Source: Acidimicrobiales bacterium (GTDB lineage Bacteria; Actinomycetota; Acidimicrobiia; Acidimicrobiales; DASWMK01). From it: a stretch of 43,429 nt of DNA. Positions 1 through 43,429 of the stretch are shown piece after piece (position 1 is the first letter of the stretch; every line of letters begins with the position of its first letter). The notes beneath the pieces are model-generated. The model searched no databases and was not told the DNA's origin. It saw only the letters and a list, made by a program, of their open reading frames with translations. The translations under genes were made by a program, and so were the position numbers. The stretch spans positions 1 to 43,429 of the forward strand of contig DASWMK010000142.1 in NCBI GenBank assembly GCA_036399815.1. The letters are read 5' to 3'.

Positions 1-2205
1 GAGGTCCCGCCGGGCCCGCCGGGCGACGGCCTGGTTGGCCCGGCAGGCGGCCAGCCCGTCCCCGTCGCCCGACCGCCGGCACACCGCCTCCTGCTCGGCC
101 AGCGCGGCCTCGGCCCCGCCGAGGTCGTCCACCCCGAGCAGGGCGGCGGCCAGGTTGCCGAGCGCCCCGGCCAGGCGGCGGTCGTCGCCGTCCCGCCGGG
201 CGAGGTCGACCAGCGCCCGGTGGAGGGCGACGGCGTCGGCGGTGTGGCCGGCGTCGGTGAGGAGGCGGGCGACCTGCCAGGCGGCGCCGGGGTCGGCGGC
301 CGGATCGGCCAGCACGGCCGCGTAGGTCGACGGCATGCGGTGGGCGGACCGGGCCTCGAGCGCCGCCCAGGTGGCCCGCAGGTCGGCGAGGTCGCGGCGG
401 TAGGCGGCGTCGAGCACGGCCGGGTCGGCGAGGGCCGCGGCGAGGTCGTCCCACCGCTCGGCCCGGAGGAGCTGCCAGAGGCCCTCGTCGACGGTCCGCG
501 GGGTGGGCGGCCGGGCGAGGAAGTAGTCGGCCAGCCGGGCGTGGGCGGCGGCCGGCCGGTAGCGGTCGGCGACGGCCCGCCGGAACGGGCCCGAGGCCGG
601 GGCGACGAGGCCCGACCGGGTGGCCAGGTGGGCCTCGGCGGCGAGGGACAGCGGCGACCAGGTGGCGTGGGGGAGGGGGCCGTCGGCGCCGGGACCGGCC
701 AGCAGGTCCAGCAGCTCGGGCTCGGACAGCCCCCGCCGGGCCGCCCACAGCAGCGACAGCGCCTCGCCGACGAGGCCGGGGCGGTCCCGCTCGTAGTCCC
801 GCTCCCAGCGGGCCAGCACCCGCTCGAGCAGGTCGTCGACGGTGCCGGCGGCCAGGTGGTGGTCGAGGGCGGCGCCGAGCGTGAAGTGGTCGCCGTGCTG
901 GCGCAGCTCGTCGAGGATGGTGACGAGGGCCAGCGGGTTGCCGGTGAGCGGGGCGGCCACCAGCCGGTCGGTGTGCTCGGCCGACAGCGCCTTGGCCGAG
1001 CGGGCGAGGAAGGCGGCGGCCAGGCGGCGGCGCTCGCCCTCGTCGAGGGGCGGGACCCGCCAGGTGGCGAAGCCCCGCTCGGCGGCGGCGTCGAGGGACC
1101 GCCCCGGCCCGGCCGACAGCACCACCCGCACGCCCGGCGGCACCACCGGCGGCAGCCAGGCGAGGTCGGGGGCGCCGTCCCGGTCCTCCAGGTGGTCGAC
1201 CCCGTCGACGACGAGCACCGTCCCCGGCCGGGCCGTGCCGGCGGCGGCGAGGGCGGCGGCGAAGGCCAGCTTCAGCGCGTCCGCCTCGGACGGCGCCTCG
1301 CCGGCCGAAGGGTCGAGCCGGGCGACGAGGCGGCGGAGCATGGCGGCCCAGTCCGCGCTCGCGGCCGTCGCCTGCACGTGGTGGACGACGACGGCCGGCT
1401 GCCCGGCGGCCCAGGCGGCCAGCACGGCCGACTTCCCCGAGCCCGGCTCGCCGGTGACGACGAGCGCCGGGCCGCCGCCGTCGAGCGCCTCCGCCGCGCC
1501 GGGGCGGGGCAGGAACAGGGCCGTGCGCCGCTCGGCCCAGGCGGCCTGCTCGCGCTCCTCCCGCTCCAGCGGGTCGGGGACCTCCTCGGGCGGGAACAGG
1601 CGGTCGATCACGGCCAGCAGGTCCTCGCGGACGAGCCGGCCGAGGGTCTCGGGGTCGGGGTAGCCGTCGCGCACCGGGAACCCGCTCGTGCGGATGCGGT
1701 CCTTGAGCGCGGCGAGCCGGGCCCTGGCCGCCGGGTCGTCGTCGACCAGCGCCGGCCGCTCGTCGGGCGGCGCCCGGTCCACCCAGGCCGGGTCGCGCAG
1801 GTAGAAGTAGGCGTGGCCGGCCATGGCCGGGTCGTTCAGGACGCCGTGGAGGATCTCCAGCTCGGTCACCGAGCGGCCCCGGTCCTCGGCCAGCCAGCCC
1901 AGCTGGGCGGCGAGCTCGGCGGGGACCTCGTCGGGCACCCAGCCGTAGCGCTCGCCGAGCAGGCCGATGAACCACGGCCGGCTCCGCTCGATCTCCGCGA
2001 GGCAGATGGGCAGGACGGCGCCTTCGGCCTTCTGCTCGTCGGTCACCCCCCAACGCAGGTCGACCTCGGCCCAGGCCACCCCCCGCTCCTCGCAGCGCCG
2101 CCGCAGCTCGGGGAAGACCCGCTTGACCAGCTCCTCGCGCTCCTCCTGGAGGTCGCGGAAGGTCGAGGAGATGAAGACCCGCACCGCCCGGCGGTCGTCG
2201 CCCAC
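1..2205 (-). CDS. DUF4062 / P-loop NTPase / TPR protein (STAND-like), 3' end beyond window
   Basis: The 735 visible residues have three parts. The N-terminus carries the DUF4062 signature (VRVFISSTFRDLQEER, about residues 8-23). A P-loop NTPase follows, with Walker A GEPGSGKS at 252-259 and a Walker B-like strand LVVDGVD near 331-337. A helical TPR-like C-terminus (about 625 onward) is cut by the window edge. The same order occurs in STAND/NACHT-type signalling ATPases, including TEP1-like and some bacterial conflict proteins; DUF4062 is a presumed TIR-like or protein-interaction fold. The start is uncertain. GTG at 2205 gives a compact N-terminus, while an in-frame GTG at 2223 lies two bases after the upstream stop; neither has a clear Shine-Dalgarno. 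It probably shares a transcript with the glycosyltransferase genes upstream. The architecture is clear; the biological role is unknown. Confidence 0.85.
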   Translation of the reverse strand, partial: MGDDRRAVRVFISSTFRDLQEEREELVKRVFPELRRRCEERGVAWAEVDLRWGVTDEQKAEGAVLPICLAEIERSRPWFIGLLGERYGWVPDEVPAELAAQLGWLAEDRGRSVTELEILHGVLNDPAMAGHAYFYLRDPAWVDRAPPDERPALVDDDPAARARLAALKDRIRTSGFPVRDGYPDPETLGRLVREDLLAVIDRLFPPEEVPDPLEREEREQAAWAERRTALFLPRPGAAEALDGGGPALVVTGEPGSGKSAVLAAWAAGQPAVVVHHVQATAASADWAAMLRRLVARLDPSAGEAPSEADALKLAFAAALAAAGTARPGTVLVVDGVDHLEDRDGAPDLAWLPPVVPPGVRVVLSAGPGRSLDAAAERGFATWRVPPLDEGERRRLAAAFLARSAKALSAEHTDRLVAAPLTGNPLALVTILDELRQHGDHFTLGAALDHHLAAGTVDDLLERVLARWERDYERDRPGLVGEALSLLWAARRGLSEPELLDLLAGPGADGPLPHATWSPLSLAAEAHLATRSGLVAPASGPFRRAVADRYRPAAAHARLADYFLARPPTPRTVDEGLWQLLRAERWDDLAAALADPAVLDAAYRRDLADLRATWAALEARSAHRMPSTYAAVLADPAADPGAAWQVARLLTDAGHTADAVALHRALVDLARRDGDDRRLAGALGNLAAALLGVDDLGGAEAALAEQEAVCRRSGDGDGLAACRANQAVARRARRDL

Positions 2206-2225
2206 GGGGCGGTATCGAACCACAG

Positions 2226-3959
2226 CTACCCGGCCACGTCCCCCCGGCGGAGCAGGTAGACGGCGGTCGGCTCGTCCTCCAGCCACGACGAGAACGGGTA
2301 GCGAGCGACCACGTCGAAGCCGAGGAGCGGCTCGGACGCCACCACGTGGGTGGCGACCACGCCGGGCGTGTAGAAGCCGACCCACCAGGCGGGCACGTCG
2401 TGCTCGCTCAGGATCAGCGGCGGCGGGGGCGGGGGCGGCGCCCCGGGCTCGACCTCGGCCCGGCCCGGGTCGGCCGGCACCGGGACGTCCTCGGGGGCGA
2501 CGGGCCGGCGGAACACGTGGTAGCCGTCCCACGCCGCGCCGGCGTCGAGCTCGAGCGGGCCGACCCCGGCCGCGAACGCGTCGCGCCCGGCCCGCCAGGT
2601 GGCCGACTGGAAGGCGAGGTAGTCGTGGGTGCCGGCCACCGACACGGCGGCCAGCGCGGCGGTCGCCACCCACGCCGGGGCCAGCCGCAGGCGCAGGTCC
2701 CGCACCGCCCACAGCACGAGGGCGACGAGCAGGGGCAGCAGCGGCAGCAGGTAGCGGTCGTAGCTGACGACGGTGGCCCGCACCGGGAACGACGACGGGA
2801 CGACGCCGGCGGCCTGCCAGGTCGCCAGCACGGCGACCAGGCCGGCCGGCCCCCGCCACGCCGGGGCGCGCACGAGGGCCCTGGCCAGCAGCACCGCCGC
2901 GGCCACCGAGAGGGCGGCGACCACCCAGCCGACGGCGGCCGTCGTCGAGTACGACAGCAGCGGGGCCCGGCCGCCCCGCAGGTCGCCCGACGGCCCGAGG
3001 CCGGCCCGGTCCACGAACTGGGGGACGTAGGGGAAGCCGAGGTGGCGGGTGCGGAAGCCGACGAACCCGTAGGCGAGCACGACCACCCATCCGGCGACGA
3101 GCGCCCACCCGAGCCGGGGCATCCTGCGCACCACCCGGGGGAGGGCGACGGCCGCGCCGACGACGAGGGGCAGGGCGAAGAACCCGACCCACTCGAGCTC
3201 GACGAAGGCGACCTGGCGGACGAGCGAGAGCGTCCCCCGCACCCCGGCGTCGCCGGCGGCGGCGAGGAAGTCGCCCGAGTTGGACGCCTGGTCGACCAGG
3301 CCGGTGACCGTCGCCGCGGTGTAGGCGAGGGCCGTCAGCACGGGCACGAGCGAGACCCGCACGGCCTCCCGGACGGTCAGGCGGCGGGCCACGGCCAGCC
3401 ACGTGAGCACGGCGAGCGGGATCAGCAGCCCGTGCTGGCGGACGAGGAAGGCGAGGCCGGCGGCGGCCGACCCGGCGACGACCCACCGGCCCGCCCCCTC
3501 CCTGGCGAAGCCCCGCACGTAGCCGTAGGCGGCCATCGCCAGCAGGGCGGTGAAGAACCCGTCGGTCATGAACGTGAAGGCGAGGACGTAGCCGAGCGGG
3601 TGCCACCAGACGAGGGCCGCGCCGAGCGTGCTCCTCGCCCGGTCCACCCCGAGCTCACGGCACAGCCCGTAGGCGGCCAGGCCGCCGAGCAGCCAGATCA
3701 CGAACGTCGACACCCGCAGCACCCCGAACGACACGCCGAACACGGCGCCGAACAGCCCGCCCCACAGCACCGGGAACACGGCCGTGGCCGCGGCCGGGAG
3801 GATGCGCAGCTCGCCGTCGTGCACGAGCGTCGCCACCGAGCGGGCGTAGATGAAGTCGTCGCTCACGGCCACCGGCGCGAGGGTCGGCACCACGAACGTG
3901 GACGCCACGAGCGCGGCGGCGACGAGCAGCAGGGGCCAGTGCCGGCGGGCCAGGTCCAC
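2226..3959 (-). CDS. Multi-TM glycosyltransferase, GT-C fold (ArnT/PMT-like, GT39/GT83 type)
   Basis: 577 aa integral membrane protein with about 10-12 hydrophobic helices from residue 9 onward. An acidic pair in the first external loop (SDDFIYA, about residue 33) is the usual catalytic-site mark of GT-C enzymes that use polyprenyl-phosphate sugars. A soluble tail begins near residue 480 with a run of seven prolines and ends in an aromatic-rich segment, as in other actinobacterial members. Family knowledge suggests transfer of a sugar from a lipid carrier to a protein or glycolipid outside the membrane. The start lies three bases after the stop of a GT2 synthase, which fits an operon in which that enzyme makes the polyprenyl-phosphate sugar used here. 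The acceptor cannot be told from sequence. Confidence 0.85.
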   Translation of the reverse strand: MDLARRHWPLLLVAAALVASTFVVPTLAPVAVSDDFIYARSVATLVHDGELRILPAAATAVFPVLWGGLFGAVFGVSFGVLRVSTFVIWLLGGLAAYGLCRELGVDRARSTLGAALVWWHPLGYVLAFTFMTDGFFTALLAMAAYGYVRGFAREGAGRWVVAGSAAAGLAFLVRQHGLLIPLAVLTWLAVARRLTVREAVRVSLVPVLTALAYTAATVTGLVDQASNSGDFLAAAGDAGVRGTLSLVRQVAFVELEWVGFFALPLVVGAAVALPRVVRRMPRLGWALVAGWVVVLAYGFVGFRTRHLGFPYVPQFVDRAGLGPSGDLRGGRAPLLSYSTTAAVGWVVAALSVAAAVLLARALVRAPAWRGPAGLVAVLATWQAAGVVPSSFPVRATVVSYDRYLLPLLPLLVALVLWAVRDLRLRLAPAWVATAALAAVSVAGTHDYLAFQSATWRAGRDAFAAGVGPLELDAGAAWDGYHVFRRPVAPEDVPVPADPGRAEVEPGAPPPPPPPLILSEHDVPAWWVGFYTPGVVATHVVASEPLLGFDVVARYPFSSWLEDEPTAVYLLRRGDVAG

Positions 3960-3962
3960 GCG

Positions 3963-4688
3963 TCAGTCGGGCGCGAGCGCGGCGGACGGCTGGCCCACGG
4001 ACCGCCGCAGCCGGACCAGCTCGCGGAAGGCCCGGGCGATGACGCGGGGGTCGGCGCCGCTGGCCGTCCCCGCCTGCCGGGGCCGGTGGCTGACCGGCAC
4101 CTGCTCGATCCGGGCGCCGGCCCGCTGGAGCTTCAGCAGCAGCTCGGCGGAGATGACGGCGCCGTCCGCCTCGAGCGGGCCGACGTCGACCAGCCGGTCG
4201 CGGCGCAGGAGCTTGAAGGCACAGTCGACGTCGCGGATGCGCACGCCGAGCACGAGCCGCACGACCTGGGACCACAGCCACGCGTTCACCCGCCGGCCGA
4301 GGTGGTCGGCCCGCTCCCTGCGGTAGCCGACGACGGCCTCGGCCCGTTCGGTCAGCGGCAGCAGCAGGCGCAGCTCGGTCGGGTCGAACTGGCCGTCCCC
4401 GTCGGTGAGGAACACCCAGTCGCAGCGGGCCGCGCCGAACCCGCTGCGCACGGCCGCCCCGTAGCCCCGGTTGCGGGCGTGGTGGACGACCCGGACGCGG
4501 GGGTCGGCGGCGGCCAGCCCGTCGGCGATGGCCGGGGTGGCGTCGGCGCTGCCGTCGTCGACCACGACCACCTCGAAGCGGTCGAGCCCCAGCCCGGCCA
4601 GCGCCGCCGTGACCTCGCCGACCGTGCGGGCCAGGTTCCCCTCCTCGTCGTAGGCCGGGAGCACGGCGCTCACCTCGGTCACGGGCAC
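3963..4688 (-). CDS. GT2 glycosyltransferase, polyprenyl-phosphate mannose/glucose synthase type
   Basis: 241 aa protein with a GT-A fold. It begins with the strand VSAVLPAYDEEGNL and has VVVVDDGSADAT (nucleotide-sugar Asp pair) and FLTDGDGQFDPTEL (the DxD-like metal site), followed by RDVDCAFKLLRRD, typical of DPM1/polyprenol-phosphate mannosyltransferases. No C-terminal membrane domain is seen, so it resembles the soluble class. It probably transfers a hexose from GDP- or UDP-sugar to polyprenyl phosphate for the GT-C enzyme encoded next. I chose GTG 4688 because a -10-like TACGGT lies eight bases upstream, fitting a leaderless transcript; GTG 4682 is the alternative. The frame stays open upstream to 5054, but that part lacks family similarity. 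Confidence 0.88.
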   Translation of the reverse strand: MPVTEVSAVLPAYDEEGNLARTVGEVTAALAGLGLDRFEVVVVDDGSADATPAIADGLAAADPRVRVVHHARNRGYGAAVRSGFGAARCDWVFLTDGDGQFDPTELRLLLPLTERAEAVVGYRRERADHLGRRVNAWLWSQVVRLVLGVRIRDVDCAFKLLRRDRLVDVGPLEADGAVISAELLLKLQRAGARIEQVPVSHRPRQAGTASGADPRVIARAFRELVRLRRSVGQPSAALAPD

Positions 4689-4702
4689 GGCCCGGAACCG
4701 TA
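4689..4702 (-). promoter_or_regulatory. Probable leaderless promoter element of the GT2 gene
   Basis: On the minus strand TACGGT (4702-4697), a TAnnnT-type -10 hexamer, is followed by TCCGGGCC and then the GTG start at 4688. Transcription would begin at or next to the start codon. The same layout recurs before other genes in this window. Confidence 0.45.
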
Positions 4703-4767
4703 CCGCCGGGCAGGAACCCGGCCGGGCGGTGGCGAAAGGAGGCGCACCGCGAGCCCCGGGAGGGAAC

Positions 4768-7700
4768 GTGCGACACCGACGCCTGCTGCCGGTGGCCGTC
4801 GCCGCGACGGCCGTGACCCTGCTGCTCGTCCCCGTGGCCGACGCCGCCACGGGGGCCCTGTCCGTCAACTCGGTGGGCGGCCAGGCCGTCCGCCGGGGCC
4901 GGGTGACCAACCCGCTGTCCGGGCCCGTCACCGTGCGGGGCACGGCGTCGGTCACCGACGGGCCCGCCCCCACGCCGGCCACCACCCCGCTGATCGCCGA
5001 CGCCGGCGACAGCCCCTTCGTCGCCGCCGGCGACCGGGCCACGCTCGCCGGCATGGCCTTCGGGGACGGCGCCGTACTCCTTCGCCTGGTCGACCCCGGT
5101 CGGCGCCATCGCCGAGGGCGCCGACTCGGCCACCGCCCTGCTCGACACGGCCGGCGTCGCCCCCGGCACCCACACCCTGTCGTTCACGGTCACCGACGCC
5201 GACGGCGCCGTCAGCACCGACACCGTGAAGGTCGTGGTGGCGACGGCGTCGACGTCGACCCTCGTCGACGAGAGCCGGGCCGACACCACCCCCGGCGTCC
5301 TCGGCAACGGCCAGCCCGGCACCGTCGACTTCCCGTTCACGGTCGCCCCCGGCACCGACCGCATCGACGTGGCCGCCACGTGGACGGTCCCGGTCAACGA
5401 CTACGACCTCGTCCTGGTCGACCCGCACGGGGCCGAGCGGGCGCCCGTCGGCGACCCGGCCGGGGTCACCACCGAGGCGACCACCCTGTCCGACCCCGAG
5501 GCCGGGAGCTGGATCGCCCGGGTCGAGAAGTTCGCCACCGTGGCCGACACCGTCCACATGGTCGTCACGGCCGCCTCGACCGGCCCCGACCCCCGGCCGG
5601 TGGTCGACGCCGGCGGCCCGTACCGCTACCGCACCGGCACGGCCCAGACGCTGGCCGGCACGGTCACCGGCGGCACGGCGCCCGTGGCCGTCGCCTGGGA
5701 CCTCGACGGCGACGGCCGGTTCGAGACGGCCGGCACCTCGGCCAGGGCCGCCCTGCCCGACGGCCGCCACCTCGTCACCCTGAAGGCGACCGGGGCCGAC
5801 GGCCTCGAGCGCCGGGAGACGACGTCGCTGCTCGTGGCCGACCCCGCCCGCCTGGCCGCCGAGACCACCCCGCTGACGGTGATCGGGATCGCCGACACCG
5901 GCATCAACCCGTACCACCTCGAGTTCTCGGCCACGACCTACCCCGACCCCGACGTGCTGGCCCTCACCGAGAACTTCACCCGCCACCCGTCGGAGTACCT
6001 CCCCGGCTACCCGGCCGACGCCGAGGCCCTCGACGTCACGCTCGGCCAGGGCTACTTCCCGGCCGAGGACGCCGACCTGTGGACCCCCGAGCGCATCCAG
6101 GAGGGCCGGCTCTACTGGATCCCCGGCACGAAGATCGTGGGCGCCTGGGACGCCGGCGACGCGGCCGGCCTCCAGGAGTCGACCGTCGACGGCAACCCCG
6201 ACAGCCACCCGATCCTCGACGACAACGGGCACGGCAGCGGCTCGGCGTCGGTGTCGACCGGCAACCGCTACGGCTACTGCCCGACCTGCCTCCTCATGGT
6301 CGTCGAGAGCCTCGACGAGACCGTCGCCACCGGCATGCCGTGGGTGGACGTGACCTCCCACAGCTTCGGCTACGTCGGCGGCGCGCCGCTCGGCCCGGCC
6401 CTCGGGCCCAACACGGCCACCAAGGCCGCCGTCGAGCGGGGCCAGACGGTGCTGTTCGCCGCCGGCAACGGCGTCGGCAACGCCTTCGACGTCCCCATCT
6501 CCACCTACGGCTCGGACCAGACCGGCAACGACTGGACGATCACGGTCGGCGCCCTGCGCCGGGACAACCAGCGGGCCGTCGTCGGCGACGGCATCCCCGT
6601 GCACATCTCCGCCTGGGGCGACGGCAACCTGCCGTCGGCGTGCCGGACCGGCACCGTCGGGCAGTGCGCGTTCGGCGGCACGTCGGCGGCCACGCCGTAC
6701 ACGGCCGGCATCTTCGGCACCGTCCTCACCCGGGTCCGCGACGCCATCGGCGACGGCGAGGCCGGCCAGAAGGCCCCGGTGGCGCTGGCCGACGGGCGCA
6801 CGCAGGGCCAGGTCGTGGCCGAGGGCCTGCCGGTGGACGGCAGCACGTTCCTCGCCGACGGCCTCCTGACCAGGGCCGAGCTCCGCGAGGCCGTGCTGAA
6901 GACGGCGTTCCCGTTGGTCGGCGAGACGTCCCCCTACCCGTACCCGCTGACCGCGCCCTACGACCCGTCGACCAACGTGCTGTTCGAGGGGTACGGCGCC
7001 GCCACCCCCGAGGGCGCGGCGCGCGCCGTCGACGTGCTGCTCGGCCGCAGCCTGCTGCCCGACCGCTCCGCCGAGGACGAGTTCTTCGCCATGGACGCGG
7101 CCGTCCGCGACTCGCTGTACGGCGCCTACGACCGGGACGGCGACGGCGACGAGGACCCGGCCGGCGACCCGGCGGCCTCCGCGGCGGTGGCCGCGCTCGG
7201 CCTGACCGCCGCCCAGCTGGCGAGCGTGGACGGCGCGCTGGCCGCCCTCGGCGAGGTCGCCACCCTGCGGCAGGCGGCGGCCAACGAGGCCGCCACCGGC
7301 GGGGCGACCACGGCCGCCACCGGCGAACCGGTCATGTACCACCTGCACCGGCGGGTGGCGGCCGAGCCCGACGAGCCCGTCGCCGGGTGCGACGCCGAGA
7401 AGAACGAGCAGTACATGGACCGCGAGGACACGTCCGGCGACCTCGAGCCGTGCTTCGAGAACCGGGTGACGACGGTGGCCGCCGCCTACCGGCCGGTCGG
7501 CATCTTCGCCTCGTCCGACGTGCTCGACGCCCCGCTGCCGGCCGGCTCGCTCGTCACCGCCGACGTGTACCTCGCCGGCGAGACGCCCGCCGCCGTGCGG
7601 CCGACGGCCGTGCTGGTGGCCACCGACCGCGAGATCGCCGAGGCGCCGGGCACGTTCCAGCCGGTGGTCGGCTCCGGCCCCGGCGGGGCGGCGTGCGCCG

Positions 7701-8404
7701 CCCTCGGCGAGGCGTGCTGGACCCACTACACGATCGGCCTGCGCACCACCCGCCCGGCCTTCGCCGGCGAGCAGGTGACGTTCCAGGTGGCCCTGTTCGG
7801 CACCCGGTCGTGGGCCTTCGGCCACGAGGGCGACCACGCCTCCCGGGTCACGATCGTGCCCGCGGCCGTGCCGGCCACCGGGTTCGCCTTCGGCGCCACG
7901 GTGACGTCGCCGGCGGCCGGCGAGGCCGTCGAGCAGGGCACCACGGTGGTGGCCGGCGGCTCGTACAGCTTCCCGGACCAGGGCACCGACCCGACCGGCG
8001 CCGGCGACCACCCGTCCACCCGCCGGGTGCAGGTGTCCCTCGACGACGCCACGTTCCGCCGGCCGGTCGAGGCCACCCTGGACGACGGGACCTGGTCGGC
8101 GCCGCTCGGCCGCCCGGCGCCCGGGGCGCACCGGGTCTACGTCAGGGCGATGGTGGACCGGACGGCGTCGGCCGTGCGGTCGGCCGCCTTCACGGTCCGG
8201 CCGTCCACCAGGGTCGAGTGGCAGGTGGTGGAGCGCAACGCCACGCCCGACGCCGCCGCCTGGCGGGACGCCACCGGCCTGTCCACGTGGTCGTACTCGT
8301 TCGACACGGCCACGTACGGGACCGGCGCCCGCACCATCGTCACCCGGCTGGTGTCGGCGGGGGAGGTGCTCGCCGAGCAGACGGTGGCCGCCCGCTTCCG
8401 CTAG
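4768..8404 (+). CDS. Secreted subtilisin-like (S8) protease with PKD-like domains, frameshifted near N-terminus
   Basis: GTG 4768 follows a GGAGGG Shine-Dalgarno and encodes a signal peptide (MRHRRLLPVAVAATAVTLLL, cut near ADA-A). A PKD/Ig-like domain follows, but the reading frame changes at 5059-5060. Removing one T there restores SGTAPYSFAWSTP and a continuous protein of about 1211 aa. Downstream in the second frame are a PPC-like domain (about 5300-5580), a PKD domain (about 5600-5850) and the S8 catalytic domain: Asp in IADTGIN (codon 5894), His in NGHGSGSAS (codon 6230), oxyanion Asn in AAGNG, and Ser in GGTSAATP (codon 6683). A Ca-binding-like DRDGDGDED segment and beta-rich C-terminal domains end the protein. 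The catalytic domain is intact, so this is either a recent one-base lesion or an assembly indel. The stop is shared base-for-base with the convergent hydrolase through CTAG. Confidence 0.8.
5056..5064 (+). other. Single-base frameshift site in the S8 protease gene
   Basis: Frame 1 carries the signal peptide and first PKD strand up to ATG GCC (5053-5058). Frame 2 carries the rest from TCG (5060-5062). One surplus T at 5059/5060 accounts for the shift, and the corrected length is an exact multiple of three. No slippery heptamer or stop codon suggests programmed shifting. Confidence 0.7.
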
Positions 8405-9323
8405 CCCCCGGGCGCGGCGGGGACGGCGAGGAAGGCGGCCCTGAGCAGGGCGGTGCCCTGGGCGTTGGCGCACACGTCGTGGCCGATGCCCGGGGCCACC
8501 GCCTCGTCGACCATCGGTGTCCCCGCCGCCCGCAGCAGGGCCTCGTAGGCCCTGGCCTGGTTGACGACCGGGACCGCCTCGTGCTCGCCGAGGAGCACGG
8601 TGACCCTGGTCGACTCGTGGAGGAGGTCGGCGCCCGCCGCCCCGACGCTCTCCTCGCCCCACCTGGCCTCGTAGGCCGGGTCCTCCAGCGTGCACGGGCC
8701 GGCGAAGTGCTGGAAGCCGCGAGCGGCGTCGATGTTGCGGCGGTTGCCGTCGAGGTAGGCGAGGTCGCCGCGGTCGAGGCAGCCGGCGGCGACGTCGGTG
8801 GCGGACGGCCCGCCCGTCGGGATCGCGGCGTCGACGACGGCGTCGAGGCCGTAGTGGGACAGGGCGTGGACCACGGCGTTGGCGCTGGCCGACACGCCGG
8901 TGACGCAGTAGCCGCACGCCCCGGGCGACGGCGTCAGCCCGAGCGGGGCGACCACGGTCTCGTGGGCCCAGGCGATCACGGTGGCCGGGCGGCAGGCCAT
9001 GGCGTGGCTGCCGGCGTCCTCGCCCCGCTCGGCGACGTGCCAGCCGGCTGGGCGACGGCGATCGTGGCGCCGAGCGGGCGCTGCACGCCGGGGCAGGTGA
9101 CGGTGACGTTCCGGCAGGTGTGGTCGGCCGGGCACCCCGCCCCGGTCACCGGGCGGCCCAGGGTGACGGTGCCGAGCGGGCGGAGGGGCGCCCCGGCGCC
9201 GGCCGGGGGCGCGGCCGCGAGGTGGGCGGCCAGCACCAGCGCCAGCACGGGCACCGCCGCGCGCCGCCGCCGCACGGGCGGGCCGGTGGGACCGGGGCGG
9301 TCGCGTCGCCGGGCGCCCGGCAT
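8401..9323 (-). pseudogene. Secreted alpha/beta hydrolase, disrupted (internal deletion plus frameshift)
   Basis: ATG 9323 opens an Arg-rich signal peptide with the hydrophobic core VPVLALVLAAHLAAA and a short mature N-terminus up to ATIAVAQPAG (near 9050). That frame then degenerates. A second frame picks up at AGWHVAERGEDAGSHAMACRPA (near 9047) and runs to the stop at 8401. It holds the nucleophile elbow GVSAS (GxSxG) and a candidate catalytic His in GIGHDV. In alpha/beta hydrolases the segment between the first strand and the helix before the elbow supplies the oxyanion hole. Here roughly 40-45 residues seem to be missing at the junction, and the two parts are out of frame. I therefore read it as a pseudogene or an assembly error. 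It lies 20 bp after the NRPS stop on the same strand, so it may share its transcript. Confidence 0.6.
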
Positions 9324-9343
9324 GGCGGCGCTGCGGCGGCGCG

Positions 9344-12300
9344 TCACCGGCCCGTGCGGTCGAGGACCTCGGCGAGGCGCTCGGCGAGGGTGTCGACGTG
9401 GGGCGGCTGGAGGACGGTGCCGTGGAACCCGGTGATCCGCTCGGTGGCCACCCCGCCCGTGGCGAAGCGGCCCCAGCCGAGGGTGGGGTCGTCGCCGTCG
9501 GACCGGTCGCCCCGCAGGAGGGTCAGCCGGCCCGGGTAGGGCGGCGGCGCGTAGGCCAGCGCGGCCCGCAGGTTCGACCGCTGCACCCGCTTGATCGTGC
9601 TCAGCGCCACGCCGTCGCGGCCGGGGCCCGAGCGGCGCTGGCGGCCGTAGCGGGCCCGCGTCCACGCGGCGACGAGGGCCGACGCCCCCGGCACGGTCTC
9701 GAGCTCGGTGGTCAGCCGCTTCACCCGGCGGCGCAGCCGGCCCCGCCTGGTCGGGGGCAGGAAGCCGAGCACGCCGGGGGCGAAGCTCTCGACGACGACG
9801 GTGGCCGCCACCTCCTCGCCGGCGGCGACCAGCTGGCGGGCCATCTCGAAGGCGATCTGGCCGCCCAGGCACACGCCGGCCACCAGGTACGGGCCGCGGG
9901 GCTGCACCGCCCGCACCTCGTCCACGTAGTGGGCGGCCATGTCCTCGATCCGGGTGTCCGGCTCGTAGCCGGCGAGGCCGCGGGGCTGGAGGGCGTAGAG
10001 GGGCCGGTCGGGGTCGAGGCGGTCGACCAGGTGGCGCACGTTCAGGCCGGCGACGAGGTGCAGCGGCGCCTTGGTCCCCTGCGTCCTGATCGGGACCAGC
10101 GACGCCCGCTCCCCGCCGGCGGTCGCGTCGCGGAGCAGCGGGGCCAGCCGGGCGACCGTGGGCGCCTCGAACAGCGTGACGAGCGGGAGCCGCCGGCCGA
10201 CGAGGTCCTCGGTGCGGTGCATGACCCGCACGGCGAGCAGCGAGTCGCCGCCCAGCCGGAAGAAGTCGTCGTGCACGCCGACCCGGTCGACGCCGAGGGC
10301 CTCGGCCCACAGGCCGGCGAGCGCCTCCTCGAGCTCGCCCGTCGGCGCCACGTACTCGTCGCCCAGCTCGGGCCGACCCGGGTCGGGGGCGGGGAGGGCG
10401 GTGCGGTCGAGCTTGCCGCTCGGCGTGGTCGGCAGCGCGTCGAGGACGACGAACGCGGCGGGGACCATGTACGGCGCCAGCCGGCCGGCGAGCCGGTCCC
10501 GCAGCTCGGGCAGGTGGGACGGCGCCCAGCCCGGCCCGGGAACGAGGTAGGCGACGAGGCGCTTCTTGCCGGGCTCGTCCTCCCGGGCGACGACGACGGC
10601 GTCGGCGACGAGCGGGTGCTCCCGCAGCGCCGCCTCCACCTCGCCCGGCTCGATGCGGTAGCCCCGGAGCTTGACCTGGTGGTCGTTGCGCCCGAGGAAC
10701 TGGAGGTCGCCGCCCGGCAGGTGGCGGGCCAGGTCGCCCTGGCGGAACATGCGGGCGCCCGGCTCGGGCGCGAACGGGCAGGGCACGAACCGCTCGGCCG
10801 TCAGCTCCGGCCGGTGCAGGTAGCCGAGCGCCACCTGGGCGCCGCCGATGCAGATCTCGCCGGGCACGCCGACGGGCACGGGCCGCAGCCTGGTGTCGAC
10901 CAGGTAGACGGCGGCGTTGGCGATGGGCCGGCCGATCGGCGGCCGGCGGGGCCACGTGGCCGGCGGCCCCTCGAGCGTGTACGAGGTGATGATGAGGTCC
11001 TCGGACGACCCGTACTGGTTCTGGAACCGGCATCCGGGCAGCCGCTCGAAGAAGCGCTGCACGGTCGGCGTGATCGTCACCGCCTCGCCGGCCGTGAACA
11101 CCTCGCGCAGGTGCGAGGGGGCGAGGTCGAGGCGGTCGACGGCGTCGGCCAGCTGCTGGAGCGGCGTGAAGATGGCGTAGAGCTGCTCGACCCGCTGGTC
11201 GACCAGCAGGCGCAGGAGCGCCTCGGGGTCGCGGCGCACGTCGCCCTCGGGGAGCACGAGCGTCCCGCCGGCGGCCCACGTGGCGAACAGCTCCTGCATC
11301 GAGACGTCGAAGCTGAGCGGCGAGAACTGGAGCGTGCGGGGGCGCTCGAGCGTGCTCGCCTCCCGTACCTGCCAGAGGACCACGTTGACGAGCGCCCGCT
11401 GGGGCACGGCCGCGCCCTTCGGCCGGCCCGTCGAGCCCGACGTGTAGATGACGTAGGCGAGGTCGTCGGGGCCGGCCGGGTTGGGCGGCGGGGTGGCCGG
11501 CTGGGCGGCGAGGACGTCGTCCATGGCGTCGAGGTGGACGACCGCGTCGGCGGTGGCGGCGTCGAGGTGGCACATGTCCGTCTGGGTCACGAGGACGGCC
11601 GCCCTGGCGTCGTCGAGGATGAAGGCCAGGCGCTCGCCGGGGTAGGTCGTGTCGAGCGGGAGGTAGGCGCCGCCGGCCTTGAAGATGGCGAGCACGGCGG
11701 CGACGAGGTCGAGGGAGCGCTCGGCGTAGACGGCCACGATGACGCCGGGTCCGACCCCGAGCGAGCGGAGGTGGTGGGCCAGCCGGTTGGCCCGCTCGTC
11801 CAGCTGGGCGTACGTGAGCGAGGCGGCCCCGTGCACGGCGGCGACGGCGTCGGGCGTGCGCGCCGCCTGCTCGGCCACGAGGCGGTCGACGGTGCGGTCG
11901 GCCGACCAGTCCCTCGCCGTGTCGTTCAGCTCGACCAGCACGTGGTGGCGCTCGGCCTCGGTCAGGAGGTCGACGTCGTCGACGGCCACGCCGGGGTCGG
12001 CCACGAACGCGTCGACCACGTTCAGGAAGTGGCCGGCGGCGGCCGCCCGCAGGCGCTCGTCGAACACCCCGGCGTTGAACGTCAGGTCGACCGCGGCCGA
12101 CCCCGACCCGTCGAGGTCGTGGACCTGCACGCCGAACGTGTGCCGCCCGTCGTTGGCCGACCGGGGGACGAACCGGGTCGTCGTCGGCGCGCCGTCGAAG
12201 GGCGGGAACGAGATCGGCAGGTAGTTGAGCATCACGTCGGTGACGGCCGGGTCGCCGGCGTTGCCGGTGCCGGGCGGCGAGTTGGCGATCACCTCCCACA

Positions 12301-13243
12301 GGCCCCGGAGGGCCTCGGCCGTGAGCGAGGCCATGGTCTCGCCGTCGCCCACCTCGAGGCGCAGCGGGTACACCTGCTGGACGAGGCCGATCGTCGCCCT
12401 CGTGGCCCGGTCCCGGTTGTGGAACGGGAGCCCGATCGACAGCTCCCGGGTGCCGCTCACCCGGTACAGGTAGGCGGCGAGGATGGCGCACCACATGCCG
12501 AGCACCGAGAGGTCGGCGCTGAGCGACCGGAAGCCGTCGGTGGCGGCGAGGTCGCGCAGCCGGCGGGTCCGCTCGGGCCCGAGGTCGAGCGTCACCCACC
12601 GCTCCCCGGTCGTGCGCCGGGCCCGGCTCACGCCGTAGGGCTCGAGCGGCTCGTGCTCGCGCTCGAGCACGGCCCGCCAGTGGGCGTCGGCCCGCCGCCA
12701 CGCCTCCGTGTCGCGGGCGGCCGCCTCCCTGGCGACGTGGTCGGCGAAGGACGGCAGCGGCGGACGTCCGGCGGGGCCGCGGGCGTACGCCTCGGCCGTC
12801 TCCCGGTACACGAGCAGGCACGACCAGCCGTCGTGGAGGAGGTGGTGCAGGTTCAGGTACCACGCCGTCCGGTCGGGGCCCAGGTCGACCAGCACCGAGT
12901 CGAACAGCCGCTCGTCGAGGCGCGACGGGCGCCCGGCCCGGTCGGCCGCCCACGCCGGCAGGTCCTCCGCGTCGAGGCGCACGACCGGCGTGCGGTGGGC
13001 GAGCTCGGGCAGCACCCGCTGGACGGGCACGCCGTCGACGGTCTCGACGACCGTGCGCAGCGCGTCGCTGCGGTCCACCACCGACTGGAAGGCGGCGGCG
13101 AAGCGGTCGGGGTCGAGGCGGCGCTCGACCACGAACGTGGTCGCGTTGTCGTAGCAGGCGACGTCGCCGGCGAGCTGCTGGCCGGCCCAGAGGACGAGCT
13201 GCCCGTTCGTCAGGTTGCAGCCCGGCGCGACCCGTGTCGCCAT
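9344..13243 (-). CDS. Single-module NRPS: condensation, adenylation, carrier protein, thioesterase
   Basis: 1299 aa. The condensation domain (about 1-430) has the active-site motif HHLLHDG near 133-139. The adenylation domain (about 455-950) shows YTSGSTGRPKG (A3), the SFDVSMQE binding-pocket strand, NQYGSSED (A5), MFRQGDLAR (A7), KLRGYRIEPGE (A8) and PSGKLDR (A10 Lys). The carrier domain has LGGDSLLAV with the phosphopantetheine Ser near 999. The thioesterase (about 1040-1299) has GVCLGG, a Cys nucleophile near 1124 in place of the usual Ser, and His near 1282 in PPHVD. By eye the ten-residue pocket code reads DVQYFAQIIK, closest to proline codes. An N-terminal C domain implies a donor delivered by another carrier, perhaps the ACP at 16980. 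A Shine-Dalgarno-like GGGAGGG precedes ATG 13243. Confidence 0.93.
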   Translation of the reverse strand: MATRVAPGCNLTNGQLVLWAGQQLAGDVACYDNATTFVVERRLDPDRFAAAFQSVVDRSDALRTVVETVDGVPVQRVLPELAHRTPVVRLDAEDLPAWAADRAGRPSRLDERLFDSVLVDLGPDRTAWYLNLHHLLHDGWSCLLVYRETAEAYARGPAGRPPLPSFADHVAREAAARDTEAWRRADAHWRAVLEREHEPLEPYGVSRARRTTGERWVTLDLGPERTRRLRDLAATDGFRSLSADLSVLGMWCAILAAYLYRVSGTRELSIGLPFHNRDRATRATIGLVQQVYPLRLEVGDGETMASLTAEALRGLWEVIANSPPGTGNAGDPAVTDVMLNYLPISFPPFDGAPTTTRFVPRSANDGRHTFGVQVHDLDGSGSAAVDLTFNAGVFDERLRAAAAGHFLNVVDAFVADPGVAVDDVDLLTEAERHHVLVELNDTARDWSADRTVDRLVAEQAARTPDAVAAVHGAASLTYAQLDERANRLAHHLRSLGVGPGVIVAVYAERSLDLVAAVLAIFKAGGAYLPLDTTYPGERLAFILDDARAAVLVTQTDMCHLDAATADAVVHLDAMDDVLAAQPATPPPNPAGPDDLAYVIYTSGSTGRPKGAAVPQRALVNVVLWQVREASTLERPRTLQFSPLSFDVSMQELFATWAAGGTLVLPEGDVRRDPEALLRLLVDQRVEQLYAIFTPLQQLADAVDRLDLAPSHLREVFTAGEAVTITPTVQRFFERLPGCRFQNQYGSSEDLIITSYTLEGPPATWPRRPPIGRPIANAAVYLVDTRLRPVPVGVPGEICIGGAQVALGYLHRPELTAERFVPCPFAPEPGARMFRQGDLARHLPGGDLQFLGRNDHQVKLRGYRIEPGEVEAALREHPLVADAVVVAREDEPGKKRLVAYLVPGPGWAPSHLPELRDRLAGRLAPYMVPAAFVVLDALPTTPSGKLDRTALPAPDPGRPELGDEYVAPTGELEEALAGLWAEALGVDRVGVHDDFFRLGGDSLLAVRVMHRTEDLVGRRLPLVTLFEAPTVARLAPLLRDATAGGERASLVPIRTQGTKAPLHLVAGLNVRHLVDRLDPDRPLYALQPRGLAGYEPDTRIEDMAAHYVDEVRAVQPRGPYLVAGVCLGGQIAFEMARQLVAAGEEVAATVVVESFAPGVLGFLPPTRRGRLRRRVKRLTTELETVPGASALVAAWTRARYGRQRRSGPGRDGVALSTIKRVQRSNLRAALAYAPPPYPGRLTLLRGDRSDGDDPTLGWGRFATGGVATERITGFHGTVLQPPHVDTLAERLAEVLDRTGR

Positions 13244-13277
13244 CCGCCCTCCCTCCCCGCGGCGATGACGCGGGCGG

Positions 13278-13283
13278 ACGGTA
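13278..13283 (-). promoter_or_regulatory. Candidate -10 box of the NRPS gene
   Basis: TACCGT on the minus strand, 34 bases before the NRPS ATG, fits the actinobacterial TAnnnT -10 pattern and would leave a leader of about 28 nt holding a GGGAGGG ribosome-binding site. No convincing -35 is visible. It lies in the short divergent region shared with the ABC transporter. Confidence 0.35.
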
Positions 13284-13298
13284 CCACCGGGCGGTGGC

Positions 13299-13304
13299 TA
13301 CGCT
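13299..13304 (+). promoter_or_regulatory. Candidate -10 box of the ABC transporter gene
   Basis: TACGCT, ten bases before GTG 13315, matches TAnnnT. Transcription would start only a few bases before the GTG, so a nearly leaderless mRNA is expected; this was used to choose the start. Confidence 0.35.
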
Positions 13305-13314
13305 CCCCGAGCCA

Positions 13315-15066
13315 GTGGGCCGAGCCGAACCAGCCCGCGCCTGGCGGACCCTCCGGCGGGTGGTGGACGTGCCGCGCCGGCGCGTCGCGCTGCTCGGCGC
13401 CACCGCCGCGCTGGCCGGCGTGGCCGACGCCGCCGTGCTCGTGCTCGTCGTCCGCATCGCCGTCGCCGTCGTGGGCGGCGACCGCTCCTCCACGGCGCTC
13501 GGGCCGCTCGACCTCGACCGGTCCACCCCGGCCCTGTTCGGGCTGGCCGCCGGCCTCGCCGTCGCCCGCCTGCTGCTGTCGGCCGCGTCGGCCTGGCTGA
13601 TGGCCGACCTCGCCGCGACCGCCCTCGGCCGCATGCGCAAGCGCACGTTCGCCTGCTTCGTCGAGGCGTCGTGGTCGACCCAGGCGGCCGAGCGGGACGG
13701 CCACCTCCAGGACCTGATGACCACCCACACCACGCGGGTGGCGCTCTCCCTCGTCAGCCTCGCCGCCGGCCTGGTCGCCCTCCTCAACCTCGTCGCCCTG
13801 CTGCTGACCGCGTTCGTGGTCGACCCGATCGCCTCGCTCGTCGCCATGGCCGGCACGGCCCTGCTGTTCGTGGCGCTGCGCCCGCTCGTGCTCGCGGCCA
13901 AGGCGCAGAGCGCGGCGGCCAACGCCGCCAACCTCGAGTACGTGGAGGCGGTGGCCGAGAGCGTGGCCATGGCCGAGGAGACCCACGCGTTCGCGGCCGG
14001 CCCGGCGCTGCGCCGGCGGGTCGACCGGCTGGTCGACGCCGTCGTGGCCCGCGTGCTCCGCACCCAGGCCCTCGGCCGGCTGTTGCCGTCGCTCAACCAG
14101 TCCCTCGCCGTCGGGCTGGTGCTGGCCGGCCTGCTCGCCGCCCACCTCGCGGGCGGGGCCGAGGCCGCCTCCCTCGGCGCCGTCGTCCTCCTCCTGGTGC
14201 GGACGCTCACCTACAGCCAGGGCCTCCAGTCGGCCTACCAGCAGGTCCTCGAGGTGGTGCCCTTCGCCGAGCGGCTGGGCGACGAGCAGGCCCGCTACCG
14301 GCTGGCCGCCGTGCCCCGCCGGGGCGCGCCGCTCGGCCCCGTCCGTTCGGTCGCCCTCGACCACGTGTCGTTCCGGTACCGGCCCGGGCCGCCGGTGCTC
14401 GACGACGTGTCGTTCACGGTGGCGGCGGGCGAGACGGTCGGGATCGTCGGGCCGTCGGGCGCCGGCAAGTCGACCCTCGTCCAGCTGCTCGTGCGGCTCC
14501 GGCCGGCGAGCGAGGGCGCCGTCCTGGTGAACGGGGCCGACGCCTGGTCGTTCTCGCCCGACGACTGGTGCCGCCGGGTCGCCTACCTCCCGCAGGCGCC
14601 CCGCCTGTTCGGCGGGACCGTCGCCGACAACATCCGCTTCTTCCGCGACGGCGTGGGCGACGACGCGGTCGAGGCCGCGGCCCGCCTGGCCCACGTGCAC
14701 GACGAGATCGTCGCCTGGCCCGACGGCTACCGGACGCCGGCCGGGCCGCGGGGCGGCGAGCTCTCCGGCGGCCAGCGCCAGCGCATCTGCCTGGCCCGCG
14801 CCCTGCTCCTGCGCCCTGACGTGCTCGTGCTCGACGAGCCGACCAGCGCGCTCGACCCCCACTCGGAGGCGCTCGTGCGGGACACCCTCCTCGCGCTCCA
14901 GGGCACGATGACCGTGTTCGTCGTCGCCCACCGCCTGACCGCGCTCACGAACTGCGACCGGATCATGGTCCTCGGCGACGGGCGGGTGCAGGCCTTCGAC
15001 CGGGCGGCCGACGTGGCCGCCTCGAACCGCTGGTACCGCGACGCCGTGCGCCTCTGGGAGGCCTGA
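13315..15066 (+). CDS. ABC exporter, fused permease and ATPase
   Basis: 583 aa half-transporter. Six hydrophobic helices fill about residues 20-300. The nucleotide-binding domain follows with Walker A GPSGAGKST, Q-loop YLPQAPRLF, signature LSGGQRQR, Walker B VLVLDEPT and the H-loop VVAHRL. This is the type IV exporter fold (MsbA/lipid and peptide exporters), which works as a homodimer. It is transcribed divergently from the NRPS and lies one base before the PaiB/KtzT-like gene, so it is probably the export and self-resistance component of the cluster. The start is uncertain: GTG 13315 was chosen from the upstream -10-like box, GTG 13294 is also in frame, and the frame is open from 13234. Confidence 0.9.
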   Translation: MGRAEPARAWRTLRRVVDVPRRRVALLGATAALAGVADAAVLVLVVRIAVAVVGGDRSSTALGPLDLDRSTPALFGLAAGLAVARLLLSAASAWLMADLAATALGRMRKRTFACFVEASWSTQAAERDGHLQDLMTTHTTRVALSLVSLAAGLVALLNLVALLLTAFVVDPIASLVAMAGTALLFVALRPLVLAAKAQSAAANAANLEYVEAVAESVAMAEETHAFAAGPALRRRVDRLVDAVVARVLRTQALGRLLPSLNQSLAVGLVLAGLLAAHLAGGAEAASLGAVVLLLVRTLTYSQGLQSAYQQVLEVVPFAERLGDEQARYRLAAVPRRGAPLGPVRSVALDHVSFRYRPGPPVLDDVSFTVAAGETVGIVGPSGAGKSTLVQLLVRLRPASEGAVLVNGADAWSFSPDDWCRRVAYLPQAPRLFGGTVADNIRFFRDGVGDDAVEAAARLAHVHDEIVAWPDGYRTPAGPRGGELSGGQRQRICLARALLLRPDVLVLDEPTSALDPHSEALVRDTLLALQGTMTVFVVAHRLTALTNCDRIMVLGDGRVQAFDRAADVAASNRWYRDAVRLWEA

Positions 15067-15067
15067 C

Positions 15068-15685
15068 GTGTACCCGCCCCCCGCTTACCACGTGACCGAC
15101 CCCGAGCTCGCCCACCGGGCCATCGACGCCTTCCCGCTGGCCGCCGTGGTGTCCACCGGCCCGGACGGCCTCGTCGCCACCCACATCCCGCTCCTCGTCG
15201 AGCGCACCGGCGGGGCCGGCACGCTCATCGGCCACCTCGACCGCGAGAACCCGCACGTGGGCCTGCTCGACGGCGCCGACGTCCTCGCCCTCTTCCGCGG
15301 GCCCGACACCTACATCTCGCCCACGACCTACGTGACCCGGCAGCTGCCGACGTGGAACTACGTGTTCGTCGAGGCGCGGGGGACGGCCCGCCTGGTGGAG
15401 GACCCCGAGCGGGTGCGGTCGTTCCTCGTGCGCCTGATCGACCACGTCGAGCCCCGGCCCGGCGGCTGGGCGCTGGCCGACGACGACCGGCGGGTGCCGC
15501 CGCTGCTGCCCCACATCGTCGGCGTGGAGATCCCGCTGCGCTCGATCGAGGGCCGGTTCAAGTTCTCCCAGGAGAAGGTCGAGGCCGACCGGGAGCGGGC
15601 CGCGGAGCGGATGCTCGGCGTCAGCTCGCCGGACGGGCGGCGCTTCCTCCACGAGGTGCTGGGCTACGACGGCCGAGCCGGGTGA
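15068..15685 (+). CDS. PaiB-fold protein, candidate heme-dependent piperazate synthase (KtzT-like)
   Basis: 205 aa split-barrel protein of the family annotated as FMN-binding negative transcriptional regulator (PaiB). It shows STGPDGLVATHIPLL (28-43), GHLDRENPH (55-63), YISPTTY (82-88), PTWNY (94-98) and the C-terminal GRFKFSQEK. KtzT, which makes the N-N bond of piperazic acid from N5-hydroxyornithine with heme, belongs to this family and is encoded beside an ornithine N-hydroxylase. Here the convergent neighbour is such an N-hydroxylase and an NRPS is close by, so a biosynthetic role is more likely than regulation. His56 or His63 could be the axial heme ligand; this is a guess from position. 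No DNA-binding domain is seen. The last 65 nt overlap the end of the neighbouring gene. Confidence 0.75.
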   Translation: MYPPPAYHVTDPELAHRAIDAFPLAAVVSTGPDGLVATHIPLLVERTGGAGTLIGHLDRENPHVGLLDGADVLALFRGPDTYISPTTYVTRQLPTWNYVFVEARGTARLVEDPERVRSFLVRLIDHVEPRPGGWALADDDRRVPPLLPHIVGVEIPLRSIEGRFKFSQEKVEADRERAAERMLGVSSPDGRRFLHEVLGYDGRAG

Positions 15686-16961
15686 GCAGCGACTCGACGA
15701 CGGTGCCGGCCCGGAGGGCGACCATGCTGAACGACGCCCCGTCGCTCGGCCCGTGCGTCCGCTCGGACGTGCCGCACAGGTACACCGGCGCGTCGAGGCC
15801 GCCCGTCGTCGCCACCCGGTAGTCCCGGCCGACGACCGGCCCGCCGTCCTCGTCGGTCGCCACCAGGTCGGCGAGCGGCGCCAGCGCGGCCGGGAACACG
15901 TCCTCGCGGTAGCCGGTGCAGAGGACGACGACGTCGGCCGCCACCTCCTCGCGCTCGCCGGTGTGGAGGTGCTCGAGCACGAGGCGGTGGGTGCCGGCCA
16001 CCGTCGACGCACCGACGACGCGCCGGCTGGTCAGCACGTCGACCCGGCGGACGCCGGCCACCAGGTCCTCGTACAGCCTGCGGTAGAGCACGTCGGCGGC
16101 CTGGGCGTCGACCACGCCGAAGTTCGTCGGCCGGGCCTCGGCGAGCACGGCCCGGCGGGCGGCGGGGCCGAGGGCGTGGAACCGGTCGACGAAGCCCGGG
16201 TGGAAGACCTCGTTGCTGAACTGGCACAGGTCGACGTGGCGGAACCCGAGCGTCCGGTGGACCGAGACCAGCCGGGCGCGCGGGAAGGTCGCGTGCAGGT
16301 GGGCGAGGACCTCGACCGCGCTCTCGCCCGAGCCGACGACGGCGAAGCGCAGGGCGGCGTCGCGGTCGAGCCCGTCGACGGCGGTCAGGAACGCGGAGGA
16401 GTGGAACGCCGTCGGCCCGGCGAGGGCGGCGAGCTCGGGTGGGACGTGGGGCGCCCGGCCCGAGGACAGCACCAGCGCCCTCGCCGCCACCGTCCCGTCG
16501 CTCGTCTCGACGGCCAGCCGGTCCCGGCCGAGCGGCCGGACGGCGACCACCTCGGTGCCATAGCGGACGTACCCGGCGAGCTGGCCGGCGGCCCAGCGCA
16601 GGTAGTCCGACCACTCCAGCCGGCTGACGGCACCGCCGGCCGCGCCGAGCAGCAGCTCGCCGAACTCGTAGAGGCGCCCGTGCTCGTGGAGGTAGTTGAC
16701 GAACGTGAACCGGCTCCGCGGGTTCCTCGGCGTGGCGAGGTCGCGGAGGAAGTGGTGCTGGATGTCGGTCTCCCGCAGCAGCATCCCGGGGTGCCAGGCG
16801 ACCTCGGGCGCCCGCTCGAGGAAGCGCACCCGCCCGAGCGGCGGTCCACCGCTCGCCTCGGCCAGGTCCTCGACGGCGCAGGCGAGGGCGATGCCGGCCG
16901 GGCCGAAGCCGGCCCCGAGCACGTCCACCTCCTCCGGTACAGTCCGCCGCGGGGCGGTCAC
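15621..16961 (-). CDS. SidA/IucD/PvdA-family amine N-hydroxylase (flavin monooxygenase)
   Basis: 446 aa. FAD-binding LGAGFGPAGIALA starts at residue 15; WHPGMLLRETDIQ and FLRDLATPRNPRSRFTFVNYL are family hallmarks; the NADPH site is VVGSGESAVEVL; VVLCTGYRED and GLLxx-type C-terminal motifs follow. Family members N-hydroxylate the side-chain amine of ornithine, lysine or diamines, for siderophores or, as in KtzI, for piperazic acid. Ornithine enzymes usually read FLKDL where this one has FLRDL, so the substrate is not certain. GTG 16961 is the longest start; GTG 16928 or 16922, the latter after GGAGGAG, would begin right at the FAD motif. It is convergent with the KtzT-like gene and diverges from the carrier-protein gene. 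Confidence 0.88.
   Translation of the reverse strand: MTAPRRTVPEEVDVLGAGFGPAGIALACAVEDLAEASGGPPLGRVRFLERAPEVAWHPGMLLRETDIQHHFLRDLATPRNPRSRFTFVNYLHEHGRLYEFGELLLGAAGGAVSRLEWSDYLRWAAGQLAGYVRYGTEVVAVRPLGRDRLAVETSDGTVAARALVLSSGRAPHVPPELAALAGPTAFHSSAFLTAVDGLDRDAALRFAVVGSGESAVEVLAHLHATFPRARLVSVHRTLGFRHVDLCQFSNEVFHPGFVDRFHALGPAARRAVLAEARPTNFGVVDAQAADVLYRRLYEDLVAGVRRVDVLTSRRVVGASTVAGTHRLVLEHLHTGEREEVAADVVVLCTGYREDVFPAALAPLADLVATDEDGGPVVGRDYRVATTGGLDAPVYLCGTSERTHGPSDGASFSMVALRAGTVVESLLTRLGRRSPAPRGGSAARPAS
16938..16943 (+). promoter_or_regulatory. Candidate -10 box of the ACP-KAS-halogenase operon
   Basis: TACAGT lies 36 bases before the ACP ATG, and the leader then contains GGGAGGGGGG, a ribosome-binding site. 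It overlaps the 5' end of the divergent N-hydroxylase gene. Confidence 0.35.
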
Positions 16962-16979
16962 GGGAGGGGGGCCTCTGGG

Positions 16980-17234
16980 ATGGAGCAGGTCGACACCGTC
17001 GAGGCGGAGGTCCGCGACTTCCTGGTGGCGACGTTCTGGATGGAGCCGGCGTTCGCCGAGGCCATGACCGACGACAGCGACCTCGTCGACGGCGGCGTCC
17101 TCGACTCGATGAACGTCCTCCAGCTGGTCGACTTCCTCGAGGAGCGCTTCGACTTCATGCTCGACCCCGAGGAGCTGTTCCGGCTGACCACCGTGGCGAA
17201 CATCGCCGCGCTGGTCCGCGAGAAGCTGGCATGA
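16980..17234 (+). CDS. Free-standing acyl/peptidyl carrier protein
   Basis: 84 aa, acidic, four-helix carrier protein. The attachment motif is GGVLDSMNVLQLV with Ser43 as the phosphopantetheine site; this spelling (LDSM rather than LDSL) is closer to DltC-like and NRPS-associated carriers than to fatty-acid ACP. A purine-rich Shine-Dalgarno (GGGAGGGGGG) lies upstream of the ATG. The stop overlaps the next start as ATGA, so translation is coupled to the KAS-like gene. It probably holds the substrate acted on by the KAS-like pair, the SDR and the halogenase, and may hand it to the NRPS condensation domain. Confidence 0.88.
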   Translation: MEQVDTVEAEVRDFLVATFWMEPAFAEAMTDDSDLVDGGVLDSMNVLQLVDFLEERFDFMLDPEELFRLTTVANIAALVREKLA

Positions 17235-18220
17235 CCCCCGTCGGGATCGCCGCCACGGCGACCGCCTTCCCCCCGTCGACGCGCCCCATCGCCGACATCT
17301 TCGCCGACGAGGGCGTGGACCTGCCGGGGGAGCTGGCCGAGCGCCTCGGCATCCGGGAGGTGGGGGTCGGCTCGGCGGGCGCCGACCTGGCGCTCGCCGC
17401 CGCCACCGACGCGCTGGCCGCCGCCGGAGCGGCGGGCCGGGACGTCGACGTGATCGTCGACTACACGATCCTGCCCCAGGAGTACCTCGTGCCGGTGTGG
17501 AACCTGGGCAACCGGCTCCAGCACGAGCTCGGGGCGACCAGGGCGTTCACGCTCGGGTTCAGCGGCGGCGGGGCCACCAACTTCCACGTCGCCCTGCGGG
17601 CGGCGACCGACCTGCTGCGGGCCGGCGACGGGCTGCGGACGGCGCTGCTGTTCGGCGCGGACGTCGCCATCCCCGGCAACCGGGTGGTCGAGCGCGACGA
17701 GCCCGTGACCGTCCTCGGCGACGGGGCCAGCGCCGTCGTGCTGCGGGCCGGCGAGGAGCACGACGTGGTGCTCGGCGTGGAGCTGGCGAGCGACGGCGCC
17801 TACCACGACGTGGCCCACATCCCCGGCGGCGCGCTCGCCCAGCTCGACCACGACCACGACGAGGACCTGTACCGGCTGCGGATCGACGTCGACCGGCTGG
17901 CGGCGGCGCCGACGGGCGCCACCGTCGACCGCCTCACGGGCCTGGTGCTCGACCGGGCCGGCGCCGGCCGCGACGACGTCGCCCACTGGGTCTGCCCGAA
18001 CCTGTCGGCCGCCGACCAGGACGGCTACCGGGCGGCGTGGGGGGCGGCGCCGGCGCCGGCCTGCGCGGCCAACCTGGCCGCCCACGGGCACGTGCAGGCC
18101 AACGACCTCGTCGCCAACCTCCGGGCCGTCGTGGCCGACGGGTGCGACGGCGGCGACCTCGTGCTCCTGGCCTCCCACGGGATGGGCTTCACCGCCGGCG
18201 CGGCCCTGGTGCGGCACTGA
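17231..18220 (+). CDS. KAS III-like protein lacking the active-site cysteine
   Basis: 329 aa thiolase-fold protein related to 3-oxoacyl-ACP synthase III. Aligned by eye with its neighbour at 18220, the nucleophile position reads Ala115 in SGGGATNFH. The FabH His position is Asn257 (CPNLSAADQ), and the FabH Asn position is His287 (AHGHVQAND). It therefore lacks the normal Cys-His-Asn triad and is unlikely to condense acyl groups alone. PqsB of the PqsBC heterodimer is a known precedent for a Cys-less partner of an active KAS III-like subunit. Overlap of start and stop with both neighbours supports co-translation with the second KAS-like protein. It may instead bind or transfer an acyl or amino group. 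Confidence 0.85.
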   Translation: MTPVGIAATATAFPPSTRPIADIFADEGVDLPGELAERLGIREVGVGSAGADLALAAATDALAAAGAAGRDVDVIVDYTILPQEYLVPVWNLGNRLQHELGATRAFTLGFSGGGATNFHVALRAATDLLRAGDGLRTALLFGADVAIPGNRVVERDEPVTVLGDGASAVVLRAGEEHDVVLGVELASDGAYHDVAHIPGGALAQLDHDHDEDLYRLRIDVDRLAAAPTGATVDRLTGLVLDRAGAGRDDVAHWVCPNLSAADQDGYRAAWGAAPAPACAANLAAHGHVQANDLVANLRAVVADGCDGGDLVLLASHGMGFTAGAALVRH

Positions 18221-19236
18221 TGGGCGCGCCGATCGGGATCCTGGCGGAGGCCTGCTACCTGCCGCCCACCACCAAGTCGATCGACGCCGTGTTCCGGGAC
18301 GAGGACGTGCCCGACGACCCGCTGCCCGGCGGCGTGGACTTCCGGCGGGACATCGGCATCCGGTCGATCCGGGTGGCGGACGGGGAGACGGCGAGCGGGC
18401 TCGCCGTCGAGGCGTCGCGCCGGGCCGTCGAGCGGGCCGGCATCGACCCGGAGGAGATCGACCTCGTCGTCGGGTTCACCAGCATCGCCGAGGACCACGT
18501 GGCGCCCACCTGGTCGGCGGCCGGCGTCGTCCAGCGGGAGGTCGGCGCCACCCGGGCCTTCGCCACGTCGGTCAACACCGGCGGCTGCGCCAGCTTCCAC
18601 GCCACGATGAAGGCGGCCTGCTCGATGCTGGCGGCCAGCGACGAGATGGACACGGCGCTGCTGTTCGCCGGGGACAAGGCACCCCGCCTGAACCACGCCT
18701 ACTACCCGGTCACCGTCGTGTGTGACGGCGGCAGCGCGGTCGTGCTGCGCAAGGGCCACGACCGCCGGGTGGTGCTGGCCGTGGAGACCGCGACCGTCGG
18801 GAAGCTCCACGACGTGCTCTACGCGCCCGGGTTCCCGCACCGCGACCCGTCCGACCCGTGCCGGGACCGGTGGCTGCACATGACCGGCGACTACCGCCGC
18901 TTCGGCGAGGAGGTGGTGCCCGTCAACCTGTTCATGTTCCGCCGGGTGATGCGGGCGGCCATGAAGCGGGCCGGCGTCGGGCCCGACGACATCGACGTGT
19001 ACATCTACCCGACGTTCTCGGCCTGGGACCAGCGGGCCTTCTGCGAGGGCCTCGGCATCCCGCCGGAGAAGGTGTACACGCGGGGGCTGGCCGACCACGG
19101 CCACCTCCAGGAGACCGACATGGTCCTCAACCACGTGGACGCGGAGGAGGACGGCACCATCGGGGACGGCGACCTCGTGATGCTGACCACCAACGGGGCC
19201 GGGTTCGCGTGGGGGGCCACGATCGTCCGCCAGTGA
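18220..19236 (+). CDS. KAS III-like acyltransferase with cysteine nucleophile and altered triad
   Basis: 338 aa thiolase-fold protein. Cys123 lies in NTGGCASFH, the FabH-type nucleophile. The usual His position reads Thr265 (YPTFSAWDQ) and the usual Asn position reads His295 (DHGHLQETD), so the pocket may work with a Cys/His pair arranged differently from FabH. The glycine-rich C-terminus TTNGAGFAWGA is typical of the family. The start overlaps the previous stop as TGATG and the stop overlaps the next start as GTGA. It most likely pairs with the Cys-less paralogue to acylate or condense a substrate on the carrier protein. It could also esterify or amidate a product, as CerJ-type KAS-like acyltransferases do. 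Confidence 0.85.
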   Translation: MGAPIGILAEACYLPPTTKSIDAVFRDEDVPDDPLPGGVDFRRDIGIRSIRVADGETASGLAVEASRRAVERAGIDPEEIDLVVGFTSIAEDHVAPTWSAAGVVQREVGATRAFATSVNTGGCASFHATMKAACSMLAASDEMDTALLFAGDKAPRLNHAYYPVTVVCDGGSAVVLRKGHDRRVVLAVETATVGKLHDVLYAPGFPHRDPSDPCRDRWLHMTGDYRRFGEEVVPVNLFMFRRVMRAAMKRAGVGPDDIDVYIYPTFSAWDQRAFCEGLGIPPEKVYTRGLADHGHLQETDMVLNHVDAEEDGTIGDGDLVMLTTNGAGFAWGATIVRQ

Positions 19237-20912
19237 CCGCCGCGGCCGGCGCGGGCGCCGGCGACCGCTACGACGTGGCCGTGCTGGGCAGCGGCATGAG
19301 CGGCGCGGCGCTCGCCATCGTCCTCGCCGCGCAGGGCGTGCGAGTGGTGATGGTCGAGTCCGGCGTGCACCCCCGCTTCGCCGTCGGCGAGTCCACCATC
19401 CCCCACACCTCGCTGCTCAGCTCGCTTCTGGCCGAGCGCTACGGCGTGCCCGAGCTCGACGTGATCGCCTACCCGGAGCGCATCGCCGCGGAGGTGTGCT
19501 CGACGTGCGGGGTGAAGCGGGGCTTCGGCTACGCCTACCACCGCCCCGGCGAGGAGCACGACCCGGCCGAGGGGCTGCTCGTCGGGACGAGCTCGAAAGA
19601 CGAGACGCACGTGTTCCGCCAGGACGTCGACGCCTGGCTCACGTACATGGCGGTGCGGCGGGGTGCCGACCTGCGCCAGGCGACGGTGGTCGACCGGGTG
19701 GAGGTCGACGGGGCCGGGGTCACGCTCGGCACGACCGGGGGCGACGAGCTCCGGGCCCGCTACCTGGTCGACGGCTCGGGCTTCCGCAGCGTGCTCGCCC
19801 GCACGTTCTCGCTGCGGGAGGCGCCGGCCCGCTTCGGGCACCACTCCCGCTCGCTGTTCACCCACATGGTCGACGTCGGCACGTTCGCCCCCGACACGCC
19901 GATGTCGATCCCGTGGGCGCAGACCACGCTGCACCACGTCTTCGACCGGGGCTGGTTCTGGGTCATCCCGTTCGACAACCGGGAGGGGTCGACCAACCCG
20001 CTCGTCAGCGTCGGGCTGACCGTCGACCCCCGGGTGCACCCGAAGCCGGCCGGCGTGGCGCCCGAGGCCGAGTTCCGGGCCTTCCTCGACCGCTTCCCGT
20101 CGGTGGCCCGCCAGTTCGCCGGGGCCAGGGCCGTCCGCCCATGGGTGTCGACCGACCGGCTCCAGTACTCGACGACGCGGGGGGTCGGCGAGCGCTGGTG
20201 CCTGATGTCGCACGCCTACGGCGCCATCGACCCCCTGTTCTCCCGGGGCCTCGTGAACACCCTCGAGGTCACCGCCGCGCTGGTGCCGACCCTGCTCGAC
20301 GCCCTCGACGACGACGACTTCTCGGTGGAGCGCTTCACCCACGTCGACGCCCTTCACCGGCGGGTGCTCGACTACAACGACCGCCTGGTCGCCGGCTCGT
20401 TCGCGTCGTGGGCCGACTTCGACCTGTGGAACGCGTGGCTGCGGGTGTGGGGGCTCGGCACCATCCCCGTCGAGTTCCGAATGATGAACGCGCTGGCCGA
20501 CTACACGGCCACCCACGACCCCCGCCACCTCACCGGGCCGGTCGCCGACCCCGTCTTCTCGGACTTCGAGGACCCCGACTACGGCGCCTACTTCGCCGAG
20601 GCGGTGGCGCTGATGGACGGGTTCCGCTCGGGCCGGTCGCCGGCCGGGGAGACGGCCGCCGCGCTGTTCGACCTCGGCACGCGCTACGAGATCCCGCTGC
20701 CCATGCGGGGCGACGGCCTGCACCGGGCCGGCTGGATCCCGGCCGACGACGCCATGAGCGAGCGGAGCATGGCCTTCGCCCGGGAGGGGTTCAGGTGGGC
20801 GCTCACCAACCCCGGCACCCACGACCTGTTCGGCACGACGACGACGTTCTACCGGTGGCGGGCCCGGCGGTCCGACCCGCACCTCGCGGTCGCCGGCCGC
20901 GCTCCCGGGTAG
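19233..20912 (+). CDS. Flavin-dependent halogenase-like oxidoreductase
   Basis: 559 aa. FAD-binding LGSGMSGAALA starts near residue 18. WFWVIP at 241-246 matches the WxWxIP motif that separates flavin halogenases from monooxygenases. FDNREGSTNPLVSVG (247-261) fits the Fx(n)PxxSxG motif. Lys95 in CGVKRGFGY is a candidate for the catalytic Lys that carries HOX. AVGESTIPHTS resembles the isoalloxazine loop of the family. The partner flavin reductase is not in the window. Its place after ACP and KAS-like genes suggests a carrier-bound substrate. A non-halogenating role is possible, since distant members are often misnamed. The start GTG overlaps the upstream stop. Confidence 0.85.
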   Translation: MTAAAGAGAGDRYDVAVLGSGMSGAALAIVLAAQGVRVVMVESGVHPRFAVGESTIPHTSLLSSLLAERYGVPELDVIAYPERIAAEVCSTCGVKRGFGYAYHRPGEEHDPAEGLLVGTSSKDETHVFRQDVDAWLTYMAVRRGADLRQATVVDRVEVDGAGVTLGTTGGDELRARYLVDGSGFRSVLARTFSLREAPARFGHHSRSLFTHMVDVGTFAPDTPMSIPWAQTTLHHVFDRGWFWVIPFDNREGSTNPLVSVGLTVDPRVHPKPAGVAPEAEFRAFLDRFPSVARQFAGARAVRPWVSTDRLQYSTTRGVGERWCLMSHAYGAIDPLFSRGLVNTLEVTAALVPTLLDALDDDDFSVERFTHVDALHRRVLDYNDRLVAGSFASWADFDLWNAWLRVWGLGTIPVEFRMMNALADYTATHDPRHLTGPVADPVFSDFEDPDYGAYFAEAVALMDGFRSGRSPAGETAAALFDLGTRYEIPLPMRGDGLHRAGWIPADDAMSERSMAFAREGFRWALTNPGTHDLFGTTTTFYRWRARRSDPHLAVAGRAPG

Positions 20913-20922
20913 GCATCCGGGC
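20910..20922 (+). promoter_or_regulatory. Candidate leaderless promoter element of the SDR gene
   Basis: TAGGCA (20910-20915), whose TAG is the halogenase stop codon, is followed by TCCGGGC and the ATG at 20923. It resembles the elements before the pyrophosphatase and GT2 genes, but the last base of the hexamer is A rather than T. Confidence 0.3.
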
Positions 20923-21753
20923 ATGAGCGACGAGGCACGCACCGTCCTGGTCACCGGGGCGAACTCCGGCATCGGCCTGGCCACCGTGGTCGAGCTGGCG
21001 AGGCGCGGCTTCCGGGCCGTCGGCTCGGTCCGCTCGGAGGCCAAGGCCGCCGCCGTGCGCGAGGCGGCGAGCGCCGCCGGGGTCGACGTCGAGACCGTCC
21101 TGCTCGACGTGAACGACGCCGAGGCCTGCAAGGAGGTCGTCCCCGGGCTCGGCCCGTGGGGGCTCGTGAACAACGCCGGCTACGCCGTCACCGGCGCCGT
21201 CGAGGACGTGGAGGACGAGGAGGCCGAGGCGCTGTTCCAGACCATGGTCCACGCGCCGATGCGCCTGGCCCGGCTGGCTCTCCCGTCGATGCGGGCCGCG
21301 GGGGGCGGCCGGATCGTCAACGTCAGCTCGATCGCCGGGCGGGTGACGGCGCCGTTCGCCGGCCACTACACGGCGGCCAAGCACGCGCTCGAGGCGCTCA
21401 CCGACGCCCTGCGCATCGAGGTGGCGGGCGCCGGCGTGCGGGTCGTGCTGGTCGAGCCGGGCGGGTTCCGCACCGGCATCTGGGAGGAGTTCGAGCGGGA
21501 CATCGCCAGGCGGGAGCGGGAGGGCAGCCGCTACGTCGGCGCCTACCGCCGCTACCTCCAGGCCCAGCGCCTGGCCGAGCCGCTGATGGGCGACCCGCAG
21601 ACGTGCGCCCGGGTCATCGCCGGCGCGCTCACGACCCGCCTGCCCCGGTCCCGCTACCTGGTCGGCCTCGACGCCCAGGCCGCCAACCTGGCCGACTCGC
21701 TGACCCCGACGATCGTCAAGGACCGCTTCTACCGGCTGACGCTCGGTCTGTAG
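20923..21753 (+). CDS. Short-chain dehydrogenase/reductase
   Basis: 276 aa classical SDR. It has the Rossmann motif TGANSGIG near residue 11, NNAG, the catalytic Ser in IVNVSSIAG, YTAAK (Tyr and Lys) and the PGGFRTG segment. It probably reduces a keto group or oxidises an alcohol with NAD(P)H. Being the last gene of the ACP-KAS-halogenase run, it may act as a ketoreductase on the same carrier-bound intermediate. An internal promoter-like element could allow separate expression. Its last 38 nt overlap the 3' end of the convergent SARP regulator. Confidence 0.9.
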   Translation: MSDEARTVLVTGANSGIGLATVVELARRGFRAVGSVRSEAKAAAVREAASAAGVDVETVLLDVNDAEACKEVVPGLGPWGLVNNAGYAVTGAVEDVEDEEAEALFQTMVHAPMRLARLALPSMRAAGGGRIVNVSSIAGRVTAPFAGHYTAAKHALEALTDALRIEVAGAGVRVVLVEPGGFRTGIWEEFERDIARREREGSRYVGAYRRYLQAQRLAEPLMGDPQTCARVIAGALTTRLPRSRYLVGLDAQAANLADSLTPTIVKDRFYRLTLGL

Positions 21754-24700
21754 CGGCGTCCGGCAGGTCGACGCCGAGGTCGGCGGCGACCCGCTCGGCC
21801 AGGCGGGCCAGGCCGTGCGCGCCCTGGGCGGTGGCCACCGCCACGGCCTCGGCCAGCCGGGCGGCGGCCGCCTCCCGGTCGCCCCTCGCCGCGGCCACGA
21901 CGGCCTCGGCCCGGAGCACGACGGGCTCGTTCCAGCGCTCGCCCAGCCGCTCCAGGGTCTCCCTCGCCGTGGCGATCGCCGCCTCGGCCTCGTCCAGGCA
22001 CCCGGCGCCGGCCGCGGCGACGGCCCAGCTGGCGTCGTGGGTCGGGAGGGCGGCGCCGCCGCCGACGGCCAGGTAGCGGGCCCTCGCCTCGGTGAACAGA
22101 CGCCGGCCCTCGTCCACCTCGCCCCGGCGGGCCATGGCGGCGGCGAGGCCCATCAGCGCGTGCCCGCCGTAGTACGAGAAGTCGCCGTTGGGGTCGACGG
22201 CGAGCAGCGTGCGACCGGCCCGCTCGGCCAGCCCGAGGTCGTCGACGGCCTCGCCCAGCACGGCCGCGAACCCGGCGACCTCGGTGAGCACGAACGAGTC
22301 GGCGGTCAGGTCGAGCAGGCGGTGCATGGCCGCCACGGACGGGGCGACATCGCCGGCCAGCGCCCGCATCTGCGCCCGGAACAGCTGGACGAGCAGGGTG
22401 CGCTCGCCGGCGAACTCGAGCGACGGGTCGACCGGCGCACCCGCCGCCCGCCGGTCGGCGGCCAGGTCGAGGGACCGGCAGGCGTCGGTGATGCGGCCCT
22501 CCTGCCAGGCCTGCACGGCCGTCTGGAGGTGGCCGAAGGCCTGGACGTCGGGGTCGTCGCTGGCCAGGGCCACCCGGGCGAGGGCGGCGGCCAGCGGGGC
22601 GGCGTCGGCCACCCTGGCCGCCGTCGCCGCCGCCGACGTCTCCACCCACAGCACGTCGAGCAGCACGTCGTCCCGGCCCGTCCTGGCGGCCAGCTCCTTG
22701 GCCCGGTCGATCAGCTGGGGGGTGGTGGCGGCGGCGAAGTAGCGCCGGGCGCGGGCCACGGCCAGCAGGCGGTGGATGGCGAGCAGCTCGGCCTCCTCGT
22801 CGGCGGGCGAGGTGGCGGTGGACCGGCGCAGCTCGACCGCCCGGCGCAGGAGCTGCTCGGCCGAGCCGAGGGCCGAGCGGCGGATGGCGACGTCGGCGGC
22901 GTGCTCGAGCGCGCTCGCCGCCCGCTGCCCGCCGCCGACGGGCACGGCCCGCCACAGGTGCTCGGCCAGCACCTCGGCGTCGTCGTCGCCCACCCCGGTG
23001 ACCTCCATGGCCTCGGCGGCCCGGAGGTGCAGGCGGGCCCGGCGCAGCGACGACAGGTCCTCGACCAGCACCTCGCGCACGAGCGCGTGGCAGAACCGGA
23101 ACGTGGACGGGCGGTCGGGCACGTCGAGCAGGAGGCGGTGGACGACGGCCGGCTCCAGCCGGTCGAGCAGGAAGTCGGTGGACAGGCCCGAGGTGCGGGT
23201 CAGCAGGCCGAGCTCGACGTCCCGGCCGAGCACGGCGCCCACGGCCAGCAGCTCCCTGGTCGGCTCGGGCAGGTGGGCCAGGCGCCGGCGGATGACGTCG
23301 CCCACCCCGGCGGGCACCACACCGGCGAGGTCGGTGCGCTCGTCGTCGAGCACCAGCCGGGCCAGCTCGGTGGCGTAGAACGGGTTGCCGTCCGAGCGGG
23401 CGTGGATGGCGACGGCCACGTCCCGGTCCACGGCCGGGCCGAGGAGGGCCTCGACCAGCGCCACCGTGTCCTCGCGGGGCAGGCGGCGGAGGTGGAGCCG
23501 GCGGGAGCCGGGGCGGCGGGCCACGGCGGCCAGCGCCTCCGTCAGGGCGTCGTTGCGGCCGACCTCGAGCCGGCGCATGGTGAGGAGCAGGAGCACGCCC
23601 CGGCCCAGGCGGGCGCTCAGGAACGAGAGCAGGTCGAGCGAGGTCTCGTCGGCCCACTGGAGGTCGTCGAGCACGACCACGACCACCCCGGCGGCGGCCG
23701 CCGTCCGCTCCAGGAACCGGGCGACGGCCTCGAACCGCTCGAACTGGAGCGCGTTGGTGGGCGTGGCCGCCTCGGGGGCGTCGGTGGCCAGCAGGGCGTC
23801 GAGCGACGGGTCGCCGGTGCCGGCGCCGCCGGCCAGGTCCCGCAGGGCGACCAGCCACGGCCACAGCGCGGGCGCGGCGCCGCCCTCGTAGCCCCGGCCC
23901 CAGGCGACGGCCCCGCCGCGGGCGGCGGCCTCGGCCCTGAGCTCCTCGGCCAGGCGGGTCTTGCCCATCCCGGGCTCGCCCTCGACGACCACGACCCTCG
24001 CCTCGGCCGCCGCCTCGTCCAGGGCGGCCAGCACCTCGGCCAGCTCGTCGCGCCGGCCGATCATCCCCCTCGGGCGGGCCGGGGCCGCAGCCGGCGCGGC
24101 GGCGGCCGGCGCCGGGGCGGCCGCCGGCGGCTCGGCGAGGTCGATGGCCGGGTCGTGGCCGAGGATGGCCGCCTCCAGCTCCCGCAGCGGGCGGCTCGGG
24201 TCGACGCCCAGCTCGTCGCGCAGGGTGCGGCGGGCGTCCTCCAGCGCCCGGAGGGCGTCGGCCTGGCGGCCCGAGCGGTAGAGGGCGAGGGCGAGGTGGG
24301 CCCGGAGGCGCTCGCGGAGGGGATGGGCGCCGACCAGCTCGGCCAGCTCGCCGGCGACGGCGGCGGCGCGGCCGAGGCGCAGGTCGGCGTCGACCCGGTC
24401 CTCGGTGGCGGCCAGGCGCCGCTCCTCCAGCCGGGTGGCGAGGCCGGTGGCGAAGTCGCGGTCGAGGAACTCGAGCAGGGCCGGCCCCCGCCACAGGGCG
24501 TCGGCGGCCAGCAGGACGTCGCGGGCCTCGGCCGGCCGGCCGGCGTCGAGCAGGGCCCGCCCCTCGTCGGCCAGGGCCTCGAAGCGCAGGAAGTCCACCT
24601 CGGCCCCGGCCACGTCGAGGCGGTAGCCGGGGTCCTCCCACAGCAGGCGGGGCGCCGTCGGCCCGGCCCCGAACCGGCGGCGCAGGCGGGACACCGTGCT

Positions 24701-24892
24701 CTGGAGCGTGCCCATGGCCGTCGCCGGCCGCTCGTCGCCCCACAGCTCGTCGGCCAGGGCGTCCGCCGTCACCAGCCGCCCGCCGGCCGCCAGCAGCACC
24801 GCGAGGACGAGCCGGGGCTGGCGCCCGCCCACGTCCACGGGCGCGCCGCCGTCGTCCACCACCTCCAGAGGGCCGAGCAGCCCGAACCTCAT
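21716..24892 (-). CDS. SARP/AfsR-type transcriptional regulator with ATPase and TPR-like domains
   Basis: 1058 aa. Residues 1-95 form an OmpR-like winged helix (MRFGLLGPLEVVD, then LADELWGDERP and LQSTVSRLRRRFG). A bacterial transcriptional activator domain (BTAD) spans about 100-245. After an Ala/Pro linker comes an ATPase domain with GEPGMGKT near 303-310 and VVVVLDDLQWAD. The long helical C-terminus looks like TPR repeats. Large SARPs of this layout activate secondary-metabolite clusters in actinomycetes. Its position directly beside the cluster suggests a cluster-situated regulator. ATG 24892 is supported by GGGAGGA upstream. SARP targets are heptameric direct repeats near -35; I did not find a clear set. 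Confidence 0.88.
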   Translation of the reverse strand: MRFGLLGPLEVVDDGGAPVDVGGRQPRLVLAVLLAAGGRLVTADALADELWGDERPATAMGTLQSTVSRLRRRFGAGPTAPRLLWEDPGYRLDVAGAEVDFLRFEALADEGRALLDAGRPAEARDVLLAADALWRGPALLEFLDRDFATGLATRLEERRLAATEDRVDADLRLGRAAAVAGELAELVGAHPLRERLRAHLALALYRSGRQADALRALEDARRTLRDELGVDPSRPLRELEAAILGHDPAIDLAEPPAAAPAPAAAAPAAAPARPRGMIGRRDELAEVLAALDEAAAEARVVVVEGEPGMGKTRLAEELRAEAAARGGAVAWGRGYEGGAAPALWPWLVALRDLAGGAGTGDPSLDALLATDAPEAATPTNALQFERFEAVARFLERTAAAAGVVVVVLDDLQWADETSLDLLSFLSARLGRGVLLLLTMRRLEVGRNDALTEALAAVARRPGSRRLHLRRLPREDTVALVEALLGPAVDRDVAVAIHARSDGNPFYATELARLVLDDERTDLAGVVPAGVGDVIRRRLAHLPEPTRELLAVGAVLGRDVELGLLTRTSGLSTDFLLDRLEPAVVHRLLLDVPDRPSTFRFCHALVREVLVEDLSSLRRARLHLRAAEAMEVTGVGDDDAEVLAEHLWRAVPVGGGQRAASALEHAADVAIRRSALGSAEQLLRRAVELRRSTATSPADEEAELLAIHRLLAVARARRYFAAATTPQLIDRAKELAARTGRDDVLLDVLWVETSAAATAARVADAAPLAAALARVALASDDPDVQAFGHLQTAVQAWQEGRITDACRSLDLAADRRAAGAPVDPSLEFAGERTLLVQLFRAQMRALAGDVAPSVAAMHRLLDLTADSFVLTEVAGFAAVLGEAVDDLGLAERAGRTLLAVDPNGDFSYYGGHALMGLAAAMARRGEVDEGRRLFTEARARYLAVGGGAALPTHDASWAVAAAGAGCLDEAEAAIATARETLERLGERWNEPVVLRAEAVVAAARGDREAAAARLAEAVAVATAQGAHGLARLAERVAADLGVDLPDAATDRASAGRSGP

Positions 24893-24944
24893 TCGCCGTC
24901 CTCCCGGCGAGAGTTTCGCGCGGGCGGACGGGCGCGGCGGCGAG

Positions 24945-26024
24945 CTAGCGGGCGGGCGCCGCCTCGACGGCGACCCCGTCGCCGGTGGTGGGGAGGTCGG
25001 CGGCCGCGGGGCCGTCGGCGGCCAGGCGGACGGTGGTGGCGTCGATCCAGCCGAGGCGGCGGGGGACCAGCTCGTCGGGGCCGAACGGCCCGGCCGACCA
25101 GCGGACGGTGCCGTCGGACAGGTCGACGACGGTGACGGCGACGGCCGACGCCGGGGGAGGTCCCTCGACAACCGGACCGGGCCCGCCCCGGAGCTCCCAC
25201 GCCACGGCGACGAGGCGACCGTCGGGCGACACGACCGGGGTGGCGGTCGACGCCGTCCAGCCCGAGGGGCAGCCGCCGTCCACCGCCGGGCCGGCCTCGC
25301 CCGACGCCACCGCGGTCACCTCGAGCGCGCACGTCCACGGCCGGACGTGGACGAGGGTGCCGCCGGCGGCGGCGGTGGCGCCGTCCTGGTCCAGCCCGCC
25401 GGTCACCGGTCGCTCGGCGCCCGAGGCGAGGTCGTGGACGACGACCCGGGAGGGGCCGGGCACGCCGTCGGGCTGGCGGAGGAGCACGGCCTCGGTGTCG
25501 GTGGCGTCGAGGAGGGCGACGTGGTCGCCGTCGACCGGCACCGGGTGCACGGCCTCGACGGCGCCCGCCGGGCCGACGACCTGGAGGGCGACCTCGAGCC
25601 CGGAGGGCGTGGCCGCGGCCCTGGCCGTGAGGACGGCCAGCCGGCCGTCGGGCCGCTCCACGACCCGCCCGCCGTACACCTGCCAGCCGGCGGTGGCCCG
25701 CCAGCGCTCGGCGACCTCCCCGCCGGCCCGGACCTCCACGACCCGGGTGGCGTCCTCGATCACGAGGTCGGGCTGGCCGGCGACGGCGGCCGGCGCGGCG
25801 ACGCTCACGGGGGCCGGCGACGACCCCGGCCGGCCGAGGGCCACGACGCCCCCGGCGGCGACGGCGGCCAGCCCCGCCAGCGCGGCGCCCGCCACCCGCT
25901 GCCGGCGGCGCCGGGCCCCGGCCCTGGCCCGCACGCCGGCGAGGTCGGCCCTGGCCGGCGGCACGGCGTCGGCCACGGCCCGCACGGCCAGCGCCACGCC
26001 GGTGTCGATCCTGGGGTCATCCAT
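24945..26024 (-). CDS. Membrane-anchored protein with propeller-like exported domain, putative anti-sigma factor
   Basis: 359 aa. A short cytoplasmic N-terminus with conserved Asp/Arg (MDDPRIDTGVALAVRAVADA) is followed by an Arg-rich stop and one TM helix near 44-64. The remaining 290 residues are rich in beta strands and VVSPDGRLVAV-type repeats, as in WD40/TolB-like propellers. The start overlaps the end of an ECF sigma gene by 8 nt, the usual position of a cognate anti-sigma factor. No zinc-binding HxxxCxxC motif is seen, so an anti-sigma role rests on gene order and topology only. Confidence 0.7.
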   Translation of the reverse strand: MDDPRIDTGVALAVRAVADAVPPARADLAGVRARAGARRRRQRVAGAALAGLAAVAAGGVVALGRPGSSPAPVSVAAPAAVAGQPDLVIEDATRVVEVRAGGEVAERWRATAGWQVYGGRVVERPDGRLAVLTARAAATPSGLEVALQVVGPAGAVEAVHPVPVDGDHVALLDATDTEAVLLRQPDGVPGPSRVVVHDLASGAERPVTGGLDQDGATAAAGGTLVHVRPWTCALEVTAVASGEAGPAVDGGCPSGWTASTATPVVSPDGRLVAVAWELRGGPGPVVEGPPPASAVAVTVVDLSDGTVRWSAGPFGPDELVPRRLGWIDATTVRLAADGPAAADLPTTGDGVAVEAAPAR

Positions 26025-26562
26025 CGCCTGCCTCCTCGAGGTCGCGGCGGAGGGCGGCGAGCCCCCGCGCCAGCCGGCTCTTCGCCGTCCCGGTGGGGAT
26101 GCCGAGGGCCCGCGCCGTCTGGGCCGTGTCGAGGTCGAGCAGGACCCGGCACACGACCACCGACCGCTGGGCGACCGGCAGCCGGCGCAGGGCGTCGACC
26201 ACCGGTCCGGCCGGCACCGCCTCGTCCCCGACGGCGGCCGGCGCCGTCACCCGGTCCACGAGGTCCTCCCGGCGGCGCTTGCGCCAGCGCGAGGTCGCCC
26301 AGTTGACGGCCACCCGGTACACCCAGCCGGCGGCGTCGTCGTACTGCCCGACCGTGCGCCACCGGGCGCACGCCCTGGCCATGGCCTCGTCGACCGCGTC
26401 GCGGGCCACCTCGGCGTCGCCGAGGGCGACGGCCACGGCCCGGTGGACCCGGTCGAGGTCCCGCTCGTAGAACGCCTCGAACGACCCGGCCCCGGCGACC
26501 ACCTCGATCGGCGGGACGGCGGGGAGCGCCTCGACGGTCGGTTCCACGGGGAGCACACGCAC
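26017..26562 (-). CDS. ECF RNA polymerase sigma factor
   Basis: 181 aa. Region 2 spans about 25-100 (FEAFYERDLDRVHRAV, then AAGWVYRVAVNWATSRWRKRRRE). Region 4 spans about 125-175 (LPVAQRSVVVCRVLLDLD, then ALGIPTGTAKSRLARGLAAL) and forms the helix-turn-helix that reads -35 boxes. The size and lack of extra domains fit group 4 sigma factors of the sigma-E-like type. It is translationally coupled to the putative anti-sigma gene. The N-terminal 15 residues are unusual and the true start may be a later GTG. Confidence 0.88.
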   Translation of the reverse strand: MRVLPVEPTVEALPAVPPIEVVAGAGSFEAFYERDLDRVHRAVAVALGDAEVARDAVDEAMARACARWRTVGQYDDAAGWVYRVAVNWATSRWRKRRREDLVDRVTAPAAVGDEAVPAGPVVDALRRLPVAQRSVVVCRVLLDLDTAQTARALGIPTGTAKSRLARGLAALRRDLEEAGDG

Positions 26563-26590
26563 GAGGGCCGCTCCCGGTTCCGTCGCCGGC

Positions 26591-27925
26591 CTAGGGGCTG
26601 GGCTCGGGGCGGAGGGTGGCGACCAGCGCGGCCGACTCCTCGGGGGCGAGCGGGTGGTCGGCGGCGGCGACGGCCTCCCTGGCCGCCTTCGCCTCGGCCA
26701 GGTAGCGCTCGCCGTGGCGGATCGGGCTGAGCGCGAACGCGGCGGCGATGGCGGCCGTGAGGAGGCCGATGCCGGCGTAGACGGCGGCGACGTCCTCGGT
26801 GGCGTCGATGACCCAGGCCCCGGCGAGCGCGCCGAGGGGGATGGCCGACCAGGCGAGCACGCCGGCGATGCTCATCACCCGGCCGAGCATCTGGTTGGGG
26901 ACGATCGCCTGGCGGAGGGCGCCGGTGTTGATGTTCAGCAGCAGCCCGAAGCCGGTGTAGGCGGCCCAGAGGACGAGCACGAGCGGGTACCAGCGGGCGT
27001 AGGCCATCGCCGAGAGCGCCAGCCCGGACACCACGAGGGCGCCGAGGGCGACGACCGGGAACGTCAGCCGCCGCCGGAACGCGCCCGCGACCAGGCCGAT
27101 CACCACGACCCCCGCCGACCCGGCGGCGAACAGCCAGCCCACCCGGGCGTCGCTCAGGTCGAGCACCGTCTTCCCGAACAGCACCAGCTGGGTCTGGGCC
27201 GTGGCCGCCACGAAGTTGATCAGCGCCATCATCAGCGAGATCGAGCGCAGGACCGGGTGGCCCCACACGAACGCCAGCCCCTCGCGCACGTCGGCGACCA
27301 GCCGGGCGACGGCCCCGCCCTCCCGCTCCTCGACGGCCTCGGCGGCGTCGAACCGCGTGCGGACGGCGACGAGGGTGGCGGCCGACAGCCCGAAGGTGGC
27401 GGCGTCGATCAGCAGGAGGTCGGCCGGCGCCATCACGGCCACCAGCGCGCCGGCCAGCACCGGCCCGAGCACCTGCCCGGCCTGGTTGGTGGCCATGATG
27501 CGGCCGTTCGCGGTCACCAGGTCGTCGGTGCCGACGAGGTTCGGGATCGCCGCGAACTCGCCGGCGTCGAAGAGGATGCCGAGGGTCGACTGCACGAAGG
27601 CGACGGCGTACACGTGGCCGACCTGGAGGTCGCCGGTCAGGTACAGCACGGGGAGCACGGCGATCACCCCGCCCCTGGCCAGCTCGACGAGGATCATCAT
27701 CCGCCGCCGGTCGACCCGGTCGACGACCGCCCCGAGCACCAGGCCGAACAGCAGGTAGGGCACGAAGTTGGCCGCCATCGTGATGGCCAGGTTGGTGGCC
27801 GACTCGGTGAGCCGGAAGACGAGCAGCGGCAGCGCGAACGCGGTGAACGAGCTGCCCAGCTGGGACACTCCCTGGCCGGCGAAGTACAGCCAGAAGTCGC
27901 GGCCCAGGCCGCGCCGGTCGGTCAC
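26591..27925 (-). CDS. Major facilitator superfamily transporter
   Basis: 444 aa with 10-12 TM helices. The first helix begins near residue 8 (DFWLYFAGQGVSQLGSSFTA), and the loop GAVVDRVDRRRMMI is the MFS motif A. This subgroup (MFS_3-like, enterobactin exporter/MefA type) usually exports drugs or siderophores. It could export the cluster product but lies 5 kb away behind a sigma/anti-sigma pair. GTG 27925 starts at the natural N-terminus (MTDRRGLGRDFW); the frame stays open to 28030, which would add an Arg-rich tail with no family match. Confidence 0.88.
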   Translation of the reverse strand: MTDRRGLGRDFWLYFAGQGVSQLGSSFTAFALPLLVFRLTESATNLAITMAANFVPYLLFGLVLGAVVDRVDRRRMMILVELARGGVIAVLPVLYLTGDLQVGHVYAVAFVQSTLGILFDAGEFAAIPNLVGTDDLVTANGRIMATNQAGQVLGPVLAGALVAVMAPADLLLIDAATFGLSAATLVAVRTRFDAAEAVEEREGGAVARLVADVREGLAFVWGHPVLRSISLMMALINFVAATAQTQLVLFGKTVLDLSDARVGWLFAAGSAGVVVIGLVAGAFRRRLTFPVVALGALVVSGLALSAMAYARWYPLVLVLWAAYTGFGLLLNINTGALRQAIVPNQMLGRVMSIAGVLAWSAIPLGALAGAWVIDATEDVAAVYAGIGLLTAAIAAAFALSPIRHGERYLAEAKAAREAVAAADHPLAPEESAALVATLRPEPSP

Positions 27926-27954
27926 GGCGCCACTGTGCCTGACAAGCTGGGCCG

Positions 27955-28329
27955 GTGCTCGACCATCTCGGGATCCAGGTCGCCGACCCGGCGGCCGCGG
28001 CCGCCTTCTACGACGCCGTCCTCGCCCCACTCGGCGCCGGCCGCCTGATGGAGTTCGGCGCCGTTGTCGGCTACGGCGTGGCCCCGAAGCCGGACTTCTG
28101 GATCAGCCCGTTCGAGGGCGTCGGCCCGGCCAGGGAGTCCCACATCGCCTTCGAGGCCGCCGACCGGGCGGCCGTGCGGGCCTTCTTCGACGCCGCCGTG
28201 GCCGCCGGGGCCGAGGTGCTGCACGAGCCCCGCGAGTGGCCCGAGTACCACCCGGGCTACTACGGCGCCTTCGTGCGCGACCCGGACGGCAACAACGTCG
28301 AGGCCGTGTGCCACCGGGCCGATGGCTGA
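27955..28329 (+). CDS. VOC-family (glyoxalase/dioxygenase fold) protein
   Basis: 124 aa, two beta-alpha-beta-beta-beta modules. The N-terminal LDHLGIQVADPAAAAAFYDA with a metal-ligand-like His3-equivalent and the C-terminal YYGAFVRDPDGNNVEAVCH with Glu and His are typical of VOC proteins. These include glyoxalases, ring-cleaving dioxygenases and bleomycin-type resistance proteins. The substrate is not predictable. Its stop overlaps the next start by 8 nt. Confidence 0.88.
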   Translation: MLDHLGIQVADPAAAAAFYDAVLAPLGAGRLMEFGAVVGYGVAPKPDFWISPFEGVGPARESHIAFEAADRAAVRAFFDAAVAAGAEVLHEPREWPEYHPGYYGAFVRDPDGNNVEAVCHRADG

Positions 28330-28696
28330 GGGCGAGGGGTTCGGGGCGACGGTCGGCGTCGAGCGGGTCGAGGGCGAGGACGGCCGGTCGACGGTCGTGC
28401 TCGACGCCGGGCCGGCCCACCTGAACCGCCACGGCTCCGTGCACGGCGGCGCCATCGCCACCCTCGCCGACTCGGCCATGGGGCTCGCCGTCGCGGCCAC
28501 GCCGCCGGGGGAGGAGCCGGCCGCGCCGGTGACGATCGAGATGAAGGTCACCTACCTCCAGCCGGCCGGCGAGGGGCGGCTCACGGCCACCGGGGTGGTG
28601 CGCAAGCGGGGCAAGCGGATCACGGTGGTCGAGGCCGAGATCGAGCAGGACGGCGACGTCGTCGCCCTCGCCCTCGGCACCTTCACGGCCGGCTGA
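28322..28696 (+). CDS. Hotdog-fold thioesterase, PaaI type
   Basis: 124 aa single hotdog domain. The motif LNRHGSVHGGAIATLADSAMG (about residues 34-54) carries the HGG and downstream Asp of PaaI/4-hydroxybenzoyl-CoA thioesterases. EMKVTYLQPA and the FTAG end fit the fold. It probably hydrolyses an acyl- or aryl-CoA as a homotetramer. It is translationally coupled to the VOC gene, and its last 14 nt overlap the convergent dehydrogenase gene. Confidence 0.88.
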   Translation: MAEGEGFGATVGVERVEGEDGRSTVVLDAGPAHLNRHGSVHGGAIATLADSAMGLAVAATPPGEEPAAPVTIEMKVTYLQPAGEGRLTATGVVRKRGKRITVVEAEIEQDGDVVALALGTFTAG

Positions 28697-29501
28697 GCCC
28701 CAGCCGGTCGGCGTCGAAGGCCGGGGAGCAGAACGGCCCGCCCACGAAGCGGTGCTCCACGGCGCCGGGGTCGGGCTCGCCGAACCGGGCGACGAGCTCG
28801 GGGGCGAAGCGCTCGGCGTCGTCGGCCGGCTCGTAGCCGAGCGAGCGGGCGCCGTCGAGGGAGAACCAGCCCCGCGTGTTGGCCGACACCCCCCACACGA
28901 CCCGGAGCCCGGGCGACGGCGCCGTGAGCGCCGCCTCGAACAGCCGGCCGGCGTCGTCGGGGGAGAGCCACGTGGACAGGGAGCGCAGGTCGGACGGCCG
29001 CTCGGTGCACGTGAGGATGCGCAGGCACACGACGTCCATGCCGTAGCGGTGGTGGTGGAGGGCGCCCATGGCCTCCCCGGCGGCCTTGCCGACGCCGTAG
29101 TACGTGTCGGGCGCCGGGCACAGGTCGTCGGGCGCCGGCGACGCCGACCTGGGGTGGAAGCCGACGGCGTGGTTGCTCGAGGCGAACACCACGCGGCCGA
29201 CCCGCTGCCGCCTGGCCGCCTCGAACACGTTGGCCGTGCCGCCCACGTTCACCTCGGCGATCACGTCCCACGGCGCCTCCGTCGGCACCCCGCCCAGGTG
29301 GACGACGGCGTCGACGCCCGCGCAGGCGTCGACCATGGCGGCCAGGTCGGTGACCGACGCCGTCACCGACTCCTCGCCCTCGCCCACGCCCTCGACCGGC
29401 GCCACGTCGAGCAGGCGCAGCGTCCGCCCCGGCCGGGCCAGGCGGGGGCGGAGCATCGACCCGACCTGCCCGGCGGCCCCGGTCATCAGCACGCGTCCCA
29501 T
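28683..29501 (-). CDS. NAD-dependent epimerase/dehydratase family, uronate dehydrogenase-like
   Basis: 272 aa extended SDR. TGAAGQVG (7-14) is the NAD site. HLGGVPTEAPWDVIAEVNVG and FASSNHAVGFHPR are close to uronate dehydrogenases, which oxidise galacturonate or glucuronate to the aldarolactone. The catalytic pair is Tyr135 and Lys139 in YGVGK. ATG 29501 begins right at the Rossmann strand; an upstream ATG at 29531 would overlap the divergent hydrolase gene. No uronate catabolic partners are present, so the substrate is tentative. Confidence 0.85.
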   Translation of the reverse strand: MGRVLMTGAAGQVGSMLRPRLARPGRTLRLLDVAPVEGVGEGEESVTASVTDLAAMVDACAGVDAVVHLGGVPTEAPWDVIAEVNVGGTANVFEAARRQRVGRVVFASSNHAVGFHPRSASPAPDDLCPAPDTYYGVGKAAGEAMGALHHHRYGMDVVCLRILTCTERPSDLRSLSTWLSPDDAGRLFEAALTAPSPGLRVVWGVSANTRGWFSLDGARSLGYEPADDAERFAPELVARFGEPDPGAVEHRFVGGPFCSPAFDADRLGLSRP

Positions 29502-29524
29502 GGGCGTGATACTGCTTCGCCCCG

Positions 29525-30301
29525 ATGGCATCGGTCACGGTCGGCGACCTCGAGCTCCACTACGACGAGCACGGCCGGCCCGACGGCCCGCCGCTCGTCC
29601 TGCTCCACGGCGCTGGCGGGACGGCCGACGACGCGGACGCCGGCTGGGCCGGGCTGGTGCCGGCGTTCGCGCCCCACTTCAGGGTCCTCGCCGTCGAGCA
29701 CCGGGGCCACGGCCGCACCGGCAACCCGGCCGGCTTCCTGTCCTTCACGCAGATGGAGGACGACCTGGCCGGCTTCCTGGAGGCCGTCGGCGCCGTGCCG
29801 GCCCACGTGGCCGGGATCAGCGACGGCGGGGTCGTCGCCCTCGGCACCGCCCTGCGCCGGCCCCACCTGACGGCCTCGATCACCCTCGTCGGCACCAACC
29901 ACCGGGTCGACGCCACCACGGCCGCGGTGACGGCGTCGCTCGACCCCGACGCCGTGGAGCGGGAGGCGCCCGAGGCCGTCGCCCGCTTCGCCGCCCGCCA
30001 CGACCCGTTCCGCCACCCCGGCTACTGGAAGGACCTGATCCGCCAGGTGCAGGCGAACAACACCGACCAGCCGTCGTGGACCGAGGACGACCTCGCCCGG
30101 GTGGCCTGCCCCACCCTGCTCGTGGCCGGCGAGGACGACCCGTTCGCCAACGCCGAGCAGATGGCGACGATGAAGCGCTCGATCCCGGGCGCCGAGTGGC
30201 TGATCGTGAACCACTCCGGCCACGGCGTGCACGCCGAGCACCCCGAGATCGTCGGGCCGAGGGTCCTCGACTTCCTCCTGCGCCACGCCGCCGCTGGGTA
30301 G
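29525..30301 (+). CDS. Alpha/beta-fold hydrolase
   Basis: 258 aa. HGAGGTADD forms the oxyanion loop, GISDGG has the nucleophile Ser99, GEDDPF supplies a likely acidic residue and GHGVHAEHP the catalytic His. The cap region is short. It resembles 3-oxoadipate enol-lactonase and related esterases, but the substrate cannot be named. The TAG stop also forms the first bases of the pyrophosphatase -10 box. Confidence 0.88.
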   Translation: MASVTVGDLELHYDEHGRPDGPPLVLLHGAGGTADDADAGWAGLVPAFAPHFRVLAVEHRGHGRTGNPAGFLSFTQMEDDLAGFLEAVGAVPAHVAGISDGGVVALGTALRRPHLTASITLVGTNHRVDATTAAVTASLDPDAVEREAPEAVARFAARHDPFRHPGYWKDLIRQVQANNTDQPSWTEDDLARVACPTLLVAGEDDPFANAEQMATMKRSIPGAEWLIVNHSGHGVHAEHPEIVGPRVLDFLLRHAAAG

Positions 30302-30310
30302 CGTCCGGGC
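30299..30310 (+). promoter_or_regulatory. Leaderless promoter element of the pyrophosphatase gene
   Basis: TAGCGT (30299-30304) is a TAnnnT -10 box whose TAG is also the stop of the preceding hydrolase. CCGGGC follows, then GTG 30311, so transcription should start at the start codon. There is no Shine-Dalgarno. Confidence 0.5.
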
Positions 30311-30796
30311 GTGGACGTCGAGGTCGTCGTCGAGATCCCGCGGGGCAGCCGCAACAAGTACGAGATGGACCACGACAGCGGGGCCGTGTGGCTCGACCGC
30401 ATGCTGTTCACGTCGACGATGTATCCGGCCGACTACGGCTTCATCGAGGGCACGCTCGGCGAGGACGGCGACCCGCTCGACGCGATGGTCCTCCTCGACG
30501 AGCCGACCTTCCCCGGCTGCCACATCAGGGCGAGGCCGGTGGCCGTGTTCTGGATGACCGACGAGGCCGGGCCGGACGCCAAGGTGCTGTGCGTGCCGGC
30601 CACCGACCCCCGGTGGCACCACATGGGCGACATCGGCGACGTGCCCGACCACGTGATGGCCGAGATCAGCCACTTCTTCGAGGTGTACAAGGCGCTGGAG
30701 CCGAACAAGGGCACCGAGCTGCGGGGGTGGCAGTCGAGGGCCGAGGCCGAGGCCGCCGTCGAGGACGCCCGCCGGCGCCTCGCCGAGCACCGCTGA
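30311..30796 (+). CDS. ppa: Inorganic pyrophosphatase, family I
   Basis: 161 aa soluble enzyme that hydrolyses PPi to phosphate. The family I metal-site signature DGDPLDAMV follows [26 protein letters not shown] at the N-terminus and the segment around Lys in EPNKGTE are also conserved. Length is normal for bacterial hexameric PPases. It is probably leaderless. The gene is four bases from the peroxiredoxin gene. Confidence 0.95.
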
Positions 30797-30799
30797 GCC

Positions 30800-31309
30800 G
30801 TGGGCCCTGCCGTCGCGGGCGCGCCGCTGCCCGACCTCGCGCTGGCGTCGACGGCCGGCGGCCGGGTCGCCCTGCGCCGGCTGGGGCGGCCGAGGGCCGT
30901 GGTGTTCGCCTACCCGATGACCGGCCGGCCCGGCGTGCCCCTGCCGGCCGGCTGGGAGGAGATCCCCGGCGCCGTCGGGTGCACGGCCGAGGCGTGCGGC
31001 TTCCGGGACCGGCACGCCGCGCTGGCCGGCGCGGGGGTCGAGGTGTACGGGCTGTCCACCCAGGGCGAGGCGGACCAGCAGGAGGCGGTCGGCCGGCTCG
31101 GGCTGCCCTACCCGCTGCTGTCCGACGAGGCCGCCGCCGTCGCCGACGCGCTCGGCCTGCCCACGTTCACGGCCGGCGGCCGCCGCCGCTACGAGCGGCT
31201 GACCCTCGTCGTCCGCGCCGGCGTGGTCGAGCACGTGTTCCACCCGGTGCCGGACCCGGCCGCCCACGCGGCCGAGGTGCTGGCCTGGCTGGGCGGCGGC
31301 GGGTCGTGA
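30800..31309 (+). CDS. Peroxiredoxin-like (AhpC/TSA, PrxQ type) protein
   Basis: 169 aa thioredoxin-fold protein. The peroxidatic Cys61 lies in GCTAEACGFRD and Cys66, five residues later, matches the resolving Cys spacing of PrxQ/BCP. An insertion (GRPGVPLPAGWEEIPGAV) separates the first strand from the active-site loop, where the usual form is YPKDxTPGCT, so the loop is longer than in standard BCP. It presumably reduces hydroperoxides with thioredoxin. The stop overlaps the next start as GTGA. Confidence 0.85.
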   Translation: MGPAVAGAPLPDLALASTAGGRVALRRLGRPRAVVFAYPMTGRPGVPLPAGWEEIPGAVGCTAEACGFRDRHAALAGAGVEVYGLSTQGEADQQEAVGRLGLPYPLLSDEAAAVADALGLPTFTAGGRRRYERLTLVVRAGVVEHVFHPVPDPAAHAAEVLAWLGGGGS

Positions 31310-32193
31310 GCGAGCGGGTCGCCGTGCTCGGGCTCGGCGGCATGGGCTCGCGCCTGGCGAGGCGCCTGGTCGACGGCGGGTGCGAGGTCGTCGTCTGGAA
31401 CCGGACGCCGGCGCGGGCGGAGGCGGCGGCGGCGTGGGGGGCGAGGCCGGCGGCGTCGCCGGCCGAGGCGGCGCGCGACGCCGGCCTGGTGGTCACGATG
31501 GTGGCCGACCCGGCGGCGCTCGCCGCCGTCACCGAGGGCCAGGACGGCGCCCTGGCCGGCATGCGGGAGGGGTCGGTGCTGGTCGAGATGTCGACGGTCG
31601 GCCCCACCGCCGTCGCCCGGCTGCGGGAGGCGGCGCCGCCCGGGGTCGCCGTGGTCGACGCGCCCGTGCTCGGCAGCCTCTCCGAGGCCGACGCCGGCAC
31701 GCTCCACGTGTTCGTCGGCGGCGACGCCCCGGCCGTCGAGCGCTGCCTCCCCGTGCTCGGGCTGCTCGGGCGGCCCGTCGTGGTGGGCGGGCCGGGGGCC
31801 GGGGCGGCGGCCAAGCTGGTGGCCAACACCACGCTGGTCGGCGTGCTCACCGTGCTCGGCGAGGCGATGGCCGTCGGCCGGGGCCTCGGCCTGCCCGACG
31901 CCGTGCTGTTCGAGGTGCTGGCCCGCACGCCCCTCGCCGCCCAGGCCGAGCGCCGGCGGCCGGCCGTCGAGTCGGGGGAGTACCCGCTGCGGTTCGCGCT
32001 CGGCCTGGCGGTGAAGGACGCCGACCTGATCCGCGACGCGGCCGCGGCCGCCGGGGTGGACGTGCGGACGGTGGAGGCGGCCCGCTCGTGGTTCGCCGAC
32101 GCCGCCGGCGGCGGCCTGGCCGGCGCCGACTACTCGGCCGTGATGGCCTGGATCCTCGGCCGGGCCGGCCGTGCCGGCGCTCAGGCGGAGTGA
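31306..32193 (+). CDS. Beta-hydroxyacid dehydrogenase (3-hydroxyisobutyrate dehydrogenase family)
   Basis: 295 aa. The N-terminal Rossmann site is GLGGMGSRLARRL. VDAPVLGSLSEADAGTLHVFVGG is the substrate loop, where DAPVSG-like sequence is usual. AAKLVANTTL carries the catalytic Lys, and KDADLIRDAA belongs to the C-terminal helical domain. It uses NAD(P)H on a short 3-hydroxy or 2-oxo acid, and glyoxylate/succinic-semialdehyde reductase is equally possible. Its end overlaps the convergent ferredoxin gene by 13 nt. Confidence 0.9.
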   Translation: MSERVAVLGLGGMGSRLARRLVDGGCEVVVWNRTPARAEAAAAWGARPAASPAEAARDAGLVVTMVADPAALAAVTEGQDGALAGMREGSVLVEMSTVGPTAVARLREAAPPGVAVVDAPVLGSLSEADAGTLHVFVGGDAPAVERCLPVLGLLGRPVVVGGPGAGAAAKLVANTTLVGVLTVLGEAMAVGRGLGLPDAVLFEVLARTPLAAQAERRRPAVESGEYPLRFALGLAVKDADLIRDAAAAAGVDVRTVEAARSWFADAAGGGLAGADYSAVMAWILGRAGRAGAQAE

Positions 32194-32381
32194 TCGGCCT
32201 CGATGGCGAACTCGGGGCAGTTGTCGACGGCCAGCTGGGCCTGCTCCTCCAGCCCGGCCGGCACCGAGCCGTCGGTGCGCAGGACGGCGTAGCCGTCGTC
32301 GTCCGCGTCGAACAGGGCGGGGGCGAGGGCGTAGCAGCGGCCGTGCCCCTGGCACTTCGAGCTGTCGAGCGTGATCCGCAT
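32181..32381 (-). CDS. P450-associated ferredoxin, [3Fe-4S] type
   Basis: 66 aa. Cys10 and Cys16 (CQGHGRC) and Cys55 (CP) give three cluster ligands; the second position of a four-Cys motif is Gly/His, which favours a [3Fe-4S] cluster. The start overlaps the P450 stop as TGATG, so it is its dedicated electron donor. The ferredoxin reductase is not in the window. Confidence 0.93.
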   Translation of the reverse strand: MRITLDSSKCQGHGRCYALAPALFDADDDGYAVLRTDGSVPAGLEEQAQLAVDNCPEFAIEADHSA

Positions 32382-33595
32382 CACCGCACCTCCGTCGCCC
32401 GCCTGACCCTGACCGGCAGCACCCTCGGCCCCCGCACCTGGCCGGTCGACCACCGCACGGCGCCGGGGTCGGTCAGCTCGAACTCCGGCACCCGGGCCAG
32501 CCACTCCTCGACGGCCACCCGCAGCTCCATGCGGGCCAGGTTCGACCCGAGGCAGCGGTGCACGCCGAGGCCGAACGTGACGTGGCGGTTCCTCGCCCGG
32601 TCGACCACGAACTGCCCGGCCCGCTCGAACGCGTCCGGGTCCCGGTTGGCGGCCGGGAACGGCACCAGCACCCAGTCCCTCGGCCGCAGGCACTCGCCGC
32701 CGAGCTCCACGTCCTCGGCCACGATGCGGGCCATCGTCACCGGCGCGTAGAACCGCAGCAGCTCCTCGACGGCGAACGGCAGCACCGACGGGTCGCGGCA
32801 GATCCGCTCCCGGTCCTCCGGGTGCCCGGCCAGGTGCCACAGGCTGGCCCCGATGGCCGACCACGTGGTGTCGATGCCGGCGATCAGCAGCAGACCGATG
32901 GTGCCCCTGATGTGCTCGGTGGACAGGGGCCGCCCGTCCATCTCCGCGTTCAGCAGGAAACCGATGAGGTCGTCGCGCGGCGTGGCCCGGTGGTCGTCGA
33001 TGACCCGGGTGAGGTACCAGTCCAGCGTGTCCTCGTAGACGAGGCCCTCGATGCCCTCGCCCGGCGTCTCCATGATCCGGTGGATGAACACCCGGAACCG
33101 GTCGCCGTCCTCGCGGGGCACGCCGAGCATCTCGGCGATCACCCGCACGGGGATGTGCTGCGCGTACTGGGCGGCGGCGTCGACCACGTCGCCGTCGCCG
33201 GCCAGCAGGTCGTCGAGCAGCTCCCGGCACGCCGCCCTGGCCGCCGGCTCCCACCTCGCGATCTCCTTCGGGGAGAACGCCGGCAGCAGCAGGCGCCTGG
33301 CCGTGGCGTGAAACGGCGGGTCGGAGGTGATGGGCGGCGCGTAGCCGACCGGCGCCAGGCCCTCCGGCTTCCACCCCGTGACGATCACGCCCTCGGAGCT
33401 GAAGTGCTCGGTGTCGTGGGCGATCTCGGCCACGTCCGCGTGGCGGGTCGGCAGCCAGACCCCGCCGAAGCGGTCGGAGTGGGCGACCGGGCACCGCTCC
33501 CGCAGCTCGTCCCAGATCTCGGGGGCGCGGGCCGCGTAGTCGGGGTGGGTGTGGTCGAAGTCGGTCGCCCAGTCCGTGATCGGCGGTCGTTCCAC
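32381..33595 (-). CDS. Cytochrome P450
   Basis: 404 aa class I bacterial P450. The I-helix motif is LLIAGIDTTWS (oxygen activation). The ExxR motif is EELLR. The heme loop is FGLGVHRCLG with Cys348 as thiolate ligand. PPFHATARRLLLPAFSPK is the C-helix region, with His/Arg contacts to heme propionates. It probably hydroxylates a small hydrophobic substrate. It may be unrelated to the NRPS cluster, about 11 kb away. It diverges from the LigD-type polymerase gene with 29 bp between starts. Confidence 0.93.
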   Translation of the reverse strand: MERPPITDWATDFDHTHPDYAARAPEIWDELRERCPVAHSDRFGGVWLPTRHADVAEIAHDTEHFSSEGVIVTGWKPEGLAPVGYAPPITSDPPFHATARRLLLPAFSPKEIARWEPAARAACRELLDDLLAGDGDVVDAAAQYAQHIPVRVIAEMLGVPREDGDRFRVFIHRIMETPGEGIEGLVYEDTLDWYLTRVIDDHRATPRDDLIGFLLNAEMDGRPLSTEHIRGTIGLLLIAGIDTTWSAIGASLWHLAGHPEDRERICRDPSVLPFAVEELLRFYAPVTMARIVAEDVELGGECLRPRDWVLVPFPAANRDPDAFERAGQFVVDRARNRHVTFGLGVHRCLGSNLARMELRVAVEEWLARVPEFELTDPGAVRWSTGQVRGPRVLPVRVRRATEVR

Positions 33596-33611
33596 CGCCC
33601 CATCATGGCGC

Positions 33612-33624
33612 TACGGTCCGGACG
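33612..33624 (+). promoter_or_regulatory. Leaderless promoter element of the LigD-type polymerase gene
   Basis: TACGGT (33612-33617) is followed by CCGGACG and ATG 33625, matching the pattern before other genes here. No Shine-Dalgarno is present. Confidence 0.45.
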
Positions 33625-34644
33625 ATGAGCGGCGACGGCGTCGTGGTCGAGGCAGCCGGGCGCGAGGTGGTGGTGACCTCGCCGGAGAAGGTGTTCTTCG
33701 CCGAGCGGGGCGACACCAAGCTCGACCTCGTCCGCTTCTACCAGGCCGTCGAGGGCCCGCTGATGGCGGCCATGGGCGGCCGGCCCGTGCTGCTCCAGCG
33801 CTTCCCGAACGGGGCCGGCGGCTCGTCGTTCTTCCAGAAGCGGGTGCCCGACTCGCGCCCGGAGTGGCTCGAGACGACGATCGTCAGCACCCCGAACGGC
33901 ACCACCTCCCGGGCGCTCGTCGCCGCCGACCTCGCCCACGTGATCTGGGCGGTGAACCTCGGCTGCCTCGGGTTCCACGTGTGGCCGACGACGGCGGCCG
34001 ACCCGGACCACGCCGACGAGCTGCGCGTCGACCTCGACCCCACGCCGGGCGTCACCTTCCCGATGGTGCAGGAGGCCGCCCGCGAGGTGCGGGCGCTGTT
34101 CGACGAGGTCGGCGTCGTCGGCATGCCGAAGACGACCGGCAACCGGGGCATCCACGTGTACGTGCGGCTCCAGCACCGGTGGTCGTCCTACGACGTGCGG
34201 GCCGCCGCCGTCGCCGTGGCCCGCGAGCTCGAGCGCCGCCGGCCGGACCTGATCACCGCGGCGTGGTGGAAGGAGGAGCGGGGCCGGCGGGTGTTCGTCG
34301 ACTTCAACCAGAACGCGCCCCACAAGACCGTGTTCGGCGCCTGGTGCGTGCGGGCCAGGCCCGGGGCCCAGGTGTCCACCCCGTTCGCCTGGGACGAGCT
34401 GGCCGAGGTCCACCCCGACCGGTTCACGATGGCGACGGTGCCGCCCAGGGTGGCCGAACAGGGCGACCCGTGGGCGCCGATGGCCGCCACCCCGCAGTCC
34501 CTCGAGCCCCTCCTCGAGCTGCACGAGCGGGACATGGCGAGCGGGCTCCGGGACGCGCCGTGGCCGCCCGTCTACCCGAAGATGCCGGGCGAGCCGGCCC
34601 GCGTCGCGCCGAGCCGGGCGAAGAAGCCGCGCCCTACGGAGTGA
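33625..34644 (+). CDS. Stand-alone LigD-type polymerase (Prim-Pol, NHEJ-related)
   Basis: 339 aa. The AEP-superfamily polymerase core is visible: [27 protein letters not shown] with metal-binding Asp136 and Asp138, and [11 protein letters not shown] with His177. [17 protein letters not shown] and STPFAWDEL are also family marks. It lacks ligase and nuclease domains, as mycobacterial PolD proteins do. Such enzymes add ribonucleotides or fill gaps during end joining or base repair. Ku and the ligase are not in the window. The last 11 nt overlap the convergent dehydrogenase. Confidence 0.9.
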
Positions 34645-35803
34645 GGACGATCTTCAGGCAGTCGTCCTGCTTGTGCTTGAAGATGTCGTAGCCGTGGGGC
34701 GCGTCCGCGAGGCGCAGCCGGTGGGAGATCACGAAGCGGGGGTCGATCTCGCCGTTGCGGATGCGGGCGAGGAGGGGCCGGAGGTAGCGGTGGACGTGGC
34801 ACTGGCCCGACCGCAGCGTGATCGACCGGTTCACGATCGACCCCATCGGGAACTTGTCGACGAAGCCGCCGTACACGCCGACGACCGAGACGGTGCCGCC
34901 GTTGCGGACGCTCGTGATCGCCTGGCGGAGGGCGTGCGGGCGCTCGGTCTCCAGCCGGGCCGCCTGCTTCACCTTGTCGTAGGCCTCGATCGGGCCGGAG
35001 GCGTGGTGGGCCTCCATGCCGACGGCGTCGATCGCCGCGTCCGGGCCCCGGCCGCCGGTCATCTCGGCCAGCGCGTCGGCGACGTCGACGTCCTCGTAGT
35101 CGATGGTCTCCGCGCCGATCTCGCTCGCCTTGTCGAGCCGGTACCCGAAGCGGTCGACGGCGATCACCCGGTGGGCGCCGAGCATGAACGCGCTGGCCAT
35201 GGCGAACAGGCCGACGGCGCCGGCGCCCCACACGGCCACCGTGTCGCCGGGCTGGATGTCGCACATCTCCGCGCCCATGTAGCCGGTGGGGAACACGTCG
35301 GAGAGGAACAGCACCTGCTCGTCGGAGAGGTCGGGGTCGACCTTCAGCGGCCCGATGTCGGCGAAGGGCACCCTGACGTACTCGGCCTGGCCGCCGGCGA
35401 AGCCGCCGAGCAGGTGGGAGTAGCCGAAGATGCCGCAGGGGGAGTGGCCCCACAGCTTGTCGGCCATGCCCGCGTTGGGGTTCGAGTTCTCGCACAGCGA
35501 CGTGGCGCCCTGGCGGCACGGCCAGCAGTTGCCGCAGGCGATCGGGAACGGGACGACCACGCGGTCGCCGACGTCGAGGTTGCCGACGCCCTTGCCGACC
35601 TCGACGACCTCGCCCATGAACTCGTGGCCGAGGATGTCGCCCTTCTCCATGGTCGGCACGTAGCCGTCGTAGAGGTGGAGGTCGGACCCGCAGATGGCGG
35701 TGGACGTGACGCGGACGATGGCGTCCCGGTCGTTCAGGATCGTCGGGTCCGGGACGTCGCGCACCTCGACCCGCAGCGCGCCCATCCAGCAGGTGGCCTT
35801 CAT
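34634..35803 (-). CDS. Zinc-dependent alcohol dehydrogenase, formaldehyde-dehydrogenase-like
   Basis: 389 aa MDR-family enzyme. Catalytic Zn ligands are Cys38 (ICGSD) and His60-Glu61 (GHEFMGEV). Structural Zn is held by Cys90, 93, 96 and 104 ([15 protein letters not shown]). The NAD site is [11 protein letters not shown]. The length and [13 protein letters not shown] segment suit the glutathione-independent formaldehyde dehydrogenase and related threonine-dehydrogenase-like group. ATG 35803 has GGGAGGGAG upstream and overlaps the SRPBCC stop as ATGA, so the two are co-translated. Confidence 0.92.
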
Positions 35804-36729
35804 CGTCCGCTCCCTCCCACCGGCTGGGCCGGTCGCTGGTGCACCTGGCGCAGCGACCGCGACCCGTCCGGGCTGCCGTCGGACCGCACGACCTCGCCGG
35901 TCTCCAGCACCTGCTTGAACCGGCGGAGGTCGTCCTTCACCTGCTGGAGCGGCTCCTCGCCGAACAGCTTGGCCACCGCCGCGCCGAGCGCGCCGGCCGG
36001 CGGCGAGTACGTGATCTCGACGGTCACCTCGGTGCCCCGGCCGCCCGGCGCGGGCGCGAACCGCACCGAGCCCGTCGTCTGCACCCTGGACCGCCCGACG
36101 GACCGCCAGGCGATGACCTCGCCGGGCCGGTCCTCGACCAGCTCGGCGTCCCACTCGACCGTGCGCCCGGCGGGGGCGTTGGCCACCCAGTGGGAGCGGC
36201 CGTCGCCGTCCACCGTCACCGAGCGCAGGTGGTCCATGAACGACGGCAGCCGCTCGAGGTCCCGCCAGAACCGGTAGGCCTCCTCGGGCGACCGGTTGAC
36301 GGTGACGGCGGCCCAGCCCTGCAGGGCCCCGTCGCCGGCCGAGCGGCCCGACGCCCTCGCCCGGCGGCGGGCGCCGACCACGTCGAGCACCGTGACCCCG
36401 GCGACGGCCGCGGTCGCCGCCCGGAGGCGGCCCCGGTCGTTGCCGCCGTCCCGCAGGGCGAGCCCGAGGGCGGCGAGGTCCATGGCGTCGCCGGCCACCC
36501 GCGCCCCCATCCACGCCGGCGGCCGGGACCGCCCGGCCAGGCCCAGCGCGCCGGTGAGCTCGCGCACGCCGACGGCCCGCACGAGCGCCCGGGTGCCCTT
36601 CGTGTCGGCCACGCCGACGAACCGGGCCACCCGCCCGGGGGCCACGACCTGGGGGACGCCGAGGGCGACGCTGAACCAGGCCATGGTCCTCGCCAGCCCC
36701 CGGCCGGCTCGCTGCGACGGTCTCGCCAT
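35800..36729 (-). CDS. SRPBCC (polyketide cyclase-like) protein with N-terminal membrane-associated segment
   Basis: 309 aa. The first 130 residues hold two or three weakly hydrophobic helices ([43 protein letters not shown]). An SRPBCC/START-like domain follows at about 135-275, beginning [22 protein letters not shown] with [11 protein letters not shown]. This combination is common beside Zn-alcohol dehydrogenases of the type encoded next, and the genes overlap by 4 nt. It may bind a hydrophobic ligand; no catalytic residues can be assigned. Confidence 0.82.
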
Positions 36730-36757
36730 GGCGCGGACCTGCCCGGTCCCCGCCGGG

Positions 36758-38767
36758 CTAACCCAAGCGCACCCGCCGGAGGAGCTGGGCGTTCAGGGCC
36801 ACGACGATGGTGGAGGCGCTCATCAGCACGGCGCCGACGGCGGGGGCGAGGGTGATCCCGGCCCAGGCCAGGGCGCCGGCGGCCAGCGGGATGGCGAGCA
36901 CGTTGTACCCGGCCGCCCAGGCCAGGTTCTGGAGCATCTTGCGGTAGCTGGCCCGCGAGAGGCGGACGACCGAGGCGACGGCCCTCGGGTCGCTCGAGGC
37001 GAGGACGACCCCGGCCGACTCGATGGCGACGTCGGTGCCGGCGCCGATGGCGATGCCCACGTCGGCCCGGGCGAGCGCCGGCGCGTCGTTCACGCCGTCG
37101 CCGACCATGGCCACGGTCAGCCCCCTGGCCTGGAGCTCGGCCACCTTGGCGTCCTTGTCCTCGGGCAGCACCTCGGCCATCACCTCGTCCACCCCGACCT
37201 CCCGGCCGACGGCCTCGGCCACCTGCCGGGCGTCGCCGGTGATCATCACGACCCGGCGCCCCGACCGGCGCAGCTCGGCCACCGCCTCGGTCGCCTCGGG
37301 GCGCACCCGGTCCTCGAGGGCGAGGGCGCCGGCGACCTCGTCGCCGGCCACCAGGTGGAGGACGGCCGCGCCCCGGGCCCGCCACGGGTCGGCGGTGGCC
37401 CTGAGCCACTCGGGCTCGGCCAGCCCCCGCTCGCGCAGGAGGGCGGGGCCGCCGACGGCGTACGCCCGGCCGTCCACGACGGCCTCGACCCCCCGCCCGG
37501 TGATCGAGCGGAAGTCGGTGGCCATCGGCACGGGGCCCTCGGCCCTGGCGGCGGCGACGATGGCCCGGGCCAGCGGGTGCTCGCTGTCGGCCTCGACGGC
37601 GCCGGCCAGGCGCAGGACGCCGTCGCCGGCCACCCCGCTGACCACGTGCTCGCCGGTCGTGAGGGTGCCGGTCTTGTCGAACAGCACGGCGTCGACCGTG
37701 CGCATCCGCTCCAGGGCCAGCCGGTCCTTCACGAGGATCCCGTGCCGGGCCGCCAGCCCGGTCGACAGCGAGACGACGAGGGGGATGGCCAGCCCGAGGG
37801 CGTGGGGGCAGGCGATGACGAGGACGGTGACGGTGCGGACGACGGCGGCGTCGGCGTCCCCGGCCAGCAGCCAGGCGGCGAAGGTGACGACGGCGGCGCC
37901 GGCGGCGACGTGGAAGAGGAGGCCGGCGAACCGGTCGGCCAGGGCCTGGGCCCGGCTGTGGGAGGACTGCGCCTCGGCCACCAGGCGCCGGATGCCGGCG
38001 AGGGTCGTGGCCTCGCCGACGGCGTCGACCCTGACCCGGACGGCCGAGTCGGTGGCGACGGTGCCGGCCACCACCCGGTCGCCCGGGCCCCGCCCGACCG
38101 GCCGGGACTCGCCGGTGACCATGGACTCGTCGACCTCCGCCCGGCCCTCGACCACGGTGCCGTCGGCCGGCACCCGCCCGCCCGAGCGGACGAGGACGAG
38201 GTCGCCGGGGACGAGGGCGTGGACGGGGACGGCCTCGACGGTGCCGCCGGCCGTCAGCCGCTCGGCCTCGTCGGGCAGCAGGTCGGCCAGGGCGGAGAGG
38301 GCGGAGCGGGCCTGGCCCAGCGCCTTCATCTCCTGCCAGTGCCCGAGCAGCATGATCGTGATCAGCGCGGCGAGCTCCCACCAGAACTCGAGGTCGAACC
38401 AGCCGAGCGTGGTGGCGAGCGAGGCGGCGAAGGCCACGGTGATCGCCATGGCGATCAGCAGCATCATCCCCGGCCGCCTGGCCCTGGCCTCCTCGACCCC
38501 GCCGGCGAGGAAGGGCCAGCCGGCCCACACGTAGACGACGGTGCCGAGCAGGGGGGCGACCAGGCCGACGCCGGGCAGGTCGAGGTCGTAGCCGAGCCAC
38601 TCCATGACCATCTCGCTGGTGGCGATGACCGGGACGCTCAGCAGCAGGCTCCACCAGAACCGGCGCCGGAACACCTCCGCGTGGTCGCCGTGGCCCTCGT
38701 GGCCGGCGTGGCCGGCGTGCCCCTCGTCGTGTCCCGCCCGGTGGTGGTCGTGCACCGTGGTCGTCAT
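36758..38767 (-). CDS. copB: Copper-exporting P1B-type ATPase, CopB-like
   Basis: 669 aa. The N-terminus is a His-rich metal-binding tail (residues 5-29). The membrane metal site is CPH (320-322), which marks the P1B-3/CopB subgroup, unlike CPC of CopA. TGES at 218-221 is the actuator loop, Asp364 in DKTGTLT is phosphorylated, SEHPLA is the HP motif and GDGVNDAP the hinge. Eight TM helices are expected. It exports copper ions (Cu+ or Cu2+). A CsoR-type operator lies in its promoter, so copper induction is likely. The start is chosen because -35 TTGCTC and -10 TATACT place the transcript start at this ATG. Confidence 0.93.
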   Translation of the reverse strand: MTTTVHDHHRAGHDEGHAGHAGHEGHGDHAEVFRRRFWWSLLLSVPVIATSEMVMEWLGYDLDLPGVGLVAPLLGTVVYVWAGWPFLAGGVEEARARRPGMMLLIAMAITVAFAASLATTLGWFDLEFWWELAALITIMLLGHWQEMKALGQARSALSALADLLPDEAERLTAGGTVEAVPVHALVPGDLVLVRSGGRVPADGTVVEGRAEVDESMVTGESRPVGRGPGDRVVAGTVATDSAVRVRVDAVGEATTLAGIRRLVAEAQSSHSRAQALADRFAGLLFHVAAGAAVVTFAAWLLAGDADAAVVRTVTVLVIACPHALGLAIPLVVSLSTGLAARHGILVKDRLALERMRTVDAVLFDKTGTLTTGEHVVSGVAGDGVLRLAGAVEADSEHPLARAIVAAARAEGPVPMATDFRSITGRGVEAVVDGRAYAVGGPALLRERGLAEPEWLRATADPWRARGAAVLHLVAGDEVAGALALEDRVRPEATEAVAELRRSGRRVVMITGDARQVAEAVGREVGVDEVMAEVLPEDKDAKVAELQARGLTVAMVGDGVNDAPALARADVGIAIGAGTDVAIESAGVVLASSDPRAVASVVRLSRASYRKMLQNLAWAAGYNVLAIPLAAGALAWAGITLAPAVGAVLMSASTIVVALNAQLLRRVRLG

Positions 38768-38774
38768 GGCGGCC

Positions 38775-38803
38775 AGTATACCCCCCGGGGGTATCCTGAG
38801 CAA
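38775..38803 (-). promoter_or_regulatory. Promoter of the CopB-like ATPase gene
   Basis: On the minus strand -35 TTGCTC (38803-38798) and -10 TATACT (38780-38775) are 17 bp apart. The ATG at 38767 begins seven bases after the -10, so the mRNA is probably leaderless. The copper operator fills the spacer. Confidence 0.65.
38778..38794. promoter_or_regulatory. CsoR-type copper operator
   Basis: A 17-bp inverted repeat, ATACCCCC-C-GGGGGTAT, matches the G/C-tract palindromes bound by actinobacterial CsoR repressors. It lies between the -35 and -10 of the CopB-like gene, where a bound repressor would block polymerase. The csoR gene itself is not in the window. Confidence 0.75.
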
Positions 38804-38815
38804 GCGTCCGGCGGC

Positions 38816-40003
<1,188 letters not shown>

Positions 40004-40025
40004 GCCGGCCGCTCCTCCTTGCGCG

Positions 40026-41120
40026 TCACGCCCACGCCAGCAGGGTGTCCCGGGTGAGCGGCACCTGGTGCCACAGCTCGCCCCGGTCGGTCGGGAACAC
40101 GCCGACCACGACCCGCCCTTCGGCCTGCACCTCGGCCCCCCTGAGCACGGCCGACCACGGCTGGTCGGTGACGAGCGACCGGCCCTCGGCCACCACCCGG
40201 CGGAGGGCCTCGGCCCCGGCCTCGGCGCCGGCCGCGTCGGGGTAGCGGAAGGCGACCACGAGGGACGTGCCGCCGCCGTCCCGGCGGACGCCGGTGGCGA
40301 GGGCGTCGTACCGGGGGAGGGCCGGCCCGGCGCCGGCGGCGTAGGCGGCGTCGTCGGTCGACAGGAACGCGGCGTGGCAGCCCTCGGCGTCGAGGGCCGC
40401 GGCCAGGGCGGCCAGGTCGGCGTCGTCGGCGAGGGCGGCGGCGTCGCCGTGCCAGGCGTCGATGGTGGCCTCGACGGCGGCGTCGGTCCTCGTCCACGCC
40501 AGCGCGCCGCCCTCGACGAACAGGCGCCGGGACTCGCCGACCTCGCGGGTGGCGCTGATCCGGCTCACGTCGGCCGCCCCCTCCTCGCCCCACGACCAGT
40601 AGGTGGCGCCGCCGTGGTCGACCTCCTGGAGCACGTCGGACCACACGGGGTCGGAGCCGACGGCGGCGCCCACGTCGCTCCGGTCGACGTCGCCGACGAC
40701 GACCTCGACCTGCCCGGGGGGCAGCCCGGCGGTGGCGTCGGCGTCCACGTCGAGGAGGTCGAAGCCCAGCTCGGCGTCCCACTCGGCCGGGGTGCGGGCC
40801 AGCGCGCCGGTGACCGCCGCGGGGGCGAGGAACACGCCGGCGCCCGGCTCGCGGTCGGCGACGATGGCCCTGCGGTAGTCGCCGACGGCCTCCCCGTCGG
40901 CCGGATCGGGCACGGCCAGGCCGGCCGCCTCCCTCGCGACGGCGTGGAGGTTGACGACGACGTACCCGCCCGCCCCCTCGACGGCCGGGAGCCGGCCGAG
41001 CATGCCGGCGACCGTGGCGGCCGCGTCGCCGGCACCGCCGCCGGCGTCGCCCCGCACCCCGCAGGCGGCGGCGACGAGCCCGGCGAGCACCAGGGCGGCG
41101 AGGCGGCGGGAGGTCGTCAC
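40026..41120 (-). CDS. Putative lipoprotein of unknown function
   Basis: 364 aa. The N-terminus MTTSRRLAALVLAGLVAAACG has two Arg, a hydrophobic core and a lipobox-like AAAC with Cys20 as the lipidation site. The remainder is Ala/Asp-rich, with alternating strands and helices and GQVEVVVGDVDRSDVGAAV-type segments. I recognise no catalytic motif. It lies 22 bp after RecQ and 22 bp before the secreted protease on the same strand, so it may share their transcript. The function is unknown. Confidence 0.75.
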   Translation of the reverse strand: MTTSRRLAALVLAGLVAAACGVRGDAGGGAGDAAATVAGMLGRLPAVEGAGGYVVVNLHAVAREAAGLAVPDPADGEAVGDYRRAIVADREPGAGVFLAPAAVTGALARTPAEWDAELGFDLLDVDADATAGLPPGQVEVVVGDVDRSDVGAAVGSDPVWSDVLQEVDHGGATYWSWGEEGAADVSRISATREVGESRRLFVEGGALAWTRTDAAVEATIDAWHGDAAALADDADLAALAAALDAEGCHAAFLSTDDAAYAAGAGPALPRYDALATGVRRDGGGTSLVVAFRYPDAAGAEAGAEALRRVVAEGRSLVTDQPWSAVLRGAEVQAEGRVVVGVFPTDRGELWHQVPLTRDTLLAWA

Positions 41121-41142
41121 CGCTCCATCCTCGCCTCGCCGC

Positions 41143-42789
41143 TCAGTCGCCGGCCTCCTGGAGCAGCCCGCGAGCCAGCACGGCGCTGATCGACAGGTTG
41201 CGGTAGCCGCCCTCGTCGAACAGCACGACGACCGTGTCGGCCTCGGTCCTGATCACCTGCCCTGGCCCCCAGGCCTCGTGCACGACCCGCATGCCGGGCG
41301 GGAAGGCGGCCGTGCCGTCCTCCTCCACGTAGGCCTCCGCGGCGCCCGACTCGCAGTTGTCGCAGTGGCCGCACAGGCGGTCGTAGGCCTCGCCGAAGTA
41401 GGTGAGCAGGAAGCGGCGCCGGCACGTGCGGGTCTCGGCGTAGCCCCGCATCATCTCGATCCGCGACGCCTCCAGCTCCTTGCGGGCCTGCTCCCTGGCC
41501 CCGACCGCCTCGGCCACCTCGTCCACCGGCACGTCCCCGGCCGCGACCAGCCCGCCGTCGGCGACGACCTCCACCGCGCCGACGTCGGCCAGGGTGTTCA
41601 CCACCTGGGTGACCCGCCGGGCGCCGAGGTCGACCTCGTCGCGCACCTCCTCGACCGTCGTCGGGCCGCCGGCCGACCCGACCGCGTCGAGCACCTCGCC
41701 GAGGTCGTCGGTGCGGACGCCGGCGCCGCCCTTCAGGAACCGGCGCAGCGACAGGTCCTCGGCCCGGTAGAAGAGCACGGCCTCGGCCTCCTCGCCGTCC
41801 CGGCCGGCCCGCCCGATCTCCTGGTAGTAGGCGTCGAGGGACTCGGCCACGTCGCCGTGCAGCACGAAGCGCACGTCCGGCTTGTCGATCCCCATCCCGA
41901 ACGCGGTGGTGGCGACGACGACCCGGACGCCGCCGTCGAGGAAGCCGTCGTGGACCTCGTCGCGCCGGCGGCGGGGGAGGCCGGCGTGGTAGGCGGCGGC
42001 CGGCGGCCCGAGGCGGCCGATCTCGTCGGCCAGCTCCTCGGCCCGGCGCCTGGTGCCGACGTACACGATCCCGGTGCGGCCGCCGGCGGCCAGCGTGATG
42101 GCCCGGTCGACGAGGGCGCCGTCCTTGTCCCTCGCCTCGGCGAACCGCTCGACCGACAGCCGGATGTTGGGCCGGTCGAAGCCGCTGACGACGACGGCCG
42201 GGTCGCGGAGGTGCAGGCGCTCGACGATCTCGGCCCGCACCGGCGGGGCGGCGGTGGCGGTGAGCGCGACCACCACCGGGTGGCCCAGGTCGTCGATCAC
42301 GTCGCCGAGGCGCTGGTAGTCCGGGCGGAAGTCGTGGCCCCAGGCGCTGATGCAGTGGGCCTCGTCGACGACGAACAGCGACAGGTCGGCCCGGCGCAGG
42401 GCGTCGAGCGTGTCCGGCCTGGCCAGCTGCTCGGGGGCGAGGAACACGAACTCGAGGTCGCCGGTGGCCAGCCGCTCGAACGCCTCCCGCCTGGCCCGGT
42501 CCCCGAGCGTGGCGTTCACCTGGGCGGCGGCGCCCACGTCCTCGTCGGCCAGCCCCTCCACCTGGTCGCGCTGGAGGGCGACGAGCGGCGAGACCACCAC
42601 CGTGCAGCCGTCGAGGGCGGCGGCCGCCACCTTGTAGACCGCCGACTTGCCGTAGCCGGTCGGCATGACGGCGAGCACGTCCCGCCCGGCGACGGCCGCG
42701 TCGGCCGCCTCCCGCTGCCCGGGGCGCAGCCGGTCGAGCCCGAGGCCCTCCTCGGCGATCCGGGCGATGTCGGCTGCGGCGTCGGTCAC
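41143..42789 (-). CDS. recQ: RecQ-family ATP-dependent DNA helicase with C-terminal SH3-like tail
   Basis: 548 aa. The RecQ helicase core has motif 0 ([13 protein letters not shown]), Walker A TGYGKS (44-49), DEAH (142-145), the aromatic-rich loop [19 protein letters not shown] and motif [16 protein letters not shown] zinc site follows ([24 protein letters not shown]). There is no HRDC domain. Instead the last 55 residues ([20 protein letters not shown] and [12 protein letters not shown]) look like a DUF3553/SH3-like module. It unwinds 3'-5' in repair and fork rescue. GTG 42789 follows a GGAGG box. Confidence 0.92.
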
Positions 42790-42847
42790 GTCGTCTCGTC
42801 CTCCGGTCGGCGCGTGGAGGGCGTGGACTACCCGGGCCCGGCCGCCG

Positions 42848-43429
42848 TCAGCCGCCGCCGTCGGTCCGGCCGACCAGGTCGGACCACCACGCGTACAGCG
42901 CGGCGTTGTCGTTGTCGTCCCGCTCCCCGGTGCCGAGCACGCCGTCGGCCGGGTCGGTCCACACGATCGTGTAGCGCTGCACGTCCCTGGCGCAGAAGAC
43001 CTGCCCGGACGCCTCGGTGCCCTGGTAGGCGTGGGCCGCGTACGCCGCGGTGGCGCAGTCGTCGGCCGGCGACGCCTCGAAGTCGGCCTCGTCGAGCAGG
43101 CGCCGGTAGGCGTCCTCCAGGGCGCCGGCCGACTCGAACCGGGCGAACGTGGCCGTCGCCGCGCCCGATTCGCCGGGCATCGAGCACGACAGGGCGGCGA
43201 CGGCACCGGCCGGGCCGGCGGCGTCGCGCCGGCAGCTGTCCTGGAAGGCGGCCGGCAGGGTGCGGAGGACGGCGGCCTCGTCCTCGTCCGGGAAGGCCCC
43301 GCCGCCGCCGTCCCCGCCGCCCAGCGCGAGGACGGCGACCAGCGCGGCGACCACGGCCGCCACGCCCGCCGCGACGAGCCACGGCACCCGGTTCCCGGCC
43401 CGTCGGGGGGCGGCCGGCGACGCTCCGCT
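42848..43429 (-). CDS. C-terminal part of a single-pass membrane protein, possibly a Ser/Thr kinase (5' end beyond window)
   Basis: The visible 193 residues begin with a basic Pro/Ala stretch ([10 protein letters not shown]), one TM helix ([20 protein letters not shown]) and an exported domain of about 150 residues containing four Cys residues and ending [19 protein letters not shown]. The frame stays open to the window edge, so GTG 43387 need not be the start. This juxtamembrane-TM-sensor layout is common at the C-terminus of actinobacterial Ser/Thr protein kinases, but no kinase motif is inside the window. A short membrane-anchored protein starting at 43387 is the alternative. Confidence 0.6.

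What the first reader, a model, noticed from the sequence alone, without database searches (positions are those of the whole stretch)
15068..16961. PaiB-fold protein paired with an amine N-hydroxylase: likely N-N bond formation
The gene that automated pipelines would call an FMN-binding negative regulator sits tail-to-tail with a SidA/PvdA/KtzI-type N-hydroxylase inside an NRPS cluster. KtzT-type piperazate synthases come from the same family and occur in exactly this pairing. The two genes overlap by 65 nt at their ends, so they are physically tied.
Basis: partly seen in the sequence, partly recalled or inferred. Interest (0 to 1): 0.75.

Follow-up and report, generated by a model that had tools for sequence, protein, structure and literature searches.

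The report
Third family of hydroxylamine-processing heme enzymes
A gene that databases would call a DNA-binding regulator sits next to an amine-hydroxylating enzyme and belongs to a small, well-separated branch whose four known members are all beside, or fused to, such an enzyme; it is probably a heme enzyme that removes water from the hydroxylated amine, and it is not one of the known enzymes that build the nitrogen-nitrogen bond of piperazic acid.

Summary
In detail: 15068-15685(+) encodes a 205-aa FMN_bind_2/PaiB-fold protein and 15621-16961(-) a Lys/Orn N-monooxygenase (NMO), overlapping tail-to-tail by 65 nt beside a single-module NRPS. The protein is not PaiB background: with three homologues it forms a clade (bootstrap/SH-aLRT 100/99) in which every member has an NMO partner (same operon in Paraburkholderia and Mycetohabitans, fused in one ORF in a Streptomyces NRPS cluster), against 0 of 79 other nearest homologues. 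But it is not a KtzT-type piperazate synthase. AU tests reject placement inside that clade (p=0.001). It lacks the synthase residues N/A/Y at the three active-site positions that PDB depositors swapped when turning the N-hydroxylamine dehydratase NohD towards a synthase (NohD A/V/R; window D/L/R). The NRPS A domain has a proline-like code (DVQFFAQIIK), not the piperazate code (DVFSxAxYAK). The partner NMO has Arg where ornithine NMOs have an essential substrate-carboxylate Lys. Best reading: a heme enzyme that dehydrates the NMO's hydroxylamine to an imine, in a third NMO-linked clade beside the piperazate synthase/NohD clade. N-N bond formation on a non-ornithine diamine stays open. No product has been tested.

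The parts
15068..15685 (+). PaiB-fold (FMN_bind_2) protein, 205 aa; proposed heme-dependent N-hydroxylamine-processing enzyme of a third NMO-linked clade
   Evidence: ORF; PF04299 E=2e-42; clade 100/99; AF2 pLDDT 93.3, best fold match NohD 9oqt E=2.7e-18
15621..16961 (-). flavin-dependent amine N-monooxygenase (SidA/PvdA/KtzI superfamily), 446 aa, with Arg in place of the carboxylate-binding Lys
   Evidence: PF13434 E=7e-85; best PDB match 5cqf 345 bits, KtzI 231; motif comparison
15621..15685 (.). 65-nt tail-to-tail overlap of the two genes
15233..15235 (+). His56, aligned with the proximal heme ligand of piperazate synthases (SbPZS His61)
   Evidence: alignment; ligand from PMC13274692; invariant in PaiB-like proteins too
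15239..15241 (+). Asp58: clade-specific; Asn in piperazate synthases, Ala in PaiB-like proteins and NohD
15344..15346 (+). Leu93 in the one-residue-shorter motif QLPTWNY; Ala in piperazate synthases, Val in NohD and PaiB
15350..15352 (+). Thr95, half of the Thr-Lys catalytic dyad (NohD T98)
   Evidence: dyad from PMC11705231
15491..15493 (+). Arg142, same residue as NohD Arg144; Tyr in piperazate synthases (PipS Y155 contacts the substrate carboxylate)
   Evidence: PMC13274692
15560..15562 (+). Lys165, other half of the Thr-Lys dyad (NohD K167)
15572..15574 (+). Glu169: Glu/Asp in synthases, NohD and this clade; Asn in nearly all PaiB-like proteins
9347..13243 (-). single-module NRPS, C-A-T-TE; A-domain code DVQFFAQIIK (proline-like)
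   Evidence: Pfam; code
13234..15066 (+). ABC transporter (permease plus ATPase), one base upstream of the PaiB-fold gene; real start is probably downstream of 13234
16980..17234 (+). free-standing acyl carrier protein
   Evidence: PF00550 E=3e-8
17231..18220 (+). KAS III-like protein lacking the active-site Cys (GGGA)
   Evidence: Pfam; sequence
18217..19236 (+). KAS III-like protein with the active-site Cys (GGCA)
   Evidence: Pfam; sequence; 39% identical to its neighbour
19233..20912 (+). flavin-dependent halogenase of the tetracycline 7-halogenase/PltM type (start approximate)
   Evidence: 7xgb E=1.5e-135
20923..21753 (+). short-chain dehydrogenase
   Evidence: Pfam

Best explanation
The pair is a two-enzyme amine-tailoring unit. 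The NMO hydroxylates a primary amine of a small substrate (an amino acid or diamine, probably not ornithine in the KtzI mode). The PaiB-fold protein, a heme-b homodimer with His56 as proximal ligand and Thr95/Lys165 as proton-relay dyad, activates the N-OH at the heme iron as a nitrenoid. Lacking the synthase arrangement (Asn58/Ala93/Tyr142), it loses water to give an imine, as NohD does, which hydrolyses to an aldehyde or closes to a cyclic imine. A cyclic imino acid of this kind would fit the proline-like A domain. Shown here: fold, family, pairing, clade, residues. Inferred: heme binding, nitrenoid chemistry, imine outcome. Speculative: identity of the substrate and its link to the A domain.
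For: All four members of the clade have an NMO partner (in the same gene cluster or fused), none of 79 other nearest homologues does. Clade support 100/99. Placement inside the piperazate synthases is rejected, p=0.001, and sister to the synthases without NohD, p=0.013. Arg142 matches native NohD Arg144; the PDB entry titles list R144Y, V96A and A59N as the NohD changes towards synthase residues. Window residues are D/L/R against synthase N/A/Y and NohD A/V/R. NohD was crystallised with N-hydroxylated ornithine and heme. Even the synthase PipS only dehydrates N6-OH-lysine and other non-native hydroxylamines (PMC11705231). The A-domain code is not the piperazate code. The top fold match is NohD, though all family structures score nearly alike.
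Against: The window clade is not sister to NohD alone (AU p=0.0105), so shared Arg142 could be convergent or ancestral; 5 of 124 background proteins also have Arg there. Asp58 and the short QLPTWNY loop match neither enzyme type. No NohD paper was found in the library, so its activity rests on PDB titles. Heme binding and activity of the window protein are untested, and the substrate is unknown.
Confidence: 0.5

Rival explanations
1. It is an N-N bond-forming hydrazine synthase acting on a diamine other than N5-hydroxyornithine, giving a cyclic hydrazine that is not piperazate.
For: NMO pairing and a natural NMO fusion resemble KtzI/KtzT and the known didomain NMO-synthases (PMC11705231). Tyr7, Glu169 and Lys170 match residues listed as catalytic in synthases (PMC13274692). 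A clade joining window clade, NohD and synthases is not rejected (p=0.31). Synthases accept several N-hydroxydiamines (PMC12150314). A proline-like A domain could take a cyclic amino acid.
Against: Synthase residues N58, A93, F98, Y142, M163 are all absent; A-domain codes near the pair are not piperazate-like in the window or in the Streptomyces fusion cluster.
Confidence: 0.27
2. It is an ordinary KtzT-type piperazate synthase feeding the NRPS with L-piperazate.
For: Same Pfam family, heme-ligand His, Thr-Lys dyad and NMO neighbour.
Against: AU p=0.001 against membership of the synthase clade; 30-35% identity to synthases; A code DVQFFAQIIK instead of DVFSxAxYAK; NMO Arg for the essential carboxylate Lys (PMC7347517).
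Confidence: 0.06
3. It is a PaiB-type regulator or housekeeping heme protein that lies beside the NMO by chance or regulates the cluster.
For: 36% identical to Geobacillus PaiB, which also binds heme (PMC13274692); the closest sequences by identity are PaiB-like proteins such as those of Pseudomonas, 41-46% depending on the alignment.
Against: Five clade-specific residues shared only by NMO-linked homologues; fusion to an NMO in Streptomyces; PaiB-type F7, A58, K163 and N169 all replaced.
Confidence: 0.07
4. The heme nitrenoid or Lewis-acid step ends in another product (C-N ring closure, oxime or nitrone, or deamination used for breakdown), with the Burkholderiales operons being catabolic.
For: The relatives in Paraburkholderia and Mycetohabitans sit in an operon with HpaB-like and Rieske oxygenases and a diaminobutyrate-type aminotransferase, without NRPS genes; the synthase PAI2 also makes C-N bonds (PMC11705231).
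Against: No direct evidence for any such product; the window and Streptomyces pairs are in biosynthetic clusters.
Confidence: 0.1

Closest known systems
NohD, N-hydroxylamine dehydratase (PDB 9oqs and mutants)
   Same: PaiB fold, aligned heme-ligand His, Thr-Lys dyad, Tyr7, Arg142 (NohD R144), Tyr98, acidic residue at 169; 37% identity; best Foldseek match
   Different: Asp58 instead of Ala, Leu93 with a one-residue-shorter loop instead of Val, Arg163 instead of Met; not a sister of NohD in the tree (AU p=0.0105)
Piperazate synthases KtzT, PipS, SbPZS, LnzB
   Same: fold, His ligand, dyad, Tyr7, Glu/Asp169, partnership with an NMO, natural NMO fusions exist in both
   Different: lacks N58, A93, F98, Y142, M163; outside the clade (p=0.001); neighbouring A domain not of piperazate type
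PaiB (Bacillus/Geobacillus PAI 2; 2ol5, 9vyc)
   Same: fold, heme-ligand His, Asn61, Thr95, Lys165; 36% identity
   Different: PaiB-type F7, A58, K163 and N169 replaced; PaiB is described as lacking N-N activity (PMC13274692)
KtzI/PvdA/SidA/MbtG N-monooxygenases (partner gene)
   Same: full-length family match, conserved Asn and Ser substrate motifs
   Different: SidA K107 position is Arg (HFLRDL), DDSPF altered to DLCQF, TLLS altered to GASFS; the Arg and the TLLS change are shared with the Burkholderiales partners and with 5cqf, not with the Streptomyces fusion

Membership tests
Piperazate synthase (KtzT type) | FMN_bind_2/PaiB fold | tested here: met
   Pfam 2e-42; fold search
Piperazate synthase (KtzT type) | heme-ligand His and Thr-Lys dyad | tested here: met
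   H56, T95, K165; not diagnostic, invariant in PaiB-like proteins
Piperazate synthase (KtzT type) | phylogenetic placement in the synthase clade | tested here: not met
   AU p=0.001; own clade 100/99
Piperazate synthase (KtzT type) | synthase active-site residues N58, A93, Y142 (PipS-type) | tested here: not met
   window D58, L93, R142
Piperazate synthase (KtzT type) | NMO partner gene | tested here: met
   15621-16961
Piperazate synthase (KtzT type) | cluster A domain with the piperazate code | tested here: not met
   DVQFFAQIIK versus DVFSxAxYAK
Piperazate synthase (KtzT type) | converts N5-hydroxyornithine to piperazate | not testable with these tools
   needs enzyme assay
N-hydroxylamine dehydratase (NohD type) | native Arg at the position mutated as R144Y | tested here: met
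   R142 in all four clade members
N-hydroxylamine dehydratase (NohD type) | bulky aliphatic residue where synthases have Ala (V96 in NohD) | tested here: met
   L93 in all four clade members
N-hydroxylamine dehydratase (NohD type) | Ala at the A59 position | tested here: not met
   D58
N-hydroxylamine dehydratase (NohD type) | sister of NohD | tested here: not met
   AU p=0.0105; only a clade with NohD plus synthases is not rejected, p=0.31
N-hydroxylamine dehydratase (NohD type) | dehydrates a hydroxylamine | not testable with these tools
   needs enzyme assay
PaiB regulator | PaiB-like residues F7, A58, K163, N169 | tested here: not met
   window Y7, D58, R163, E169
PaiB regulator | DNA binding | not testable with these tools
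   no assay available
SidA/PvdA/KtzI ornithine N-monooxygenase (partner) | Lys contacting the substrate carboxylate (SidA K107) | tested here: not met
   Arg in the window; Lys107Ala abolishes activity (PMC7347517); Arg may still bind a carboxylate

The most novel reading that the evidence does not exclude
The four-member clade is a third, independent type of NMO-partnered heme enzyme with its own active site (Asp58, QLPTWNY, Arg142, Arg163), taking hydroxylamines other than N5-hydroxyornithine and giving products (an imine-derived ring or an unprecedented hydrazine) that no characterised pathway uses, in both NRPS and non-NRPS operons.
Probability: 0.45. Interest if true: 0.7.

Novelty: new variant of a known kind. 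Interest (0 to 1): 0.52.

Why it matters
PF04299 genes next to NMO genes are commonly taken as markers of piperazate and N-N bonds in genome mining. This clade shows that the rule needs residue-level checks: pairing alone does not separate N-N bond formation from hydroxylamine dehydration. It supplies four concrete NMO-linked pairs, one of them a natural fusion, with a distinct active site in which the choice between N-N coupling and imine formation at a heme can be tested.

Tried and rejected
Scan of genome contigs with the window protein alone found no relative; the alignment query gave 80 loci, nearly all PaiB-like. Residue 142 first looked different from PaiB-like proteins in a quick alignment; a better alignment shows the background is mostly F or Y with 5 Arg, so Tyr142 is not synthase-specific and only the Arg is informative. 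The NohD sequence was first taken from 9oqw, a mutant; and the entry titles corrected this to 9oqs. A wrong reading frame for the halogenase gene was corrected. NMO relatives on plasmids were checked for PaiB-fold neighbours: none in six loci. The NMO genes of order- and class-level relatives have none either within about 1.5 kb. The KAS III pair was not found in 396 other genomes of the phylum or on plasmids, so no sister cluster could be compared. Literature searches found no paper on NohD or this clade. A phylum search centred on the Streptomyces plasmid was not possible.

Full report
What is there. The window is a whole contig of a 4.16-Mb, high-GC draft genome, by its relatives apparently actinobacterial. 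At 15068-15685 (+) lies a 205-aa protein with FMN_bind_2 (PF04299, E=2e-42) and at 15621-16961 (-) a 446-aa Lys/Orn N-monooxygenase (PF13434, E=7e-85). They overlap by 65 nt at their 3' ends. The surroundings are biosynthetic: a C-A-T-TE NRPS module (9347-13243, -), an ABC transporter ending one base before the PaiB-fold gene, an acyl carrier protein, two tandem KAS III-like proteins of which only the second keeps the active-site Cys, a tetracycline 7-halogenase/PltM-type halogenase and an SDR.

Why the family name does not decide the function. By sequence the protein is about equally far from NohD, LnzB, PaiB, SbPZS and KtzT (phmmer E 3e-25 to 1e-21; 30-37% identity). The heme-ligand His (His56 here; His61 in SbPZS), Asn61, Thr95 and Lys165 are present, but they are also present in PaiB, which binds heme without N-N activity (PMC13274692), and in all 109 PaiB-like homologues examined.

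Residues that do separate. Against the background homologues, enzymes (synthases and NohD) carry Tyr7 and Glu/Asp169 where background mostly has Phe and Asn. The window has Tyr7 and Glu169. It has neither the synthase Asn58 nor the background Ala58, but Asp58, and Leu93 in a one-residue-shorter motif QLPTWNY, Arg142 and Arg163. All five of Asp58, Leu93, Arg142, Arg163 and Glu/Asp169 occur together in exactly four proteins of the 134 aligned: the window, Streptomyces sp. NBC_01237 (L116), Paraburkholderia lacunae (L076) and Mycetohabitans rhizoxinica (L117).

These four are the NMO-linked ones. They were collected by PaiB-fold searches, without reference to NMOs. Of the 80 best genome-contig loci, only L076 has an NMO in the flanks held, up to 10 kb. 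In Mycetohabitans the NMO and PaiB-fold genes overlap by 41 nt. In Streptomyces NBC_01237 the two are one ORF with both Pfam domains, next to NRPS modules. In Paraburkholderia an FAD-oxidoreductase gene lies between them. Paraburkholderia and Mycetohabitans share an operon with HpaB-like and Rieske oxygenases and a diaminobutyrate-type aminotransferase, with no NRPS gene in it. L076 and L117 are about 72% identical in the PaiB-fold protein, so this is three lineages, not four independent events.

Phylogeny. A careful tree of 44 proteins gives the four as one clade at 100/99 and NohD plus piperazate synthases (with the PaiB-fold protein from the Pseudonocardia sp. EC080625-04 plasmid locus L147) as another at 100/99. 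AU tests reject the window inside the synthases (p=0.001), the window clade with synthases to the exclusion of NohD (p=0.013) and with NohD to the exclusion of synthases (p=0.0105). A union of the window clade with both is not rejected (p=0.31) but not shown. The groups were named after a first tree had been seen, which makes the p-values somewhat optimistic. So it is a separate NMO-linked clade, possibly sister to all known enzymes of this kind.

Dehydration or N-N bond. PipS forms piperazate from N5-hydroxyornithine but only imines from N6-hydroxylysine and other hydroxylamines (PMC11705231). NohD is deposited as an N-hydroxylamine dehydratase, with N-hydroxylated ornithine in the T98A/K167A mutant; mutants R144Y, V96A and A59N, with N- and C-terminal swaps, replace its residues by synthase ones. 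I read these as the positions the depositors thought decide between the two outcomes; no paper was found, so this is inference from titles and sequences. At R144/V96/A59 the window has R/L/D, the synthases Y/A/N. Two of three are NohD-like, none synthase-like. The NRPS A-domain code DVQFFAQIIK resembles proline codes (DVQFIAHVxK, PMC2866473) and not the piperazate code DVFS(V/I)(A/G)xYAK (PMC3943440, PMC9866976). The GrsA segment used to read the code was typed from general knowledge, so the code is a lead. The A domains next to the Streptomyces fusion are not piperazate-like either.

The partner NMO. Its closest solved structure is 5cqf (345 bits), above MbtG (256), KtzI (231) and PvdA (210). 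The Lys that contacts the substrate carboxylate in SidA (Lys107, essential; PMC7347517) is Arg in the window and in both Burkholderiales partners and 5cqf, with the TLLS motif changed too; the Streptomyces fusion keeps Lys. Substrates of the clade may therefore differ between members.

Structure. AlphaFold2 with a 50-sequence alignment gives pLDDT 93.3; Foldseek ranks NohD 9oqt first (2.7e-18), with synthases and PaiB close behind. The fold is secure; the ranking is not discriminating.

Conclusion. The pair is real and functional linkage is well supported (about 0.8 that the protein acts on the NMO's product). Among outcomes, dehydration to an imine is favoured (0.5), a non-piperazate hydrazine remains possible (0.27), canonical piperazate synthase is unlikely (0.06). 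A genome-neighbourhood network of PF04299 already showed several NMO-linked groups and that homologues with 34% and 25% identity to KtzT do not accept N5-hydroxyornithine (PMC12150314), so the existence of further groups is foreshadowed; the clade and its residues defined here were not found described in the papers searched.

Noticed in passing
L116:18675-20603 (Streptomyces sp. NBC_01237 plasmid NZ_CP108509): Natural fusion of an N-monooxygenase and a PaiB-fold domain in one unannotated ORF, directly upstream of NRPS modules with A codes DVWHFSQECK, DVWHASQEVK and DVWNLAL--K and a dimethylarginine-hydrolase-like gene.
   Followed up: partly
L117:8729-17106 and L076:2142-12067: Conserved operon in Mycetohabitans and Paraburkholderia: TauE-like exporter, HpaB-like hydroxylase, Rieske oxygenase, diaminobutyrate-type aminotransferase, NMO, PaiB-fold protein, zapE, tautomerase; product or role unknown.
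   Followed up: partly
window 17231-19236: Tandem KAS III-like paralogues (39% identical), the first without the active-site Cys; no match at E<=1e-40 in 396 other genomes of the phylum and none on plasmids.
   Followed up: partly
window 19233-20912: Flavin-dependent halogenase very close to tetracycline 7-halogenase (E=1.5e-135) in a cluster where no type II PKS was recognised, so a phenol-type substrate is not obvious.
   Followed up: no
window 9347-13243: TE domain of the NRPS has a GVCLGG motif, a Cys instead of Ser as likely nucleophile.
   Followed up: no
L121, L126, L127, L128, L130, L133, L136: Another well-supported actinobacterial clade (100) of PaiB-fold proteins, several with Asp169 as in the enzymes; no NMO within 1.5 kb.
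   Followed up: no
PDB 5cqf (labelled L-lysine 6-monooxygenase): This solved NMO shares the Arg-for-Lys and the GASFS-type changes with the window NMO; its annotated substrate may deserve a check.
   Followed up: no
window 21719-25171: Large BTAD/AAA-type regulator on the minus strand next to the cluster, a likely pathway regulator.
   Followed up: no

Follow-up and report, generated by a model that had tools for sequence, protein, structure and literature searches.

In several thiolase-fold pairs one of the subunits has been silenced or altered (PqsBC, PhlACB, LstA-LstB, KS-CLF), and each pair has its own acyl chemistry. The KS-CLF pair is FabF-type and not KASIII-type. In type II polyketide synthases it brings together an active subunit and a homolog described as lacking catalytic residues (PMC13311259), and the same source describes LstA-LstB of lipstatin as a KAS-III heterodimer that is functional solely upon co-expression. 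PqsB is reported without any of the three triad residues (PMC4807248). In PhlACB, PhlA has Gly115 for Cys and PhlC has Cys88 with a His347-Asp352 diad (PMC6392133). For ChlB3 a Cys113-His296-Asp301 triad is reported and CerJ is given the same active site (PMC9573744). A chlorinated carbazole cluster is described with both a KASIII and an ACP gene (PMC10100901). The kidamycin dual acyltransferase was set aside as a parallel, being of the type I PKS kind (PMC10646177).

The window (one entire contig of 43,429 nucleotides) comes from a 4.16 Mb draft genome of 287 contigs, the sole genome drawn for its family, and encodes two KASIII-like proteins, KS-A and KS-B (Table 1). Their genes have one base in common and lie in a tight run of ACP, KS-A, KS-B, halogenase and SDR, in which each start overlaps the prior stop or lies 10 bases past it. 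An earlier inspection of the letters and open reading frames (the sequence-only reading) had given the same extents and overlap for the pair, and the ORF coordinates agree. It was silent on the halogenase, which belongs to the conserved unit, and on the acyl carrier protein. The top NCBIfam match of the ACP is ACP_for_OlsHI at 50.4 bits, under the cut-off of 130. In the window genome the SDR is probably in the same operon as the halogenase, and an ordinary FabH with Cys-His-Asn is encoded on a different contig. Rfam and tRNA scans found nothing.

Table 1. Features of the window and of the orthologous acidobacterial locus.
Feature	Position	Strand	Remarks
One-module NRPS, C-A-PCP-TE	9344-13243	-	beside the ACP/KS-A/KS-B run
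ABC transporter	13234-15066		beside the ACP/KS-A/KS-B run
FMN-binding protein	15068-15685		beside the ACP/KS-A/KS-B run
N-oxygenase, Lys/Orn type	15621-16961	-	beside the ACP/KS-A/KS-B run
ACP gene, 84 aa	16980-17234	+	Ser43 in DSM; PF00550 E 3.1e-8; last 4 bases overlap KS-A
KS-A, KASIII-fold, 329 aa	17231-18220	+	Ala115 at nucleophile place; His287 and Asp292 kept; Asn257 near FabH His place
Ala115 codon of KS-A	17573-17575	+	opposite E. coli FabH Cys112 in the alignment; Ala in the acidobacterial locus as well
KS-B, KASIII-like, 338 aa	18220-19236	+	Cys123, Thr265, His295, Asp300
Cys123 codon of KS-B (putative nucleophile)	18586-18588	+	aligned with FabH Cys112 and the Cys of ChlB3 and CerJ
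His295-to-Asp300 codons of KS-B, GH....D motif	19102-19119	+	spacing as in DpsC, CerJ and ChlB3
FAD-dependent halogenase, CtcP/PltM/PrnC class	19233-20912	+	Lys95; WFWVIP at 241; PF04820; GTG start is the one chosen
Short-chain dehydrogenase (SDR)	20923-21753	+	PF00106 E 6e-44; 10 bases past the halogenase
KS-A ortholog, acidobacterial locus	8980-9972		trio in the same order as in the window
KS-B ortholog, acidobacterial locus	10001-11020
Halogenase, acidobacterial locus	11025-12695

At the place of E. coli FabH Cys112, KS-A has Ala115 and KS-B has Cys123. The FabH Asn274 place aligns with His287 in KS-A and His295 in KS-B, and HGH is present in both. All of this had been read correctly from the letters, as had the view that one subunit is without a nucleophile. 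The FabH His place falls on Pro264 or Thr265 in KS-B and on Pro256 or Asn257 in KS-A, according to how a one-residue gap is placed; MAFFT sets His244 of E. coli FabH opposite Pro264, and the DpsC His opposite Thr265. Between residues 220 and 293 KS-B contains no His, so the FabH His is absent whichever placing is taken. The earlier claim of a Thr265 where FabH has His was thus right about the loss, while the exact placing hinges on the gap. A Cys-His-Asn triad elsewhere in either protein was looked for in the alignment and none was found, and FabH membership was rejected since neither protein has the FabH His or Asn. Membership of NF005308 (PRK06840), the top NCBIfam model for both, was likewise rejected at 92.5 (KS-A) and 147.1 bits (KS-B) against a curated cut-off of 315.

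Five residues past the GH histidine both proteins have an Asp (Asp292 in KS-A, Asp300 in KS-B), completing a GH....D motif. The sequence-only reading did not mention these two residues, which are part of the known acyltransferase motif. DpsC, CerJ and ChlB3 also have GH....D and have lost the FabH Asn; ChlB3 and CerJ further share the Cys of KS-B and have no His at the FabH place. The Cys123-His295-Asp300 set is therefore a known one, and what had been called rearranged catalytic residues describes the KASIII acyltransferase branch: the FabH His and Asn are indeed gone, but the suggestion that the residue set is unprecedented fails against ChlB3 and CerJ. ChlB3 is reported as a dimer of itself (PMC9573744), whereas in the present pair the active gene has retained a Cys-less twin at its side.

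Genome contigs were scanned with an alignment of KS-B, KS-A and a distant relative; of the 85 stretches matched, six encode relatives. One of the six is an ortholog, on contig JAIQFP010000005.1 of a Terriglobia (acidobacterial) MAG (locus L012). Identity between the two loci is 49% for KS-A, 59% for KS-B and 58% for the halogenase, and the catalytic residues are identical. The Cys-less/Cys-bearing pair was thus found in two copies in all, window included, in two phyla; because the contig scan depended on the presence of one or other of two short peptide patterns, there may be further trios. The residue pattern goes beyond chance: its residues recur in the orthologous pair of another phylum, and the genome has an ordinary FabH elsewhere. 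Decay of KS-A to a pseudogene was rejected, since its frame is open and the orthologous copy has the same residues.

The surroundings of the acidobacterial trio are different. Upstream the trio is flanked by a ferredoxin-domain FAD/NAD(P) oxidoreductase. The SDR does not adjoin it, and its neighbourhood showed no ACP gene, so that a role for the ACP may be confined to the window. Searching the short frames of 21 kb of this locus for an ACP-like serine motif (frames above 200 residues being cut at that size by the pattern) gave three matches, each of which lies within a longer frame of another gene or overlaps one. Ahead of the trio, TTGACA-17-AATACT was found once against a mean of 1.3 in shuffles, hence no excess.

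Matches are rare in the genomes surveyed, with the own or source genome included in each count. At E 1e-25 they occur in 2/298 genomes of the order and 4/396 of the phylum, and at 1e-40 in 1/395 of the class. For the acidobacterial genome, 2/399 genomes of its class and 1/297 of its phylum match at 1e-35. The match in the order (G173) lies on the same contig as L013, a true NF005308 member (392.5 bits) in which the FabH His position is still a His, and the three further matches in the phylum (L005, L006, L007) are FabH by residues (Cys, HQ, GN). The second match in the acidobacterial class, G1182, is the nearest single-copy relative and encodes one Cys-bearing protein with Asn and GH....D. Viral contigs scanned with KS-B alone and with three alignments gave no relative, and a phage search with KS-A gave nothing. 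Among plasmids KS-B matched distant KASIII alone (40 records, all <60% identity) and KS-A matched nothing.

In a 17-row tree the two KS-A, the two KS-B and G1182 form one clade (99/99), with the A orthologs together at 99/97 and the B orthologs at 100/99. DpsC, CerJ and ChlB3 adjoin this clade at 86/84 (not starred), and the wider group with the NF005308-type L013 and L015 reaches 92/89. Adding three OleA-family rows (20 rows) gave 100/98 for the clade, 98/98 and 100/99 for the A and B orthologs, 80/78 (not starred) for the link to DpsC/CerJ/ChlB3 and 96/96 for the wider group; L014 and L016, near copies of L013 and L015, are left out of the trees. The clade stands apart from the FabH, PqsB/C/D and OleA rows. 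A His197-Asp198 pair (KS-B numbering) is present in all five members of the clade but absent from DpsC, CerJ, ChlB3 and E. coli FabH. Forcing the two window genes together cost 99 log units (AU p 1e-35), and a recent duplication within the window genome was rejected on this test. Since this grouping is rejected and the orthologs group A with A and B with B, duplication and Cys loss took place before the two loci diverged; the trio would then have been transferred as a unit, or retained very patchily. The trees thus indicate that the Cys-less/Cys-bearing pair is old and kept. The two halogenases also group together (100/99).

Considering that the alignments had nine rows, the predicted models are good (KS-A: pLDDT 83.7, pTM 0.88; KS-B: pLDDT 84.1, pTM 0.88), and both have the thiolase/KASIII fold. 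VIA comparison of the KS-B model gave DpsC (5wgc; Z 36.8, rmsd 2.6, 318 aligned), ChlB3 (36.2, 2.6, 316) and a FabH (36.1, 2.7, 314), tied within 1. For KS-A, FabH 4dfe came first (36.1, 2.6, 314), with ChlB3 at 34.8 (2.5, 306). PhlA, PhlC and CerJ were not seen among the 50 VIA entries listed for KS-B and KS-A, which excludes nothing. The modelled fold of both proteins is KASIII, and fold alone does not pick a function.

Against its acidobacterial ortholog, KS-B has six identical runs of at least 7 residues, including NTGGCAS, IYPTFSAWD and HGHLQETDMVL. The longest run in KS-A, ILPQEYLVPVWN (residues 80-91), spans the positions that face Phe87 of E. coli FabH, the residue reaching into the partner's pocket. 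This run of 12 was reached by 484/20000 shuffles, and the longest run of KS-B (14) by 1317/20000; the best 14-residue windows, a length set after the data were seen, were reached by 352/5000 (A) and 303/5000 (B). The KS-A run over the Phe87 stretch gives modest support to KS-A completing a dimer, and the test on 14-residue windows gives less. OleA Glu117 sits in LEPS in the same stretch (numbering from chain offsets), and structures of Glu117 mutants have been solved; KS-A Glu84 and KS-B Glu91 lie a few residues ahead of its place.

The reading that we prefer, at about even confidence, is that KS-A and KS-B make up a heterodimeric acyltransferase of the KASIII fold, working in a halogenated-metabolite pathway, with B active and A structural. 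We infer the heterodimer, the acyl transfer, the order of steps and the substrate and product as follows. Cys123 of KS-B, activated by His295-Asp300, would take an acyl group from an acyl thioester, supplied in the window most simply by the adjacent ACP and in the acidobacterial locus by an outside CoA or ACP ester. His295-Asp300 would afterwards activate the acceptor, and KS-B would hand over the acyl group without decarboxylative Claisen condensation, because neither subunit retains the FabH His-Asn pair. Acceptor candidates are the thiol of an ACP, a hydroxyl and a ring carbon. KS-A, which could not be acylated at Ala115, would be a structural half completing the KS-B pocket and perhaps binding donor or acceptor. 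The adjacent halogenase would halogenate either the acceptor or what results from its acylation, with an electron-rich aromatic as the likeliest target. An unusual acyl transfer had been proposed from the letters; the chemistry is indeed probably not a FabH condensation, neither FabH His nor Asn being present, but the residue set has precedent.

Evidence for the acyltransferase reading comes from the Cys/GH....D set shared with ChlB3 and CerJ, the clade beside DpsC/CerJ/ChlB3 and the overlap of the ACP, A, B and halogenase genes in the window. The neighbours of G1182, two beta-ketoacyl-synthase genes together with genes for adenylation and an ACP-like protein, suggest acyl groups moving between carriers, which also counts for it. 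Against it, the link to DpsC/CerJ/ChlB3 is unstarred in both trees and the structural Z scores of KS-B are tied with FabH, which ranks first for KS-A. Further points on this side are that the reported ChlB3 mechanism draws on a structure, on docking and on the hydrolysis of model thioesters, and that the related enzymes other than CerJ are described as performing Claisen condensation (PMC9573744).

Two bacteria that are only very distantly related both have the trio, which suggests that a two-part enzyme for acyl transfer helps to build a halogenated small molecule. The acyltransferase triad and KASIII heterodimers (PqsBC, LstA-LstB) have precedents; the pairing of a nucleophile-less twin with a halogenase is new, and the open-licence papers searched gave no description of a Cys-less KASIII twin adjoining a halogenase. 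The unit would add a further case to the pairs with one altered subunit, on the acyltransferase branch and with an aromatic halogenase in two phyla. It offers a compact three-gene expression target and a marker for halogenated metabolites in uncultured bacteria. It is conceivable, if doubtful, that the trio is a portable, self-sufficient module, in which B would form the acyl-enzyme, the His-Asp of A would hold or activate the acceptor, and the acylated aromatic or enol would then be halogenated. Within the reach of our searches, such a module would then be the first example of a KASIII heterodimer on the acyltransferase branch.

The sequence-only reading had been reminded of PqsBC, where two KASIII-fold genes also stand in a row and one subunit is without a nucleophile. 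A PqsBC-like KS-B would join its acyl-enzyme to a beta-keto acid with formation of a C-C bond, and the aromatic or cyclic product would then be chlorinated. This would suit a scaffold-making enzyme, as no other biosynthetic gene was seen beside the acidobacterial trio, and the KASIII-like CqsB1 and NzsJ are likewise reported to condense with beta-keto acids (PMC7466098). The PqsC condensation, however, is reported to require His-269 (PMC4807248). PqsC has Cys129-His269 with Val299 for Asn; KS-B is without such a His but with a His-Asp, and KS-A keeps a His-Asp, whereas PqsB is shorter. Forced groupings with PqsC (AU p 0.0096) and with PqsB and PqsC together (0.0067) were both rejected, with the warning that these are long branches. 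Kinship to PqsBC is thus not upheld, and we consider such a condensation unlikely.

It is distinctly unlikely that KS-A and KS-B are separate homodimers, with B working alone and A being in decay or serving for binding or scaffolding. In favour of this, G1182 gets by with one Cys-bearing relative. However, A is kept beside B with the same residues in two phyla, and 49% identity with the His, Asp and Asn unchanged would hardly be expected of a copy in decay.

By analogy, PhlACB shows that a Cys-less partner with a Cys/His-Asp subunit can perform ring acylation, and a Friedel-Crafts C-acylase of this kind would use the acyl-Cys of KS-B on an electron-rich ring that is also modified by the phenol-type halogenase. 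PhlA has Gly where Cys would be, the five-residue spacing of PhlC His347-Asp352 equals that of His295-Asp300, and the halogenase shares its class with PltM, for which phloroglucinol is a substrate. PhlACB needs PhlB, though, which is reported to join homodimers of PhlA and of PhlC (PMC6013524, PMC6392133), and a Pfam scan of nine window and seven acidobacterial-locus proteins contained no PhlB/DUF35 protein. PhlC is moreover thiolase-like, whereas KS-B scores above the Pfam cut-off for the KASIII C-terminal model and below that for thiolase, making this reading highly doubtful.

Very improbable is a heterodimer of the LstA-LstB or OleA kind joining two acyl thioesters: LstA-LstB is described as condensing two acyl-CoAs non-decarboxylatively (PMC13311259) and is likened to KS-A/KS-B by that description, but the OleA-family rows compared keep Cys-His-Asn in the other half of the tree, and OleA-type catalysis was rejected because the Glu117 place has Val in A and Ala or Thr in B, with neither His nor Asn.

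The third gene is assigned by its sequence to the FAD-dependent halogenases of the CtcP/PltM/PrnC class, with PDB matches to CtcP (E 1.6e-135) and PltM (E 6.2e-91). Identity is 47% to CtcP, 34% to PltM and 43% to PrnC, the last being a Burkholderia pyrrocinia protein so named by its operon (pyrrolnitrin-type, with a PrnB-like gene). The catalytic Lys (Lys95), reported as Lys98 in CtcP and Lys87 in PltM (PMC12400496), and WxWxIP are kept in both trios. Free pyrroles are the reported substrate of PrnC (PMC10770391) and phloroglucinol that of PltM (PMC12400496), hence an electron-rich aromatic is the likeliest halogenase substrate. The halogenase query was without match at six other KASIII loci, as were KS-A and KS-B at E 1e-3 in the stretches fetched for five other halogenase loci (L018-L022). 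At the halogenase locus L020/L023, an annotated KASIII-carrier fusion of 490 aa lies a few genes off.

An alignment of the clade containing the KS-A/KS-B pair of adjoining KASIII-fold genes revealed a G..HD motif in all five members (two A, two B and the Cys-bearing relative that G1182 carries as a single copy). The same alignment shows that DpsC, CerJ, ChlB3 and E. coli FabH lack this motif, in contrast to the pair's clade. In the window, it corresponds to His192-Asp193 in KS-A and His197-Asp198 in KS-B. Four actinobacterial MAG proteins (L013, L014, L015 and L016) retain the Cys, have His at the FabH place and carry a GHM...D motif; L013 scores as the NCBIfam model NF005308. Their residue set falls between those of FabH and the acyltransferases.

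The single-copy sister of the pair is encoded within an acidobacterial cluster (L031) comprising an SDR, a lipid-A-type acyltransferase, two beta-ketoacyl synthases, a KASIII-like protein, an adenylation enzyme and an ACP-like protein. It is possible this cluster is a starter-unit system.

Features of the window and of related loci
Feature	Location	Strand	Basis
Acidobacterial gene cluster	L031 4223-11686		
One-module NRPS, C-A-PCP-TE	window 9344-13243	-	domain matches
PaiB-type FMN-binding protein	window 15068-15685	+	PF04299
Lys/Orn-type N-oxygenase	window 15621-16961	-	NCBIfam scan
Halogenase gene group, Sandaracinus plasmid	L019 5980-12364		annotation
KASIII-carrier-domain fusion (490 aa), Chroococcidiopsis plasmid	L023 12718-14193	-	

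In the window, the FMN-binding protein is a candidate flavin reductase that could serve the halogenase. The top NCBIfam model for the N-oxygenase is histamine N-monooxygenase, at 146 bits far under the cut-off of 700. The NRPS A-domain specificity residues were read by eye as D-V-Q-I-F-A-Q-I-I-K, a code that may, with low confidence, resemble the proline type.

Related halogenases are also found on plasmids. The Sandaracinus enzyme adjoins genes for SbnB, a carrier protein, a KS, an HMG-CoA-synthase-like protein and an enoyl-CoA hydratase, the group sitting behind an NRPS gene. The Chroococcidiopsis fusion is located close to a salicylate synthase and a related halogenase.
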